A program made the position numbers and the translations under genes. From positions 1 to 55,015 of IMG/VR virus record IMGVR_UViG_3300047483_000184: 55,015 nt of DNA; one strand, written 5' to 3'. The notes beneath the pieces are model-generated. The model was not told where the DNA came from. It made no database searches and was given only the letters and a program-made list of their open reading frames with translations. The DNA is from a virus. Of this stretch, positions 1-55,015 are shown piece by piece; the first letter of the stretch is position 1, and every line of letters begins with the position of its first letter.

Positions 1-830
1 GGTTTCATACCAATTCTTTGCAATGAATTGTTAAATCTGTTTTGAATAAACTGTTGAATTGTGTTTTTTGATAGGAAACTTAATTCACCTTTCTCAAAGA
101 TCCAGTCTAAAATTTTACATTCGGCAATATAAGCTTTCTTACATGCGGAATCAATCAATTGTTCAAACTCTTCGTCGAACCACTCTGGATTTTCTTCTTT
201 GATAATATTAATAAGTTCTGAACCAAAATTACCATGAATTTCTTCTTCTTTTGAAGTAGCTTCAACTACATTTGAGATACCTTTAAATAGGTTTTTCTCT
301 TTATTGAAACTCATCATGATTAAGAATTGACTAAATAAACTCACATGTTCAATGAATAAAGAGAACAAAAGTACTGACTTTGTGTACATTTTATTGTCTT
401 TACTTCTTGTACCGTCTAGATATTTACTTAAATATGCAATTCTATCTTTAATTGCTGGAATTTCTACAACGCTTTGGAATTCTTCTTCAAGTCCTAAAAC
501 TCTTAATAATTGAGCGTATGCATCTTTATGTCTTACTTCTGATTCTGCAAATGTCATACCAACATCTCCAATTTCAGTAATTGGCATTCTCTTATAAAGA
601 TCTGCCCAAAATGTTTTAACGTTAACTTCAATTTGCGCAATAGCTAACATAGAACGTTTGATAACTTCTCTTTCGTTTTCGTCAATTTTAGTTTTAAAAT
701 CATCAATATCAGTTGTGAAGTTAAATTCAGTATGGATCCAATATGAGTGTCTAATTGCATCCTTATACGCTAGTAATGAAGGGTATTCGTATGGTAAAAT
801 ATTTACTCTTTTTTGAAAAATATTGCTCAT
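1..830 (-). CDS. nrdB: Ribonucleotide reductase small subunit (NrdB), 3' part cut by window edge
   Basis: Class I ribonucleotide reductase beta chain, which houses the dimetal/tyrosyl radical needed by NrdA to make dNTPs. Read from the sequence: start ATG at 830, open to the left edge (276 codons visible, no stop). The first metal/radical motif AESEVRHKDAY gives ligands Glu98 and His101 and radical Tyr105; a second motif EEEIHG follows further on. The position of the usual first Asp ligand appears to be occupied by Glu68 in the stretch AQIEVNV. The overall sequence looks like Bacteroidetes NrdB proteins. It lies 56 bases downstream of the polymerase fragment, with a promoter-like AATATATAA 27 bases before the start. 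The family call is secure; the Asp-to-Glu assignment is an alignment by eye. Confidence 0.93.
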   Translation of the reverse strand, partial: MSNIFQKRVNILPYEYPSLLAYKDAIRHSYWIHTEFNFTTDIDDFKTKIDENEREVIKRSMLAIAQIEVNVKTFWADLYKRMPITEIGDVGMTFAESEVRHKDAYAQLLRVLGLEEEFQSVVEIPAIKDRIAYLSKYLDGTRSKDNKMYTKSVLLFSLFIEHVSLFSQFLIMMSFNKEKNLFKGISNVVEATSKEEEIHGNFGSELINIIKEENPEWFDEEFEQLIDSACKKAYIAECKILDWIFEKGELSFLSKNTIQQFIQNRFNNSLQRIGMK

Positions 831-856
831 GTTCTGTAATTTTTTTTTAGTGTTAG

Positions 857-865
857 TTATATATT
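857..865 (-). promoter_or_regulatory. Putative promoter motif upstream of nrdB
   Basis: Minus-strand AATATATAA lies 27 bases before the nrdB start in the only gap (831-886) between the polymerase fragment and nrdB. It fits the recurring motif with core ATA(A/T)ATA. AT-rich DNA makes chance matches easy. Confidence 0.3.
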
Positions 866-886
866 ATTGTTAAAAATTATATGAGC

Positions 887-2305
887 TTATTGACCTGCTT
901 TTTCAAGTGCTTTTATTTTCTTTTTTAACTCTTCTGCTTTGTGGAAATACTCATAAGACATACCCTTGTATTCCTTTCTTTGCGAATAAAGATCTGATAA
1001 TATTTTTTTAAGAATAGAATCTTCGTTCTTGTACACTACACCGTTTTCACAAACAATAACATTTTTATCTTTGCGTCGTTCTTCTATTTTAGAAGATGGT
1101 ACTTTTTCAATGAATGCATCTGGTGAAACATTAAACTGTCTCATGATCGATGGATATAGTGAAGCGTAGTCAAATGCACTTACTCCTTCATAGAAACCAA
1201 CAATAGGTTCTTTAACGAAAGCTCCAGCAAATTGACCTTCTTTTTTATTATCTTCTCTGGCTTCAGTTCCGATACGTTTACCTTCAGAAGCAATCTTTCT
1301 GGCAATTAATGCTTCGGTTACAGCTACTGGTGAAGCTGCTTTATATAAAGGCATTTTTGTAATAGACGCCAAAGTAATAAGTACATCCATTGATTTTAGT
1401 TTTTTATCAATATAATAAACTAAGATGGAGTCAATTACGTTATAATAGATGTATTTGGTAAAGTTGTCTCTGTATAAATCTTGTAAAGATCCTGTGAATT
1501 TAATCTTATTTGTACCTAATACTTGACTAGAAACATAATCCAAAGAGTTTGATTCTTTAACCTTAACCGATCTATCATACTTGTCATATAATTGCATGTA
1601 ATCCAGAATTCCCATGTGTAATGGTCTACTGTCTTCTGGATCTAATGAGCCTGTTCTGGACGAACCAACTATATCGATCTGTAAATGCTTACATCGATTT
1701 ACAATGTACTGCCAGTCATAGTTGATGAAGTTCCAGCCTGTCATCATAGGAAACTTAGGCATGAATTTATAAACAAAAGTATAAACCATGTCATACTCTG
1801 TTTTAAATTTAATATATTGAAAGGTCCACTCATCACCGAATTTTTTCATGTATTCGTTAGTGTCATCTTCAATCTTTTTAATTTTGTCTGACTCTAAGTC
1901 TTCTAAACCTAATACAATTACCTTTTTGTCAGGCGTAACAATTGAAAATGCTAGAATTCTTGATTTAGCTTCTTCAGCTTTTGGGAAACCATCGACGATT
2001 TCAGTTTCAATATCGACAAAATATGTTCTAGGTGAATTGTATTCATAAATGATTTCTTTATCCTTTTCAGGTAAACCATCCATGAAATACACTAATGAAA
2101 ATTTATTAAATTGTCTAGCTTGTGAAAGCTTCACTGAACGTCCATCCCAGTTTTTAAAATCTCTACTGGCACCAGCCTCTTTAGGATCGCAAACATACCA
2201 ATTTTTAAATTGAGTAATTGGATAACGTTTAAAATCTACAGATCCTTCTTTATTGAAATATGATACAATAATTTCTTTCTCTCTTTGTTCAATGTCTAAT
2301 AGCAT
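887..2305 (-). CDS. 43: DNA polymerase family B, N-terminal exonuclease and partial palm (split gp43)
   Basis: N-terminal portion of a T4 gp43-type replicative polymerase, 472 residues against about 900 in T4. Seen: Exo I FVDIETE (Asp98, Glu100), Exo II GWNFINYDWQ (Asn192, Asp197), Exo III YNVIDS (Asp292) and polymerase motif A FDYASLYPS (Asp379). The protein stops shortly after the QRKEYKG segment, before the fingers motif B (KxxxNSxYG) and motif C (DTDS), so alone it cannot polymerise. The other part is not in this window. An in-frame ATG at 2380 exists, but the ATG at 2305, one base after the stop of the upstream gene, avoids a 74-base overlap. Split gene 43 is known from some T4-like phages of Aeromonas. 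Confidence 0.9.
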   Translation of the reverse strand: MLLDIEQREKEIIVSYFNKEGSVDFKRYPITQFKNWYVCDPKEAGASRDFKNWDGRSVKLSQARQFNKFSLVYFMDGLPEKDKEIIYEYNSPRTYFVDIETEIVDGFPKAEEAKSRILAFSIVTPDKKVIVLGLEDLESDKIKKIEDDTNEYMKKFGDEWTFQYIKFKTEYDMVYTFVYKFMPKFPMMTGWNFINYDWQYIVNRCKHLQIDIVGSSRTGSLDPEDSRPLHMGILDYMQLYDKYDRSVKVKESNSLDYVSSQVLGTNKIKFTGSLQDLYRDNFTKYIYYNVIDSILVYYIDKKLKSMDVLITLASITKMPLYKAASPVAVTEALIARKIASEGKRIGTEAREDNKKEGQFAGAFVKEPIVGFYEGVSAFDYASLYPSIMRQFNVSPDAFIEKVPSSKIEERRKDKNVIVCENGVVYKNEDSILKKILSDLYSQRKEYKGMSYEYFHKAEELKKKIKALEKAGQ

Positions 2306-2306
2306 A

Positions 2307-2774
2307 TTAATATCCGCGTTGTTGGCGTGCTTTGTTTTCAGCTGCCTTTGTGAAGTAATAGTTATATGCTGTTTTTGCATCTAAGCCAATAGAAGCTGCG
2401 TAATTGATAAAGAAATGCAGAATGTCAATCCATTCCATGTACAATTCTTTTTTATCGCCTTCAGAAAGATCTGAAACTTTTAAAGTGTCATATTTGGTAA
2501 AGTCTTTTTTCCAGTATTTCCAAACTGCGTTACCGCTGCCATCTTTAATACCACCTAAAGCATCTGTCATTTCGTGAATTTCATCAATTACAGCATGCGT
2601 ATTTACATGCCAAAAATTCATTACTTCGCGAATTGTCATGTCTTCGAATTTGATACCGTAAGTATTTTCTTGCATCTCTTTTTGATGCTCCATTATATCT
2701 GCTAAATGGGTTGTAGATTCATCATAAAAGTCATTAACTTCTAAATCTTTGCATTCGTTGTCTATATTTGCCAT
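2307..2774 (-). CDS. 56: dCTP/dUTP pyrophosphatase, T4 gp56-like
   Basis: All-alpha NTP pyrophosphatase of the dimeric dUTPase/T4 gp56 family, which hydrolyses dCTP and dUTP to monophosphates. The 155-residue protein (T4 gp56 is about 170) has the metal-binding pattern DEIHEMTDALGG (Glu65, Glu68) and EWIDILHFFIN (Glu114, Asp117). It shares the T4-like VWKYWKK segment and the C-terminal signature AENKARQQRGY. In T4 this enzyme keeps dC out of phage DNA and feeds dCMP to hydroxymethylase. It directly precedes the polymerase fragment (one base apart), so both are probably co-translated. Whether dCTP, dUTP or both are substrates cannot be told from sequence. Confidence 0.9.
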   Translation of the reverse strand: MANIDNECKDLEVNDFYDESTTHLADIMEHQKEMQENTYGIKFEDMTIREVMNFWHVNTHAVIDEIHEMTDALGGIKDGSGNAVWKYWKKDFTKYDTLKVSDLSEGDKKELYMEWIDILHFFINYAASIGLDAKTAYNYYFTKAAENKARQQRGY

Positions 2775-2823
2775 ATTCTTATTTTTCAGGTTATATCTAA
2801 AAAGGCTTAATTGTTTCTATGAA

Positions 2824-3930
2824 TTATTTAAAAAATAAATTAGTTTTTAAATCTGACAATGCAGATGCTATAACTTGATGCATATCATAATACTTGTATT
2901 CTGCTAATCTACCACCAAAAAATACAGAATCCGTGTTAATTGCAGCTTGTTTGTATTTTTTATAGATATACATGTTGTGTTCATCGTTGACGGGATAATA
3001 TGGCTCTACGCCTCTTTTATAATCCACCGGATATTCCCAAGACACTAATGTATTTTTTTGATTTTTAAAATTAAAGTGTTTGTGTTCTATGCTTCTAGTG
3101 AATTGAATATCTGCTTCTGTGTAATTAACTACTGCATTGCCCTGAAAATCTGTATTTTCAAAAAAGCGTGTTTGAAATTCAACTGTTTTATATTCTAAGT
3201 CGCCGTATTTGTAATCAAAATATGCATCGATGGGACCTGTGTAAATTATTTTATTAGCTTTAGAATTCCAATAATCTTTATCTTTTAAATAATCTACTTC
3301 TAATTCTATTGAAATTCCGTCTAACATTTTTTCAAACAGACTTGTATAGCCATCGACTGGAATCCCTTGATATTTGTCATTGAAATAATTATTATCCCAC
3401 GTAAAACGAACTGGCAATCTTTTGATTATCGAAGCTGGTAAAAGCTTAGCTGATTTCTTCCATTGTTTTTCAGTGTAACCTTTGATTAATTTTTCATAAA
3501 TATCTGTTCCAACTAAAGCTAATGCTTGCTCTTCTAAATTTGTGATTTCTCCAGTGTATCTTTGTGATTCTATAATTTCTTTAGCTTCTTGTGGTTTTGT
3601 AACACCCCATAATTTATTGAAGGTCCACATTGAAAATGGTAAAGAATACATTTCACCACCGTATTTAGCAAGTGGTGAATTTCTAAAGTTATTAAACTCA
3701 CCGAATTGTTGAATCCATTGCCAAATTGTTTTATCATTGGTATGAAATATATGAGCACCGTATACATGAACGTCAATATCTTCTTCTCTTCTGGTATACG
3801 CATTTCCACCTATGTGATTTCTTTTTTCAATCACAAGTACTTTCTTGCCTAAACGGCTCAGTTCGTATGCACAAACTGAGCCGTAAAATCCTGAGCCAAC
3901 TATTAAATAATCGTAATCTTTGTTATGCAT
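2824..3930 (-). CDS. glf: UDP-galactopyranose mutase
   Basis: Flavoenzyme that interconverts UDP-galactopyranose and UDP-galactofuranose, the donor for galactofuranosyl transfer. The 368-residue length equals the bacterial enzyme (E. coli Glf about 367). Seen: FAD Rossmann motif IVGSGFYGS (residues 10-18), KRNHIGGNAYT, the YGAHIFHTND segment, the central TEKQW and RLPVRFTWDNNYF segments, and the C-terminal FGGRLAEYKYYDMHQVI flavin motif. It looks complete and close to bacterial enzymes, suggesting acquisition from a bacterium. Its start overlaps the end of the GT2 gene by 8 bases, so the two are probably translated together and work in one pathway. The acceptor (phage DNA, virion protein or host glycan) is unknown. 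Confidence 0.96.
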   Translation of the reverse strand: MHNKDYDYLIVGSGFYGSVCAYELSRLGKKVLVIEKRNHIGGNAYTRREEDIDVHVYGAHIFHTNDKTIWQWIQQFGEFNNFRNSPLAKYGGEMYSLPFSMWTFNKLWGVTKPQEAKEIIESQRYTGEITNLEEQALALVGTDIYEKLIKGYTEKQWKKSAKLLPASIIKRLPVRFTWDNNYFNDKYQGIPVDGYTSLFEKMLDGISIELEVDYLKDKDYWNSKANKIIYTGPIDAYFDYKYGDLEYKTVEFQTRFFENTDFQGNAVVNYTEADIQFTRSIEHKHFNFKNQKNTLVSWEYPVDYKRGVEPYYPVNDEHNMYIYKKYKQAAINTDSVFFGGRLAEYKYYDMHQVIASALSDLKTNLFFK

Positions 3931-5071
3931 TTTCTAATTTAGCTTCTAAATTTTTAAAATGATTTAGATTATCTATAAGTCTTGGTTTTGCGTGTTCAAA
4001 TTCTGGATCATTGATGATTTCGTTTATTAATTTAACGCCTTCGTCAACTCTATTAGTCCAAAAACAAGCAACTGATAATTCATCATTGATATATTTACCA
4101 TAACACGTTGCGTTTACAAATAGTAGATATTTGCTTTGCGCATATTTTAAAGAAATTTTCTTAGCTCTACTTAGATAATCATAAGCTAAAGTATGATTTC
4201 CAATTTTATTCAGATAAAGACCTAAATAATAATAAGGTTCGGCTCTATCTGGTGAAAGCGTTATAGCCGTATTCATTTCATCTACAATTAAATTAGGATC
4301 TGAATCTGGCAAAGCCATCAAACATCTAGAAATTCTCATTTGTGCTTCAAATCTTTCTTCACTCCAAGTATCTTTTAATCTTGTATAAAGTCTATTCCAT
4401 TGTAAACCTTCTAACATCATATTAGAATCCATATAACTTTGTGCACAATAGAAAGCTGATCTATGATTTAATCCATCTGGGTCAAAGGCTAATGTATCAA
4501 AGAATTGTTTCTTTAATCTTTCAGCATCGTAAAAATACTTCTTAGGATCAAATGCTCTTGAACCAACAGGATCACAAATAACCCAACCTCTGGTTGATAA
4601 ATCTCCAGTGGAATAATTAGGTCTGTCAATACACTTAATAATCGTATGAGCAGTTCCACAGAATTTCCAACGCAATCTATTATTATAAACAACAGTAGCT
4701 TTATATGTTGCACTACCACGTTTCATTGTCATATAATAACAATCTTCGCCAGCATCTTCATTAGTAAAACTAAAATCACCTGCTAAAATATCATCAGCGT
4801 CTAAATGTAATACGTAATCTGTTTTATCTTTAACGTATTCCATCATTAAATTCTTGTTCTTGTCAAATCCAAACCATTCATCATTATGAATTTCTCCTGG
4901 AATACCAGTACGATCCATAAATTCTCGAACGATTTCTAAAGTTCTATCAGTAGAACCATTATCGGCAACTACAAGATAATCAATATAAGGCGCAACTGCG
5001 TCAAGTACTTGTCCGATGACATGTTCTTCATTTTTACACATAGTTGCAAATGCAAGTGTTGGTCTGTTCAT
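3923..5071 (-). CDS. Family 2 glycosyltransferase with TPR-like C-terminus
   Basis: GT-A fold glycosyltransferase. Seen: N-terminal ATMCKNEEHVIGQVLDA, the nucleotide-sugar binding VVADNGSTDRT, and the metal-binding DxD in LHLDADD (Asp91, Asp93). The C-terminal half (about 200-380) is helical with tetratricopeptide-like spacing (for example EPYYYLGLYLNKIGN, then a similar helix pair). The 382-residue protein resembles bacterial SunS/WaaE-type GT2 proteins with TPR tails. It overlaps glf by 8 bases, so UDP-galactofuranose is a plausible donor (inference). The acceptor cannot be read from the sequence; DNA base, virion protein and surface glycan are all possible. Confidence 0.88.
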   Translation of the reverse strand: MNRPTLAFATMCKNEEHVIGQVLDAVAPYIDYLVVADNGSTDRTLEIVREFMDRTGIPGEIHNDEWFGFDKNKNLMMEYVKDKTDYVLHLDADDILAGDFSFTNEDAGEDCYYMTMKRGSATYKATVVYNNRLRWKFCGTAHTIIKCIDRPNYSTGDLSTRGWVICDPVGSRAFDPKKYFYDAERLKKQFFDTLAFDPDGLNHRSAFYCAQSYMDSNMMLEGLQWNRLYTRLKDTWSEERFEAQMRISRCLMALPDSDPNLIVDEMNTAITLSPDRAEPYYYLGLYLNKIGNHTLAYDYLSRAKKISLKYAQSKYLLFVNATCYGKYINDELSVACFWTNRVDEGVKLINEIINDPEFEHAKPRLIDNLNHFKNLEAKLENA

Positions 5072-5078
5072 AATTTTA

Positions 5079-5972
5079 TTATTTTACGTCTATGATTTCG
5101 CCCCATTCTCTTTGGGCATTGATTGATTGTTTAGTGTCTTCATTTTCTGGCTTAGGATTTCCACCGACATTCCAAAACCAAGAACCTGGACTTCCATTCT
5201 TAAGCATTAATTCCCAAGCTTTTGCATCATAATTTAATGCACTTGGAAATGGTGGTTCAAATTCAGTTGCAACATTTTGACTAAATTCTTTTGGATGTGA
5301 CCATATTGTTGCTCGACCTCTTTCGCCCGCTTTAATATTTCTAGCTACTGCAACACCATTAAACTCTGCGTTTGGCCATGCGATTTGTAAAGCTCTTCCT
5401 AAAACTCCAGTTGAAATAGCGTGCCAAACTTCTTTAGGTTCTCCGTGAGTTTGAGCTAAGTCATAAGCTACTTTAACTGCAGCTGCTGTAACTAATTCGT
5501 GTCTTAAACCAAGCGGTATAAAAAAGCCATTGTTTTCTTTGGCCCAATCAGCTGCAATTTTATTAAGATTTGGCATAGCAGCGATTCTACGAAATTTCAT
5601 ATCTGCACCTCTTTCAATACAAATTGCTTGGTGATCTGAAATTTCTTTTTGACTTGGACTAAAAAGAACTAATTTTTTGTTGTATTTCTCAGCTAAATAT
5701 GCCAATGAAATTCCAGCAAAACCATATCTTGGTTGTACATAAACTAAAGTATCTGATTGACATGTTGAAACTAAAATATCACCGAAGCGACACTTAGAAC
5801 CAAAGCCCATTAAATCTTCTCTAACTACATTAAAGCCATCGTGTTCTTTTACTATAGGAGCTGGAAATGGATCTTGCCAATCTCCTGCTAATTCTAGCCA
5901 AGCATCTCTGTTTGGGTAAGCTAAATTTAAGTCTTGATTAAAATTGCTTGTTGTATGATTATTATGTGACAT
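5079..5972 (-). CDS. PLP-dependent fold-type II enzyme (ACC deaminase/cysteine desulfhydrase-like)
   Basis: 297-residue protein of the tryptophan synthase beta superfamily. Seen: probable Schiff-base lysine in GFGSKCRFGD (Lys60), a QPRYGFAGISLAYLA segment where family members position PLP, and a glycine-rich phosphate-binding loop STGVLGRALQ near residues 187-196. This resembles the 1-aminocyclopropane-1-carboxylate deaminase/D-cysteine desulfhydrase branch, but the substrate is unknown. PLP enzymes occur in published phage DNA-hypermodification loci (Iyer and Aravind group), where they are thought to act on amino-acid adducts. It sits 7 bases upstream of the GT2 gene and directly abuts the homing endonuclease gene (TAA then ATG). 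Confidence 0.8.
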   Translation of the reverse strand: MSHNNHTTSNFNQDLNLAYPNRDAWLELAGDWQDPFPAPIVKEHDGFNVVREDLMGFGSKCRFGDILVSTCQSDTLVYVQPRYGFAGISLAYLAEKYNKKLVLFSPSQKEISDHQAICIERGADMKFRRIAAMPNLNKIAADWAKENNGFFIPLGLRHELVTAAAVKVAYDLAQTHGEPKEVWHAISTGVLGRALQIAWPNAEFNGVAVARNIKAGERGRATIWSHPKEFSQNVATEFEPPFPSALNYDAKAWELMLKNGSPGSWFWNVGGNPKPENEDTKQSINAQREWGEIIDVK

Positions 5973-6572
5973 TTAATCTTTTTTAAGTTTACAATTATCG
6001 AAATGCCATCTTTTGACATTTGCAGGTTTACCTATAAATTCACAATGAGGACATTGTATATTTTTTCTTTTTTTAAAGCTTTCTTTCATATTCGCAATAT
6101 GCGCTTCACTCTTTGGTCCTTTTTTATTAGATGAATCTTTATTAGGCTTTCTAAGTTTATTCAAATGTTCTTGCGTAAAAATTCTATCTTTCAGTGCTTC
6201 AGATTGTTTTCTTTTGGTTTCATCACTATGTTTTTTACCTTTCATTCCACTTGAACCGCCCAAATGATGTTGTCTAATTTTTTCTCTAACTTCATTTGTA
6301 AATATTATTTCTGAGCCTCTTGCATTATTATAGAATTCATCTGATTTTAAATCTATTTCTTTTAATATTCTTTGTTCTATAACTAAACAAGCTTCTGTAG
6401 TTCCTTCAGCTAATATTCTTCTTTGCCATTTCATATTTGGATTTTTAAAATCTTCCCAAAATATAGAACTAGAAGATGAACAAATATATCCATCGTCTTT
6501 TGAACCTTTATGATAACCAATATATTTTTTATTATTAGTTAAATTTATCCACTCGTATACAAATGCTTCCAT
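5973..6572 (-). CDS. GIY-YIG homing endonuclease with NUMOD3 motifs
   Basis: 199-residue free-standing homing endonuclease like T4 Seg proteins. Seen: a GIY-YIG core in variant form (FVYEWINLTNNKKYIGYHKG, residues 4-23), catalytic-region Arg/Glu in KWQRRIL and VIEQRILKEI, and a DNA-binding NUMOD3-type repeat GMKGKKHSDETKRKQSEA. At the C-terminus is a probable zinc finger (CPHC, then H and C about 15-19 residues later). Such genes spread by cutting related phages that lack them. It interrupts an otherwise tightly overlapping operon and has a 61-base upstream gap with its own promoter-like motif, both consistent with a late insertion. Confidence 0.88.
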   Translation of the reverse strand: MEAFVYEWINLTNNKKYIGYHKGSKDDGYICSSSSSIFWEDFKNPNMKWQRRILAEGTTEACLVIEQRILKEIDLKSDEFYNNARGSEIIFTNEVREKIRQHHLGGSSGMKGKKHSDETKRKQSEALKDRIFTQEHLNKLRKPNKDSSNKKGPKSEAHIANMKESFKKRKNIQCPHCEFIGKPANVKRWHFDNCKLKKD

Positions 6573-6595
6573 TGTAATTATTAAACTTGTTTATT

Positions 6596-6604
6596 CTATA
6601 TATC
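6596..6604 (-). promoter_or_regulatory. Putative promoter motif upstream of the homing endonuclease
   Basis: Minus-strand GATATATAG, 24 bases before the start at 6572 and inside the 61-base gap 6573-6633. Matches the recurring core ATA(A/T)ATA. No -35 element is evident. Confidence 0.35.
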
Positions 6605-6633
6605 TATAATTTATGTAGAAAAAACATGTTTTA

Positions 6634-7761
6634 TTAAATGATTATATCTGGATAACTGGGTCTCCAAAGATGTTGTGTTGTTGTTGCATTAAGAATAACA
6701 TTTCCATCCGGGTGTTTAGCTAGATTAAAATCAGCGGGAAATATCCACGTATAAGGTATTCTCTTTGTTGGTGATTTAACGCCATGTGAAATTGCAATAT
6801 GTTTATACATGAAGCATGCTTTATCTTCTATATTTAACCATTTTTGACTAGTCATTGGATTCTTAGGATGATTAACTAAAGTTTCCATTTGTTCTAGCCA
6901 CAGCTCAGCATATTTATTCTCGGCAATAAACTCACCATTTTTACCAATTGTGTATTTGACTTTACCATTAACATTGGGTCCACTAAAAATCTGTTGCATA
7001 CCATCAAAGTGTCCAGTTCCACCATATAAAGGTGTTTCTGGGTCTATTAGGTGCGGATAAGCCATGGCTAAATATCTAGCTGCATTTTTACATGGATATA
7101 AAGGACTTCTAAAATTTTGGTCTTCTTTAAAATACTTTTCCATGATTTTAGCAAATTCCATCATTGTATATGGTCTGTCTAAATTCTCTAGAACATGTGA
7201 CATTTTTTCTGCTGCTCTTTTTGGACCCCATAGAAGCCACTCTTTAACGTCAGTGCCCTTTGGATAGTATATCTGAAACAAATCATTACGTGCGTGTCTA
7301 TTGTCTTTAAAATGCTTTTTGAGAGCTTCTTCACCTTCATTAATCAACATAGTTAAAGTTCCCCAGTGTTCGTTAGTAAATGAAAATACTAAAGTATACC
7401 AAAGTCTTTTCATTGGATCTGTAACATCTTTCATTAAATCACAAAATGGGTGTTCATGCCAGTGTAATCTGTGTGAAAATATCTGATAGTCTTCCGCTAA
7501 TAATTTGTCTTGTCTTTTGTCAAAGGCTTCACAAAACTCAAAGAATTTATCAAAACGTTCTTCTTGAGTCCAATCTTTCATCCAAGATTCGATAGGCTTG
7601 CCATTTTTCATTTTAACATCAGCCGTATTTGGATATTCAATATTTGTATAATGAACGCCTTCATCTTCAAACAATGATTCTGCTTGTTGATATTTCTTTT
7701 TAGACTTCGGCAATTCACATGCATCTGGTCTTATAAAATCTTCTGCTAATAGAGTATTCAT
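6634..7761 (-). CDS. Conserved phage protein, possibly thymine-hypermodification (aGPT-pyrophosphorylase-like) partner
   Basis: 375-residue soluble protein with no motif I recognise securely. It is rich in aromatic residues and histidines (SHRLHWHEHPFCD near residue 98), has TNEHWGTLTMLINEG and a segment FRSPLYPCKNAARYLAMAYP. It follows the next gene with a one-base TAATG overlap, so it is translationally coupled to it. Context (PLP enzyme, thioredoxin, a DUF6378 protein) suggests that it belongs to a DNA base-modification pathway, perhaps as one of the alpha-glutamyl/putrescinyl thymine pyrophosphorylase families. That is inference from neighbours and a general resemblance, not a demonstrated homology. 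Confidence 0.4.
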   Translation of the reverse strand: MNTLLAEDFIRPDACELPKSKKKYQQAESLFEDEGVHYTNIEYPNTADVKMKNGKPIESWMKDWTQEERFDKFFEFCEAFDKRQDKLLAEDYQIFSHRLHWHEHPFCDLMKDVTDPMKRLWYTLVFSFTNEHWGTLTMLINEGEEALKKHFKDNRHARNDLFQIYYPKGTDVKEWLLWGPKRAAEKMSHVLENLDRPYTMMEFAKIMEKYFKEDQNFRSPLYPCKNAARYLAMAYPHLIDPETPLYGGTGHFDGMQQIFSGPNVNGKVKYTIGKNGEFIAENKYAELWLEQMETLVNHPKNPMTSQKWLNIEDKACFMYKHIAISHGVKSPTKRIPYTWIFPADFNLAKHPDGNVILNATTTQHLWRPSYPDIII

Positions 7762-8984
7762 TATTTGTATATGTTTTTAACCATTTCTTTATATTGATCC
7801 ACTGTTAAACCAGCTTCTACTAAAATTTTATCATCTGATGGGTGACTAGTCATTCCATTAAAGGTTTTAACTATACCTAAATCTAACATGGCTTTTTGTC
7901 TACCAAATGGATGATCTTTAATTGTACTACTGTTCCAAACAGCGTCCATGTCTACATGGTTGTAATCTTTTCCTGGCCTTAAGTAGTTTTCGATCCATCT
8001 AATATAATCACAGGCCACATCTTCTGCGTTATATGGTAGCGATCCAGTATCTGCGTAGATCTTAGTCATAACTGCATCTAAGAATTCTTCTCCTTTTTTA
8101 TTGCCTTTGCCACCTTCAGGATCTGCTAAATAGCCGATACATTCTACTGCGTTAGTTCCATAGTAAAACATAGATTCTCTAACAACATATTCTGGGTACC
8201 AGTCAGCGATGTCTGCAATAACCGCAGCGTATTGAAAGCGGTATGCTCTTAACCCATTGTCATAGTTCCATTTGAAAAGCCATTCGCCTAATTCTCTAAG
8301 TTGTTTCTTTTCACCGGTTCTTAAATAAGTTGCCAATTCTCTGGCTAATCTCGGTGCAAATTCACATAAGTAATAATCTCCGCCTCTTTTATAAGTATAA
8401 GTAGTTTCATTAGAAAAGCCTGTCATGCCTACGAATAAATCATCTGCATTAGTTTGATTTTCCGGTGGTTTTGGAAAAGCTGGAAATTGATAACCAACTG
8501 AGGTATAAAATGGATATTGATGCGATTTAATAACTTCACACATATCTTCTATCGTATCGCATTCGTGTAAATGAAATAAAATAGTGTTATGATAACCAGA
8601 AGGTTTAGTTGCATAATTAATACCTGAACCTGTAACTCTATGCAAGATAAAAAGATAAAGCCATTCTTCAAGACCAAAAACTTGTTGTTTTCCTGTCCAG
8701 TTTTTAGCTACTTCTACTCTTTGCGAAGTGTGAATTCCGGCATTCATTTTATCCCAATATGGATGTTCTGGAGTCCAACCGTAAAAAATATCGTTTACGA
8801 TTTGAGAAAACCCAGCATATTTTCTTTCTACAACATCATATAATTCTATGTGTTCCATTAAAGAATCGCCCATATTACTTTCCATATAACCAACAGTTCC
8901 TAAATTACAAAGATCTTGCTGTTTTTTGGCAAGATCAAAGTATCTTATAAACTCATCGTAGTATTTGGTAGTTTGAATTTTCAT
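7761..8984 (-). CDS. Putative alpha-glutamyl/putrescinyl thymine pyrophosphorylase-like protein
   Basis: 407-residue protein. The segment LYLFILHRVTGSGINYATK followed by GYHN resembles, from memory, the TGSGASF...GY(R/H)N signature of clade 3 aGPT-pyrophosphorylase proteins. These are helical enzymes that act on 5-hydroxymethyl-dU-derived bases in hypermodified phage DNA. Other conspicuous segments are LFVGMTGFSNETTYTYKRGG and FAPRLARELATYLRTGEK. It is coupled to both neighbours by TAATG overlaps (at 7761 and 8984), so it forms one translational unit with thioredoxin and the 375-residue protein. No substrate can be read from the sequence, and a different function remains possible. A profile search against the aGPT-PPlase families would decide. 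Confidence 0.42.
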   Translation of the reverse strand: MKIQTTKYYDEFIRYFDLAKKQQDLCNLGTVGYMESNMGDSLMEHIELYDVVERKYAGFSQIVNDIFYGWTPEHPYWDKMNAGIHTSQRVEVAKNWTGKQQVFGLEEWLYLFILHRVTGSGINYATKPSGYHNTILFHLHECDTIEDMCEVIKSHQYPFYTSVGYQFPAFPKPPENQTNADDLFVGMTGFSNETTYTYKRGGDYYLCEFAPRLARELATYLRTGEKKQLRELGEWLFKWNYDNGLRAYRFQYAAVIADIADWYPEYVVRESMFYYGTNAVECIGYLADPEGGKGNKKGEEFLDAVMTKIYADTGSLPYNAEDVACDYIRWIENYLRPGKDYNHVDMDAVWNSSTIKDHPFGRQKAMLDLGIVKTFNGMTSHPSDDKILVEAGLTVDQYKEMVKNIYK

Positions 8985-9238
8985 TATGAACTATGATTTT
9001 CAAAAATGTCGTAATAATCACCTTCAGCTTTTACACCAACAAGACGTTCTAATTCTGTGTTTGATTCATCTACTAAAATAACAGTAGGCACACTTCTAAT
9101 TCCAAATTGAGCTGACAACTCTTCGTTCTCATCTACATTGATTTTTTCAACTTCGTATTTTTGGGCCACTTTTTCCATAATTGGTCCTAACATTCTACAA
9201 GGTCCACACCAAGGTGCAGAAAAATATAAGTATTTCAT
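8984..9238 (-). CDS. Thioredoxin
   Basis: Small thiol-disulfide oxidoreductase, 84 residues from the ATG at 9238. Seen: active site APWCGPCRM (Cys11, Cys14), KINVDENEELSAQFGIRSVPT with the cis-proline (SVPT), and the usual C-terminal G-x-x-x-x-G region reduced to VGVKAEGDY. An upstream in-frame ATG at 9319 would overlap the previous gene by 64 bases; the start at 9238 lies 17 bases after that gene's stop and fits the domain boundary. Size matches phage thioredoxin/glutaredoxins such as T4 NrdC. It may reduce ribonucleotide reductase or serve the enzymes of its own operon. Confidence 0.93.
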   Translation of the reverse strand: MKYLYFSAPWCGPCRMLGPIMEKVAQKYEVEKINVDENEELSAQFGIRSVPTVILVDESNTELERLVGVKAEGDYYDIFENHSS

Positions 9239-9255
9239 AAATATTGGTTTTAGTC

Positions 9256-10335
9256 CTAAAACAAGGACATTGTTTTCTTTTCTAATCTTTTGTTTGGGCA
9301 ATTCGCTGTCATGTCCCATCTGTAAAATTCTCTAGAGATATGAACTGATTTTGGTTGTTCCATCACATCAAAAGTCAATTCACCTTTATCATTGAAGTAA
9401 ACATCCGAGTGTTTATAAACTTTCCAATTGTTTCTTTTGCACATCTCATCAATGTAGTTATTGATTTCTTTCGACAATTGAGTACGCTCTAACCAAGAAC
9501 CAAAAAATGGTGTGTCTTTATAATAGCCTGTTTTTGGTAAAACTCTTGATTCATTTTCTATAGGTAAAACATGAATCAACTCAATATTGCTAATGCCATT
9601 TTCTTGTAATGCTTTAAGTTGTTGTTCATAATTTTTCATCATGATTTCAACTGCATTTTTAGGATTAGCTTGTCTCATTAAGTGATGCCTAACATCAATA
9701 TTACCCATATAACATGTTAATGTTTTGATCCATGGATAAATGTAAGATTCTAATCCTCTTTTAAGAGCACCGTGCATTGTTAATCCATCATGTCTTTGGC
9801 ACATATAACCTGCTTGATACATTCCAAAAGAGTGAGAATCACCAAAACAAAGCTTGTCTGTTTTTTCAATGTGATCAATCTTAGGAATATCATTAGCACA
9901 AATTGATTTGATTAACTCAATGTCTTGTTCTAAAGTTTTAAATAGATCTGTGCCTGTTTTTAATCGTTGTTCAATCAAAGCGCCAATGCAAGGCATATCA
10001 TGATGCAAGCTATACATCTTAACATTGCTTTTAATACGAATTATTTGATTGTATAAATCATCATTAGCTCCTCCAAAAATATTAAAGTTGCCTTTAAATT
10101 CCATACCATGATCTATCAAAATAATATCGTAATTATTCCAATCAGTTTCGTTTGAAGTAATAACATCAACATCTTTAAAACCTGCATTTGTTAATTGATT
10201 TGCAAGCATAAAACACCACGCTGATTTATGTGAACTGATCTTAGGACTTAATTTACCTACTAATGCTGAAATACCTATTTTAGCATTTTTGTCAGTAACA
10301 TAGTCTGTAAAATAACTAAAGTCTTGATTATTCAT
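9256..10335 (-). CDS. SGNH/GDSL-hydrolase-like protein
   Basis: 359-residue protein with two parts. The N-terminal half (about 18-125) looks like an alpha/beta Rossmann-type domain (KIGISALVGKLSPK; YDIILIDHGMEF). The C-terminal half carries SGNH-like blocks: CFGDSHSFG (Gly165, Asp166, Ser167), YMGNIDVRHH (Gly211, Asn212) and KSVHIS (His332), though the canonical DxxH aspartate is missing. It may be an esterase, an acyltransferase-like enzyme or a non-catalytic relative. The ATG at 10335 is preferred over 10389: it gives an 8-base overlap with the upstream gene instead of 62. It belongs to the same coupled operon as thioredoxin; its role there is unknown. Confidence 0.6.
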   Translation of the reverse strand: MNNQDFSYFTDYVTDKNAKIGISALVGKLSPKISSHKSAWCFMLANQLTNAGFKDVDVITSNETDWNNYDIILIDHGMEFKGNFNIFGGANDDLYNQIIRIKSNVKMYSLHHDMPCIGALIEQRLKTGTDLFKTLEQDIELIKSICANDIPKIDHIEKTDKLCFGDSHSFGMYQAGYMCQRHDGLTMHGALKRGLESYIYPWIKTLTCYMGNIDVRHHLMRQANPKNAVEIMMKNYEQQLKALQENGISNIELIHVLPIENESRVLPKTGYYKDTPFFGSWLERTQLSKEINNYIDEMCKRNNWKVYKHSDVYFNDKGELTFDVMEQPKSVHISREFYRWDMTANCPNKRLEKKTMSLF

Positions 10336-10627
10336 TAGTAACTGGTTTTTCAGTGTCTTTATAACCGAATTTTTCAACATAATTATCAAGAGCGCCTAAG
10401 TAAGCGACTGCGTCTAATAAATTATCTTGTTTGTAGTTGTATGAGTGACGACTTAATTTTAATGCAACTAACGCAGCATACATGTCACTTCCTGTAAAAT
10501 CTTTACCAGTCATACCACTGGCAATTTGTGCGGCTCTGCGCATACCTTCTTCAAATGGACCATATTGACGTTCTTTTTCTTCAGAACGTTCATTTATAAT
10601 CTTGTTGGCTTGGTCTAGTATATTCAT
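10328..10627 (-). CDS. DUF6378 family protein
   Basis: 99-residue helical protein. The pattern R-x-x-x-Y-G-P-F (ERQYGPF), then MYAALVALKLSRHSYN and DNLLDAVAYLGALDNYVE, matches the DUF6378 family common in phages, whose acidic/helical layout suggests relation to MazG-type NTP pyrophosphatases. Function is not established. It is the first gene of a tightly packed set (DUF6378, SGNH-like, thioredoxin, two unknown enzymes), with T4-late-like TATAAATA 21-22 bases before its start. Confidence 0.75.
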   Translation of the reverse strand: MNILDQANKIINERSEEKERQYGPFEEGMRRAAQIASGMTGKDFTGSDMYAALVALKLSRHSYNYKQDNLLDAVAYLGALDNYVEKFGYKDTEKPVTNE

Positions 10628-10647
10628 AGATTACGTATTTAGATATT

Positions 10648-10656
10648 ATATTTATA
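10648..10656 (-). promoter_or_regulatory. Putative promoter, exact TATAAATA (T4 late -10 element)
   Basis: The minus strand reads TATAAATAT, containing the T4 late promoter octamer TATAAATA, about 21 bases upstream of the start at 10627 in the short gap 10628-10660. No -35 element is seen, as expected for T4-type late promoters. A chance match in AT-rich DNA cannot be excluded. Confidence 0.4.
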
Positions 10657-10660
10657 TAAA

Positions 10661-10924
10661 TTAATTTGTTTCAGCTTTTGGCCAGCCACCGAGCGGCATG
10701 ATTTTACCATTGTCAATTGGACCATTTTCATTAACCCAATCTTCTTTGCCCGATGCAACTCCCATAACTTTGATAAATCCACAGGTAAATGCTTTGACTT
10801 TATCAATAGCCATTTGAGCATCTTCTGCCATCACACAAGCTACGAAATCAGATTTATTGCTCCAATTTGGAATTAATAAGTTTTCATCTTTATAATGCAG
10901 GTAATATATTGTATATGGTTTCAT
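10661..10924 (-). CDS. Hypothetical protein, 87 residues
   Basis: Not recognised. A small soluble protein beginning MKPYTIYYLHYKDENLLIPN, with an alpha/beta look (ACVMAEDAQMAIDKVKAF) and the C-terminal LGGWPKAE. The start shares one base with the stop of the upstream gene (TAATG at 10924), which supports both genes and this start. A minus-strand ORF in another frame (10639-10821) is a shadow. Confidence 0.7.
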   Translation of the reverse strand: MKPYTIYYLHYKDENLLIPNWSNKSDFVACVMAEDAQMAIDKVKAFTCGFIKVMGVASGKEDWVNENGPIDNGKIMPLGGWPKAETN

Positions 10925-11397
10925 TATCTTTTAATAATTTTAATTTGACAATCGCCGTAACATTTTGCCCAACCGCCTGGTCTATTGGATCTAAACTTAT
11001 TTTTATTTAAAAGATTATCTTCTTCTCTAGTAATCCAACAAACTCCGCTATAATTAGTCAGCTCTAATTCAACTTCGGCTTGAGATTTACATTTAACTAA
11101 TGTTTGATAAAATTCGTTTAGTGGAGTAGTATGTTCCCAAACTATAGAAGCTTTTGCTGCATTTTTATCAAACACATATCTACTCGTCCACATTAAATCA
11201 AATGGATTTATATTATGCTTAAGACCCAACTGATAAACAGATTCTGAAATCATTTTAACAGGTTGATCACTCCATTTTTTTAAGCAATCCTTTAAGGCTT
11301 CTTTAAGTTTCTTTTTAGAATAATCTTCTGTTGCTTTATTATAACATTCTACAGCTGACCATATCAAAGGCGCAAAATCTTTATCTTGTGCAGTCAT
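10924..11397 (-). CDS. Hypothetical protein, 157 residues
   Basis: Not recognised. A soluble protein with a helical N-terminal half rich in lysine (DYSKKKLKEALKDCLKKW) and a C-terminal half with several cysteines (VCWITREEDN, then KCYGDCQIKII). It is the first gene of the long left-hand unit: upstream lies the 123-base gap 11398-11520, whose minus strand carries TATATTTG, a match to the Bacteroidetes -7 element TAnnTTTG, about 46 bases before the start. No clear partner -33 element is visible. Confidence 0.68.
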   Translation of the reverse strand: MTAQDKDFAPLIWSAVECYNKATEDYSKKKLKEALKDCLKKWSDQPVKMISESVYQLGLKHNINPFDLMWTSRYVFDKNAAKASIVWEHTTPLNEFYQTLVKCKSQAEVELELTNYSGVCWITREEDNLLNKNKFRSNRPGGWAKCYGDCQIKIIKR

Positions 11398-11520
11398 ATC
11401 TTATTTGTTTTTAATTATACAGTAAATATACAAAAAAAATCTCAAATATAAAAATATTTTAGCAACTTTTTTAATAAATAGTTTGTCGAATAACCGACTT
11501 AAATAAACTACTGATAACCA
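11398..11520. promoter_or_regulatory. Divergent intergenic region, promoters for both strands
   Basis: 123-base AT-rich gap between two divergent genes, so a promoter is needed in each direction. On the minus strand TATATTTG (plus coordinates 11443-11450) matches the Bacteroidetes -7 consensus TAnnTTTG. On the plus strand AATAAATAG (11473-11481) matches the phage motif with core ATA(A/T)ATA, 40 bases before the ATG at 11521. No long ORF or hairpin was seen. Confidence 0.4.
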
Positions 11521-11652
11521 ATGGCTAAAGCTTCTTCTCCGAATGGTGGCGCTTTTCAAAAGACTAAAAAATCTGGTAAAGCTTCAAAAAAAGAATCTAA
11601 CAACAAGCACTCTAAAAACTACAAGAAAAAGTATAGAGGACAAGGTCGTTAA
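11521..11652 (+). CDS. Small lysine-rich basic protein, the only plus-strand gene
   Basis: 43 codons from ATG to TAA, beginning MAKASSPNGG and ending KKKYRGQGR. It has 12 Lys, 2 Arg and a single acidic residue, so it is strongly basic and probably disordered; nucleic-acid binding or packaging with DNA is plausible but unproven. Support for a real gene: a promoter-like motif upstream, a perfect intrinsic terminator 8 bases after the stop, and the fact that it fills a stretch otherwise without a gene. It converges on the minus-strand gene at 11663-11908. No homolog is recognised. Confidence 0.7.
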   Translation: MAKASSPNGGAFQKTKKSGKASKKESNNKHSKNYKKKYRGQGR

Positions 11653-11656
11653 ATGA

Positions 11657-11686
11657 AAAAGTCTAACCGCAGGTTAGACTTTTTTT
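11657..11686. terminator. Bidirectional intrinsic terminator
   Basis: GTCTAACC (11661-11668), loop GCA, GGTTAGAC (11672-11679), followed by seven T on the plus strand and preceded by A-run 11656-11660. The 8-bp perfect stem with a T tract terminates the plus-strand 43-codon gene; the A tract on the other side lets it serve the converging minus-strand gene, whose stop codon (11665-11663) lies inside the stem. Confidence 0.85.
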
Positions 11687-11908
11687 AGTATTTAAATAAG
11701 TGATTAATAATTTTGATATTTTCTGTAATTCGTCTGCATTAAAATTAGAACTAACAACTGATGCTAATATAAATTGATCTATCATTCTTTTACATGTTAA
11801 AAAATGATCTAATGACGTTGATGTATCTACACATTTAATTATTTTATCAATGGCAGCGTATGACCAATTTTCATAGTCCTCTATTCTAAATATTTTAAAT
11901 ATGTTCAT
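11663..11908 (-). CDS. Hypothetical protein, 81 residues
   Basis: Not recognised. A small helical protein beginning MNIFKIFRIEDYENWSYAA, with a short leucine/isoleucine-rich C-terminal helix. Its last codons and its TAG stop are built into the hairpin of the bidirectional terminator. It sits between two terminators with only 14 bases upstream, so its transcription must come from read-through or from a promoter inside the upstream hairpin, whose loop reads TATAAAAA on the minus strand. Confidence 0.55.
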   Translation of the reverse strand: MNIFKIFRIEDYENWSYAAIDKIIKCVDTSTSLDHFLTCKRMIDQFILASVVSSNFNADELQKISKLLITYLNTKKSLTCG

Positions 11909-11922
11909 ACTTACATAAAATT

Positions 11923-11954
11923 AAAAAAGCTCAGTTTTTATACTGAGCTTTTTT
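11923..11954 (-). terminator. Intrinsic terminator downstream of the internal head protein block
   Basis: Stem GCTCAG (11929-11934) / CTGAGC (11943-11948), extended by A6/T6 flanks on both sides to a 12-bp stem, with 8-base loop. For minus-strand transcripts it lies 10 bases after the stop of the gene at 11965-12411. The flanks make it symmetric, so it could work in both directions. Confidence 0.85.
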
Positions 11955-11964
11955 AATTTGTTTA

Positions 11965-12411
11965 TTATAGATTTCCATACTTTTCAAAGATAAAAGCTTC
12001 GAATGATTTTGCTAGTTTTTTCTCGCGTTTCTTTTTCTTCTTCTTTTCCTTTTCGTATTCGTCATCGGCATCGCCTCTGCCTGCTGGTTTATCGCCTGAA
12101 CCAACAGCACCAGTACCTAAATCTGGTAAAGCTATTTTGCCCATGCCCATACCTGGCATTCCAACTGATTGTGGTCCACCTGAGCCAGTTGCAAAACTCA
12201 TAGATTCGTTAGAATCTGAGTCTACTTCGTCTGGCAAACCTTCATGTGGTGTAGTAGCATAATCTTTAAGTTGTTCAATGCTCATTGAATTAACAAGCTC
12301 TTTAACTTTGTCTTTATACTCTGCACCAACTTGCGCGATGTCCATGTAACCTTGCTTAACTGAATAAGCTAGTCCCATTAATCTTTGTTGTGCTTTTGAT
12401 TTTGCTGGCAT
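11965..12411 (-). CDS. DUF3008-like virion protein with C-terminal capsid-targeting-like motif
   Basis: 148-residue protein. The N-terminus MPAKSKAQQRLMGLAY and MSIEQLKDYATTPHEGLPD match the DUF3008-type pattern found in many phages (often near head genes). A glycine/methionine-rich middle and a run of lysines (about 122-131) follow. It ends KSFEAFIFEKYGNL: F-x-x-F-I-x-E-K is like the T4 internal-protein capsid-targeting sequence, here at the C-terminus. This suggests a head-internal component. It is last in its transcription unit, followed by a terminator, and lies 18 bases after the 826-residue gene. Confidence 0.65.
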   Translation of the reverse strand: MPAKSKAQQRLMGLAYSVKQGYMDIAQVGAEYKDKVKELVNSMSIEQLKDYATTPHEGLPDEVDSDSNESMSFATGSGGPQSVGMPGMGMGKIALPDLGTGAVGSGDKPAGRGDADDEYEKEKKKKKKREKKLAKSFEAFIFEKYGNL

Positions 12412-12429
12412 GTTTTTGTTTTATTTTAA

Positions 12430-14910
12430 TTACCAGATATAAGAGAATGATTCTATTTTATCAAGTCTGTCTTTAAGTTCTTTGGCTTTTTGTTCAACCT
12501 CTCTTTTGTACCAAGATTCCGCTTCTCCGTATTTTGCAACTGAATCTTCTTGTTGAGCAACAACTCGAACATATCCAGAATAATCATCTAAAATACGTTG
12601 CATGTGATTTGCAACATCTGATAATTTAGCTTCAGCGCCTTTTGCATTCGTACCAACAATAATTTCACCGTAACGTCCTTTGGTTTGTTTAGTTAAACCG
12701 TCTTTGATTTGGTTAGACATAGTTTCAATTGCTTTTGCAACTAAGCTATCCATTGGCATTTGTGTTGCTTTTTTAGCAATGATTTGGTTGTATCTTGCCA
12801 TGTTTTCGGCTTTAAAATCTTTATCTGATTTAAATGCAATTGCACCTTTTTTAGCTGCTGCTCTTTCAGCTCTTTCAGCTTCGGCAGAATATTTCTGTCT
12901 TAATAAAGCAATATTAATTACAATTGCTCTATCAGCTACTTCTGAAATTCTTTTTACATTGTAAAGACCCGTTGCATCCCAGCCGCTGTATTTTTTATTA
13001 ATACCGATTGAATCGCTTGGATTATTATCCACTTGTTTCAACGTTCTGTTTTTTGCATTTCTGTCCCATCTTCCACCGGTCCAAGCATTGTCATAAAACT
13101 TATTATCACCCGAAGCAACTGCTAATAAATAGCCTTCACCTGGAATTGTTTTGCTTGTGTAATATGCATCTGATGGCGCATATGGATTTGACTTTTCTGT
13201 ATCAGAAATATAAAAAATGATCGAATCGTTTTGTTTGTTTTTATAAGCTAATGCAGGAGACGTAGTTAAAAGATCTTCGTCTTCGATTTGATCTAATTTT
13301 AATTTAGTAGCACCATAAAATGCTTTTGCTAAAGGAGCATCAAATGTACCTTGTCTTGTAAATAGACCTGCTAACATCGATGATTTGAATGATTCCGTTA
13401 CTAATTCAAATGATTCATTTATAGAATCAACGAATTCAGAAAATGATTCGTAGATGAATTTGTTTTCCATGTTATTATTTTCGTTTGTTTTTAATTTATA
13501 ATCATTTTGATAAAGAGTAGCTGCTATTCTTTGACCTGTTTTTGTCAAACCAACTTTATCTTCTTGGATATTAAAGAATGTTGAATTTCTTCTTAACCAT
13601 CTTTTAGAATCCTCAGTTAAGCCTGAAACTAAAGTATCGAATTCTTCTTTGGTTAATTCGCCGTCTTTTAAAGCTTCGATGATTTTATTTCTAATAGCTG
13701 CGTGTTTTCCGGCTGTTTTAGCTGGATAATTTTCAGTATATTGTCTTTTTAAAGTGATTTTAGATTCATTAACTTCAAATGTTTCAAAGGCTTTATCCTT
13801 TTTAGGAGCTGGTAAAATATCACCAACCTTTGGTAATTTATCATATTGTTTTAACCAATCTTGGTCTAACATCATACCAAACATAATATGAAATCTTTTA
13901 TCTTCAACTTTCGATACGTCTGGAAAACTTGAATGAATAACTTTATCAACACTAATAACATAGATTTCATTAGCCTTTTTATCAATGGCGTAAGTTACTA
14001 AAGTTTTATCGAAATCTTTTGAACCGAACACTGCTTCAAAAACTTCAGATTCATTAGCTTTAATCATATCATCTGTAATATCTCCTGATTTAACGGCGTT
14101 TTCAATAGCTTTAAAAAGTTTATTTTTATAATCGGCCGGTGCATTTTTAATTTGATCAGGCGTTACTTTGTGATTTCCATATTTTGGGTGTTTAACGCTA
14201 TTTAATGATGTGCCAGTAAACCAAGATGCAAAAGCATTTGAATACGATTCACTCTCACTAATTTCTTCAGATTCTTTAATAGGTTTCTTTAAACCTTTAA
14301 TAAAGTCTTCAACTGAAGAATCCATTTTACCATAAATTTCATTTGGAGTTACTGCATGATTTACAACAGAACCATCATCATAAATATTATATGAACCGCC
14401 ATCGTATTCTTCTCCATCATAATCTAAATCAAATGAATCTTCTTCTAATGTTTTCAAATTAACTGTCACTTTTGCGCCTTCTGCTTTTGACATTGCTTTA
14501 GCTAAAGTTTCTGCAACTTTTTTAGTTTGAGCCTTTGTTAAACTAGCTGGAGCTCCAAAATTAGAAGCTTCATCCAATTCTTCAGATTCGTTAACTGCTT
14601 TTTTAGCAGCGGCAATAATCTTTGATTTGTTATTTTTACCAAAATACCAGTACATTCCTGCTACAACGCTATCTTCAGATTCACCTGCAATGATAGCATC
14701 AGCTGCTTGTCTACCTGCTTTGCTATTTAATAAAGCGACTGCTTCGGTATCTTTAAGACCAAATTCTTTCATTAAGTCTTTTACGGCTGCATCAAATATT
14801 TCATCAGCTATCTTTTCATTATGGTTATCTTCCATGGAACCATAGAAGCCATACGCTGTATTGATGTCATCTTTGGTATATTTTTCATTAAGGAACTTGT
14901 TAAAATTCAT
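12430..14910 (-). CDS. Large probable internal head protein, possible two-gene fusion
   Basis: 826 residues with no enzyme motif recognised. The N-terminus MNFNKFLNEKYTKD resembles T4 capsid-targeting sequences (F-x-x-F-I/L-x-E). Acidic linkers with sites like those cut by T4 prohead protease gp21 recur: VNE108 S, ANE288 S, VNE382 S, INE499 S. Residue Met481 opens a second targeting-like stretch (MENKFIYESF) preceded by A-rich codons resembling the leader of a start site. The gene may thus be a fusion, or have an internal start at 13470. The C-terminal part has long charged helices (AERAERAAAKK, and 795-817). Probably packaged in the head and proteolytically processed (inference). Confidence 0.65.
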   Translation of the reverse strand: MNFNKFLNEKYTKDDINTAYGFYGSMEDNHNEKIADEIFDAAVKDLMKEFGLKDTEAVALLNSKAGRQAADAIIAGESEDSVVAGMYWYFGKNNKSKIIAAAKKAVNESEELDEASNFGAPASLTKAQTKKVAETLAKAMSKAEGAKVTVNLKTLEEDSFDLDYDGEEYDGGSYNIYDDGSVVNHAVTPNEIYGKMDSSVEDFIKGLKKPIKESEEISESESYSNAFASWFTGTSLNSVKHPKYGNHKVTPDQIKNAPADYKNKLFKAIENAVKSGDITDDMIKANESEVFEAVFGSKDFDKTLVTYAIDKKANEIYVISVDKVIHSSFPDVSKVEDKRFHIMFGMMLDQDWLKQYDKLPKVGDILPAPKKDKAFETFEVNESKITLKRQYTENYPAKTAGKHAAIRNKIIEALKDGELTKEEFDTLVSGLTEDSKRWLRRNSTFFNIQEDKVGLTKTGQRIAATLYQNDYKLKTNENNNMENKFIYESFSEFVDSINESFELVTESFKSSMLAGLFTRQGTFDAPLAKAFYGATKLKLDQIEDEDLLTTSPALAYKNKQNDSIIFYISDTEKSNPYAPSDAYYTSKTIPGEGYLLAVASGDNKFYDNAWTGGRWDRNAKNRTLKQVDNNPSDSIGINKKYSGWDATGLYNVKRISEVADRAIVINIALLRQKYSAEAERAERAAAKKGAIAFKSDKDFKAENMARYNQIIAKKATQMPMDSLVAKAIETMSNQIKDGLTKQTKGRYGEIIVGTNAKGAEAKLSDVANHMQRILDDYSGYVRVVAQQEDSVAKYGEAESWYKREVEQKAKELKDRLDKIESFSYIW

Positions 14911-14932
14911 AACTTTTATTATTTTTCTTTAT

Positions 14933-14941
14933 CTATATATT
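14933..14941 (-). promoter_or_regulatory. Putative promoter motif upstream of the 826-residue gene
   Basis: Minus-strand AATATATAG, 23 bases before the start at 14910, in the 37-base gap 14911-14947. Fits the recurring core ATA(A/T)ATA with the same spacing as at several other genes. Confidence 0.35.
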
Positions 14942-14947
14942 AATATA

Positions 14948-16402
14948 TTATTTCATTTTAAATCCTAGTTTGCCATTGTCTGGACTATACACGGATTGAT
15001 TTGGCGCTTCAAACGTGAATTTAACGCCTTCTGTTGAAAATGATTTAAGATGTAACATCATCTCTTGTTTTTTAGGGGCAAAATCCAAATACAATTGTTT
15101 TACTTCTAATTTAGATAGTAATTCTGTTAAGGATGCTTGATATGTACCATTGCTATTTAAATAATCTGTAACATGGTAGCTCATAGGTCCTATGATTGCT
15201 CCATATAATTTAGTGCTCTTGATTTTATTCCACTCTACCGATTTACCCTGTGGGTATCTTCCAATAGTGCTATAAAAACCATCAAATACTTGCATAAATG
15301 AATCTGGATCTTTAGCTAAAATATCTGTAATGAATTTATTTAAACTTTCAGTGGTTACATTCTTTTCTTTAGTTATTTCAACTAATTTTTGGTAACCTGG
15401 TAAATTAAGTAATTGTGAAATAGCTAAATATCCAGCAGATACTTTATTACTTTCAACTGTATTAAAAATCTGCCAAAGTTCTCTTTGAGCTTGTGTTGTT
15501 AATTGATCTGAATCTACGTTTTTAATAATTCCAGTCAAAGTCGGTGCAGCACCTGATTTATATTTTGAAGATACTCCGTAACCATCTATGTAAAAATCTA
15601 CTAACGGATTATTTCCTGTTGGAAATTCAACTCCTTTTTCATATCCACATGCATTCATCATGTAAATAGCTCCAAGAATTTCACCAAAATCTTTACCAAC
15701 TGTATTTAAATCAGATGGATCGAATTTAGCAACAAATCCTGCAGTATTAGGTGAGTATTTAATAGTTTCTTCAAATGAATCAACATGACCTGCAGATTCA
15801 AAATTATGCTTTGAAGAATGTCCAGCAACATCATCAACCATAGAAGTTAATAAACCTACAATAACTTCTTGATCTGAAAATTTAGATCTTACTGCTTTTT
15901 TTGTAAATTCAACTAGCTGTCCTTTGTTTAAGTACGTCGGTGGTAATCCTAGTCCAGTCGGTGTTAAAATTTTAGAAGTAAATGAACCGCTTGGAACATC
16001 ATCGTTTACTATATGAAACTGTAAACCCATTGGATAATCAATTCCTTTAATAGTAACAGCATCTTCTAATTTAACAATATACGTGTAATATGTACCTGAA
16101 TATGCGCCTGCTTTATAATCTTTTGGTGAGATTGCATCAATAGAATAATTGTTTAATTCTTTTTTAAGAATTGAATTGATATTGTCAAGTGAATCATTAA
16201 CTGATTTTCCCAACATATATCTTAAATGTTTAGGTCTTCTACCTGATTCTATTTTACCATCGTGCCCGTTTTTATCAAAAATAAGTCTTAGATAATTAAT
16301 CAAGCTACTTTCATCACCTGATTTTGATTCATTTAAAGAATCGAATTGTTTATTTAATTCGGCCTGAAATCTAGCTCTAATGTCCCCTGGTGTAATTGCC
16401 AT
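14948..16402 (-). CDS. Putative PD-(D/E)XK-type nuclease, probable head cargo
   Basis: 484 residues. The stretch GKDFGEILGAIYMMN (Glu241), then NPLVDFYIDGYGVSSKYKSG (Asp269, Asp273, Ser278, Lys280) has the layout of a PD-(D/E)XK nuclease core: acidic helix residue, beta-strand aspartate, then a strand ending in x-x-K. Folded enzymes of restriction type share this pattern, but the assignment is by eye. Near the N-terminus FDSLNESKSGDE carries an LNE/S site like a prohead-protease cut. It shares one base with the upstream ligase-like gene (TAATG at 16402). It may act on host or phage DNA after injection, or during packaging; an inactive structural role is also possible. Confidence 0.5.
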   Translation of the reverse strand: MAITPGDIRARFQAELNKQFDSLNESKSGDESSLINYLRLIFDKNGHDGKIESGRRPKHLRYMLGKSVNDSLDNINSILKKELNNYSIDAISPKDYKAGAYSGTYYTYIVKLEDAVTIKGIDYPMGLQFHIVNDDVPSGSFTSKILTPTGLGLPPTYLNKGQLVEFTKKAVRSKFSDQEVIVGLLTSMVDDVAGHSSKHNFESAGHVDSFEETIKYSPNTAGFVAKFDPSDLNTVGKDFGEILGAIYMMNACGYEKGVEFPTGNNPLVDFYIDGYGVSSKYKSGAAPTLTGIIKNVDSDQLTTQAQRELWQIFNTVESNKVSAGYLAISQLLNLPGYQKLVEITKEKNVTTESLNKFITDILAKDPDSFMQVFDGFYSTIGRYPQGKSVEWNKIKSTKLYGAIIGPMSYHVTDYLNSNGTYQASLTELLSKLEVKQLYLDFAPKKQEMMLHLKSFSTEGVKFTFEAPNQSVYSPDNGKLGFKMK

Positions 16403-18270
16403 TATTTATTATTTAAAAATTGTTCAAAGGTTAATATGTCTGTACTTGCTTCTGTTTCAATAGCTTCTGAAATTTTCAATGAAGTTTCTAACTTTTGTTT
16501 AAGTTCATTGAATAATGGCCCCAACGCTTTAGGTGTCATTTTATCAAAAGTCTTTTTATCATTAGCTAATAATGCTTCTCTAACTTTAGTTGCTGAAATG
16601 TCGTCGTCGTCTCTTTTGATTTCAAATAAACCAAATTCTGGTAAAACACCAAGTTCATCTCTATATTTGTCATTGTTTACTTGATAACCATATGTTTTGA
16701 AACGATCTGTTCCTGTTCCCCATAAAACTGGTTCATATTTAGGTCTCATTTCGTTAAACATCACATCAATACCTGCAGTTGGAATTACAAATATCTCTTT
16801 CAAGAAAGGATATTGTTTTTGAACTTGCATAAACATTTCGATTTGAGTTTCAGTGTCAAATGGTCTTTTAGCAGCATCGTCCTTTTGTGCTTTGGCTGCT
16901 TTAACCAAAAATACTACGACTGGATAACCATTTTGTTTGTGAATTGTTTCTAAAACTTTAGCGTGACCAAGAGTAAATGGTTGGAATCTACCAACAAACA
17001 TGTTTACTTTTTCTTTACCTTGTTCTGAATGATTAATTTTTAATGCTTCATTCATGTTAGTTTTACTAGCTGAAATCTTGTTATGCATTAAAAAATTACT
17101 GAAGTTGTGAATTGCATTTTCGTCTGCATTTTCTACAAATACCTTTTGTTCAATTACATCAATGATCTGATTTAACTGTTCTAAAATATTTGAATTTAAT
17201 AATGCAGATTCTTTTATTTTCTTTTTAGAAAAAGAGCTTAGCATGATTTTATAAAGTTCAGCTAACACTGGATTTTCTAAGTATTCTAATGTCTTTTCAT
17301 TATCAATATACTTGGTATTGATGTTAAACAAGGCTGACTTAGAAAAATCAGCTGCTCCAAAATCAACGCCAACATATTTAGTAGCATTTTCTTTAACATA
17401 TGAATTGTACATTGCTGAAATTAATTCAATATATCTTTTATCAGAAGCTGTTTCTAAAAGCTCAATACTGTCTAAATCTACTGTTGAAAAGAATTCTAAC
17501 AAATCAACCATTGTAATTTGATACATGTGACTTGCTTCTCTATTAGAAGTGTCAGCCTCATTAGCCGTTTTAAATTCTTCTAATTTAAAACTTTTAATTT
17601 GTGTTGAATCCACAAAAGAAACTATTAAACCGTCAATCGGCTTAACTAGATCTTCATTTAAAACTGTTTTATAAGCACCCGGATTAAATAATTTGTAAAT
17701 GTGGTTGGTGAACGCTTCATTTCCAAATCTTTTAGCGTATGCTTCGTTTGACATTGAAAGCAATGTCACTAAATTTCTCTTTTGATCCTCATTTAAAGTA
17801 CCATCAAAAACAATAGATGGTCCTTGTACTTGTAGTTTTTGTGCCCATTCCTTTAGAATTTTAGGATCTGTTAAAACTTTTTTAGCTTTACCATTAGTAC
17901 CTAAAACTTGAATGTGCGTTAATATCATGAAATTGAAAGGCGTTGAATCATATTCAATAGAAGCCATATTGGTTTCTGGTAAATATTCAAATCCAAACTT
18001 CCAATCGCTTGGCATTTGATTCTTTTCGTTTAATGTTAAACTTTGAAAGTGTTTAATGGCATTCTCATATACTGATGTTAACGTTCGATCTATAATATTC
18101 ATAGCTTCGTTATTTCCAGATTTGAAATACTCAAAACCTTCCATTGCTCTTCTAACATGAAATGAAGCTCCTGCAATCTTTTCAGTTACAACAACTCTCA
18201 TCTTTAACATATCGTTAAACTCGTTGGGATTTGTACCTTGGTAAAAATCTCTTAATTTTTGTAATGCCAT
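16402..18270 (-). CDS. Fusion: ligase-like nucleotidyltransferase plus NMN adenylyltransferase-like domain
   Basis: 622 residues. Part one (about 1-230) has the order of motifs of covalent nucleotidyltransferases (RNA/DNA ligases, capping enzymes): VVTEKIAGAS (Lys31, motif I), FGFEYLPE (Glu95, motif III), KPIDGLIVSF (motif IV, Asp instead of Glu) and QIKSFKLEE (Lys226 or Lys229, motif V). Part two (424-600) is a HIGH-type nucleotidyltransferase of the NadM/NadR kind: MFVGRFQPFTLGH (T-x-G-H) and DDISATKVREALL (ISxTxxR). The linker contains MNE408 A, a protease-like site, and Met424 looks like a natural N-terminus. The C-terminus LTFEQFLNNK is targeting-like. Substrates unknown; RNA end chemistry or NAD metabolism are candidates. 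Confidence 0.68.
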   Translation of the reverse strand: MALQKLRDFYQGTNPNEFNDMLKMRVVVTEKIAGASFHVRRAMEGFEYFKSGNNEAMNIIDRTLTSVYENAIKHFQSLTLNEKNQMPSDWKFGFEYLPETNMASIEYDSTPFNFMILTHIQVLGTNGKAKKVLTDPKILKEWAQKLQVQGPSIVFDGTLNEDQKRNLVTLLSMSNEAYAKRFGNEAFTNHIYKLFNPGAYKTVLNEDLVKPIDGLIVSFVDSTQIKSFKLEEFKTANEADTSNREASHMYQITMVDLLEFFSTVDLDSIELLETASDKRYIELISAMYNSYVKENATKYVGVDFGAADFSKSALFNINTKYIDNEKTLEYLENPVLAELYKIMLSSFSKKKIKESALLNSNILEQLNQIIDVIEQKVFVENADENAIHNFSNFLMHNKISASKTNMNEALKINHSEQGKEKVNMFVGRFQPFTLGHAKVLETIHKQNGYPVVVFLVKAAKAQKDDAAKRPFDTETQIEMFMQVQKQYPFLKEIFVIPTAGIDVMFNEMRPKYEPVLWGTGTDRFKTYGYQVNNDKYRDELGVLPEFGLFEIKRDDDDISATKVREALLANDKKTFDKMTPKALGPLFNELKQKLETSLKISEAIETEASTDILTFEQFLNNK

Positions 18271-18341
18271 TTCTTTTATTTTTGTTTTACAAATATAATA
18301 AATTTATTTGATATATGAAAATATTTGTAGATTTATTTTAT

Positions 18342-19622
18342 TTATCTTCCGTATTTTATAATACCCATAAGCTGATTGATGGCAGCAAATGTTCCAGTAA
18401 GCTTAAATAATTTACCTTTATATTGAAAAACTAAACCTTCTGAAGGTACAATAGATTCAATACCACCAATAGAATCTAACCTAGCTAATTCCTTTTCTAC
18501 TTTAGCCAATTGGGTTAAATCACCGTTTTGTTTGATTTTATCAGCTTCTGTTTTAATTTGTGTATGTAGCCTTTGCATTTCTTGCGCTGGATTAGCAACT
18601 AAAAGATTAGAAACATTCTTTAAAACAACTGAACCTAATTCTAAGAATAAGTTTTCAAATGGTAAAATGTTTTCTTTAAACTTTTTAACTGAATCTTCTT
18701 TGTCGAATTTTTGAAAAGCTTTGTATTCAGCTGGATCCATTTTCTTTGCAAGATCTCTAATATTTAAAGTTTTCTTGTCATTAAAAGCCCATCTTTGTAC
18801 TAAACCTGCTTTATCGATCTCGTCTAATTTAGAAAAATCTTTATCAATAAGTTCTTTCCACCACATTTCGTGATATTTAGAAACTGGTTCTGTATCTTGT
18901 AAATTATATCTCTTTTGTAAAACTTGTACTTTATTTAAGAAATAGCCTTTCTTTTCTTCAAAATCAATTGATTTTCCTATTTGTAATTCTTGGGGTGGAA
19001 TTATTTCAAATGTTTTTTGTATGTGTGTATTAACTGCTTTTAAAGCATTTGCTATTTTACCAGCTAATTTAGAATCTGAACCTGTTTGGTTACCTTCTCC
19101 ATCAGTATGAACCATTCCGTGAAATTGAATAACGTCTTTACCATAAGCAATTACGTTTGAGTTTCCAGAATAAATTAATTCCATATTCATAAATGAAGTA
19201 CCTTCGTTAAAATCTTCTTGATCCTTCTTAGATAATGATTGTAACGCACTGGCTAAATCTTGCGCTGCGAACGTAAATGTATCTCTAACGCCGTCAGACG
19301 GATGGTCCTGAAACATCTGTGTGATTCCGCTAAGGTCTAATGGTTGTTTCATCTGCCCTTTATTTCTAGCAAACATAGCTTGACCATTTTTAACTGTAAC
19401 AAATATGTTTTGTCCATCTGTTTTTTCAGTTGGAGCTGCTTCGAAATCTAAACGACCTTCTAATGCACCGTCAATAATATGTTTGATTTCACCGAATGTA
19501 AGAGTTTCATCATCAAATGGATGCATCATGTGTCCTGCTGCTCCACCTTCTAAGATAATGTCTGGATATTGTTGGTTCCATTTTTCAATAAGGAACTCTG
19601 TATAATTTAAAAGTGCTTTCAT
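18342..19622 (-). CDS. DUF6267-like ligase-family protein with capsid-targeting-like N-terminus
   Basis: 426 residues. The N-terminus MKALLNYTEFLIEKW is like the T4 internal-protein targeting sequence, followed by GGAAGHMMHPFDD, the hallmark I associate with the DUF6267 family of T4-like phages. Covalent nucleotidyltransferase motifs: TEKTDGQNIF (Lys67, motif I KxDG), ARNKGQ (motif Ia-like), FMNMELIYSG (Glu148, motif III), PSEGLVFQYKG (Glu395, motif IV) and KLFKLTG (Lys407, motif V). All catalytic positions seem intact, so an active ATP-dependent nucleic acid ligase or nucleotidyltransferase is likely; the substrate is unknown. A terminator lies just upstream, and no promoter motif is obvious in the gap 19623-19682. 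Confidence 0.68.
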   Translation of the reverse strand: MKALLNYTEFLIEKWNQQYPDIILEGGAAGHMMHPFDDETLTFGEIKHIIDGALEGRLDFEAAPTEKTDGQNIFVTVKNGQAMFARNKGQMKQPLDLSGITQMFQDHPSDGVRDTFTFAAQDLASALQSLSKKDQEDFNEGTSFMNMELIYSGNSNVIAYGKDVIQFHGMVHTDGEGNQTGSDSKLAGKIANALKAVNTHIQKTFEIIPPQELQIGKSIDFEEKKGYFLNKVQVLQKRYNLQDTEPVSKYHEMWWKELIDKDFSKLDEIDKAGLVQRWAFNDKKTLNIRDLAKKMDPAEYKAFQKFDKEDSVKKFKENILPFENLFLELGSVVLKNVSNLLVANPAQEMQRLHTQIKTEADKIKQNGDLTQLAKVEKELARLDSIGGIESIVPSEGLVFQYKGKLFKLTGTFAAINQLMGIIKYGR

Positions 19623-19636
19623 ATTAAAAGAAAAGT

Positions 19637-19664
19637 AAAAGACCCAAATCGATTGGGTCTTTTT
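19637..19664 (-). terminator. Intrinsic terminator after gene 19683-20054
   Basis: Stem GACCCAA (19641-19647) / TTGGGTC (19653-19659), loop ATCGA, flanked by A4 and T5 that extend the stem; symmetric, so possibly bidirectional. For minus-strand transcripts it lies about 20 bases after the stop at 19683. Confidence 0.85.
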
Positions 19665-19682
19665 AATTTTAGATATTTTAGT

Positions 19683-20054
19683 TTAAAGATTCTCTTCGAT
19701 ATAATCTGCTAAATCTTCATCATCCCATCCATATTCACCATCTGCTAAAACTACTTTAAGATCTTTAACATCTCCTGTTAATCTAACTTCAGGATAACCA
19801 GACGGTCCCTTTTTGTTAATTACTTCCATAGAAACATTGTGTTTCTTTAATAATTTGCCTAAGTTTTTATCCTTAGGATCTACTGCGTCTACTTCAACTG
19901 TAGCTTCGTTAGTAACTGATTCTCCTAAAGAACTTGTTAACATTCCGATAGCTGCGCCGTAATCTCCGTCAACTTTACCAAGAATTCCTTTGATTACATC
20001 ATCTGCTTTAGCTTCATCAAAATCATCTTTGAATGCATCTTTTAAAACTGTCAT
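19683..20054 (-). CDS. Small acidic protein, perhaps the frameshifted tail of the 620-residue gene
   Basis: 123 residues from the first ATG (20054). The reading frame is, however, open back to a TAA at 20126-20124. The 22 codons in between read like protein (EFNEEDIKSDDQFKEYAM) and continue the same helical style. No ATG, GTG or TTG lies there. The frame overlaps the end of the 620-residue gene at a run of six A, so a -1 shift would join the two. The second half (KNLGKLLKKHNVSMEVI, then EVRLTGDVKDLKVVLAD) looks like a compact alpha/beta domain. GESVTNEATVE contains a protease-like NE/A site. Either a separate short gene with a poor start, or a C-terminal extension made by frameshift. Confidence 0.6.
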   Translation of the reverse strand: MTVLKDAFKDDFDEAKADDVIKGILGKVDGDYGAAIGMLTSSLGESVTNEATVEVDAVDPKDKNLGKLLKKHNVSMEVINKKGPSGYPEVRLTGDVKDLKVVLADGEYGWDDEDLADYIEENL

Positions 20055-20104
20055 TGCATATTCTTTAAATTGATCATCTGACTTGATGTCTTCTTCATTG
20101 AATT

Positions 20105-21967
20105 CTACAGCTTCTTGAATTTTTTAGCAGCTAATTTATCATCTTTCTTTGAAACGTTGTCTGTATAAGAACCATCTCCCCAAAATGCTACAATAGCATT
20201 AGTATCTGCTGTTGAATGAAATCCTGAACCGGCATTAAAAACGTCTACGAATTGTAAACTTTTTTTATTTTTGATTAAGTCTTTTGCAAAATCAATAGCT
20301 TGTTTTTCATTACCGAATTTCTTCATTGCTCTAACACCATCAGAATAATGAACTTCAAAACCTTCATCGACTGAATATAATTTTAAAACCATAGATTCCA
20401 TTGCTAATTCTAAGTCTTTATCTTTATCTGATACGACTGCATCTAATTCAGCTTCTAAAGCTTTCTTTTTAGCTGTCATTTCTTTTAAGGTATTTAATAA
20501 TGCAGTTTTAGCATCTCCTTCAGCCGCTTTCCAACTAGCTGCAGTATCTTTCATTGCGTTAGTAACTTTAGTCCACTCGGTTTGAATCTTATTAATAGAT
20601 CTTGCTTCGTTTACGTCATCGTTTTCAACTGATTCGCTAACAGAATCTTTTAAAGACTTTAATTCTGCTTTTAATTTAGAATCTAAGCTTCTTTCGATAC
20701 CCCAGTTAAATGATGCTTTAACTAACATTTCTAATGGTAAATTACCATTTTTCTTTCCGTATGGAGAAGTTCTAATCCAATCGATAAAATGTTGTGCTAA
20801 TTCTTTTGACATTTTGATACCTTCAGCACTTGAAGAATCGCCATCTACGATACCTTGAAGTAATTTAGTTGCCATTCCATGAGAACCTTCGTTAACTTCT
20901 GATTCGTAAAGACCTTCAAATTTATCATTAATTCTATATGCAATATAACCAATGATTTCGTCTAATTCAAACATTTCATCGCTTAAATCTTCAATTACTA
21001 ATTTTGCGCAATCTAATAAAGCGTTCATTTCTTTGATTGGCACTAATCCGCCCATTCTACTGATAGCAGATCTTGAAACATTATAATTTGCTTCAAACAC
21101 ATCGTCAATTACATCAAATTCAGATGCATTGTCTTCTTTAACTTTGTATGTTTTACCGTCAAATTCAAATTCTTTTTCTCCAGCCTCTTTAGCTTTTGTA
21201 ACTGCTGCACCAAATGCATTACCTTCAGTTAAAAGTGATTCTGCAACTGGCTTTAATTCTTTATCTTCATAAGTGTCAGCCATGTACCATTTACCGTCTC
21301 TTTCGTCGTATAAATAAGCATATTCTGCGCCTGATTGATTTGCAACACCTTTTAAATATTTAGCTACGTTTTTAACGTCGGCTTTAGTAGTCATGTCACC
21401 TTTTTCATTTCTATCTCTTCCGTAAAATAAAGTGATGCCTTTTTCTGGATTACTGAAATCCATTGGTTTATCACCAATTTTAGCATCTAAGTACGAAATA
21501 CCAGCCTTACCCAATTTTAATAATTGATCTACTGATTTTGCGTCTTTATAATTTTTTAACAATGGTACCATATTTTGTGGATAACCATCATAGTGTACAT
21601 AAGTTGATACAATTTTACCAGACTTGTCAATTTTACCAATTTGAGATCTTGTACCTTCGTTGATAACTGCTTCGTTTGTTAATTCTTCACCTTTTTTAGG
21701 ATCTTCTTTTTTAGGCTCACCTAATTTAACAATATCTTTTTCGATTTCTTCTGCTTCATCTTCATTAAAGATTTTAGCAACTAAGGCATTTCTTTTTTCT
21801 TCATCTAATTCTTGTAGTGAAGTAACACCCATTTCTTCAAGAGCTGCACCGATTTTAGATACGATTTCTGCTCTTTTGGCTTTACCTTCTTCGTGAAGTT
21901 GAGCTGCCTTTGTTTGGTTTTTAACCTCAGTAAAGGACTTAAATGATGAAATTTTTTGTACTGACAT
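20105..21967 (-). CDS. Multi-domain probable internal head polyprotein
   Basis: 620 residues. N-terminus SSFKSFTEVKN is faintly targeting-like. Five sites resemble prohead-protease cuts: TNE99 A, INE104 G, LTE248 G, VNE360 G and VNE454 A. Between them lie separate domains. Residues 108-240 (STYVHYDGYPQNMVPLLKNY and ITLFYGRDRNE) match a small domain of unknown function found in phages and bacteria. Residues 249-280 (AFGAAVTKAKEAGEKEFEFD) match a short motif I recall from T4-like virion proteins. Later parts are helical. This looks like a polyprotein cut during head maturation (inference). It ends AAKKFKKL at an A6 run overlapping the next frame. Confidence 0.65.
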   Translation of the reverse strand: MSVQKISSFKSFTEVKNQTKAAQLHEEGKAKRAEIVSKIGAALEEMGVTSLQELDEEKRNALVAKIFNEDEAEEIEKDIVKLGEPKKEDPKKGEELTNEAVINEGTRSQIGKIDKSGKIVSTYVHYDGYPQNMVPLLKNYKDAKSVDQLLKLGKAGISYLDAKIGDKPMDFSNPEKGITLFYGRDRNEKGDMTTKADVKNVAKYLKGVANQSGAEYAYLYDERDGKWYMADTYEDKELKPVAESLLTEGNAFGAAVTKAKEAGEKEFEFDGKTYKVKEDNASEFDVIDDVFEANYNVSRSAISRMGGLVPIKEMNALLDCAKLVIEDLSDEMFELDEIIGYIAYRINDKFEGLYESEVNEGSHGMATKLLQGIVDGDSSSAEGIKMSKELAQHFIDWIRTSPYGKKNGNLPLEMLVKASFNWGIERSLDSKLKAELKSLKDSVSESVENDDVNEARSINKIQTEWTKVTNAMKDTAASWKAAEGDAKTALLNTLKEMTAKKKALEAELDAVVSDKDKDLELAMESMVLKLYSVDEGFEVHYSDGVRAMKKFGNEKQAIDFAKDLIKNKKSLQFVDVFNAGSGFHSTADTNAIVAFWGDGSYTDNVSKKDDKLAAKKFKKL

Positions 21968-22003
21968 ATTCTTTTTTTATTTTTTAATAAGTTATTATGT
22001 TAA

Positions 22004-22012
22004 TTATATATC
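22004..22012 (-). promoter_or_regulatory. Putative promoter motif upstream of the 620-residue gene
   Basis: Minus-strand GATATATAA overlapping the last codons of uvsW, 37 bases before the start at 21967. Fits the recurring motif; its overlap with coding sequence lowers confidence. Confidence 0.25.
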
Positions 22013-23512
22013 TCCTTCAAATTTGACTTTCTTAATATCATATTCAAATTGCTCCTGTCTGTATATACGCTGTCTCTCGAGTGCATGTTTATATAGATAG
22101 TTTTCCCATTCTAAAGTGCATATATTATCTACAAAGTCTATAATAAGTACATCTGTTTTAGATTCATGTTGTCTTAAACCACGACCAATAGACTGTCTAA
22201 TAATTACTTCAGACTTGAATGATTCTGTAAAAAAGATGTTGTGAATTTTCTTAACTGAGATACCTGTCGAGAACGTACCATAAGAAGCTACAATAACGAT
22301 CTCTTCGCCGTTTTCCATCTTCTTTTTATGTTCTTCTCTAATATCAGAGTCTGTTGAGCCATCGACGTAATATACTTTCTTATCGCTATTCTGTCTAAGC
22401 GCGTCGTAAATCTTTTTGCCATGTTCGATTCTGTGGAAAAGTACCAAAGAATTCCTTGGAATTCTGGATATAACAGACACAACAAAATCAAGCCTTGCTT
22501 GATTATTGACAACATAATTTTGTTCAAGTTGAAAAACATCTTTGCTTTCGTATTTATTTTGAGCCAATTCTTGAAAGGCAATTTTAGCTGATTCTGGAGC
22601 ATAGTCCATTTCAATGATTTTAACTTTACATCCTGCAATGTGGCCTTCTTTTTGTAAGAATGAAGCTTTAACTTCAGTAATTACTGGGCCAGTTTGGCTC
22701 ATTAAAGTTAATTTATCAAGTGTTCCATCCTTTGGCAAAGTACCAGAAAGACCGAATTTGTAATGCGCATTTCTACATTTAGCTAAAATGTCTTTAATAG
22801 ATTGTGATTTAGCTTTATGCGTTTCATCGACAATAACAGCGTCGAACTCATCAAAATAATCTTTGTCTTTTTTAACAAGTGACTGATATGTACCTATAAC
22901 TATATTTGCATTTGGTTTTAATTTTTGACCAGCATATATTTGTTGTACTTTAATCTTGATTCTATTTTGCCAGTTATATTCATAAAAATCTTCAGTAGCT
23001 TGAACTACTAAAGATACGTTAGGCACTATAAATAAAATCTTAGTTGCTTTTTGTTTTTCAAGCATATATGAAACGACCATGAAACTAATCATAGTCTTAC
23101 CTGCTGATGTTGCTAATTCAGCTAAACATCTTTTAAATTTAAGTATATTAAAGGCTGCTTCTACTTGATAGTCCCTAGGAACCATCTTTGATCCATTAAA
23201 GAAATCATTAACCCATGCTTCAAAAGATTCCATGGTAATGTTAGGATCAAAAAGTCTTGTGATACCGTTGACTTTTAATTCGAATCTGTATTCTTTGCAA
23301 AGCGTCATGACATATCGCCATAAACCAACTGGGATCCATTTGTCATCTTTTATATAAGAAACATAACCGTCCCATAAGCCTCGCTTTACAAGTGGATTAA
23401 ATCTCCAGCTATCAATTCTTTTTGTTAGTGAAATGTTTAATTGCTCTAACTCAAGTTCATTAGCCTCGTCAATCCTTAAAAATCTGTTATCTTCTGTTAG
23501 GGTTAGAACCAA
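22004..23512 (-). CDS. uvsW: UvsW-type recombination helicase
   Basis: Superfamily 2 helicase of 502 residues (T4 UvsW about 503). It drives branch migration and unwinds R-loops and recombination intermediates. Seen: substrate-binding N-terminal region (RIDSWRFNPLVKRGLWDGYV), motif I LATSAGKT, motif II VDETHKAK, motif III GLSGTLPKDG, motif V VASYGTFSTGISVK and motif VI RQSIGRGLRQHES. The frame opens after a TAA with no ATG near; TTG at 23512 is the best start and is unusual for this window. UvsY lies directly upstream, the same neighbour as in T4, with a 16-base gap. Confidence 0.94.
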   Translation of the reverse strand: MVLTLTEDNRFLRIDEANELELEQLNISLTKRIDSWRFNPLVKRGLWDGYVSYIKDDKWIPVGLWRYVMTLCKEYRFELKVNGITRLFDPNITMESFEAWVNDFFNGSKMVPRDYQVEAAFNILKFKRCLAELATSAGKTMISFMVVSYMLEKQKATKILFIVPNVSLVVQATEDFYEYNWQNRIKIKVQQIYAGQKLKPNANIVIGTYQSLVKKDKDYFDEFDAVIVDETHKAKSQSIKDILAKCRNAHYKFGLSGTLPKDGTLDKLTLMSQTGPVITEVKASFLQKEGHIAGCKVKIIEMDYAPESAKIAFQELAQNKYESKDVFQLEQNYVVNNQARLDFVVSVISRIPRNSLVLFHRIEHGKKIYDALRQNSDKKVYYVDGSTDSDIREEHKKKMENGEEIVIVASYGTFSTGISVKKIHNIFFTESFKSEVIIRQSIGRGLRQHESKTDVLIIDFVDNICTLEWENYLYKHALERQRIYRQEQFEYDIKKVKFEGDI

Positions 23513-23528
23513 AACATATTAGATATTT

Positions 23529-23972
23529 TTAAATCTGCTTCATATCCATACGCTGCTTTATTGCAAAGCCCATGTTATCAAGAGTTTTGATAGACGCTGT
23601 TAAAAATTCTTTGTGCGATACTAATAAATCTTGGACTTGTAAGTCTTCAGCCATATCAGCTTCTATGAATTTCTCTCTTTGTTTATCGTTTAATTTGTAT
23701 TCGTATTGGTAATAACGAATCCATGCTTCTTTAAAGTTTTTGTCTACTCTAGCTTTATTAGTTCTGATCTTAGACGAAACAGATGCAATATTTTCAACCA
23801 ATATTTGTCTATAACTTAAAGTATACGAAGCAACTTCATGCAAGTTTTCTCCATGTTTTAAATCTTCCGCTAAATCTTTGATTTTGTTAGTCCACGATAG
23901 TCTTTGTGCTCCAAATAATTCGTCTAATTGTACGACTTTATTAACTACCTTTGATATTGGTGTATCTTGCAT
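23529..23972 (-). CDS. uvsY: UvsY-like recombination mediator
   Basis: 147-residue helical protein (T4 UvsY 137). The C-terminal segment LDNMGFAIKQRMDMKQI aligns well with the T4 UvsY end (SRGFAIKHIQDMRAF), and the all-helical charged composition fits. UvsY loads the UvsX recombinase on gp32-covered single strands. Gene order uvsY then uvsW is as in T4. UvsX itself is not in the window. Identification rests on the C-terminal match, size and synteny. Confidence 0.8.
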   Translation of the reverse strand: MQDTPISKVVNKVVQLDELFGAQRLSWTNKIKDLAEDLKHGENLHEVASYTLSYRQILVENIASVSSKIRTNKARVDKNFKEAWIRYYQYEYKLNDKQREKFIEADMAEDLQVQDLLVSHKEFLTASIKTLDNMGFAIKQRMDMKQI

Positions 23973-23982
23973 GTGTTACTTT

Positions 23983-24204
23983 TTAAAATAGTGAGCGCTT
24001 GTTTTTGTCTTCTTTAATATAAACAGATGATTTAATTTTCTGTTTAAACTTTGGTTTAATCTCAAATCCCAAAGCGTTACCGTCATATTGTGTGCTCGTA
24101 GAAGTAAAATCAACAAGAGACTTTAAGCCCTTGCGTTTTTCTCTTTCGTTTTGAAAATCTTCTAGTTCTTCGTCAACCATTTGTAATAATCTTTCTAAAA
24201 TCAT
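23983..24204 (-). CDS. Hypothetical protein, 73 residues
   Basis: Not recognised. Acidic helical N-terminus (MVDEELEDFQNEREK) and a basic C-terminal tail (KFKQKIKSS, EDKNKRSLF). It overlaps the primase gene by four bases (ATGA junction) and precedes uvsY by 10, so it belongs to the replication/recombination operon. Confidence 0.7.
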   Translation of the reverse strand: MILERLLQMVDEELEDFQNEREKRKGLKSLVDFTSTSTQYDGNALGFEIKPKFKQKIKSSVYIKEDKNKRSLF

Positions 24205-25277
24205 AAGTAATATGCGTCTAATTGTGAATCACTAAAATATGTTTCTACTTCTTTTAGACACTTGCTCTTTGTTTGAAAAGCAACAATTACCAAGTCATTT
24301 AAGTCTTTTATTTGTTTAGAATATGTATCTAACTTATTTTCGTTTAGAAATTTACTCCAAGTAAATACGCCTTTGCCTTTTTTAAGCTTTTGCATCATTT
24401 TCTTTTTACCTGTTTCATCGTTGTCAAACATATATCTAATGGTTGGTATCTCATCTAATTCTTCAGTGTCTCTGTGAGCTGACGCTAAAGCTAACGAGTT
24501 ATGCATGAATAATCTGTCTAACGGTCCTTCAAAAATGGTAACAGGAATCATCATATTAACTTGCATGATGCCAAATAAGGTTGACATTTTATTAATTGAA
24601 ACTAATTCTTCTTCTGTTAATTCTAAAGGAGTACCTAACCATTCTTTAAGCTTGCTTAAGTCATACGTTAAGTATCTACTATTTGCAGATTTGACCAAAG
24701 TTCTAGATTGCATACCTATAACTTTTTCTTCTGGTCCTATATTTAAAATGTAAAGCCTTTTATCTTTAGGCGAATACATGAAATGTTCTAATTTATTTGA
24801 TAATAATCTCTTTCTTAGATAAAAGAAAGCTGGATCACCTGGCTCGATATCGACAAAACCTAATTTTTGTCTAAGCTCTTGTTTAGTCGGTGCTAATTCT
24901 AATACTTTAGCAAAGGTACCGTGTTGTAAAACTTCTACATCACGAGTTTCTAGCTTATGCTCTTTAACATAATCTATAATTTCAATAGTCTCATCAGTAT
25001 TTAATCTAATACCATGATCCTTTAAAAGTCCATAAACGTCAGTGTGATATGAACAGTTGAAACAGTGATATTGAAGCGTAGCCCAATAAAGATTGCCACG
25101 CTTCTTATTATCATCTGTTGTTGAATCGCCACAATAAGGGCATGCCAGAGTTATTCGCCCTGGCATGTCTTTTAGAGTGTGTTTATTTGGTTGAGCATGT
25201 TCTTTGGTAATAACTTGCTTAACTAATAATTTAATTCTACCTTTAAGTTGTTCTGATATTTTAGATGTCAAGGTCAT
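24201..25277 (-). CDS. 61: DNA primase, T4 gp61-like
   Basis: DnaG-type primase of 358 residues (T4 gp61 about 342). Seen: N-terminal zinc-binding motif CPYCGDS (Cys46, Cys49) with CFNC (Cys72, Cys75), then the catalytic core with a Toprim domain: TIFEGPLDRLFM (Glu250, Asp254) and YMFDNDETGKKK (Asp285, Asp287). It makes RNA primers for the lagging strand with a gp41-type helicase, which is not in the window. Its start lies 17 bases inside the end of the SSB gene, so the two are coupled. Confidence 0.9.
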   Translation of the reverse strand: MTLTSKISEQLKGRIKLLVKQVITKEHAQPNKHTLKDMPGRITLACPYCGDSTTDDNKKRGNLYWATLQYHCFNCSYHTDVYGLLKDHGIRLNTDETIEIIDYVKEHKLETRDVEVLQHGTFAKVLELAPTKQELRQKLGFVDIEPGDPAFFYLRKRLLSNKLEHFMYSPKDKRLYILNIGPEEKVIGMQSRTLVKSANSRYLTYDLSKLKEWLGTPLELTEEELVSINKMSTLFGIMQVNMMIPVTIFEGPLDRLFMHNSLALASAHRDTEELDEIPTIRYMFDNDETGKKKMMQKLKKGKGVFTWSKFLNENKLDTYSKQIKDLNDLVIVAFQTKSKCLKEVETYFSDSQLDAYYL

Positions 25278-26199
25278 TCAAGAATGCATCTAAATCGTCT
25301 GAAGAATCAACACTTGAAGCTGAAGCACTTGTTGCTGGAGCTGATGTAGTATCAAAGTCAAAATCATCTGAACTTTCTTCTACTTGAGCTGCAGCTGGTT
25401 TAGCTTTAGTCGCTGCTTTCTTAGTATTAACAATCTCGTCCATTGCTGAACCTGGATTTAAATACTGACGTAAGATTGAATTAACAAAATCTCTTGCTTC
25501 ATCGTCCCATGGTTTGTACTCATAAGGTTCTAATGATGGCGCTTTGTCTAATTCTGCCTTGATAGTTGACATAACCTCTTTTGTTTTTTCAGCTGTTTTA
25601 CCATCGATGTTGATAGCACTTCTTGAAGCTGAGAATTTAGATTTGTCATAGTTATTGAAGTCACCTTGGCGAGTAATGATCAATTCAAAGTTTTTACCTT
25701 CGAATAAATCGAATACTTGTGTTGGTTCACCGAATGCTGGTTTTAATTCTTCATCAATTTTCTCTTTGATTTTATAACCAAATTTGAAGATTTTGTAAGT
25801 ACCATCATTTTCTGGGAACTGAGGATCTTTGATTACTTTAATAAGAGCGTAATATTGTTCACGTCTTTTTAATTTTTCACTCATTTTACGATCTACTGCT
25901 GAATCAGACTTACGTAGTTTGAAAAATGCATCAGCAATAGGACACTTTTCACCAATAGAAGTTGGAGAGTCAACTAGTTTACCTTCGCCTGAAGCGTCAG
26001 TCAACCAATGTACATACTTTTTAACTAATGAATTACGTGGATTTGCTGGGTTTGGAACAAAACGAATAAGTGCTTTGTAAGTTCCGTCTTTGCCTTGATC
26101 GGCTGTTGGTTTGTAAACATCATTTGTAGATGATGCTGCTGCGGTTTCGTGAGTGTCAACGTCAGTTACACTCAGATTGAAAATGTCAAATTCTGCCAT
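25261..26199 (-). CDS. 32: Single-stranded DNA-binding protein, T4 gp32-like
   Basis: 312 residues (T4 gp32 301). Recognised from the core (IRFVPNPANP, YALIKVIKDPQFPENDGTYKIFKFGYKIKEKI, DFNNYDKSKF) and a C-terminal tail of Ala/Ser/Asp ending DLDAFLNDLDI. That acidic tail is typical of SSBs that recruit replication partners. T4 gp32 binds zinc through His64, Cys77, Cys87 and Cys90; here His64 is kept, but only one cysteine (Cys86 in GEKCPIADAF) remains and Cys90 is Ala89, so the zinc site is probably lost. The 82-base leader contains a hairpin and UUAAA repeats like the T4 gene 32 operator. Confidence 0.92.
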   Translation of the reverse strand: MAEFDIFNLSVTDVDTHETAAASSTNDVYKPTADQGKDGTYKALIRFVPNPANPRNSLVKKYVHWLTDASGEGKLVDSPTSIGEKCPIADAFFKLRKSDSAVDRKMSEKLKRREQYYALIKVIKDPQFPENDGTYKIFKFGYKIKEKIDEELKPAFGEPTQVFDLFEGKNFELIITRQGDFNNYDKSKFSASRSAINIDGKTAEKTKEVMSTIKAELDKAPSLEPYEYKPWDDEARDFVNSILRQYLNPGSAMDEIVNTKKAATKAKPAAAQVEESSDDFDFDTTSAPATSASASSVDSSDDLDAFLNDLDI

Positions 26200-26252
26200 G
26201 TCTTTAATACTTTAATTACGTTTAAATTGTTTAGTTTACCTCTTCGTGAGGC
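26200..26252 (-). promoter_or_regulatory. Possible gp32 translational operator (leader hairpin plus UUAAA repeats)
   Basis: On the minus-strand RNA, GCCUC-ACGAA-GAGGU (plus coordinates 26252-26238) forms a five-pair hairpin. It is followed by an unstructured A/U-rich stretch with AAUUUAAAC, AAUUAAAG and UAUUAAAG up to the start codon. T4 gp32 represses its own mRNA by binding from a leader pseudoknot along UUAAA repeats to the start. The layout is the same; the function is inferred. Confidence 0.45.
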
Positions 26253-26264
26253 TGTTTATACCTT

Positions 26265-26273
26265 TTATATATG
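26265..26273 (-). promoter_or_regulatory. Putative promoter of the gp32-like gene
   Basis: Minus-strand CATATATAA in the gap 26200-26281. A start of transcription a few bases downstream would place the leader hairpin at the very 5' end of the mRNA, as in T4 gene 32. Confidence 0.3.
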
Positions 26274-26281
26274 ATAAAAAA

Positions 26282-26494
26282 TTACTGTTTCAAACTGCCC
26301 ATTGCCAAAACTGAACCATTCACATCTTCGTATACACCGGTTTCTAATTTAGTTAAACCCGATTTAGTTAAGAGATTATCCATTTCTTCTTGAGAAATTT
26401 TATCCATTAACACCATCTTATTTAGTACGTTGTGTAAATCAAAATGATCTGTTGTTGTCATTTCTTGTGTTTGAATATAGTTATTATGAATCAT
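26282..26494 (-). CDS. Hypothetical protein, 70 residues
   Basis: Not recognised. Helical middle (DLHNVLNKMVLMDKISQEEMDNLL) and a short C-terminal beta-like part (KLETGVYEDVNGSVLAMG). The ATG at 26494 lies only 7 bases from a promoter-like GATATATAA (26501-26509). A second ATG at 26461 (MTTTDHF, 59 residues) would leave a normal leader and may be the real start. Confidence 0.6.
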   Translation of the reverse strand: MIHNNYIQTQEMTTTDHFDLHNVLNKMVLMDKISQEEMDNLLTKSGLTKLETGVYEDVNGSVLAMGSLKQ

Positions 26495-26643
26495 ATTATC
26501 TTATATATCTCAATGCTTTTTTGTTTCTTTTTAATTTATTTTAAATTATTTTTACTTTTTTTGAAACAAACCGGGGCCAAACCTATATAAGTTAAGTTCT
26601 TTAGCGTCGGTGAAAGGTTATTATGGGAAAGGGTTTAAAAACA
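26495..26643. other. 149-base gap with GC-richer inverted-repeat element
   Basis: The longest gap in the window. It holds GATATATAA (26501-26509) next to the downstream gene, a T/A-rich stretch, then an unusually GC-rich patch (CCGGGGCC near 26571, GGGCCC near 26650). A nine-base inverted repeat TTTAGCGTC (26600-26608) / GACGCTAAA (26663-26671) encloses 54 bases; the right arm lies in the end of the RuvC-like gene. Possibly a structured leader RNA. No tRNA or convincing ORF fits. Confidence 0.5.
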
Positions 26644-27291
26644 TCAAAGGGCCCTAAGGTATGACGCTAAAAAATAAGCATCTATAAGATCATCAAAGGG
26701 CTTTGGAACTTTAACGCCAATTTTAAGATTTCTGGCAAAGTCCCACACGGAATTTTCATTTAATAAAGAATCATTAAGTTGGTTTTCAACAAACACATCC
26801 CATAATTCTCTTTTCTTGAGTCTACCATTTCCAGCATGCTTCTTAATTGTAGTGGGAGCAACTGTAACTATATTCACTTCATATTCTCTATAATACAAAA
26901 GAAGAGAATATTTAAAGATAGCAGCCGCTGCAGCTAAATCAATTAAATTATTTGTACCACCTCCACCAGAACCATAAGAAACACCTTCAAACCCAAAAAC
27001 AATAGGTTCATTAAGATCAATGTGCGGTTGAATCATTTCAATCATATCTTTAGCCATGGTTATAAACCTTTTAAGCTTAGATATTTCTTTTTCAGAAAAG
27101 TCTTTTGAAGTTGTAAAAGCGGGTTGTATTTTAAATGATACATCTTTGCATAAAGCAAGTTCTTCATTCATTTTGGTTTCAGCTTTGGTCCCAATTCCAT
27201 CTTTAATATAAGATATAAAGTGAACTGAATCCTTTTTTGAAATTACAATACCAGGAGAATTAAGTGAAAAGTCAATAGCGACTATATTCAT
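26644..27291 (-). CDS. RuvC-like RNase H-fold nuclease
   Basis: 215 residues from the ATG at 27291 (an upstream ATG at 27318 would overlap the preceding gene by 17). Seen: first catalytic strand NIVAIDFSLNSPGIV (Asp7), second acidic residue VFGFEGVSYGSGGGG (Glu102), the RuvC-like TIKKHAGNGRLKKRELWD segment, and the C-terminal acidic pair KPFDDLIDAYFLASYL (Asp200/201, Asp204). This fits Holliday-junction resolvases of the RuvC superfamily. In a T4-like phage it could replace gp49 for resolving branched DNA before packaging (inference). Confidence 0.8.
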   Translation of the reverse strand: MNIVAIDFSLNSPGIVISKKDSVHFISYIKDGIGTKAETKMNEELALCKDVSFKIQPAFTTSKDFSEKEISKLKRFITMAKDMIEMIQPHIDLNEPIVFGFEGVSYGSGGGGTNNLIDLAAAAAIFKYSLLLYYREYEVNIVTVAPTTIKKHAGNGRLKKRELWDVFVENQLNDSLLNENSVWDFARNLKIGVKVPKPFDDLIDAYFLASYLRAL

Positions 27292-27301
27292 ATTGAGTGT
27301 A

Positions 27302-27670
27302 TTAGAATCTAGTACCAAGCGCAGAACCTACTGCGGCTCCAACTAATCTAGAAGTTAGTAAATCGTATAAAATACCTGATTGAACGCCTAGAGCCTTAGC
27401 TACGATTTTACCAACCGAAGAACCTAAAGCAAATCCTGTTAAACCACCTAAAATAGAACCTAAGAAACCTTCATTAGTAAGATCTTCATTGAATTTAGTA
27501 ATTTCAACTATGCCTTCTTCGTTGGTATACTGAGCCATAAATTCATCAATAGCTCTGTCTATTTTTTCTTCTAATTCTGGAGTAAGTTCAGATGTTAAAG
27601 ATTCCTGTAACATTGTCCATTCTGAACTAGTTATGTTTTTCTCTTCTAAGTATTCTACAAATGTTTTCAT
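27302..27670 (-). CDS. Probable internal head protein with glycine-rich membrane-active tail
   Basis: 122 residues. N-terminus MKTFVEYLEEKN is nearly the T4 capsid-targeting sequence of internal proteins (MKTYQEFIAEA). After an acidic helical propeptide-like part comes LTNE67/GFLG, a good prohead-protease-like site. Residues 68-122 then form a glycine-rich hydrophobic domain (GSILGGLTGFALGSSVGK, RLVGAAVGSALG) with glycine-zipper spacing. A released 55-residue peptide could interact with membranes during DNA entry, or bind DNA in the head; both are inference. It lies 10 bases after the tube-like gene. Confidence 0.6.
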   Translation of the reverse strand: MKTFVEYLEEKNITSSEWTMLQESLTSELTPELEEKIDRAIDEFMAQYTNEEGIVEITKFNEDLTNEGFLGSILGGLTGFALGSSVGKIVAKALGVQSGILYDLLTSRLVGAAVGSALGTRF

Positions 27671-27680
27671 ATCCTATATA

Positions 27681-28232
27681 TTAATCTATTTCTAGTTGAA
27701 TATTAAATTTATTATATGTAAATGATAATTCGAAAGTATCGAACTCTGCAACATTAGCACTCATATTCAAATCAATTTCTGAAATTTGGTGTAAGATTGG
27801 TTTTTCAAATACTGCAGAAACTAAGTGAATTCCTTCTGCATCCATGATTTGTAATTTTAAATCGTCTGTATATGGTTGTTTAACAGTTTTTGAATAATAA
27901 TACAAAAGAGTATCTTGCATAATCCAATAGTTGATATAACCATCTAACAATTGCATTTTAACTGTAAACGTTCTGTCAATTACATTTTGAATAGGTATTG
28001 CACCTCTAAAATATCTAGTAGTACCGTCATTATTATTCTGGCTAATAGGATCAAAACTTAAACCAGGCAAATTAATACCTTGAATAGAATAATTAACAAA
28101 GTCAATAGGCTCAGTTATTAAATTTCCAGGAATTCTGTTCAAGTATTTTTTGTACTTGTCAGCAACTTCCTTGGGAATAAAAGTCCTAGGTAACTTAAAG
28201 TTAAATAAATTATTTCTACTGTTTAAAATCAT
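27681..28232 (-). CDS. Tail tube-like or baseplate tube-like structural protein
   Basis: 183 residues. The arrangement of a PG motif after a beta strand (YSIQGINLPGLSFD), then RTFTVKMQLLDGYINYWIMQDTLLYYYSK and a final beta-rich region, resembles the tail-tube fold of T4 gp19 and baseplate tube proteins gp48/gp54. No strong family signature was recognised. The start shares a base with the stop of the next virion gene (TAATG at 28232), which places it in the structural operon. Confidence 0.45.
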   Translation of the reverse strand: MILNSRNNLFNFKLPRTFIPKEVADKYKKYLNRIPGNLITEPIDFVNYSIQGINLPGLSFDPISQNNNDGTTRYFRGAIPIQNVIDRTFTVKMQLLDGYINYWIMQDTLLYYYSKTVKQPYTDDLKLQIMDAEGIHLVSAVFEKPILHQISEIDLNMSANVAEFDTFELSFTYNKFNIQLEID

Positions 28233-30277
28233 TATATGATATTTACGTTTCCATGATACAACATAGAAGATGTTGAACCATTTTTAATATTTATGTAAAA
28301 TGTATCACTTGACACATTAGCATCTGGTTGATCAAATCTGGTTGCAATTGCTTTATCGATTTTAAATAAAACTTCACCTTTACCCATATCTACGTTTGGA
28401 AACGTAGGATCTGCATATATGATTTGTTCAATGTTTCCGCTTTTTAAGATCAATTCTATCTGTTCAGCATTTACTAATGAAACTTCTTTTAAAGTATCGG
28501 CTTCCTTTTGAGCAATTCTAAATTTAATAAAGTTATCAGAAACTTTAGAAAGTGTAATAGAACCCAATCCCATTCCATAATAAGTCATCTCGTTTAATGC
28601 AGTTACATTTGCTCCGTCTAATTGTACATTTGTATTTGATACATTAATGTTTGTTGTATTTACAGCAACTGGTACATATTTAGTTTCACCAACCGAAGGT
28701 CTAATAGAATTAACAAAATTATTAATAGACGTATTTGCAGTAGTACTTGCTATTTTATTGTAAACTTTTGTAGTTGCCAAAACATTATTTAATTGAACCA
28801 TTCTCTTAGCATACTTACTAGGTTTCTTATAAATCAAAGAAGCTTGCTTTACGATTTGAGTATTGTCAGTTTCGTTGTAAATTCTTAAAGTATAATTAAT
28901 TAAAAAAGAATTTGCAATGTTTGCAGTTTGAATAATAGGTCTATATAAAATAGGTTTGTCTAAATTATCAACTTGAGAATATGTTACATTTGAAGTTTGA
29001 TTAAATGTGTTTCCAGATTGTTCTAAAACCTCTATGTCGTGAAACACTGTAATGTCATCTCCAGAAGTTTGATGTCTTAAGTTTACATATCTAGCAAAGT
29101 TATCAATTGAACCATCTTTTAATCCGTAGATTTTAAAATAATCTCCATCTGCAGCTTCTTCAATTACAGCAGATATATCTTGATATTCATCTTCTTGAGC
29201 TAATGTAACTAATAAAATTTCTGCAGCATCTACGTATTTTACGTTATTAACTTCATAAACACTATCAATTAATTTGAAAACTATTTCATAATTAGAACTA
29301 GGATTTACAGCTGCTTGTGTACCTTGAGCTCCGAAGAAAGCTTCTTGAAAATCTAAGTTTAGTGTATTGTCATACATATCAACCAGCGAAGGCACTTTAA
29401 CTTCTATAAATTTAGAAAATGCAACACCACCTAAAACAAATGGAGTTGGATTTTGAATTTCATAATTTGAATAGTTTAAATATGCTAAAGATGTAAAGTA
29501 GTTATAAATACCTGAATTTTTTTTGGCTTTTACTTGAAATAAGAAACCTTCGTAACCTCTATCGGCAAATGAAAAACCAGTTTTCAAATGCAATCTAACA
29601 GTATCGTAGTTTACCAAATTACTAGTAATAGTCTCATTAGAAATAGATGTACTACCATCCCAATTAGGATCTGCTAAATAACCTAAAGTATTGTCTAACA
29701 GCGCAAATTTGGTTCCGTCTGTATTATACTCAACTGCATAATATCTACCAATTTCACCTGTTCCAGTTTTGATAGTATTTCCAGTTTCTTGATCTGGTGT
29801 TGCAAATAGTGGATTAGCTTTATCACTTACTACAATTGAACCACCTGAATATGTAGTTCCATTATCACTATAAGAATATGAGTAATTTCCATTTGTATTA
29901 GGAACGTAAATAGCTTTAGATCCTATAATAGTAAAACTACCACCTGCATTAATAGAAAAATTAGAAGGCGTAGCTAAGTTAGATAAATCAAATTCGTATG
30001 TTTTACCATTTTGTAATTGTAATTCTCTTCTAGAAAAATTGTTTACAGCAACATAAATACCAGCAGTATCTACAGTAAAGTTTACAACATCTCCGCCTAA
30101 TTCGTGTATTAAGTATCTTGTTGCAGTATTATCTCCGTTAACCGTATTTAAAAATTTAATATGGCTTCCATTATTATCAGTTTCAATAGTAGACAAAGCA
30201 GGATTAGACTGATCGTGGTAAATGAATTCCAGCAATACGTCTTTATCTAATCTTAAAAATTTTGATGATTTAGCCAT
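28232..30277 (-). CDS. Virion structural protein, 681 residues
   Basis: Not assigned to a family. Beta-rich, rich in Asn/Thr/Ser/Tyr, low in cysteine, without signal peptide or membrane segment, as is usual for tail or fibre proteins. Repeated short beta-strand units (for example SYSYSDNGTTYSGGSIVVSD) and an Ig-like look in the middle. Position between the tube-like gene and the membrane-anchored gene, 12 bases from the latter, argues for a tail or baseplate accessory role. Confidence 0.6.
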   Translation of the reverse strand: MAKSSKFLRLDKDVLLEFIYHDQSNPALSTIETDNNGSHIKFLNTVNGDNTATRYLIHELGGDVVNFTVDTAGIYVAVNNFSRRELQLQNGKTYEFDLSNLATPSNFSINAGGSFTIIGSKAIYVPNTNGNYSYSYSDNGTTYSGGSIVVSDKANPLFATPDQETGNTIKTGTGEIGRYYAVEYNTDGTKFALLDNTLGYLADPNWDGSTSISNETITSNLVNYDTVRLHLKTGFSFADRGYEGFLFQVKAKKNSGIYNYFTSLAYLNYSNYEIQNPTPFVLGGVAFSKFIEVKVPSLVDMYDNTLNLDFQEAFFGAQGTQAAVNPSSNYEIVFKLIDSVYEVNNVKYVDAAEILLVTLAQEDEYQDISAVIEEAADGDYFKIYGLKDGSIDNFARYVNLRHQTSGDDITVFHDIEVLEQSGNTFNQTSNVTYSQVDNLDKPILYRPIIQTANIANSFLINYTLRIYNETDNTQIVKQASLIYKKPSKYAKRMVQLNNVLATTKVYNKIASTTANTSINNFVNSIRPSVGETKYVPVAVNTTNINVSNTNVQLDGANVTALNEMTYYGMGLGSITLSKVSDNFIKFRIAQKEADTLKEVSLVNAEQIELILKSGNIEQIIYADPTFPNVDMGKGEVLFKIDKAIATRFDQPDANVSSDTFYINIKNGSTSSMLYHGNVNII

Positions 30278-30289
30278 TTATATTATTTA

Positions 30290-31093
30290 TTATTTTCCGA
30301 ATTGTAACCATTTAGGTGTCCATAATAAAGATGCACCGATCCATGGCGATAAACTCAAAGTTGAACCGTTTACTAAAGAAACTCCATATCCAACTCCTAC
30401 GCCCATAACCCAACGATCTCTCTTTTTAGGAGCTTCATTCAGTTTATTATTTATCAAATTTATATTTTCAATATCCAAGATATTTAAACCAGGGTAAGAA
30501 GAAGCCATTTTAACTTCTTTATATCCTTTAGATTCATCTATTGAAGCATATAATTTTATGTTCTGTTTAATGTCAAATTGTGTTTGTGTACTATCTAATA
30601 AAAATCTTTTATCAAAATATAAAATCTTAGCTCTACCTGTAAATGATCTAGAATTACCCATTCCAAAATCATCTACTTTTGTAAAATTAATAAAAGCTGA
30701 AGTATCTGTGATTTGTACAAATGTTCCATCTGGTTTTACAGTAGATAGAATCTCTATTTGTGATTTTAACAAAACATTCTGCTTACTTAAGTTCTTACCT
30801 AAATTTAAAGCTGATGCATATTCATTTTTAAGATCTTTGTAATTATTTTCAAATTCATCTATTTTAAAAACAAATGCTCTTCTTTCAGCTATTAATCCAC
30901 CGTTTTCGGCTTTATAATATCTAATAGTATCTTGAGACGCTACATAATTATTATGAGCTCTCTCAGCCTTTAGATTTGTTTTATCATTACATTGTTTTAA
31001 AAATAATAAAACAAATAAAGCTCCTAAAATAAAAACAATAGTATTCTTATTTAAGCCTTTTAAAAAATTATAAATCGAATTAATAAATTTCAT
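30290..31093 (-). CDS. Membrane-anchored coiled-coil protein, possible spanin-like lysis protein
   Basis: 267 residues. One N-terminal membrane segment (TIVFILGALFVLLFL, about 18-32) followed directly by a cysteine (QCNDK), then a long coiled coil (about 38-115: KIDEFENNYKDLKNEYAS). The C-terminal beta-rich region has glycine/aromatic patterns (WVMGVGVGYGVSLV, LSPWIGASLLW) that resemble outer-membrane-associated ends of some Bacteroidetes phage proteins. The layout fits an Rz-like protein linking the membranes, but no lysis enzyme is visible nearby, so this is tentative. Confidence 0.45.
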   Translation of the reverse strand: MKFINSIYNFLKGLNKNTIVFILGALFVLLFLKQCNDKTNLKAERAHNNYVASQDTIRYYKAENGGLIAERRAFVFKIDEFENNYKDLKNEYASALNLGKNLSKQNVLLKSQIEILSTVKPDGTFVQITDTSAFINFTKVDDFGMGNSRSFTGRAKILYFDKRFLLDSTQTQFDIKQNIKLYASIDESKGYKEVKMASSYPGLNILDIENINLINNKLNEAPKKRDRWVMGVGVGYGVSLVNGSTLSLSPWIGASLLWTPKWLQFGK

Positions 31094-31104
31094 ATTAATT
31101 AATT

Positions 31105-33384
31105 TTATTGAAGTTGAATTCTAGTGTCCCAACTTCCACAGTTAAGGCATGTTGGTCCAAATGCGTTTAGTGTAAATGAATAAGTTCCAGGATTAGATAT
31201 AGTTATAAGTTGTTCATCCTGTTGTCCATTTGCTTCATACGCCGAATAAGATCCTACGTTTTGTATATCTAAAGAACTATCGCAAAAACAATTATTAGAT
31301 AAATATCCGCCAAGTGTTGTATATCTTATAGTAGCAGGCGCAACATTTATTATAATGTAACCGCTAGCAACAGCTGGTGTAGAACAACTTACTACAGTAT
31401 TTCCTGAAATTGTATTTCCTTGAATTGTCATTGTAATTGGTGTAGTTGCATAAAACCATTTACCAACACCAGTACCACTAGGTTCATTTATTTTTACAGT
31501 AACTCTATAATACATTGTGCCAGTGCCAGATTCAGATGTTGTTAAACTAGCTGAAGTAGCTCCTGAAATATCTACCCAATATGCATTATCTGTACTTTTT
31601 TGCCATTGGTACGCGTACGTTGTCGAACCTTTCCATGTTGGAGCAGTAACTGTAGAATTTAAAGTAAAATTGGTGTTTATTAATGTAAGATCGCTTGTAC
31701 CTCCAGTAGATAATGCATTTGTTACTATTAATACTGACAAAGCATCATCACCTTCTTGGAAACCTGTACCGTTATCAAACACTTTACCGTCTGAAGATTT
31801 AATAAATCTTAAGTAGTTATTTTTAATCCATGACCCTTGAGCTACGAATGAATTTAAATTAGAATCTGTGTATAATTTAACATCTTCACCTGCAGTTCCA
31901 GTCCAATATTGTAATGTTGGATTTTTCCAAGCATCATCTAATGTTGATTGTGTCCAAGCTCCTGAATTATAAACAGAATTCCATGCTGAATAAGATGGAT
32001 TATTACCTGGCACAACTAATGTACCCATCGCTGTACCGCCTGAACTAGAAGAACCAGAAGATCCAATGTTAGAAGGTATAAGTGATTGTGTTGGCGTAAT
32101 TACATTATTACCAGCATATTTAAAAGTTATGTCAGTAAATATCAAATCCGAGTTATTACCTGCAATTGTACCATTATCTTGCCAGTATAGGTTATCTTCT
32201 CCTAAAAATACAACGTGTATAAATCTTTGCATTTCTAATTGAGTACCACCTGAACTTGGATTGTATATTGAAACAGATGATGTGTCAAGCGATGATATAA
32301 TGCTGTATTGACTACCTGCGAAAGTAGCAATCATTGTCATATCACTTCCACCAATAATAGTTTGTACATTATCAGATTTACCTGCTACACCTTGACCAGC
32401 TCCAGATGGATTTGCATCAATATGATATGTAAAAGATGATAAATCTGGAACAGGATATGTGTTAGTGGTGTTTGGTTTTATCCAGTTTTCACCGTGACAC
32501 AAATACCAACCTCTATAACTGTTTTTACCTCTACCAAAATAAACTTCTATTGGAGAAGTAGAATTTGGCAAATGAAATCCTTTATCAAAATTGTTTGAAT
32601 CATTAAAAATAGAAGATAAAATTGGAACGATGGTTCCAACTGGAACACCAGCTTGTATTTCTGAAATAGATTTCCAAGCAACAGTTCCTTGATTATCTGT
32701 TGATGTTAAAAGTTTATCGACCGCTGGAGAACCAACGTTGATTTTTAAATTACTACCTTTAAATTCAGAATTACCTTCAAATAAAGAAGACACTTTAACA
32801 TTGAATTGTGTTGCACTTAAATTAGCAAATTCGGTAGTGTTGTTTTTATATACGAATTTGTCAGCAACATATCTTACAGTTCCACCTCCAGAAAGAAAAC
32901 CTTCTGCAAATTTAACTATTCCTCCGCTTTTAAATAATCTAAAAGAAACTTTTGTATTACCACTACTATCGTCAGTTAATTGAAAGTTATCATTGAAAAC
33001 ACTAGATTTTCTATGAATCCATAAAGCAGCATCTTCTGAAACTTGATTATATCTAGGATCTGATTTATCTAAACCTATTATAATAGACGGTGGATTTTGA
33101 TAATTTAAATCATCATGTATTGGTAAAACAGTAGAGCCATTAACTCCAGTATTAATTTTCCATGAAGTATCTCCATCATTACCAGAAGGTCCTTGTGCAC
33201 CTTGAGGTCCTTGTGCACCTTGAGGTCCTTGATCTCCTTGCAAACCAGTAAAACCTTGAGCACCTACTGCACCTTGAGCACCCATAGGACCTGCTCCATT
33301 TGCAATAATCTGATCGAAGTTATAATTAACCTTGTCTAACTTTTCGTTATCTGTGTCAATTACGAATATCTGTTTTAAATTCAT
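31105..33384 (-). CDS. Tail fibre with collagen-like repeats and tail-collar-like domain
   Basis: 759 residues. N-terminal anchor (KLDKVNYNFDQIIANGAGP), then about 13 Gly-x-y triplets (residues 30-71: GAQGPQGAQ type), a beta-rich shaft, and a region like the phage tail collar domain (VPVGTIVPILSS; RGWYLCHGENW; residues about 240-350). The C-terminal third (Thr/Ser/Gly-rich, with cysteine pairs CFCDS and CLNCGSW) is probably the receptor-binding part. The anchor and collar region closely match the next fibre gene, so the two arose by duplication. Confidence 0.8.
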   Translation of the reverse strand: MNLKQIFVIDTDNEKLDKVNYNFDQIIANGAGPMGAQGAVGAQGFTGLQGDQGPQGAQGPQGAQGPSGNDGDTSWKINTGVNGSTVLPIHDDLNYQNPPSIIIGLDKSDPRYNQVSEDAALWIHRKSSVFNDNFQLTDDSSGNTKVSFRLFKSGGIVKFAEGFLSGGGTVRYVADKFVYKNNTTEFANLSATQFNVKVSSLFEGNSEFKGSNLKINVGSPAVDKLLTSTDNQGTVAWKSISEIQAGVPVGTIVPILSSIFNDSNNFDKGFHLPNSTSPIEVYFGRGKNSYRGWYLCHGENWIKPNTTNTYPVPDLSSFTYHIDANPSGAGQGVAGKSDNVQTIIGGSDMTMIATFAGSQYSIISSLDTSSVSIYNPSSGGTQLEMQRFIHVVFLGEDNLYWQDNGTIAGNNSDLIFTDITFKYAGNNVITPTQSLIPSNIGSSGSSSSGGTAMGTLVVPGNNPSYSAWNSVYNSGAWTQSTLDDAWKNPTLQYWTGTAGEDVKLYTDSNLNSFVAQGSWIKNNYLRFIKSSDGKVFDNGTGFQEGDDALSVLIVTNALSTGGTSDLTLINTNFTLNSTVTAPTWKGSTTYAYQWQKSTDNAYWVDISGATSASLTTSESGTGTMYYRVTVKINEPSGTGVGKWFYATTPITMTIQGNTISGNTVVSCSTPAVASGYIIINVAPATIRYTTLGGYLSNNCFCDSSLDIQNVGSYSAYEANGQQDEQLITISNPGTYSFTLNAFGPTCLNCGSWDTRIQLQ
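33189..33224. repeat. Tandem 18-bp repeat encoding collagen-like triplets
   Basis: Two perfect adjacent copies of GGTCCTTGTGCACCTTGA on the plus strand (33189-33206 and 33207-33224), with a partial third. They encode the Gly-x-y triplets of the fibre and could expand or contract by slippage. Confidence 0.85.
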
Positions 33385-33407
33385 TATAATACTGGTCTTT
33401 TTATTAT

Positions 33408-33416
33408 CTATTTATC
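33408..33416 (-). promoter_or_regulatory. Putative promoter motif upstream of the 759-residue fibre
   Basis: Minus-strand GATAAATAG, 24 bases before the start at 33384, in the 51-base gap 33385-33435. It fits the recurring core and is close to the T4 late TATAAATA. Confidence 0.4.
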
Positions 33417-33435
33417 TGTTTTAATTAGCTAAGGT

Positions 33436-35568
33436 TTATCTAAAATTTGTTAAACACGTTCTTCTTTGTTCCAATACACCGACGTTTGCGCATTGTCTAT
33501 ACCATAGGTCGTTTTCAGGGCCATAAAATGCATTATTCTCTATCGTTATGATTGGCTCGTATCCTTCATTACCAGTTGCACTATATAAATTTCTATAAAC
33601 CGGTGATAAAGATGTAGCAGTACTCATAAATGTATCTTCATCAGTATATGCATACATAACTTCATCATATATTTGATTACAGTAATTAAAACTAGAAGAT
33701 GCTTTTGCTATATAATCTCCATTTGGATAGCTTTGAGACGCTAACACATTAAATATGTAATTTCCAAAGAAATCTTCTCCTAGAAAAGAGCCTTGAACTT
33801 GGCTCCAATATCTTCTATATAGACCTACTCTGTACCAACCGTTAGGCGCATAATAAAATGGCGTTGAAGCTGGATTTGTATATAGTTTAGTTGCATTGAC
33901 AAAAAGGTTGCTATCTGAATATAACAATATGCTAGAGCCTGAATACGGAGCATCAGGACCATTTAAGTTAAACATATTAGGTCCTATTGTAGCTGTAAAA
34001 CTATTTACAGTTTGACAATTTTCAACAGCCACGAAGGCTTCAGTAACAAATGTTCTAACTACACCTCCGTTTGAATAATAACCTGATCCAACAACTGCAT
34101 TTCCCGCAGCGTTGTATATTAATTTACTTGCTAAATTGGCACCTAAATTAGTCCAAAGAGCTGGATCAAAATCTATTTTATATGCTGACGTTGGATTTAA
34201 ACAAGCTTCAGCTCTAGTTATAGGGCTAAAAGATAAATTTATATCGTATAATGTTGGCGTAGGTGGAATAATCACACCGCTACCAGCATCTTCCCAATGC
34301 ATACCTGTTTCTTTCAAATAACAAATATAAATTAATTTAGAATCACTTTGGGATAACGGTCCGTCAGAATTAAATATTTCAGTTTGATTTGAAGTTGCAT
34401 GATTTGTATAATTAGAAGTATATGATCCGCCTGATTGTGTAATGTCTAACTTTAAATCTGATCCTCCTAAAATAGATAATTTAGTAACTGATGCACTCGC
34501 ATGTTCTTGACTAGAATTACCAGAAGTATCTTCGGCAATATCATAAGAATATGAATTTAAATTAGGTAATTCAAATGTAATAACACCTTTCTTCCAAGTT
34601 TTACCATTGCATATGTACCAGCCTTGATACATTGTACCTGTTTTACCAGATCCGTTTGTATTTTCTAAATAATCAGGCGTTGCTGTTTTAGTTTCATTTA
34701 ATAAAAAATTGTTATTATTAAATTGATCTGCATTAATAGCAATGATACTACCAATAGGAAAACCAGGAATAACTTTAAGTGGATCAACCCATTTTACTTT
34801 ACCGTTTGAATCAAATGATTGTGCAATCCAATTCGCAACAGGATTTTCAGTATTAAATTTAGTAGAACCTTGTATTTCGTTGGTTTCAGAAGTATCTCCG
34901 AATATAGAATTAATGGTCTTTATATTAAATAAAGATGCATTAAATTTACCAAATGTAGATGTTGCACTAGGATTAACGTTATATGTTAAAACAGCTTCAT
35001 CGCTTATTAATTGAAATTCTGAATCAGCAGCGACATCAAATCCGTACTCTAATATATTGTCTTGGTTTTCTTTAAATAAATTTATAGAAACTATTTGATC
35101 ATTTGCTTCGTCATCTGAAGAAAATACAATATTTTTTTGTAAAGCACCTAATTTAGTATGAATTTTACCTAAAATACCAATTTTAGCTACGTTATATTCA
35201 TTTAAAGGATCTGTGCTATTATTAACGCCGAATAAGAAATTGGTAGGGTTATATTTACCGAACTGATTTATTTTTAGAGTAATATGACTTGAGTTTTCAC
35301 TTTCATTTTTAAGCCAGACGGTTTCACCGTCTGCGCCTTGAGAACCAATTACACCTTGAGAACCGATTAATCCTTGAGGTCCAAGTGGACCTTTTGCTCC
35401 ATCTAAACCTTGATCTCCTGAAAAACCACGAGGTCCTGATGGTCCACCGCCAGATATTAAAATTTGGTCAAAATTAAAATTTAACTTTTCAATTTTTTTA
35501 GATGACCACCAAGCGCTGTTATATTGGTCTAAATCACTTTCAAATAATTCCTTTATTATGATAGACAT
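33436..35568 (-). CDS. Tail fibre with collagen-like repeats (paralog)
   Basis: 710 residues. Same plan as the downstream fibre: N-terminal anchor (KIEKLNFNFDQILISGGGP), Gly-x-y triplets at residues 40-82 (GPRGFSGDQGLDGAKG), a beta-rich shaft, and a collar-like region (FPIGSIIAINADQ; MYQGWYICNGKTW). The C-terminal half is different from its paralog, with tyrosine- and cysteine-rich strands, consistent with another receptor. It follows the 1586-residue gene with only one base between them. Confidence 0.8.
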   Translation of the reverse strand: MSIIIKELFESDLDQYNSAWWSSKKIEKLNFNFDQILISGGGPSGPRGFSGDQGLDGAKGPLGPQGLIGSQGVIGSQGADGETVWLKNESENSSHITLKINQFGKYNPTNFLFGVNNSTDPLNEYNVAKIGILGKIHTKLGALQKNIVFSSDDEANDQIVSINLFKENQDNILEYGFDVAADSEFQLISDEAVLTYNVNPSATSTFGKFNASLFNIKTINSIFGDTSETNEIQGSTKFNTENPVANWIAQSFDSNGKVKWVDPLKVIPGFPIGSIIAINADQFNNNNFLLNETKTATPDYLENTNGSGKTGTMYQGWYICNGKTWKKGVITFELPNLNSYSYDIAEDTSGNSSQEHASASVTKLSILGGSDLKLDITQSGGSYTSNYTNHATSNQTEIFNSDGPLSQSDSKLIYICYLKETGMHWEDAGSGVIIPPTPTLYDINLSFSPITRAEACLNPTSAYKIDFDPALWTNLGANLASKLIYNAAGNAVVGSGYYSNGGVVRTFVTEAFVAVENCQTVNSFTATIGPNMFNLNGPDAPYSGSSILLYSDSNLFVNATKLYTNPASTPFYYAPNGWYRVGLYRRYWSQVQGSFLGEDFFGNYIFNVLASQSYPNGDYIAKASSSFNYCNQIYDEVMYAYTDEDTFMSTATSLSPVYRNLYSATGNEGYEPIITIENNAFYGPENDLWYRQCANVGVLEQRRTCLTNFR

Positions 35569-35569
35569 G

Positions 35570-38500
35570 TTATGCTATTATTTTGACAACGACTTTAAAC
35601 TCATAGTTATAAGACGGTTTTTTATTATATATTAATCTAAAATTTAAACGTTCTTGTACAAAACCTTCAATAGAATAATTAGTTTGTTTTTTATGAATGT
35701 CCGTATCAATTAACAATGGATCAATTTGATTTACAAATGTTGTATTGATATTTTTACCTTCTTTGGCATAAATATTTATACTGTGAATAATAAATCTAGG
35801 CACTATATTTTGTTCCGAATATAATTGCAAATCATCTAATGTTGTTGTTAAGTCACCGTATGATTTAGAAGGTGTCACATAACTATTAAATGAAGATTTA
35901 ATACCTCTTTCTAACAATTCGTCTAACACTGCTTTCTTAACATAGAAATCAGCATATATTTTATCATCCACTTCAGTCCAAGCTAGAGAATATGTGTTCT
36001 TATTATTTTCTCTATATTGATTTAATTCATCTATACTATTTAAACGTATTTCACTAAATGAAGAAATGTCGTATGCGTTAGACACTTTCATGATAGTAGA
36101 AGCCATAAATGCTTTTTCTTCAATAGGATTAACAGTACCTGAAACAAATGAATATTCATTATTTGCACCAGATTTAATATAGTAATTCTCTGAATATTTA
36201 GATTGTAAAATATTTAAATCTTTTTTATTAATTGCGATTTCACCGATCTTAGGATATAATGGCAATTTATCAGTACCGCTTGATAATTTTAAAGTACTAT
36301 CGGGTGCTTCAGTATTTACTTTGTGATAAAAATAATTTTTAATTATTCCATAATCATTTAAACCAAGTGTATCGAAGTATGAACTAAATGCAATTCCAGT
36401 TCTATTAAATTTGTTATAAATTAACAATTCTCTAGTTGGAATAGATCCATCTTTTAAAGCTTTGTTTTCTGAATATATGTCAGTAAAATATAAAACGTCT
36501 TTAGTCAATGGTACATAATAACCATTCATTCGTCTTAATATAGTTCTATATGGATTTTCAGTTTGCACTATTTTTTTACCAACTTCGGCTGATGATATTT
36601 TGTAAGATTTTGGTTTGTCTTCGTCTACTGCAGCCTTGATATATGAATCTTTGTAAAACGGTGTTCCATTTTCAATTTCTAAAACAAATGAATTGTTAAT
36701 AACATCACCAGTTTCTGACACATTTACATAGTTTACGCTCTTAGTAAAGTTATTAAAAATCTCTTTAAATGATTTAGCTTTAATATCATCCAGGTTTTGC
36801 TTGAATGCGTCCCAGCCTCCACCATAATAAGTGTATATTAAATTAGATTGATCTGAAGGAGTGATCTCTATTATGTTAGGAGCATCTGCTCCAACAGTAT
36901 CAGTCACAGAGTCCCATAATTTAGGATAACCTATGACACTAATAGAAGTATCACTTAACACTTTAGAAATTTGAAAAGCATACGTGTTACCGTTATAATC
37001 AAATAACAAATAAGAATATGCACCTTTTTCTGTAATACTAATTTGTTTTTCAAAAATAGGTGATTTACCATTAATGTCGTCTATACCATCTATTATTACC
37101 TCAGTCGTTGCTGTTAAGTTTTGTATATTAGCGTATGCTCCATATATGTTTAAAGCACCGTCTATTTTACTATCAGATATTGCACTACCAATATAAGAGT
37201 GTCTTAATTCGTATAAAATTTTATGGGATATTTCTTTTATATTATTATTCTGCAATGAAATATTAACATAAACACAAATGAATTTAAACTTGTCATTTTT
37301 AATAACATCTATTATAGTATTAGTGTCGTTTGTCTCCTTGTCTAAATTTACTAATATTGCAAATTTATAATCATTTGCTAAATTATCGTTTACGTATTCG
37401 GTCGGAATATTCTTTACATTTTCTTTTCTCGATTTGTAAATATATTTTAAGCCTCTAAATATAGTATCTGAAAAGCTATACGCATCACCTTTATTAAATT
37501 TAGTGTATAACTTTTTAAGTTTATTTTTTATAAATTGTACACCGTCGTTGTTGATTTGAAATAAATCACCAACAAAAATAGAATACATTACATCTTGTGT
37601 TTGAATAGTAACAAAACACGTTAATATTGTTTTATCATTATTTAAGAACGGCAAAGTAAGAGGTACAAATACACCATTCTTTTTAGTAACACCAGTATTA
37701 GTTACAATACTTTCATCAATGGCTTTATCAAATGTGATATAAGTTGCACCATTCGCATATGAAATATTAGTTACTTTAGAAAAATCTAAGTAAGCTCCTT
37801 CCCAAACAAAATATTTGCTAAAGTAATCGTTCGTCGTACTCTTAAGATTTTGAATTGTTAATTCTCCATCATTTAAGAAATTAACATAACTCTTAAGTTT
37901 GCTAAAATTAGCAGAGTCATATTTAAATATAGTTGGAATTTGATTAATGTGAAAATATTCCATATTGTAATCTAATGCATTTCTTTCCAAACCAGATTCT
38001 ACATTAGGCGACATATTATCTGAACCGAAAGCTTCGCTTACAGTAAATAAATATGGATTCATTCTTGCATTAAAAGAATCTTTAAGCGCAAATTTATTAA
38101 TATGTGGAACTACTCTACTCAAAAGAGAAGTTTCCTTTAATTCATTTTCATATAATCTATCATATTCTGAATAGATTTTTAAATCTTTTACAGCAATATT
38201 AGAATCTACGTTAAATTTATTACCAACGTCCTCTAATCTATTCACGATATCAGCTTCTGTTAAAGAAACTAAACTTGGATAGTATTCTTCGTGTCCAATT
38301 AAAAACGAAGAAGAGCATGCTAAATCATAATATCTATAATATGTGCCATTAACACTAGATGCCACGATTAAATCGTCTAATGCTAATTCTCCATAATTTG
38401 AGTTAGAAGTATCGTAGAAATCAAAATCAAAATCCTTTAAATTGTATGCGCTAAATTTACCATAGTATGTTACTGGAGATTGATAATAATTTAAATTGGT

Positions 38501-40330
38501 ATATGTGTTTAGTTTATTGATTTTTTTAGATAAACATATTCTGTAAAAGTCAGAATCAAATGCATCTTCTAAAATTTCTAAAACTTCAGATTTTGTATTC
38601 AACACAGGATCTTTAATTATGTGACCTACTTTAAGATTACCTAATTGTTGTTTTTCTAAGTATATGAATCGGTTTTCATCTTTACCACCAGTCATAGAGT
38701 AATTAGTCCAATCATTAAAATTGGTTAAACTACCAACTGGCAAAATAGAATTATTAATGTTTGACAATTTACCAGAAATTACTTGTATAAAATCTGAAAT
38801 ATTACCAGTTCTAATACCAAAGGCAACAGAATTTCTATCATATCCTTGTGCATAATCTTCTATAACAATTGTGTCTGCAACAACAGTAGCGACAAAAGGA
38901 TTATCAGAATGTGTTATACATGAAGCAAGCGCATGCAAAACATGCTTTAAATCACCTAATAATGAATATCTGTTTTGTTCAAATTTACCGACTTGCAAAG
39001 AATTATCTGCCATGTATGTAAATGACGTTAAGTTGAAATCGTCAGCTTTAAATTCAGAAATTGCAGTTAAATATATTTTATCACCATGATGTGGCGTGTC
39101 TATTAATTTGAATTTAATAAAGTCTTTTGCCTCTTTAGATAAAATATTGATTTTTAAAGTTCCGGCCAATACATCGTCAGTGAATTCAGAAATTGTTTTA
39201 TTTTCTAAGCTTACTGGTATATTTTTAGTATTGTCAAAACTAATACCATTTTTAACGTGAAAGAAATTGTTGTATGGTGATCTAATCCAGTTTAATGTTG
39301 GATGACTTAAATCCTTTGTATTTAAAAACATATCTTGGTGAGATATTCCAACTGGTAAATCATAATAAGATAAAACGCCTCCATTTTCAATAATAACACT
39401 TTGATCTGCATCATTATTTACAACGTCGTTTACTTTAAATTCACCTTCATATATTGCATCTGTGTATAATCCAAAATATCTATAAACTTTATAATCTGTT
39501 GCGTGATCATCATCAAATAAAAATTCAATATTGATTAAATTAGCAACAGCTAATTGATTTCTTTCAAAACCATCAGTTATAATTTGATTATTAAGAATTT
39601 CTATTTTATCTACTAATAAATCTCTATTTGTATATTCTCTTTTTTGAACAAATCCACCTTTAACAACATCTATGCCGCAATATGTTGTATGGCTAGACGC
39701 ATCAAAATTTTGAATGATAGGCGCGATTGGAAATGCAGCATCGTTAACATGACTTGTTATGTACTTTCCTAATTTAGAATTATCAGTCATGTCAAATGTT
39801 TTAACAATCGTGGCCTTATTTAAAAGCTGCATTATTCTATTATTTTGAGAAGCTAAGCTATCATCTAATAAAGTGCTATAGTCTGTAGCATCAACTCTGT
39901 ATATTACAAAATGAGATGGCACCTTCTTATCTAACCATATAGGAGCTAAGAATTTGTATTGTTCATCGTATAATTTGGTTGAATTAAAAGAAGCACCGTA
40001 GTTGTATTGATCTTCAAACTGTTTAGAATATTCGCTAAACACAGAAAGATCTGAATTCTTTTTAAGAATATCATATCTCAAGTTTAAAGGGAGATCTTTA
40101 TAGAATCTGGCAATATCTATTGAATATGATCCGGATGGATTGATTGGAAACTTTTTAAACGAAGCATTGGCCAATATAGCATTTGCATCGATAGAATCCA
40201 TGTATAAGGAACCCGATGAGTTAACTACCAATTTTATATTAGTACTTAACTTTGGATTAGTTCTTAAAATACCAAATGACAGATCGTCAATTTGATTATT
40301 TGCAGTGTTAAAATTTGTTGATAAACTCAT
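35570..40330 (-). CDS. Giant tail/baseplate structural protein, 1586 residues
   Basis: The largest gene of the window. No enzyme motif, signal peptide or membrane segment. Mixed alpha/beta with many Tyr, Asn and Asp; repeated loops such as YNNFFHVKNGISF. Begins MSLSTNFNTANNQIDDLSFG. Position between the fibres and the other large virion genes suggests a baseplate-peripheral or fibre-base protein. The start codon lies 2 bases after a perfect 17-bp inverted repeat containing an AAGGA sequence, which may control its translation. Confidence 0.65.
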   Translation of the reverse strand: MSLSTNFNTANNQIDDLSFGILRTNPKLSTNIKLVVNSSGSLYMDSIDANAILANASFKKFPINPSGSYSIDIARFYKDLPLNLRYDILKKNSDLSVFSEYSKQFEDQYNYGASFNSTKLYDEQYKFLAPIWLDKKVPSHFVIYRVDATDYSTLLDDSLASQNNRIMQLLNKATIVKTFDMTDNSKLGKYITSHVNDAAFPIAPIIQNFDASSHTTYCGIDVVKGGFVQKREYTNRDLLVDKIEILNNQIITDGFERNQLAVANLINIEFLFDDDHATDYKVYRYFGLYTDAIYEGEFKVNDVVNNDADQSVIIENGGVLSYYDLPVGISHQDMFLNTKDLSHPTLNWIRSPYNNFFHVKNGISFDNTKNIPVSLENKTISEFTDDVLAGTLKINILSKEAKDFIKFKLIDTPHHGDKIYLTAISEFKADDFNLTSFTYMADNSLQVGKFEQNRYSLLGDLKHVLHALASCITHSDNPFVATVVADTIVIEDYAQGYDRNSVAFGIRTGNISDFIQVISGKLSNINNSILPVGSLTNFNDWTNYSMTGGKDENRFIYLEKQQLGNLKVGHIIKDPVLNTKSEVLEILEDAFDSDFYRICLSKKINKLNTYTNLNYYQSPVTYYGKFSAYNLKDFDFDFYDTSNSNYGELALDDLIVASSVNGTYYRYYDLACSSSFLIGHEEYYPSLVSLTEADIVNRLEDVGNKFNVDSNIAVKDLKIYSEYDRLYENELKETSLLSRVVPHINKFALKDSFNARMNPYLFTVSEAFGSDNMSPNVESGLERNALDYNMEYFHINQIPTIFKYDSANFSKLKSYVNFLNDGELTIQNLKSTTNDYFSKYFVWEGAYLDFSKVTNISYANGATYITFDKAIDESIVTNTGVTKKNGVFVPLTLPFLNNDKTILTCFVTIQTQDVMYSIFVGDLFQINNDGVQFIKNKLKKLYTKFNKGDAYSFSDTIFRGLKYIYKSRKENVKNIPTEYVNDNLANDYKFAILVNLDKETNDTNTIIDVIKNDKFKFICVYVNISLQNNNIKEISHKILYELRHSYIGSAISDSKIDGALNIYGAYANIQNLTATTEVIIDGIDDINGKSPIFEKQISITEKGAYSYLLFDYNGNTYAFQISKVLSDTSISVIGYPKLWDSVTDTVGADAPNIIEITPSDQSNLIYTYYGGGWDAFKQNLDDIKAKSFKEIFNNFTKSVNYVNVSETGDVINNSFVLEIENGTPFYKDSYIKAAVDEDKPKSYKISSAEVGKKIVQTENPYRTILRRMNGYYVPLTKDVLYFTDIYSENKALKDGSIPTRELLIYNKFNRTGIAFSSYFDTLGLNDYGIIKNYFYHKVNTEAPDSTLKLSSGTDKLPLYPKIGEIAINKKDLNILQSKYSENYYIKSGANNEYSFVSGTVNPIEEKAFMASTIMKVSNAYDISSFSEIRLNSIDELNQYRENNKNTYSLAWTEVDDKIYADFYVKKAVLDELLERGIKSSFNSYVTPSKSYGDLTTTLDDLQLYSEQNIVPRFIIHSINIYAKEGKNINTTFVNQIDPLLIDTDIHKKQTNYSIEGFVQERLNFRLIYNKKPSYNYEFKVVVKIIA

Positions 40331-40332
40331 GT

Positions 40333-40381
40333 ATTAGTCCTTCTATTTATTACTTTATATATCTTAAATAGAAGGACTAAT
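40333..40381 (-). repeat. Perfect 17-bp inverted repeat before the 1586-residue gene
   Basis: ATTAGTCCTTCTATTTA (40333-40349) and TAAATAGAAGGACTAAT (40365-40381) are exact reverse complements around a 15-base loop. There is no T tract, so it is not a standard terminator. In the minus-strand RNA the 3' arm contains AGAAGGA about 7 bases before the ATG at 40330, and the loop carries GATATATAA. Confidence 0.9.
40355..40363 (-). promoter_or_regulatory. Putative promoter motif in the loop of the inverted repeat
   Basis: Minus-strand GATATATAA, 25 bases before the start at 40330. Transcripts starting from it would contain only the 3' arm of the repeat, while read-through transcripts would carry the full hairpin. 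Confidence 0.35.
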
Positions 40382-40384
40382 GAA

Positions 40385-43300
40385 TTACATATATCTTAGT
40401 GAAGTTATAGAGCCTGGTGTTGAAAAATCATTTTCAGAATCTACGAATTCTCTACCACCATGCCATCTAGGTACTCTATACGTGTCTATCATTTCTTTAG
40501 TTACGTTAGCTACTGAAGATCCTTCTGGTTTATATTTAGCGTAAACTTCAATATCAAAGGAGAATACGTCGTTTTCACCTTTTAAAATATCTAATCCTAT
40601 CTTTTTAGAATATGTTAGGTTTGTTAAGTTTGTAGATGCAATTCCACCAACTCTTCCAGCGTTATTGGCTGAAGAAACTCCAAAATAATCAGTCATTCTA
40701 TATTGAAATATTAAATCAACTGAAACAGCATTAGTAGCTCCTTGTGCAATTGATTTCTTACCAAATTTATTATCAGCGTCTACTGTTAAACTTGTAGTTT
40801 CAATAGGACTTAAGAATAAGTAAGCTCCGCATGAATGACCTCCTAATAAAAATTGATCTTCAGCATTGAATGACATTTTTAAACTTCTGTATACATCGAT
40901 TGGTGTTGAAGTATTTGACTTCATTTGCCAATGTGCTCTTTTATATGGATTTTGAAATGATCCGTCTGTCATATTAGCTCTTCTAGGTGCATTTTTAGAC
41001 ATAGAAACTAAACCAATTTCTGCAATATTTAATGGCGTTAAAGCACTACCTGTATTTAATAATGGGTGATCTTTGTGTAAATACAATCCATTATCATAAT
41101 CAGTTTTACTAACTTGATTTAAACCTGTACTGATAGCTGTAGTATTAGGCAAACCATTTGTATAATCTCCAGACCAAATAAAATCATCTGTTCCATTATT
41201 AGCAGCATAAGGTGCATCAGTTGCGTTTGCAAAATTCCAATATCTAGAATCACCTGATCCAATTAATGCTGGATTTGTTCCAAATTTATAATTGATACCA
41301 TACTCAAAATCATCTGCACCATTTCCAACAGTCCATGATGTAACACCGTAATCAGTATCTGGTGGAGTCATAGAATAAAGATCTGCATCATTAGCTAAAT
41401 TCTTAGCTCTAGAATACATATATTGACCTCTTAATTGGCCAGATTGGTATGGAGCAACATTCATATAATCAACACCGGTTAAATTAGAACTGATGTTTTG
41501 ATATTGTAATGGAACTAAATCATATCTACCTTCATTTGCATAATAAGTATCGCTCGATACAGTTGGGTCGATAGTTCCTGGAGCTACACCTAAAACTGTA
41601 GATGCTCCAGAACCATAAGCTGGTTTTGTTCTATCTCCTACTAATCTAGATACTAATTCTAAATCTGTAGCTTTACTGTTTGATAATTTAAGTTTGAAAC
41701 TTTTAGTTACAATTGCACCCTTTCTATCGATTTGATTTGTAATTTCATCAACATAATAGCCTGCAAATAATTTAACAGTTGTATGATTAGAAACAGTAGT
41801 TTGTGCTCCTGATTCGTCTTCTATATAAACAACTAATTCTCCAAGAGTTCCAGTGATTTGAGCTCTTAATTTCTCAATTTGAGTTTGCATCTCTACTAAT
41901 TTGTCAAACAAACTAACAGGATTTTGCTCAGTCGTTAAGAAACCAGATGCAATCGAAGTTGCATTGTGTGAAAAGTATTTAGAATTAGCAGTAAATGAAT
42001 CTTCTAAGTGTGTATATAAACCAGCTGTTGTTAAATCTTGTGTGATTTGAATTCTTACAGTCTCTAATGAATTTTCATTGATAGCTTCTAATATAGTATC
42101 ACCTGTGAATTCACCTTCTGGAAATTCATAAGTCATTATATCAGACCAATCAGATTCAATAGAATTAGCAGGGAATCCAGCTTCTGAAAGAGATTTAACC
42201 ATAATCTCTACTTTTTCGCCAGGTTGAATAGCAATGTCTAATGAATTAAAATTAACTGCATTAGCATCTTCTTCGCTATCAGTGCCCCAGTAAAATTTAC
42301 CATTAGCATCTTTAATTCTTTTTCTGATAGGACCATCTACTTCAATCCAATTTGAAAAGGCTGCAGTTTTTGTTGTGTTACCATCTTGAAATGGTATTTG
42401 ATCAATTTGTGAAGTTTTACCATTAGAAGAAACGTAACGGTATCTTATTTTAAATTGAACTATAGCCTGTTCTACAATATCATTTGACTTCTTAGGGTCT
42501 GGAATAGACCAAAAACCTCTAAGTTTATATTTAGGGGCAACGTTTGATAAATTATTAGAATTAGCAATAGATTTAATTTCACTAACAACAGAAGAATACA
42601 GAGCAGACTCAGATGTTCTCTTTTGAGCTAGTGTACTTAATTCGTTAGTGTCTCTATCTCTTTCTACAGTAGACTTATATTTTACGGTATTGATTGCAGA
42701 TTTCTTTTTAGAAATAGCGTCATCTAATTTCTTTAGATTCTGCTCCGATGCAAGTTTATCGTTTTTAAGTTGTTTGATCTTATTAGTCGAATCATTATCA
42801 GTTAAGTGCTTGTTGATTTGAACTACTTTGAAATTTGCAGTATCTAACGCTGGTGCATTTGGTACTAAACCAACAGATGCTGGTGGAATAGAATCAATTT
42901 TAAAACTTTTAATAAATTGACCAAAGTCAGCAACTTCTGATCTGTAATAATCAGCTAAGTTCATAACAGTACCATTCTCTGTTGCAATTTGTAATTCGTT
43001 AGAATAAAATGCAACACCAGGTGAAAAGCTCTCTGACAATATTTTAGATACTGAATCAATAGCTTTAACGAATACAACTTGATATTCATTAAAAGCAACA
43101 TTAACGTCGATATTAACTGCGACGTCAACATCTTTGTATATTTTTAATTCACCAGCTCCAATTCTAATAGGTTCTGAACCTTCAATTAAATCTAATTCAG
43201 CTTGTAAAGTATCGGTATTTAATGCCGTGATTTTATATCTAGTAGAATATTGATTTGAATTAACTACTAAGAAATCTCCAACTTTAAGAGTCTCTGTATT

Positions 43301-44065
43301 TTTTAATGTTTTAGATGAATCTGAGTACGTTAATTGGTTTAACGTAAATAATCTAACGTTTACGGTTTGAGTAGCACCATCGACAACCAGTGTCTTCTCT
43401 GCAGTGTCTATACCTAAAACGTCAAAGTTACCGTAATATGCCATAGATCTTGATGGCATATCAATATCTGAAGCATCTTTTCTATAAACATATTTATTTT
43501 GTACAATGTCTTTTACGAAAGTATCGTAATCAATATTGTTAGATCCTTTGTATACAGAATTAAAAGCTTGAATACTATTTACATCATTACTATCAAACAC
43601 ATATCTTTCAATGTATGCTTTTTCTGTAGTTGTTGGTATTTGACCACTTACATTTAAACTAACTGTTAATAAAGGATTTAAAAAGTCTTCAAAAAATTCA
43701 TTAGCTTTGGTTTTGAATGCAGTTGGTGCCGCTAAATTTGTAATGCTAGGGGCTGGTCCTTGTAATTTAGAAGTAATAATTCTTCTAAAAGAACCATCTT
43801 TTAATTTAACATTAGATGTCGTGCTAGTAGTTCCAGCTAAAGCATCTAGATTACCATTTAATCTTTCAATTTCTCTTTTCAAGAAACCAAACGATGGAAT
43901 CTGAACCGTTTTAACCGAACCTTTTTTAGGATCATAAAGATCTATAGCAACAGTTTCTTTGTCTGTTGTTATAGCTTCGTTAGTTTTTTCAAACGTACTT
44001 AAAGAGTTATTGTAAAGTTCAATAAATTGTTCAAGTAGTTGAGAGATTGAATTATTAGCGCTCAT
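40385..44065 (-). CDS. Large virion protein with coiled coil and fibronectin-like region, 1226 residues
   Basis: Not assigned to a family. A coiled coil around residues 425-500 (KIKQLKNDKLASEQNLKKLDDAISKK, in parts) and a shorter one near 730 (VEMQTQIEKLRAQI). Between them is a beta-sandwich stretch with fibronectin type III-like pattern (IVQFKIRYRYVS, GEKVEIMVKSLSEAGFP, SDWSD). The C-terminal third is Asn/Thr/Tyr-rich. It probably belongs to the baseplate periphery. It follows the 656-residue gene with one base between them. Confidence 0.65.
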   Translation of the reverse strand: MSANNSISQLLEQFIELYNNSLSTFEKTNEAITTDKETVAIDLYDPKKGSVKTVQIPSFGFLKREIERLNGNLDALAGTTSTTSNVKLKDGSFRRIITSKLQGPAPSITNLAAPTAFKTKANEFFEDFLNPLLTVSLNVSGQIPTTTEKAYIERYVFDSNDVNSIQAFNSVYKGSNNIDYDTFVKDIVQNKYVYRKDASDIDMPSRSMAYYGNFDVLGIDTAEKTLVVDGATQTVNVRLFTLNQLTYSDSSKTLKNTETLKVGDFLVVNSNQYSTRYKITALNTDTLQAELDLIEGSEPIRIGAGELKIYKDVDVAVNIDVNVAFNEYQVVFVKAIDSVSKILSESFSPGVAFYSNELQIATENGTVMNLADYYRSEVADFGQFIKSFKIDSIPPASVGLVPNAPALDTANFKVVQINKHLTDNDSTNKIKQLKNDKLASEQNLKKLDDAISKKKSAINTVKYKSTVERDRDTNELSTLAQKRTSESALYSSVVSEIKSIANSNNLSNVAPKYKLRGFWSIPDPKKSNDIVEQAIVQFKIRYRYVSSNGKTSQIDQIPFQDGNTTKTAAFSNWIEVDGPIRKRIKDANGKFYWGTDSEEDANAVNFNSLDIAIQPGEKVEIMVKSLSEAGFPANSIESDWSDIMTYEFPEGEFTGDTILEAINENSLETVRIQITQDLTTAGLYTHLEDSFTANSKYFSHNATSIASGFLTTEQNPVSLFDKLVEMQTQIEKLRAQITGTLGELVVYIEDESGAQTTVSNHTTVKLFAGYYVDEITNQIDRKGAIVTKSFKLKLSNSKATDLELVSRLVGDRTKPAYGSGASTVLGVAPGTIDPTVSSDTYYANEGRYDLVPLQYQNISSNLTGVDYMNVAPYQSGQLRGQYMYSRAKNLANDADLYSMTPPDTDYGVTSWTVGNGADDFEYGINYKFGTNPALIGSGDSRYWNFANATDAPYAANNGTDDFIWSGDYTNGLPNTTAISTGLNQVSKTDYDNGLYLHKDHPLLNTGSALTPLNIAEIGLVSMSKNAPRRANMTDGSFQNPYKRAHWQMKSNTSTPIDVYRSLKMSFNAEDQFLLGGHSCGAYLFLSPIETTSLTVDADNKFGKKSIAQGATNAVSVDLIFQYRMTDYFGVSSANNAGRVGGIASTNLTNLTYSKKIGLDILKGENDVFSFDIEVYAKYKPEGSSVANVTKEMIDTYRVPRWHGGREFVDSENDFSTPGSITSLRYM

Positions 44066-44066
44066 A

Positions 44067-46037
44067 TTATCTTAATATATCTAGTTCAAATTGTTTATTA
44101 ACAGCATCAGTGCATATTAATTCAACATATGGTTTTGTCGTTATAAAGCTTGAACTGCTTAGTGTTGAAATTAAAGTCCAACCTAAAGTAGAAGATTTTA
44201 AACTCCAAATTTTAACGTTAAAACCAGCAATGTCAATAGTGTTGTTAAATTTAATTTTAACAACTTGACCTTTCTTCCATGTTGTTGATGTGTCGTCTAT
44301 GTATATATTGACATCATTAACAGCCGCATTTGAAGAATTAACGTCGATCGCAATTCTATTAGTATAAGGTTTTAATCTTGACCATATAGCATAATTATTA
44401 GCAAGCGTTGGATCAAATGGAGCAGTAGCTTCTATTTTAGAACTAACAATCCAATTTAAAAATGAAACTGGTGTAACATCAAATAAATAAGGTTCACAAA
44501 TTTCATAACCGTCTACTGTATTAATAATTTTAATAATATTGCTAGTAGATTTATCAATTCCTATACCAGGCCCTGGTTTAATTACGTCTATATTATATTG
44601 AACTGAAGTTGGTACCGTACCGTCTAACATTTGATTAATCTTAAGATTGGTAGATTGAATCAATGATAGTAAAGTATTAGACTGAGACATATTTAATTTA
44701 GCATTAGCTACGTCTTTTTCAACTGCAGCAATTCTATTTTTAACGTCTGCAATATCAGCTGATGTTAAGATCAAGCTTTCAATGTCTGCAACTCTGTTAA
44801 ACATTTCTGTATATTTTGTATCGGCATCTTTTAATAATTTAGTAGCATTACTAAGTGCAGAAACAGTATCTAAAAAGATGTCCATTCCAAATGTACTAAA
44901 ATCATTAATGTTATTTTCAACACCAACGTTATCCATTGAACTGTTGAATTTAACATTCAATTTCAAAGAGAACGCATTACCATTTAAACCAGTAATATCG
45001 TTAGGTTTGTATTTTGTTTGAGTTGGAATAAACCAACCTGATCCATTTGGATCTTCTTTAAAGTTATCTAAAATTAAAACACCGTATAGGTTTGTAGCTC
45101 TATTCGTCGGTGTTGATTTAGAATATAAATCGTAATATACTAGAATAGCGTTAAATGTGAAATCTCCACCTCTTTTAGAATAATCAAAAAGAGAACTCAT
45201 TTCCGCATCGTTTACTATTTTAGCGTATGAAGATGATGTAAAATCAATACCTAAAGCATTTTCAACAATACCAGATTCATTAGGATCAATTATGATTTCT
45301 GAATCTACGGTATCGGTGATACTTTCTAAATTAAGATTAACATCTGGATGAGTTTGTCCAGCACGACCTTCGATAAAACTTCCAGGTACATACTGTAATG
45401 CATTTGTGTTATATGTTGCTGATTTTAATAAAACATTCGGTGTATAACCAACAGCAGATGGTACATTAATGAAAATTTCATTATACACATCACCTTTATA
45501 ATTTTTATCATTAGAAACATCTATATTTCCTAAATACTTAATAACTCTTTCATATTCAGTACCTGTTAGTGACGAATCATCTAACTCGACCATTCTACTT
45601 AAAGAACCAACAGCTTCTTGAGATGTTGCGCTTCTAGCTTGGAATGCTCCAATTCTATTTAAGTATTTAAAGAAAATCTTTTCAGCATCTGAACTAAAAA
45701 TAGTAGAATCAAAATCGTCATCGTTTAAAACCAACTGTTCAAGGTTTAACGCATAGTTTTGAAAAGTTTGTGCGAAATGAATATTTGCATTACCGTTTAA
45801 GGTCGTGTCATCATACGCTGAACCAGATGCATCGAATAATTTATTAAATTGTATGTAGTTATTAGTAGAACCCTGTGAAGGCGCAGTCACAACTGGTACT
45901 TTAACCAAGGCAAACTTTGAAAATTCAAAGTTTAAATCTGGATTATAGTAAGATCTTGTTAAATCTCTTGCTGCTGAAGAAAAGGCATATAGCGTTCCTC
46001 CTTGCTCCTGTGGTATTCTAATTAATGGTGTTGCCAT
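44067..46037 (-). CDS. Virion structural protein, 656 residues
   Basis: Not assigned. Beta-rich N-terminal half, a coiled coil at about 390-465 (MFNRVADIESLILTSADIAD, ADVKNRIAAVEKDVANAK), then a C-terminal beta-rich region (IDVIKPGPGIGIDKS). The coiled coil suggests an elongated, probably trimeric part of the tail or baseplate. It lies in the same direction and packed closely with its neighbours (33 bases to the 186-residue gene). Confidence 0.62.
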   Translation of the reverse strand: MATPLIRIPQEQGGTLYAFSSAARDLTRSYYNPDLNFEFSKFALVKVPVVTAPSQGSTNNYIQFNKLFDASGSAYDDTTLNGNANIHFAQTFQNYALNLEQLVLNDDDFDSTIFSSDAEKIFFKYLNRIGAFQARSATSQEAVGSLSRMVELDDSSLTGTEYERVIKYLGNIDVSNDKNYKGDVYNEIFINVPSAVGYTPNVLLKSATYNTNALQYVPGSFIEGRAGQTHPDVNLNLESITDTVDSEIIIDPNESGIVENALGIDFTSSSYAKIVNDAEMSSLFDYSKRGGDFTFNAILVYYDLYSKSTPTNRATNLYGVLILDNFKEDPNGSGWFIPTQTKYKPNDITGLNGNAFSLKLNVKFNSSMDNVGVENNINDFSTFGMDIFLDTVSALSNATKLLKDADTKYTEMFNRVADIESLILTSADIADVKNRIAAVEKDVANAKLNMSQSNTLLSLIQSTNLKINQMLDGTVPTSVQYNIDVIKPGPGIGIDKSTSNIIKIINTVDGYEICEPYLFDVTPVSFLNWIVSSKIEATAPFDPTLANNYAIWSRLKPYTNRIAIDVNSSNAAVNDVNIYIDDTSTTWKKGQVVKIKFNNTIDIAGFNVKIWSLKSSTLGWTLISTLSSSSFITTKPYVELICTDAVNKQFELDILR

Positions 46038-46070
46038 TTAGCGAAATTTCTTTTATGTTTTGTAATCCAA

Positions 46071-46631
46071 TTATTGAATAGTAGCTAAGTAATTAGATAC
46101 GATATTCCAAAAACCATCAGCGAATCTAATCGTTAATGTTCCTTTATCTGCTAGAGATATTGAAGTAGCTCCAGAAACATTTGCAGTATCAACGCTTAAT
46201 GTTCCACCAGCCGCAATAATTGTAATTTCTTGTCCGACATTACCAACTTGTAAATTTACACTGTTGATGGTTGACGCATCTACGATATATGTTGCGTGTA
46301 AAAATGCATTAGCTGCAGGTAAATCAGAAGTACCAGTGATTGGTCCTATTTTTCTAACAGAATATGCAACGTCAGCGTTTGCAGTAAAAGTACTATTAAC
46401 AGTTACTGGAACTGCAGAAGTTACTGCTGTTGAATTTGCAATAAATTTGTTAGATGCAATATTTAATGAACCAAATGCACTAGCACCAGCTAATGTAATT
46501 GTTTCGTTTGTAGTGTCTAATACACCAGCAATAGAAGCTAAATCATTGTTGATATTAGCGAAATTGTCATTGATAGTTACTCTAGACGAAGAAACGCTGT
46601 CAGTACCTAAAATTAAAGTTATGTTTGCCAT
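46071..46631 (-). CDS. Small virion structural protein, 186 residues
   Basis: Ala/Thr/Asn/Ser-rich beta protein. The N-terminus TDSVSSSRVTINDNFANINNDL is the type of helix often seen at the base of phage fibres and head fibres; the C-terminal part (VGQEITIIAAGGTLSVDT) is beta-rich. A fibre or decoration subunit is likely, its exact place unknown. A promoter-like GATATATAA lies 55 bases upstream, with a small hairpin GTGAT/ATCAC (46660-46674) in the leader. Confidence 0.6.
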   Translation of the reverse strand: MANITLILGTDSVSSSRVTINDNFANINNDLASIAGVLDTTNETITLAGASAFGSLNIASNKFIANSTAVTSAVPVTVNSTFTANADVAYSVRKIGPITGTSDLPAANAFLHATYIVDASTINSVNLQVGNVGQEITIIAAGGTLSVDTANVSGATSISLADKGTLTIRFADGFWNIVSNYLATIQ

Positions 46632-46685
46632 TTTTGAACAGTTTGTTTGTTATTTTAATGTGATGCTTTATCACGTATTATTGTA

Positions 46686-46694
46686 TTATATATC
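46686..46694 (-). promoter_or_regulatory. Putative promoter motif upstream of the 186-residue gene
   Basis: Minus-strand GATATATAA in the 96-base gap 46632-46727, 55 bases before the start at 46631. It is identical to the copies at 40355, 26501 and 22004. Confidence 0.35.
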
Positions 46695-46727
46695 ATCTTT
46701 AAAATTGAACCGGAATCTAAAATAAAA

Positions 46728-49556
46728 TTACATGTACAATTCTTCAGCCTTGACTATAGAAAGCATATTTCTAGTAATTTCATTTTTGTTTCCATTACTA
46801 TCTATTAGTTCCAGTTTTATAGTATAATCGCCTCTTTCTGAGAACAAATATGTTAACCATTGGTTATAGCACACAACTTCTTCAAAAAGTGAATTCGAAG
46901 TATTATTTATAGTCCATTTCCAAGAAATAACACCAGGCATATTTGTTTTTTCAAAAGCAAATGTCAAGTGTGTCATTAATGTTACTTTAGCATGATCATC
47001 AAATACAACAACGTCATTCCAAGTAGGATTGTATGCCGTGTAGTGTATTTTACCTATAACTTCACCTCCTGTTGGACTTTCAAAATAAACATCTTCAAAA
47101 TTGTATGTTGAAGAATAATCTTTACCAACTGCTAAAATATAATAAGTAAAGTCTCCGTTATCATATATTCCATTAGCATCAATATCTATTATAACATGAT
47201 TCCATGTAAATTTAGAGAATATAGGATTAGTATCTGGTGTTAAACTATTTAATTCTGCGGAAATAGCAGCCCAAGCCGTAAGATCGTTTTGATCTACAGG
47301 ATATTGATTTTGAATAGTATATGATTCATAAATAAATTCATGAGTGCCTGGAATTCTCCATTTAATAGTTAACGGTGTTCCATTATAATATCCGCCAGCG
47401 AAGTGATTATTTCTAATGTCTATTTTAAATGAAGCCGCTAAATCAGGACCAATTCTAGTAGAATCCCATGTATTATTTAAAGCGTCATTCCATGTCTGTT
47501 GTTTTAATTTATTCCAAACATATGGTCCAGTAGTTTCACTAAAAGATGTTGGAGAATTAACGTCCAAGTATCTTCTAACTGTTGAAAATTCTAAACCAGC
47601 AGTATCATCGTGTATATAATTATTTCTGTCTAGCGTTAAATACCACGAAGCCATCATATCATCTACTAATACTGGACTATCTTGTGAAAAATCATAGAAT
47701 CCACCCGCTAAATCCCAAGTATAAGATTGATCATTCCAAGATTCGTTATGATTTTTCCATTCGTATAAACCGTAAATTTCAACAGCTTTGTTTTCAATAA
47801 CGATTTCAGAATTCTTAATCGTAAATGATCTAGAATTATATAAGTCATACATATTTAACGTAACGTTATAAATTCCAGTGTATGGCAATACTAAGGCCAT
47901 ATTATATAAATCCTTGACAGCGCCTCTGTAAGTTACTAAATAATCTCTAGGTCCGCTTATGATCCATTCAATTTCATAAACGTCTCTAGACCAAATATTA
48001 TCCCATGTATAAATAGATGCTCCATTATTAGTATAGTCATTCGCTGCTAAGTCTGTATCATTCCACGTATAATCTGCATCTTCATAAAAATCAGACAGCG
48101 TGGTAGCTTCTAAAACAACCGGGCAACCGATAGGTACAGTACTTAGTGTAGTAAACGTATTTAATTCTTTATCATAATAATGATTATAAAAATCTTTAAT
48201 ATCGGCAATAACATTAGTATTTAAAATTGGTTGCAATGGAAAAGAAAGAGTATCAGTTGCTAAGTCTTGGCTAACCAATCTTAAATCTTCTATAAATAAT
48301 CTTCTTTTTGGAAATACGTGAAAATCAACTTCAATACCAGAACTTTGTACCTGTATTGTATTTTGATTATTCCAAACGTTTTGCGTAAACTGACTAAAGA
48401 AATCACCTTCAGCAGTGATGTCTATAATTTTAGCTTGTAAAGGCAAATATTCTGTTTGTAGCTTTCTTTTTAAGCCATATAATTTAATTAAGACCTCATC
48501 TGGCGTAAAATCAAATGTTTCTTTTACAATAGGTAAATCCCACTCGTCTAAAGATTCAGTTGGTTCATTTATTCTATAAACCAATGAAAATCTAGAAGTT
48601 TTCTTGTGATTAGAGTTTGGTAGCTCTATTTTATCTGCTTTAGATGCTAAAAAGCCATGAGTATCTTGGTTTGGTATAGCAACAGCCATTAATTTACCAA
48701 AACCTGGCGTTTGCTCATTTATGTTTAACCAATATTCTTTTATAGTTAAATTATCATAACCATAAAATTTCATAGCATTTAGAAGAGCTTTATATGTACC
48801 GACAAATGGCAATATGTTATGTGCTTCTAAAAGTAATTCCTTTCTTTTATTATTGATAATTTTCCAATCAGTTGAGATTTCATTAATGTCAGAATCTCTA
48901 AATATGATACCGTCTTCTTCTTTAATAGAAGCACCCATATTTGAAAGCAATACACTTAATCGCTCATCTTCGGCTTCTGTTTCACCGTATATTAAGATTT
49001 TTGCAATATGAACGTACGCGCCATCCTCTTTAACAAAGATATTTAAATTTCTTGTGTGAATGCCTTCAATATCAGAACGTAATGCAATATTACACGAAAG
49101 CGGTGTTTTATCAATTGAATCGACAACTTCTTTGTATTCGTGTGTTTCGCCAATAACATTAGTCGTATGGTTAGTTTGCTGATATATTACATTATTTGTT
49201 GAATTAGTTTTAGCTAAAATCTCTTCAGATTTTGTTGTAAATTCAAATACATTATATTCATTATCGATAATATCAACGCTGTATAATTTAATGTCTTCAC
49301 TAAAATCTAAATCTGATTCTAAATTAAAAGCAAATGAATTATCAGTTGCATTTTCTGAAATAGGTCTAACATATTCTAAAACACCAGAAGACGTAACGAC
49401 TTCTTCAAAGACGAATAAATTAGCAGTCTCGTATAAACCAACCGAAACTTTAGGCAGGTATATTGATCCTGTCCAAAGTTCTAGTGTTGAATCATATGAA
49501 AAATCTAATTCACCAGAAGTTCCGTTAAAAAATCTTAAATTTTGATATTTTGTCAT
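46728..49556 (-). CDS. Baseplate/tail protein with PKD-like domains, 942 residues
   Basis: It follows the gp6 and 93-residue genes, the place of gp7/gp8 in T4. Near residues 235-280 ELLLEAHNILPFVGTYKALLNAMKF resembles a helical stretch of phage tail protein I/wedge proteins. The C-terminal half has repeated aromatic beta-strand units (YTWNDTDLAAN, SYTWDLAGG, PYVWNKLKQQTWND) and PKD-like strands (WKWTINN, RGDYTIKLELIDSNGN). Thus a wedge-attached protein with Ig/PKD domains; no exact T4 counterpart can be named. Confidence 0.6.
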   Translation of the reverse strand: MTKYQNLRFFNGTSGELDFSYDSTLELWTGSIYLPKVSVGLYETANLFVFEEVVTSSGVLEYVRPISENATDNSFAFNLESDLDFSEDIKLYSVDIIDNEYNVFEFTTKSEEILAKTNSTNNVIYQQTNHTTNVIGETHEYKEVVDSIDKTPLSCNIALRSDIEGIHTRNLNIFVKEDGAYVHIAKILIYGETEAEDERLSVLLSNMGASIKEEDGIIFRDSDINEISTDWKIINNKRKELLLEAHNILPFVGTYKALLNAMKFYGYDNLTIKEYWLNINEQTPGFGKLMAVAIPNQDTHGFLASKADKIELPNSNHKKTSRFSLVYRINEPTESLDEWDLPIVKETFDFTPDEVLIKLYGLKRKLQTEYLPLQAKIIDITAEGDFFSQFTQNVWNNQNTIQVQSSGIEVDFHVFPKRRLFIEDLRLVSQDLATDTLSFPLQPILNTNVIADIKDFYNHYYDKELNTFTTLSTVPIGCPVVLEATTLSDFYEDADYTWNDTDLAANDYTNNGASIYTWDNIWSRDVYEIEWIISGPRDYLVTYRGAVKDLYNMALVLPYTGIYNVTLNMYDLYNSRSFTIKNSEIVIENKAVEIYGLYEWKNHNESWNDQSYTWDLAGGFYDFSQDSPVLVDDMMASWYLTLDRNNYIHDDTAGLEFSTVRRYLDVNSPTSFSETTGPYVWNKLKQQTWNDALNNTWDSTRIGPDLAASFKIDIRNNHFAGGYYNGTPLTIKWRIPGTHEFIYESYTIQNQYPVDQNDLTAWAAISAELNSLTPDTNPIFSKFTWNHVIIDIDANGIYDNGDFTYYILAVGKDYSSTYNFEDVYFESPTGGEVIGKIHYTAYNPTWNDVVVFDDHAKVTLMTHLTFAFEKTNMPGVISWKWTINNTSNSLFEEVVCYNQWLTYLFSERGDYTIKLELIDSNGNKNEITRNMLSIVKAEELYM

Positions 49557-49557
49557 G

Positions 49558-49839
49558 TTATCTTACTTTCGTATAGTCTTTTTTGACAGTGTATGATTTG
49601 TAAACTCTAAGAGTCGTTACTGTATTTATAAACTTTATTATCGGTAGCTGTATCAAATTAATAAAGTTAGCTAAGTGTTCATTTTTAAATAATAATGGTG
49701 AAAGATTTTTCTTCATTAGATCTTGTGAAAAATCGTAGCCTGTGTTTAGTCTATCGTCTTTAGCAGAATCAGTCGCATCATAAATACTAGTTTTAGTATT
49801 TTTAAATAAACCTTCTAATATATCGTTACTTTGAGCCAT
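49558..49839 (-). CDS. Small protein of the baseplate operon, 93 residues
   Basis: Not recognised. A mostly helical protein (NEHLANFINLIQLPIIKFINTV) with a basic C-terminus. It shares one base with the end of the gp6-like gene (TAATG at 49839) and is one base from the next gene, so it is translated with the wedge proteins and may be a minor baseplate or assembly component. Confidence 0.65.
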   Translation of the reverse strand: MAQSNDILEGLFKNTKTSIYDATDSAKDDRLNTGYDFSQDLMKKNLSPLLFKNEHLANFINLIQLPIIKFINTVTTLRVYKSYTVKKDYTKVR

Positions 49840-51656
49840 TATATTTTCTTTCTATTTTGAGTTTGTATTGTGGAATAGATTGTATTAGGTCTAGCTGGCT
49901 CATCAAAATAAACTGAAAGTGCCGCTTGTTCTCCTAATAAAGCATTATCTAAAACTGCAACGCCATCTCTATCATCCCAACCACCTCTAAATAAAGCTAC
50001 TTGTTCTTTACCTAAAATAATATCACCAAATGAATCCAAACCAATTACAGATTCTGGTAATGGATCATTAACAGCAAAATTTACTGTATTTTTAGTAACT
50101 GTCTTTTTAAAGAATACAAATTTAGACTTACCATTACCAACATCTTGTAACGTTGGCGTAGATGGTGTAACTGTAGTAGTTGTTACTATATAATAACCAT
50201 TTTTTCTAGCTAATTCTTCTGATTCTGAAACAAATCTAACATTCACAGAATCAACACCTTCAACTGATTCAATTATAGCAATAATATCTGATTTTGGCAA
50301 TCTGTCTCTTCTAGTAATATTCATTAAATAATCTGAAACCTTTGATCTAATTTCAGTGTAAATCTCTTGTTTAGAATAATTTTCAAAATATCTTACTTTA
50401 ATGTCCATTCTAAATCTTAAAACTTCTGGATTTACGATCTGAACTTCAGTAGTTACCATCTGTTGACCAGATTTTTCTAAAGTAGTTAATATAGCATTCT
50501 TCTCATCTTGTGAAAAGAAAAATTCATCAACAGGTAAACTAAAATAATCTTGGTTATTAGTTAATTTTCTTTTAACATCAGGCAACATAAACAAATAAAT
50601 GATGTTATCATCATCTAAAAAACCATCTTCTGTTGTATTATACGCATCTAAATAAGAAAACATTCCGTATTTAGACAAAAAGTATTCATAATTATCTGGT
50701 GTTGCAAGTACAAATGACTTAGAAGCTAATGGAGCAATAAGTTTAGTTAAGCTTAAGTTTTCTTCATCTGCACCCATAATTGGCGCAACAGTACATTGAA
50801 CGTCTAATACATCATTTAAATTATGTGTATTTCCCAATGAATCAAATCCTTTAGTTTCAAATTTAAATGTTAAATCTTTAGAGTGATTTAAGTTTCCCGA
50901 TGCACCTCTAGAAACTAAATATTCAATTTGAATTGAAGCGCCCGTTTGAGGTACAGCTCCAAAATTGCCATTACCAAAATAAAGATCTAATCCACCCGTA
51001 ATTCCAGTTTTGATTAAATAACCTTTAGTTGTTGGTTTCATGTCATATAAAGAATCATACTTCTCCCATTTTTCGCCATTGACAGAAACGGTAATATTGT
51101 CATGATCACATTTTCTAGTTATAATATTAAATGATTGCAGGTCTGTTCCGTTTGAAGTAACCGTTTGTGTTTCGAAAACGCCTTGTATAATAGGAATATG
51201 AATATAATTAGAATTAGATTTTTCAATTCTAAATTGATCTGAATTTGTTCTTAATGTATATTTTAAACCATTTGACTGTGAAGTAATAATTGCATTAGCA
51301 GGAATGTTTAATGAGCTGCCTGCGATGTCGTCTACAGAAGATGTATTCAATCTAATCTTAATTTCACCAATAGCACTGGCGCCTCTATACGCGTCATGTC
51401 CAGCCAATCTAGCTAAACCATACACAGATTCTGGTTGCTGTGCAGTTATAATGTTTTGCTCGACTGTTGAATTTTCAATATAAAAGAATATCAATTCTCC
51501 TAATTCAGAAACCACTTGTATGATTTGTGAAAATGGTGATGCTGTTGTAAACAATTCACCTAAACGACCATACACACGACCAATATAGGTCTTAGTGTCG
51601 TTTAACATCTCAGCTGCTTTAATTCTAGATGTTGATAAAAATTTTAAATTTGCCAT
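49839..51656 (-). CDS. 6: Baseplate wedge protein, gp6/gpJ-like
   Basis: 605 residues (T4 gp6 660). Seen: N-terminal helical part with VVSELGELIFFYIENSTVEQNIITAQ, a GASAIGEIKIRLN strand, the typical FGNGNFGAVPQTGASIQIEYLVSRGASGN segment of Baseplate_J proteins, and a C-terminal alpha/beta part SDYLMNITRRDRLPKSDIIAIIESVEGVDSVNV, the most conserved part of the family. gp6 forms the inner iris of the T4 baseplate together with gp25 and gp53. It lies directly after the gp25-like gene. Confidence 0.88.
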   Translation of the reverse strand: MANLKFLSTSRIKAAEMLNDTKTYIGRVYGRLGELFTTASPFSQIIQVVSELGELIFFYIENSTVEQNIITAQQPESVYGLARLAGHDAYRGASAIGEIKIRLNTSSVDDIAGSSLNIPANAIITSQSNGLKYTLRTNSDQFRIEKSNSNYIHIPIIQGVFETQTVTSNGTDLQSFNIITRKCDHDNITVSVNGEKWEKYDSLYDMKPTTKGYLIKTGITGGLDLYFGNGNFGAVPQTGASIQIEYLVSRGASGNLNHSKDLTFKFETKGFDSLGNTHNLNDVLDVQCTVAPIMGADEENLSLTKLIAPLASKSFVLATPDNYEYFLSKYGMFSYLDAYNTTEDGFLDDDNIIYLFMLPDVKRKLTNNQDYFSLPVDEFFFSQDEKNAILTTLEKSGQQMVTTEVQIVNPEVLRFRMDIKVRYFENYSKQEIYTEIRSKVSDYLMNITRRDRLPKSDIIAIIESVEGVDSVNVRFVSESEELARKNGYYIVTTTTVTPSTPTLQDVGNGKSKFVFFKKTVTKNTVNFAVNDPLPESVIGLDSFGDIILGKEQVALFRGGWDDRDGVAVLDNALLGEQAALSVYFDEPARPNTIYSTIQTQNRKKI

Positions 51657-51671
51657 TTAGTTTTAAATGTT

Positions 51672-52025
51672 TTATATTATTACTTTGATTTGATATTGAG
51701 AATCGATAGTTATGTCTATAAATATAGCATCTCTGTCTTCACCTCTTTCATATGTAGTAGATACATCAGTTTGTAATCTTCTAGCTAATGGACAATATCT
51801 GTCAATTTGTTGGTTTATTTCTCTAGTTAATTGGTAGTCATTATAACTAAATTCAAATATAAGACTTTCTAAATCACAACCAAAATCAGGTTCGCCTAAA
51901 ACTTCTCCTTTTTTTGTAAAAAGAAGAACTTCAAGTTGTGTAATCGCTTGTGCAATGTCACTTTCTGATTGCAATTTGTATTTATCAAAGTGCGGATCGT
52001 CAATAGATTTTATATAGAATTCCAT
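51672..52025 (-). CDS. 25: Baseplate wedge protein, gp25-like
   Basis: 117 residues (T4 gp25 132). Seen: the GPW/gp25 family signature with AITQLEVLLFTKKGEVLGEPDFGCDL (in parts), followed by the helix TREINQQIDRYCPLAR and a beta hairpin end. gp25 joins the sheath initiator and the gp6 wedge in T4. Fifteen bases separate it from both neighbours. Confidence 0.92.
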   Translation of the reverse strand: MEFYIKSIDDPHFDKYKLQSESDIAQAITQLEVLLFTKKGEVLGEPDFGCDLESLIFEFSYNDYQLTREINQQIDRYCPLARRLQTDVSTTYERGEDRDAIFIDITIDSQYQIKVII

Positions 52026-52040
52026 TAAGTATATATTTTA

Positions 52041-52874
52041 TTAAGAATGCATCATCCAATCTGTACCTTCGTCAGATTTGATTTCTTCAATAACTGCTTC
52101 TAACTCACTTTCACCTAAACTTTGAATTGCATCAGCGTTAACTGAAATTCCACCAGGTAAATTGTAACCAAAGATTTGCATTTTATTTCCTAAAGATATT
52201 TTAATTTTTGCTGAGCAATATCTAAAGAATGCTTCGTCTGCAAAAAGAGCACATTCAGGAATAGTCTCATATATTTCTAAAACTATATCTTTTTTAGGCA
52301 ATTCTCCAGTAAAACGAATTTCATGTGTTAATTGGTTATAATTAAAACTCAAAGGATTATTTAAAATCTGTCTAGTTAAATCAAAATAACTTTCATTAAT
52401 TACATAATATTGTAAATTTTCTGCACCAGCAACAGCACCTGTACCACCGTAAAGACCACCATATAACATTCTTTCCATTGCGAAATCACCTGTTGTAAAA
52501 GTAACTGAAGTTCCAGAACCAAATCTAGATCCAATTTCACGAACACCGTAAACTGAATATACTTCACCACCGCCAGTTAATGGATCTTCTTTTGGTAAAG
52601 TAAATGATCGCGTTGCTTTAAAATAATCTGTTTTAAAAAGAGCTATTGGTAAAATATAAAAGCTCTCTTTCATAGAGTATTCGTAATTTTTATAAAACCA
52701 TTTCTTAGCACGTTGTACGATGTTATAAACTTCTTTTTTAGGTAAGTTCATAGGAATCATACATGAACCAGTAATATCATCTGCCAACTGATTTAAAAAA
52801 TCATTTGCACATGTACTGTCCCATGATGGTGGTGTAGTAGAACCTGGTATTTGTCCGTCATTAATATTACTCAT
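52041..52874 (-). CDS. Virion protein, 277 residues
   Basis: Not assigned. Helical N-terminal part (LPKKEVYNIVQRAKKWFYKNYEYSM), a glycine-rich loop region (YGGLYGGTGAVAGAE), beta strands (HEIRFTGELPKKDIVLEIYE), and a C-terminal helix. Located between the amidoligase-like and gp25-like genes, so it is probably a neck or baseplate component. No enzymatic motif is visible. Confidence 0.6.
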   Translation of the reverse strand: MSNINDGQIPGSTTPPSWDSTCANDFLNQLADDITGSCMIPMNLPKKEVYNIVQRAKKWFYKNYEYSMKESFYILPIALFKTDYFKATRSFTLPKEDPLTGGGEVYSVYGVREIGSRFGSGTSVTFTTGDFAMERMLYGGLYGGTGAVAGAENLQYYVINESYFDLTRQILNNPLSFNYNQLTHEIRFTGELPKKDIVLEIYETIPECALFADEAFFRYCSAKIKISLGNKMQIFGYNLPGGISVNADAIQSLGESELEAVIEEIKSDEGTDWMMHS

Positions 52875-52883
52875 AGCGATTAA

Positions 52884-54185
52884 TTATATTTTGTAAGATT
52901 TTATTATTTCAACATCGTCAAATTTAGCAAACTTGGCATCGTATTTACCTTCTCTAAAGATTCCGCCTTGCATCGATCCTTTAAATATAGTATCAGATCC
53001 ATATACATAACAATTTTTAAGCACTGCATTCCATGCTGTTTGGCAAGAACCTACCTTTGAATTGTTAACTTGTGTGTTATAATAAATGTTGCAATTTTTA
53101 ATATCAGATGATTGTATATCACATGTGAAGAAATCACAATATGTAAATTCACCTTGCAGTGAACATCCTATAAATTCATAAGCTTCTAATTGAAAGCAAT
53201 ATGGTAAGTGACCGTTCTCTACTTGAATTCTACCAGCATCTGAATCGTAATTGATATTTCCTTTATCCATTTGACCTTGAGTAAATAACAAAGCAACTCT
53301 TTCTTTGATTTGTGGCCAATATAAATCTAAAACAGTTGGATCATTTGACATATCGACTGTGAATTTACATTTTGGAAAGTTCTTTTCGATATTTCTCCAA
53401 TCTACTCTTAAATCAATTACCTTTTTATTGTCAGCTAAAATCTTTTTAAGTTCGATTTTATTTAACTCAGTGAATGATGTTTGGCTATCACTAGCAGTTG
53501 TCCACAATTGAACTAAGAAATAATCCATAAGATTTAAAATCTTAGCAGATTTTTCATGCCAATTTTCACCACCTAAATATCTAAATTCAAGATAGTTCTT
53601 TTGAAGTTTTTCAAAGTTAACTCCGTAATATTTTGTTCTAGGGAATATAAAATTGTTTGAGCTGATGTGCTCTCCATTGTAAGAATATGTTTCAATTCTT
53701 GGAATAACAAATTTTATTGATTTTGCGTATGTTGAATCTTGTCTATTTGGAAATGCTTTCCAAACTTTATCTTCATTAAAATCTAAGATGAATTTTAATG
53801 GATTCATTTTAGAAAGTAAGTTCTTATTACCAGATAATTCTGGATTAAAACTTAAATTTAAATGAATAGAAGATCTATCAGTAGTGTAACCGTTCTTTTT
53901 GATCCAATCACACATTTTAATAATCATCAGTCTACCAGCAGAATAAGGTACTGCTCCTGTAACTAATTCAATCAATCCAGCTCCACCAGACATATCTGGT
54001 TCCATTTTGAATTCATCCTGCGTTGGTTGAAATTCACTATGAGCCTTCTTTTCTACACGTATTTTTTTGCCAAGTAATTTGCCAACTTCTTTGGCTGTAT
54101 CTTCAATGCTTGTATTAGAATAGAACTCAAATTCTACTCCGACTAGAGCTTTAGATAAAATGTCTGAGTCTTTAAGGTTTATCAT
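52884..54185 (-). CDS. Amidoligase-like protein with pentapeptide-like beta-helix tail
   Basis: 433 residues. The N-terminal part has the pattern of amidoligases with a glutamine-synthetase-like fold: LVGVEFEFYS (Glu18, Glu20), LIELVTGAVP (Glu73), SIHLNLSFN (His108, Asn110) and YLEFRYLGGE (Glu200, Arg202). Such enzymes form amide bonds between amines and carboxyls of peptides or metabolites. Residues about 337-428 are short Cys/Asn/Ser/Phe repeats (GCSLQGEFTYCDFFTCDIQS) like a right-handed beta-helix. It lies next to gp25 and other virion genes, with 9 bases before the 277-residue gene. Substrate unknown; it may be carried in the virion or modify it. Confidence 0.65.
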   Translation of the reverse strand: MINLKDSDILSKALVGVEFEFYSNTSIEDTAKEVGKLLGKKIRVEKKAHSEFQPTQDEFKMEPDMSGGAGLIELVTGAVPYSAGRLMIIKMCDWIKKNGYTTDRSSIHLNLSFNPELSGNKNLLSKMNPLKFILDFNEDKVWKAFPNRQDSTYAKSIKFVIPRIETYSYNGEHISSNNFIFPRTKYYGVNFEKLQKNYLEFRYLGGENWHEKSAKILNLMDYFLVQLWTTASDSQTSFTELNKIELKKILADNKKVIDLRVDWRNIEKNFPKCKFTVDMSNDPTVLDLYWPQIKERVALLFTQGQMDKGNINYDSDAGRIQVENGHLPYCFQLEAYEFIGCSLQGEFTYCDFFTCDIQSSDIKNCNIYYNTQVNNSKVGSCQTAWNAVLKNCYVYGSDTIFKGSMQGGIFREGKYDAKFAKFDDVEIIKSYKI

Positions 54186-54210
54186 TTATATAATGAATGT
54201 TATTAGTTCA

Positions 54211-54221
54211 CTATATATATC
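54211..54221 (-). promoter_or_regulatory. Putative promoter motif upstream of the amidoligase-like gene
   Basis: Minus-strand GATATATATAG, 26 bases before the start at 54185, in the 48-base gap 54186-54233. Confidence 0.35.
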
Positions 54222-54233
54222 ATTGCAAATTAT

Positions 54234-55015
54234 CTATAACATAGAATCTAATTTGGTTTGCAACTTCTTGATTGTCTTCTGATAATCAACTATTGACTTT
54301 CTTTTCCATTCTATATTCATGCCTTTCCAAGATGCAATTCTTTTAGCAATCCCGTTATCACGCTCTGAATTATAGAATGCCTCATCGTTATTATAATTTT
54401 TAGCAGCATCTCGTTTTACAATCTCATTCCAAGTTGGCCATTCGTACCAAGAATCTTTAGGATTATCTTTAATAACTTGAATGATTTCAACAACTGTTAA
54501 TTTAGAATTTGTTTCAACATCTTCAGTTGCTCTTTTAATTTTAATTTCATAGCTCTGAATTTCTTGATTAAGTTTTTCAAGCTTAGACATTTTCTTAATC
54601 TTTTCATTGTATTCCTGAGTTACTGCTTTACTATTAGTTTTAGGAATACTTGTTTTAGTAATATAACGATAATGTAATCTTTGAACATTATAACCGCCAG
54701 CATAAATTACTTCAGTTGAAAAATCATATGTTATTTCGTTTCTTTGTATTTGTGCGGTGATTTGAATATTTCCTTTAGGACTTCCGCTTGCATTGATAGA
54801 AAGTAAAAGATCAGATGGCATTGTATATGATTCTATTGATTTTACCATATCATATATTAACGTAAGTCTAGTAATTTCTCTATCATATTTTGAAAATTCT
54901 CTACCAAATTGTTTAACGTATGCTGTTTCGGCTTGAGATAACATAGTAATAATAGTAGGTTCTAACGCTTCTAATATAATGTCAACTATATTAGTAGAAT
55001 TGGACTCATTTAAAA
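54234..55015 (-). CDS. Helical protein, 5' end outside the window
   Basis: An ATG at 54944 gives 236 residues. The frame stays open to the right edge, though, and the extra codons read as protein: LNESNSTNIVDI, then ILEALEPTII before MLSQAE. The real start is therefore probably beyond 55015. LNE/S resembles the cut site after capsid-targeting sequences in the internal-protein genes of this window. The C-terminal half is charged and helical with coiled-coil character (KKMSKLEKLNQEIQSYEIKI; DYQKTIKKLQTKLDSML). Function not recognised. Confidence 0.6.
   Translation of the reverse strand, partial: LNESNSTNIVDIILEALEPTIITMLSQAETAYVKQFGREFSKYDREITRLTLIYDMVKSIESYTMPSDLLLSINASGSPKGNIQITAQIQRNEITYDFSTEVIYAGGYNVQRLHYRYITKTSIPKTNSKAVTQEYNEKIKKMSKLEKLNQEIQSYEIKIKRATEDVETNSKLTVVEIIQVIKDNPKDSWYEWPTWNEIVKRDAAKNYNNDEAFYNSERDNGIAKRIASWKGMNIEWKRKSIVDYQKTIKKLQTKLDSML

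Follow-up and report, generated by a model that had tools for sequence, protein, structure and literature searches.

The locus at 16402-18270 of the window (the whole 55,015-nt stretch analysed, IMG/VR record IMGVR_UViG_3300047483_000184) raises the question of what a phage gains by joining a ligase-like and an NMNAT-like domain in one probable head protein, and whether the ligase half is itself the active enzyme. The single 622-aa ORF on the minus strand is real, and its two-domain nature, claimed from the sequence alone, was borne out by structure prediction: the AlphaFold model (mean pLDDT 81, with low confidence in the linker, residues 381-408) has an RNA-ligase-like N-terminal half, matched by Foldseek to T4 RNA ligase 2 and a fungal tRNA ligase, and a C-terminal half matched to PPAT and NMNAT. 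The N-terminal domain is here called ligB, and the product of the adjacent gene ligA. The coordinates are collected in Table 1.

Table 1. Features of the fused protein, ligA and neighbouring genes in the window.
Feature	Position	Strand	Basis or remark
ligA, 426 aa, RNA-ligase-like covalent nucleotidyltransferase, partner of the fused protein	18342..19622	(-)	Invariant motifs, Foldseek, BFVD, hhalign
N-terminal peptide of ligA, capsid-targeting-like, MKALLNYTEFLIE...IILE; prohead-protease cut predicted before GGAAGH	19548..19622	(-)	Motif counts
ligA Lys67 in EK-T-DG, predicted nucleotidyl-lysine	19422..19424	(-)	Invariant, 106/106 distinct relatives
Fused protein, 622 aa	16402..18270	(-)	Degenerate RNA-ligase-like ligB, linker, HIGH-family NMNAT/PPAT-like adenylyltransferase, C-terminal targeting-like motif
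ligB domain, residues 1-380	17131..18270	(-)	RNA-ligase fold; catalytic motifs eroded among relatives
Lys31 of ligB (EKIAGAS), would-be nucleotidyl lysine	18178..18180	(-)	K in 62/73, Q/D/N in 11
MNE/A linker site, residues 406-409, prohead-protease-like	17044..17055	(-)	Conserved pattern; linker pLDDT <50
HIGH-family adenylyltransferase domain, residues 420-595, GRFQPFTLGH ... ISATKVR	16486..17013	(-)	PF01467 and Foldseek
TFEQF C-terminal motif, residues 614-618, capsid-targeting-like	16417..16431	(-)	Motif counts against background
484-aa protein with PD-(D/E)XK-like pattern	14948..16402	(-)	E241, D269 and K280 invariant in six relatives
826-aa probable head cargo protein	12430..14910	(-)	CTS-like start MNFNKFLNE
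DUF3008 protein, probable head cargo	11965..12411	(-)	CTS-like C-terminus SFEAFIFE

The adenylyltransferase half has the HIGH-family fold together with the T/H-x-G-H and I-S-x-T-x-x-R motifs of NadM-like enzymes. Residues 424-565 match Pfam CTP_transf_like (PF01467, 1.7e-9), and by sequence the closest PDB entry is MJ0541, an archaeal NMNAT (1f9a; phmmer 1.9e-4), while among fold matches PPAT (3.1e-6) ranks above NMNAT (1.7e-4). The predicted signature is kept in relatives, with S-x-T-x-x-R intact in all 71 distinct sequences, and the domain may make NAD+.

The ligase half fared differently. Residues 1-380 adopt the Rnl2-type fold according to Foldseek, with T4 Rnl2 as the best PDB match (2hvq, E 1.8e-7, prob 1.00), but the catalytic pair proposed in the sequence-only reading, Lys31 (motif I) and Lys229 (motif V), did not stand as a reliable one: the Rnl2-type K-x-x-G and motifs III-V are not conserved in the family, and the complete set occurs in 0 of 73 distinct relatives. 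Lys31 is replaced in 11 of these, G34 is lost in 40 (present in 33) and K229 is kept in 53. Motif I is eroded in two ways, either to EQLDGSR, where the lysine is gone, or to EK-I/V-A/S-A-P, where the D/G is gone, and megaphage relatives carry the ligB domain alone, without the lysine and without the NMNAT. It is thus doubtful that the fused polypeptide is an active covalent nucleotidyltransferase and, judged from these alignments, Lys31 is not reliable as a nucleotidyl lysine. Since most ligB sequences near that of the window, including its own clade, keep Lys31, some residual activity is possible. The best explanation is that the fused protein is a pseudo-ligase subunit carrying an adenylyltransferase; ligA, next to it, is the likelier active ligase.

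In ligA, K67, D69, G70, R86, E148, E395-G396, V398-F399 and K407 are invariant in 106/106 distinct relatives, giving a nucleotidyl lysine in K-x-D/H-G and motifs III, IV and V (EKxDG, EGxVF). The sequence-only reading had passed over this intact motif set in the adjacent gene. The top PDB fold matches of ligA are all RNA ligases or ligases and are weak (E 0.02-0.5, best 0.021, none below 0.001). In the BFVD fold list RNA ligases come first after the closest phage proteins, and hhalign against the canonical phage RNA ligases of carrier phages gave E 1.3e-4 (prob 53%) with motif I in register. Plain Pfam and PHROG scans of the window ligA gave no useful match, so it has likely been overlooked in annotation; a relative (L184) has a weak match to Pfam RNA_ligase (0.022), and searching PDB sequences with the ligA profile returned only a chance RelB match. 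Profile comparison of ligA with ligB (hhalign) showed no similarity, and therefore no duplication is claimed and the term paralogue is unproven. A conserved H-x-x-H-P-[FY]-[DE] before motif I could be an NMN-binding element. On this reading ligA would be the active nucleic-acid-sealing enzyme, with RNA as the probable substrate.

The two activities form a near-obligate pair, and this is well supported. Among loci fetched by ligA alone, with partners allowed up to 4 kb away, a HIGH adenylyltransferase was found in the same ORF or nearby in 120 of 121 decidable cases (23 others being undecidable at contig ends): the two lie in one ORF for 97 distinct ligA and in neighbouring ORFs for 23, and one ligA is without. 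The pairing was 157/160 for all loci under a 1.5-kb limit. That it arose from searching with the fused protein was rejected, as the ligA-only census still gave 120/121. Same-ORF architectures occur in both orders (NM-ligA, NT3-ligA, ligA-NM, NM-ligA-NM), and in one relative (L187) ligA has no HIGH nucleotidyltransferase within 6 kb. No prior description of the pair was found in the literature and databases searched. The module is common in uncultured phages, with at least 587 contigs, yet among 50,697 phage records ligA was found in only three: two metagenomic entries and the isolate Microcystis phage Mel-JY01 (protein WWT39297.1, which has GGLGGH).

Other fused partners include a PolyA_pol/CCA nucleotidyltransferase (L185, 1.5e-29), AAA_33/zeta-type P-loop kinases (6/44) and a Pnkp-like polynucleotide phosphatase, phrog_415 (L096). 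Downstream, the gene for the 484-aa protein follows with its start codon overlapping the stop codon of the fused gene. Neither Pfam nor PHROG gave a useful match for this neighbour in plain scans, and a PD-(D/E)XK-like protein of the same type is fused to the ligB-NMNAT C-terminus in three relatives (L032, L033 and L169).

The guess that this is a head protein, with a processing-like linker site and a targeting-like C-terminus, gained support from motif counts. TFxx[FY] is C-terminal in 56 of 63 distinct relatives and lies just before an added domain in four more, against a background of 12/1675 other ORFs. The linker pattern hydrophobic-x-E/A-(L,I,V,M) is found in 47 of 53 distinct linkers of fused-protein relatives. 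For standalone ligA, [FY]xx[FYW][ILVMT]x[ED] occurs upstream of GG in 53/64, compared with 93/1204 other ORFs (7.7%). The hydrophobic-x-E/GG cut pattern of ligA is found in 93 of 94. The module thereby has the capsid-targeting sequence and prohead-protease site of a T4-type internal head protein, and on these counts the strong conservation of both predicted signals is well supported. T4 gp21 cleaves after L/I-x-E (PMC9026906). A gp21-family protease (Peptidase_S77) is encoded in 9 of 10 carrier records; the window, itself a fragment, shows none. From these signals, and from the related NMNAT-like proteins detected in cyanophage virions (see below), we infer that ligA and the fused protein are packaged in the virion and injected.

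In the mechanism proposed, capsid-targeting peptides would bring ligA and ligB-NMNAT into the prohead, where a gp21-like protease would cut the ligA leader after ...ILE and may release the adenylyltransferase from ligB at MNE/A; in their mature form, ligA, ligB and the adenylyltransferase would then enter the cell together with the DNA. There, ligA charged with AMP on Lys67 would seal 5'-phosphate/3'-OH ends, most likely on RNA, such as tRNA, that host defences have cleaved. As a pseudo-ligase, ligB would bind the ends or ligA and carry the HIGH adenylyltransferase, which would convert a 5'-mononucleotide and ATP to a dinucleotide such as NAD+, and this would either feed or recycle the AMP donor or restore NAD+. 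That the pair is such a virion-packaged, injected module of a T4-like phage, sealing nucleic-acid (probably RNA) ends, is given about an even chance. A broader version, a widespread virion-delivered pathway in which the HIGH adenylyltransferase and an RNA-ligase-type enzyme share the same adenylate (for example, a ligase fuelled or recycled via NAD+ from its fused partner), is put forward more tentatively. Among the functions suggested from the sequence alone, repair of RNA ends is the more likely, NAD supply is a possible one, and chemistry on NAD caps has found no specific support. Canonical RNA ligases (PF09414) are already present in 7 of 10 carrier records (six over the cut-off), so a second RNA ligase would be redundant unless timing matters.

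The packaged HIGH domain could instead be a genuine NMNAT that rebuilds NAD+ right after entry to counter NAD-depleting defences, the ligase folds being sensors or NAD+ users of secondary importance. The archaeal NMNAT match favors this, as do the NMNAT-like proteins reported in virions of S-SCSM1, S-CBWM1 and S-SZBM1, along with a cytidylyltransferase homologue in S-CREM2 (PMC9602691, PMC10665884). A NadV-like NAPRTase, another point in its favor, is found in 3 of 10 carrier records, including that of a 97%-identical relative (L010), but was not seen in the other seven; the records are often incomplete, and some are fragments. NMN specificity is only putative, and neither the intact, invariant ligase as constant partner nor the CCA nucleotidyltransferase, kinase and phosphatase partners are explained, making this unlikely. 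Less likely still is a DNA role: after injection ligA would close nicks in the incoming genome or circularise it, the HIGH domain would recycle NMN to the NAD+ donor, and packaged PD-(D/E)XK-like proteins would also process this DNA. Head packaging would place the enzymes on the genome itself, and such proteins are encoded in the next gene or fused; against this, ligA matches RNA ligases, the partner nucleotidyltransferase is CCA-type, and there is no room in ligA for a C-terminal OB fold and motif VI, since the sequence stops right after motif V. An NAD+-dependent DNA ligase was also considered and rejected, the DNA_ligase_aden gene being absent in 8 of 10 carrier records.

The HIGH domain might also act on RNA directly, adenylylating 5'-phosphate or NMN-type ends to AppRNA or NAD-RNA, which ligA would then join or transfer in a two-enzyme pathway not known elsewhere. 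The NMNAT reaction on a 5'-mononucleotide is formally step 2 of ligation, and the fusion is near-obligate in both orders. Yet the self-charging motif set of ligA is already complete, so it should need no help with charging, and this route is judged improbable. That the fused protein is catalytically active in both domains, with ligA an unrelated neighbor, as the sequence-only reading implied, draws on the retained K31 in the window clade and the strong RNA-ligase fold match of ligB; the eroded motifs of its relatives and the pairing of ligA, which assigns the neighbor to the module, leave it with very little likelihood.

Known systems resemble the proposed sealing module in part. T4 RNA ligase 2 shares its fold with ligB and its motif set with ligA, and the kinase-, 3'-phosphatase- and CCA nucleotidyltransferase-like partners in some fusions recall T4 Pnkp-Rnl1 tRNA repair. 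What sets ligA apart is a large helical insertion separating motifs III and IV, its end after motif V, its HIGH partner and its head-targeting signals, while T4 Pnkp and Rnl1 are produced inside the cell and are not known to be packaged. NadM/NMNAT and the cyanophage virion NMNAT-like proteins (phrog_395, phrog_3041) have the HIGH fold, GRFxP..GH and ISxTxxR in common with the module, and cyanophage members also have a CTS-like starting peptide and occur in virions, but the two examined are without ligase motifs. Phage NadM has Nudix as its fusion partner and acts with NadV (PMC9503650), whereas here that place is taken by a ligase or pseudo-ligase. T4 internal head proteins (IPI-III, Alt) share the MK..[FY]xxF[IL]xE start (MKTYQEFIAEA in IPIII), the hydrophobic-x-E/(A,G) cut and a gp21-type protease in the genome, but are neither ligases nor NMNATs. 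Polyvalent proteins of phages are very long virion-linked fusions that combine ParB-like, zincin-like and further domains, and the sections of Iyer et al. 2017 (PMC5512222) drawn on here describe no RNA ligase-NMNAT pair. NARP1/NARP2 NAD+ reconstitution has possible phage NAD+ synthesis in common but is without a ligase partner; membership in NARP1 (Adps and Namat) was rejected because Namat has a Nampt-like core (PMC12774641), while the domain here is HIGH-family.

If the sealing module is real, nucleic-acid sealing would join the jobs done by injected phage proteins, a reason would be offered for the NMNAT-like proteins in cyanophage virions, and ligA with its HIGH adenylyltransferase would be a directly testable enzyme pair. 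If the shared-adenylate pathway also holds, the injected enzymes would repair RNA of host or phage origin ahead of any phage gene expression.

The ORF was found exactly where the sequence-only reading had placed it, and its interpretation as a ligase-like domain fused to an NMNAT-like domain proved right. The C-terminal third belongs to the HIGH family of adenylyltransferases (Pfam CTP_transf_like, 1.7e-9) and also matches phrog_3041 (5.7e-19) and the MJ0541 NMNAT; the first ~380 residues (ligB) gave no family match. In the AlphaFold model of the ORF (pLDDT 81), these residues matched T4 RNA ligase 2 (E 1.8e-7, probability 1.00), followed by a fungal tRNA ligase and then other RNA ligases, and the C-terminal half matched PPAT and NMNAT, so the folds of both halves uphold the two-domain reading. 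In fold, PPAT matches the HIGH domain as well as NMNAT does.

Coordinates of the fused ORF and its neighbours in the window
Feature	Coordinates	Strand	Length	Remarks
Fused ORF (ligB and HIGH domain)	16402..18270	minus	622 aa	
ligA	18342..19622	minus	426 aa	upstream of fused ORF; motifs EKTDG, ARNKG, NMELIY, EGLVF, KLFKLTG
PD-(D/E)XK-like protein	14948..16402			gene after fused ORF; E241, D269, K280 invariant in six relatives

Lys31 of ligB had also been proposed as the nucleotidyl lysine, and this held only in part: the residue is retained in the window's own ligB clade, but is not reliable in that role, as it is K in 62 of 73 distinct relatives and is replaced by Q, D or N in the other 11. 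Of the 73, 33 retain the glycine of motif I, and none combines the lysine with D/N/H-G, the glutamates of motifs III and IV and the lysine of motif V, the motif IV/V columns being alignment-dependent. Members close to the window read E-K-I-A-(G/A)-(A/P)-S, while distant ones have E-Q-L-D-G-S-R, the canonical motif with the lysine alone replaced, and megaphages of 634–735 kb carry the ligB domain by itself, lacking both the lysine and the adenylyltransferase. These patterns point to ligB as a probable pseudo-ligase.

The real ligase is predicted to be the product of the adjoining gene, ligA, whose key motif residues are invariant across 106 distinct relatives. The window's ligA had no meaningful match in Pfam or PHROG. 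Its structure model (pLDDT 87) gave weak matches throughout against the PDB, the best of them RNA ligases, and in BFVD RNA ligases again came next after members of its own family and some phage proteins that are uncharacterised. When it was aligned to a profile of canonical RNA ligases from the carrier phages (ten phage records with the module), motif I fell in register (hhalign E 1.3e-4, probability 53%). Since the sequence stops directly after motif V, it could not accommodate the OB fold found in DNA ligases.

Two IMG/VR scans with ligA alignments returned at least 584 and at least 587 confirmed stretches. Among loci fetched with ligA alone, a HIGH adenylyltransferase was found in the same ORF for 97 distinct ligA and in a neighbouring ORF (≤4 kb) for 23, and was absent for one; a further 23, undecidable at contig ends, were left out. 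With a tighter limit of 1.5 kb and all loci considered, the partner was present in 157 of 160 decidable cases, and the two form a near-obligate pair. The arrangements are NM-ligA, NT3-ligA, ligA-NM and NM-ligA-NM (NM, the NMNAT/PPAT-like domain; NT3-ligA, a same-ORF architecture), that of the window being ligA followed by ligB-NM. That ligA and its partner occur in either order within a chain, and that two or more HIGH subfamilies are involved, suggests repeated origins of the link. In L055 (4230-4760) and its relatives, ligA is fused to a divergent HIGH subfamily (GGFKPLTGAH), to which an unannotated sequence of the Lak megaphages of Prevotella is distantly related.

The window's proteins are predicted to be packaged, and this is well supported by targeting and cleavage motifs, a gp21-family protease (encoded in 9/10 carrier records) and related virion proteins of cyanophages. 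Of 64 standalone ligA, 53 carry the motif [FY]xx[FYW][ILVMT]x[ED] ahead of the core; among other ORFs its frequency is 93 of 1204 (Fisher p 3e-43, the sequences not being independent). These ligA starts resemble those of T4 internal proteins: IPIII begins MKTYQEFIAEA, with residues 4 and 7 directing targeting and 8 and 10 processing, and gp21 cleaves after L/I-x-E (PMC9026906). In 93 of 94 distinct ligA sequences the core's GG has hydrophobic-x-E in front of it, and this holds too where the adenylyltransferase precedes ligA in one chain. The processing-like linker site and targeting-like C-terminus noted earlier in the fused protein are likewise conserved, the former as hydrophobic-x-E/A(L,I,V,M) in 47/53 and the latter as TFxx[FY] in 56/63 (internal in four more; background 12/1675). 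In a rumen phage (L187), ligA lies near genes for a prohead protease and, probably, the major capsid protein. Mass spectrometry detected NMNAT-like proteins in S-SCSM1, S-CBWM1 and S-SZBM1 virions and, in those of S-CREM2, a cytidylyltransferase that was described as homologous to NMNAT (PMC9602691, PMC10665884).

The 55-kb record also encodes a UvsW-type helicase (55% identical to UvsW of the 462-kb phage LR756500), a primase, a gp32-type SSB, and baseplate and tail-fibre proteins, all on the minus strand. The region 11965-21967 holds a bank of genes whose products, with capsid-targeting-like sequences at the N- or the C-terminus, are probable head cargo; the 826-aa and 620-aa proteins among them have common modules shuffled among relatives. 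The start of a 199-aa ORF at 5973-6572 resembles GIY-YIG endonucleases.

Three of the other domains in module chains suit RNA-end mending: a CCA/poly(A) polymerase head (L185, 1.5e-29), P-loop kinases of the AAA_33/zeta class (6/44) and a phosphatase domain of the polynucleotide-kinase family (L096). ParB-like domains occur in LR756508 and L226. The L185 protein (835-6558, 1907 aa) joins ParB-like, polymerase, HIGH and ligA domains; its contig is binned as a Flavobacteriales MAG and carries phage terminase and portal-like genes. In two chains, further domains separate the adenylyltransferase from ligA: an SGNH-hydrolase-like stretch, recognised by eye (L080, 1675-4629), and a weak TIKI/ChaN-like match (L247, 2128-7233).

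In L032, L033 and L169 the ligB-NMNAT protein carries a relative of the PD-(D/E)XK-like protein as a C-terminal fusion, and elsewhere different PD-(D/E)XK-like proteins occupy its position. A Pfam scan recognised none of those scanned, so they are putative nucleases, judged by motif pattern. The position appears as a hypervariable effector slot (also in L010, L008, L028, L030 and L050) whose proteins either have a common N-terminus, MAxTxGDIRARF, or are fused to the adenylyltransferase, and differ in their PD-(D/E)XK-like cores; they look like exchangeable packaged nucleases. In Synechococcus phage S-SCSM1, the virion protein adjoining the NMNAT (2340-3674) has a D...SLKK pattern and might be PD-(D/E)XK-like, in which case cyanophages would share packaged nuclease and adenylyltransferase neighbours.

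The open-access literature searched yielded no description of the ligA-adenylyltransferase pair. Excerpts of reviews on phage NAD systems and polyvalent proteins cover NadM-Nudix, NadR-kinase and many packaged enzymes, and the pair is absent from these excerpts. The components are of known kinds; what is new is the near-obligate pairing, the packaging signals and the abundance. The simplest interpretation is a module that is injected and seals ends, in which ligA would charge itself and then seal ends, ligB would bind or position, and the HIGH domain would supply NAD+ or another dinucleotide. Three features make RNA a likelier substrate than DNA: the ligase subfamily, the lack of an OB fold, and the partners of CCA-polymerase and Pnkp-like type. 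A novel chemistry, with the adenylyltransferase and the RNA-ligase-type enzyme working on the same adenylate, seems rather unlikely. Since ordinary RNA ligases are already encoded in 7/10 carrier genomes and NadV in 3/10, the purpose of the packaged end-sealing set may be timing, allowing it to act before transcription.
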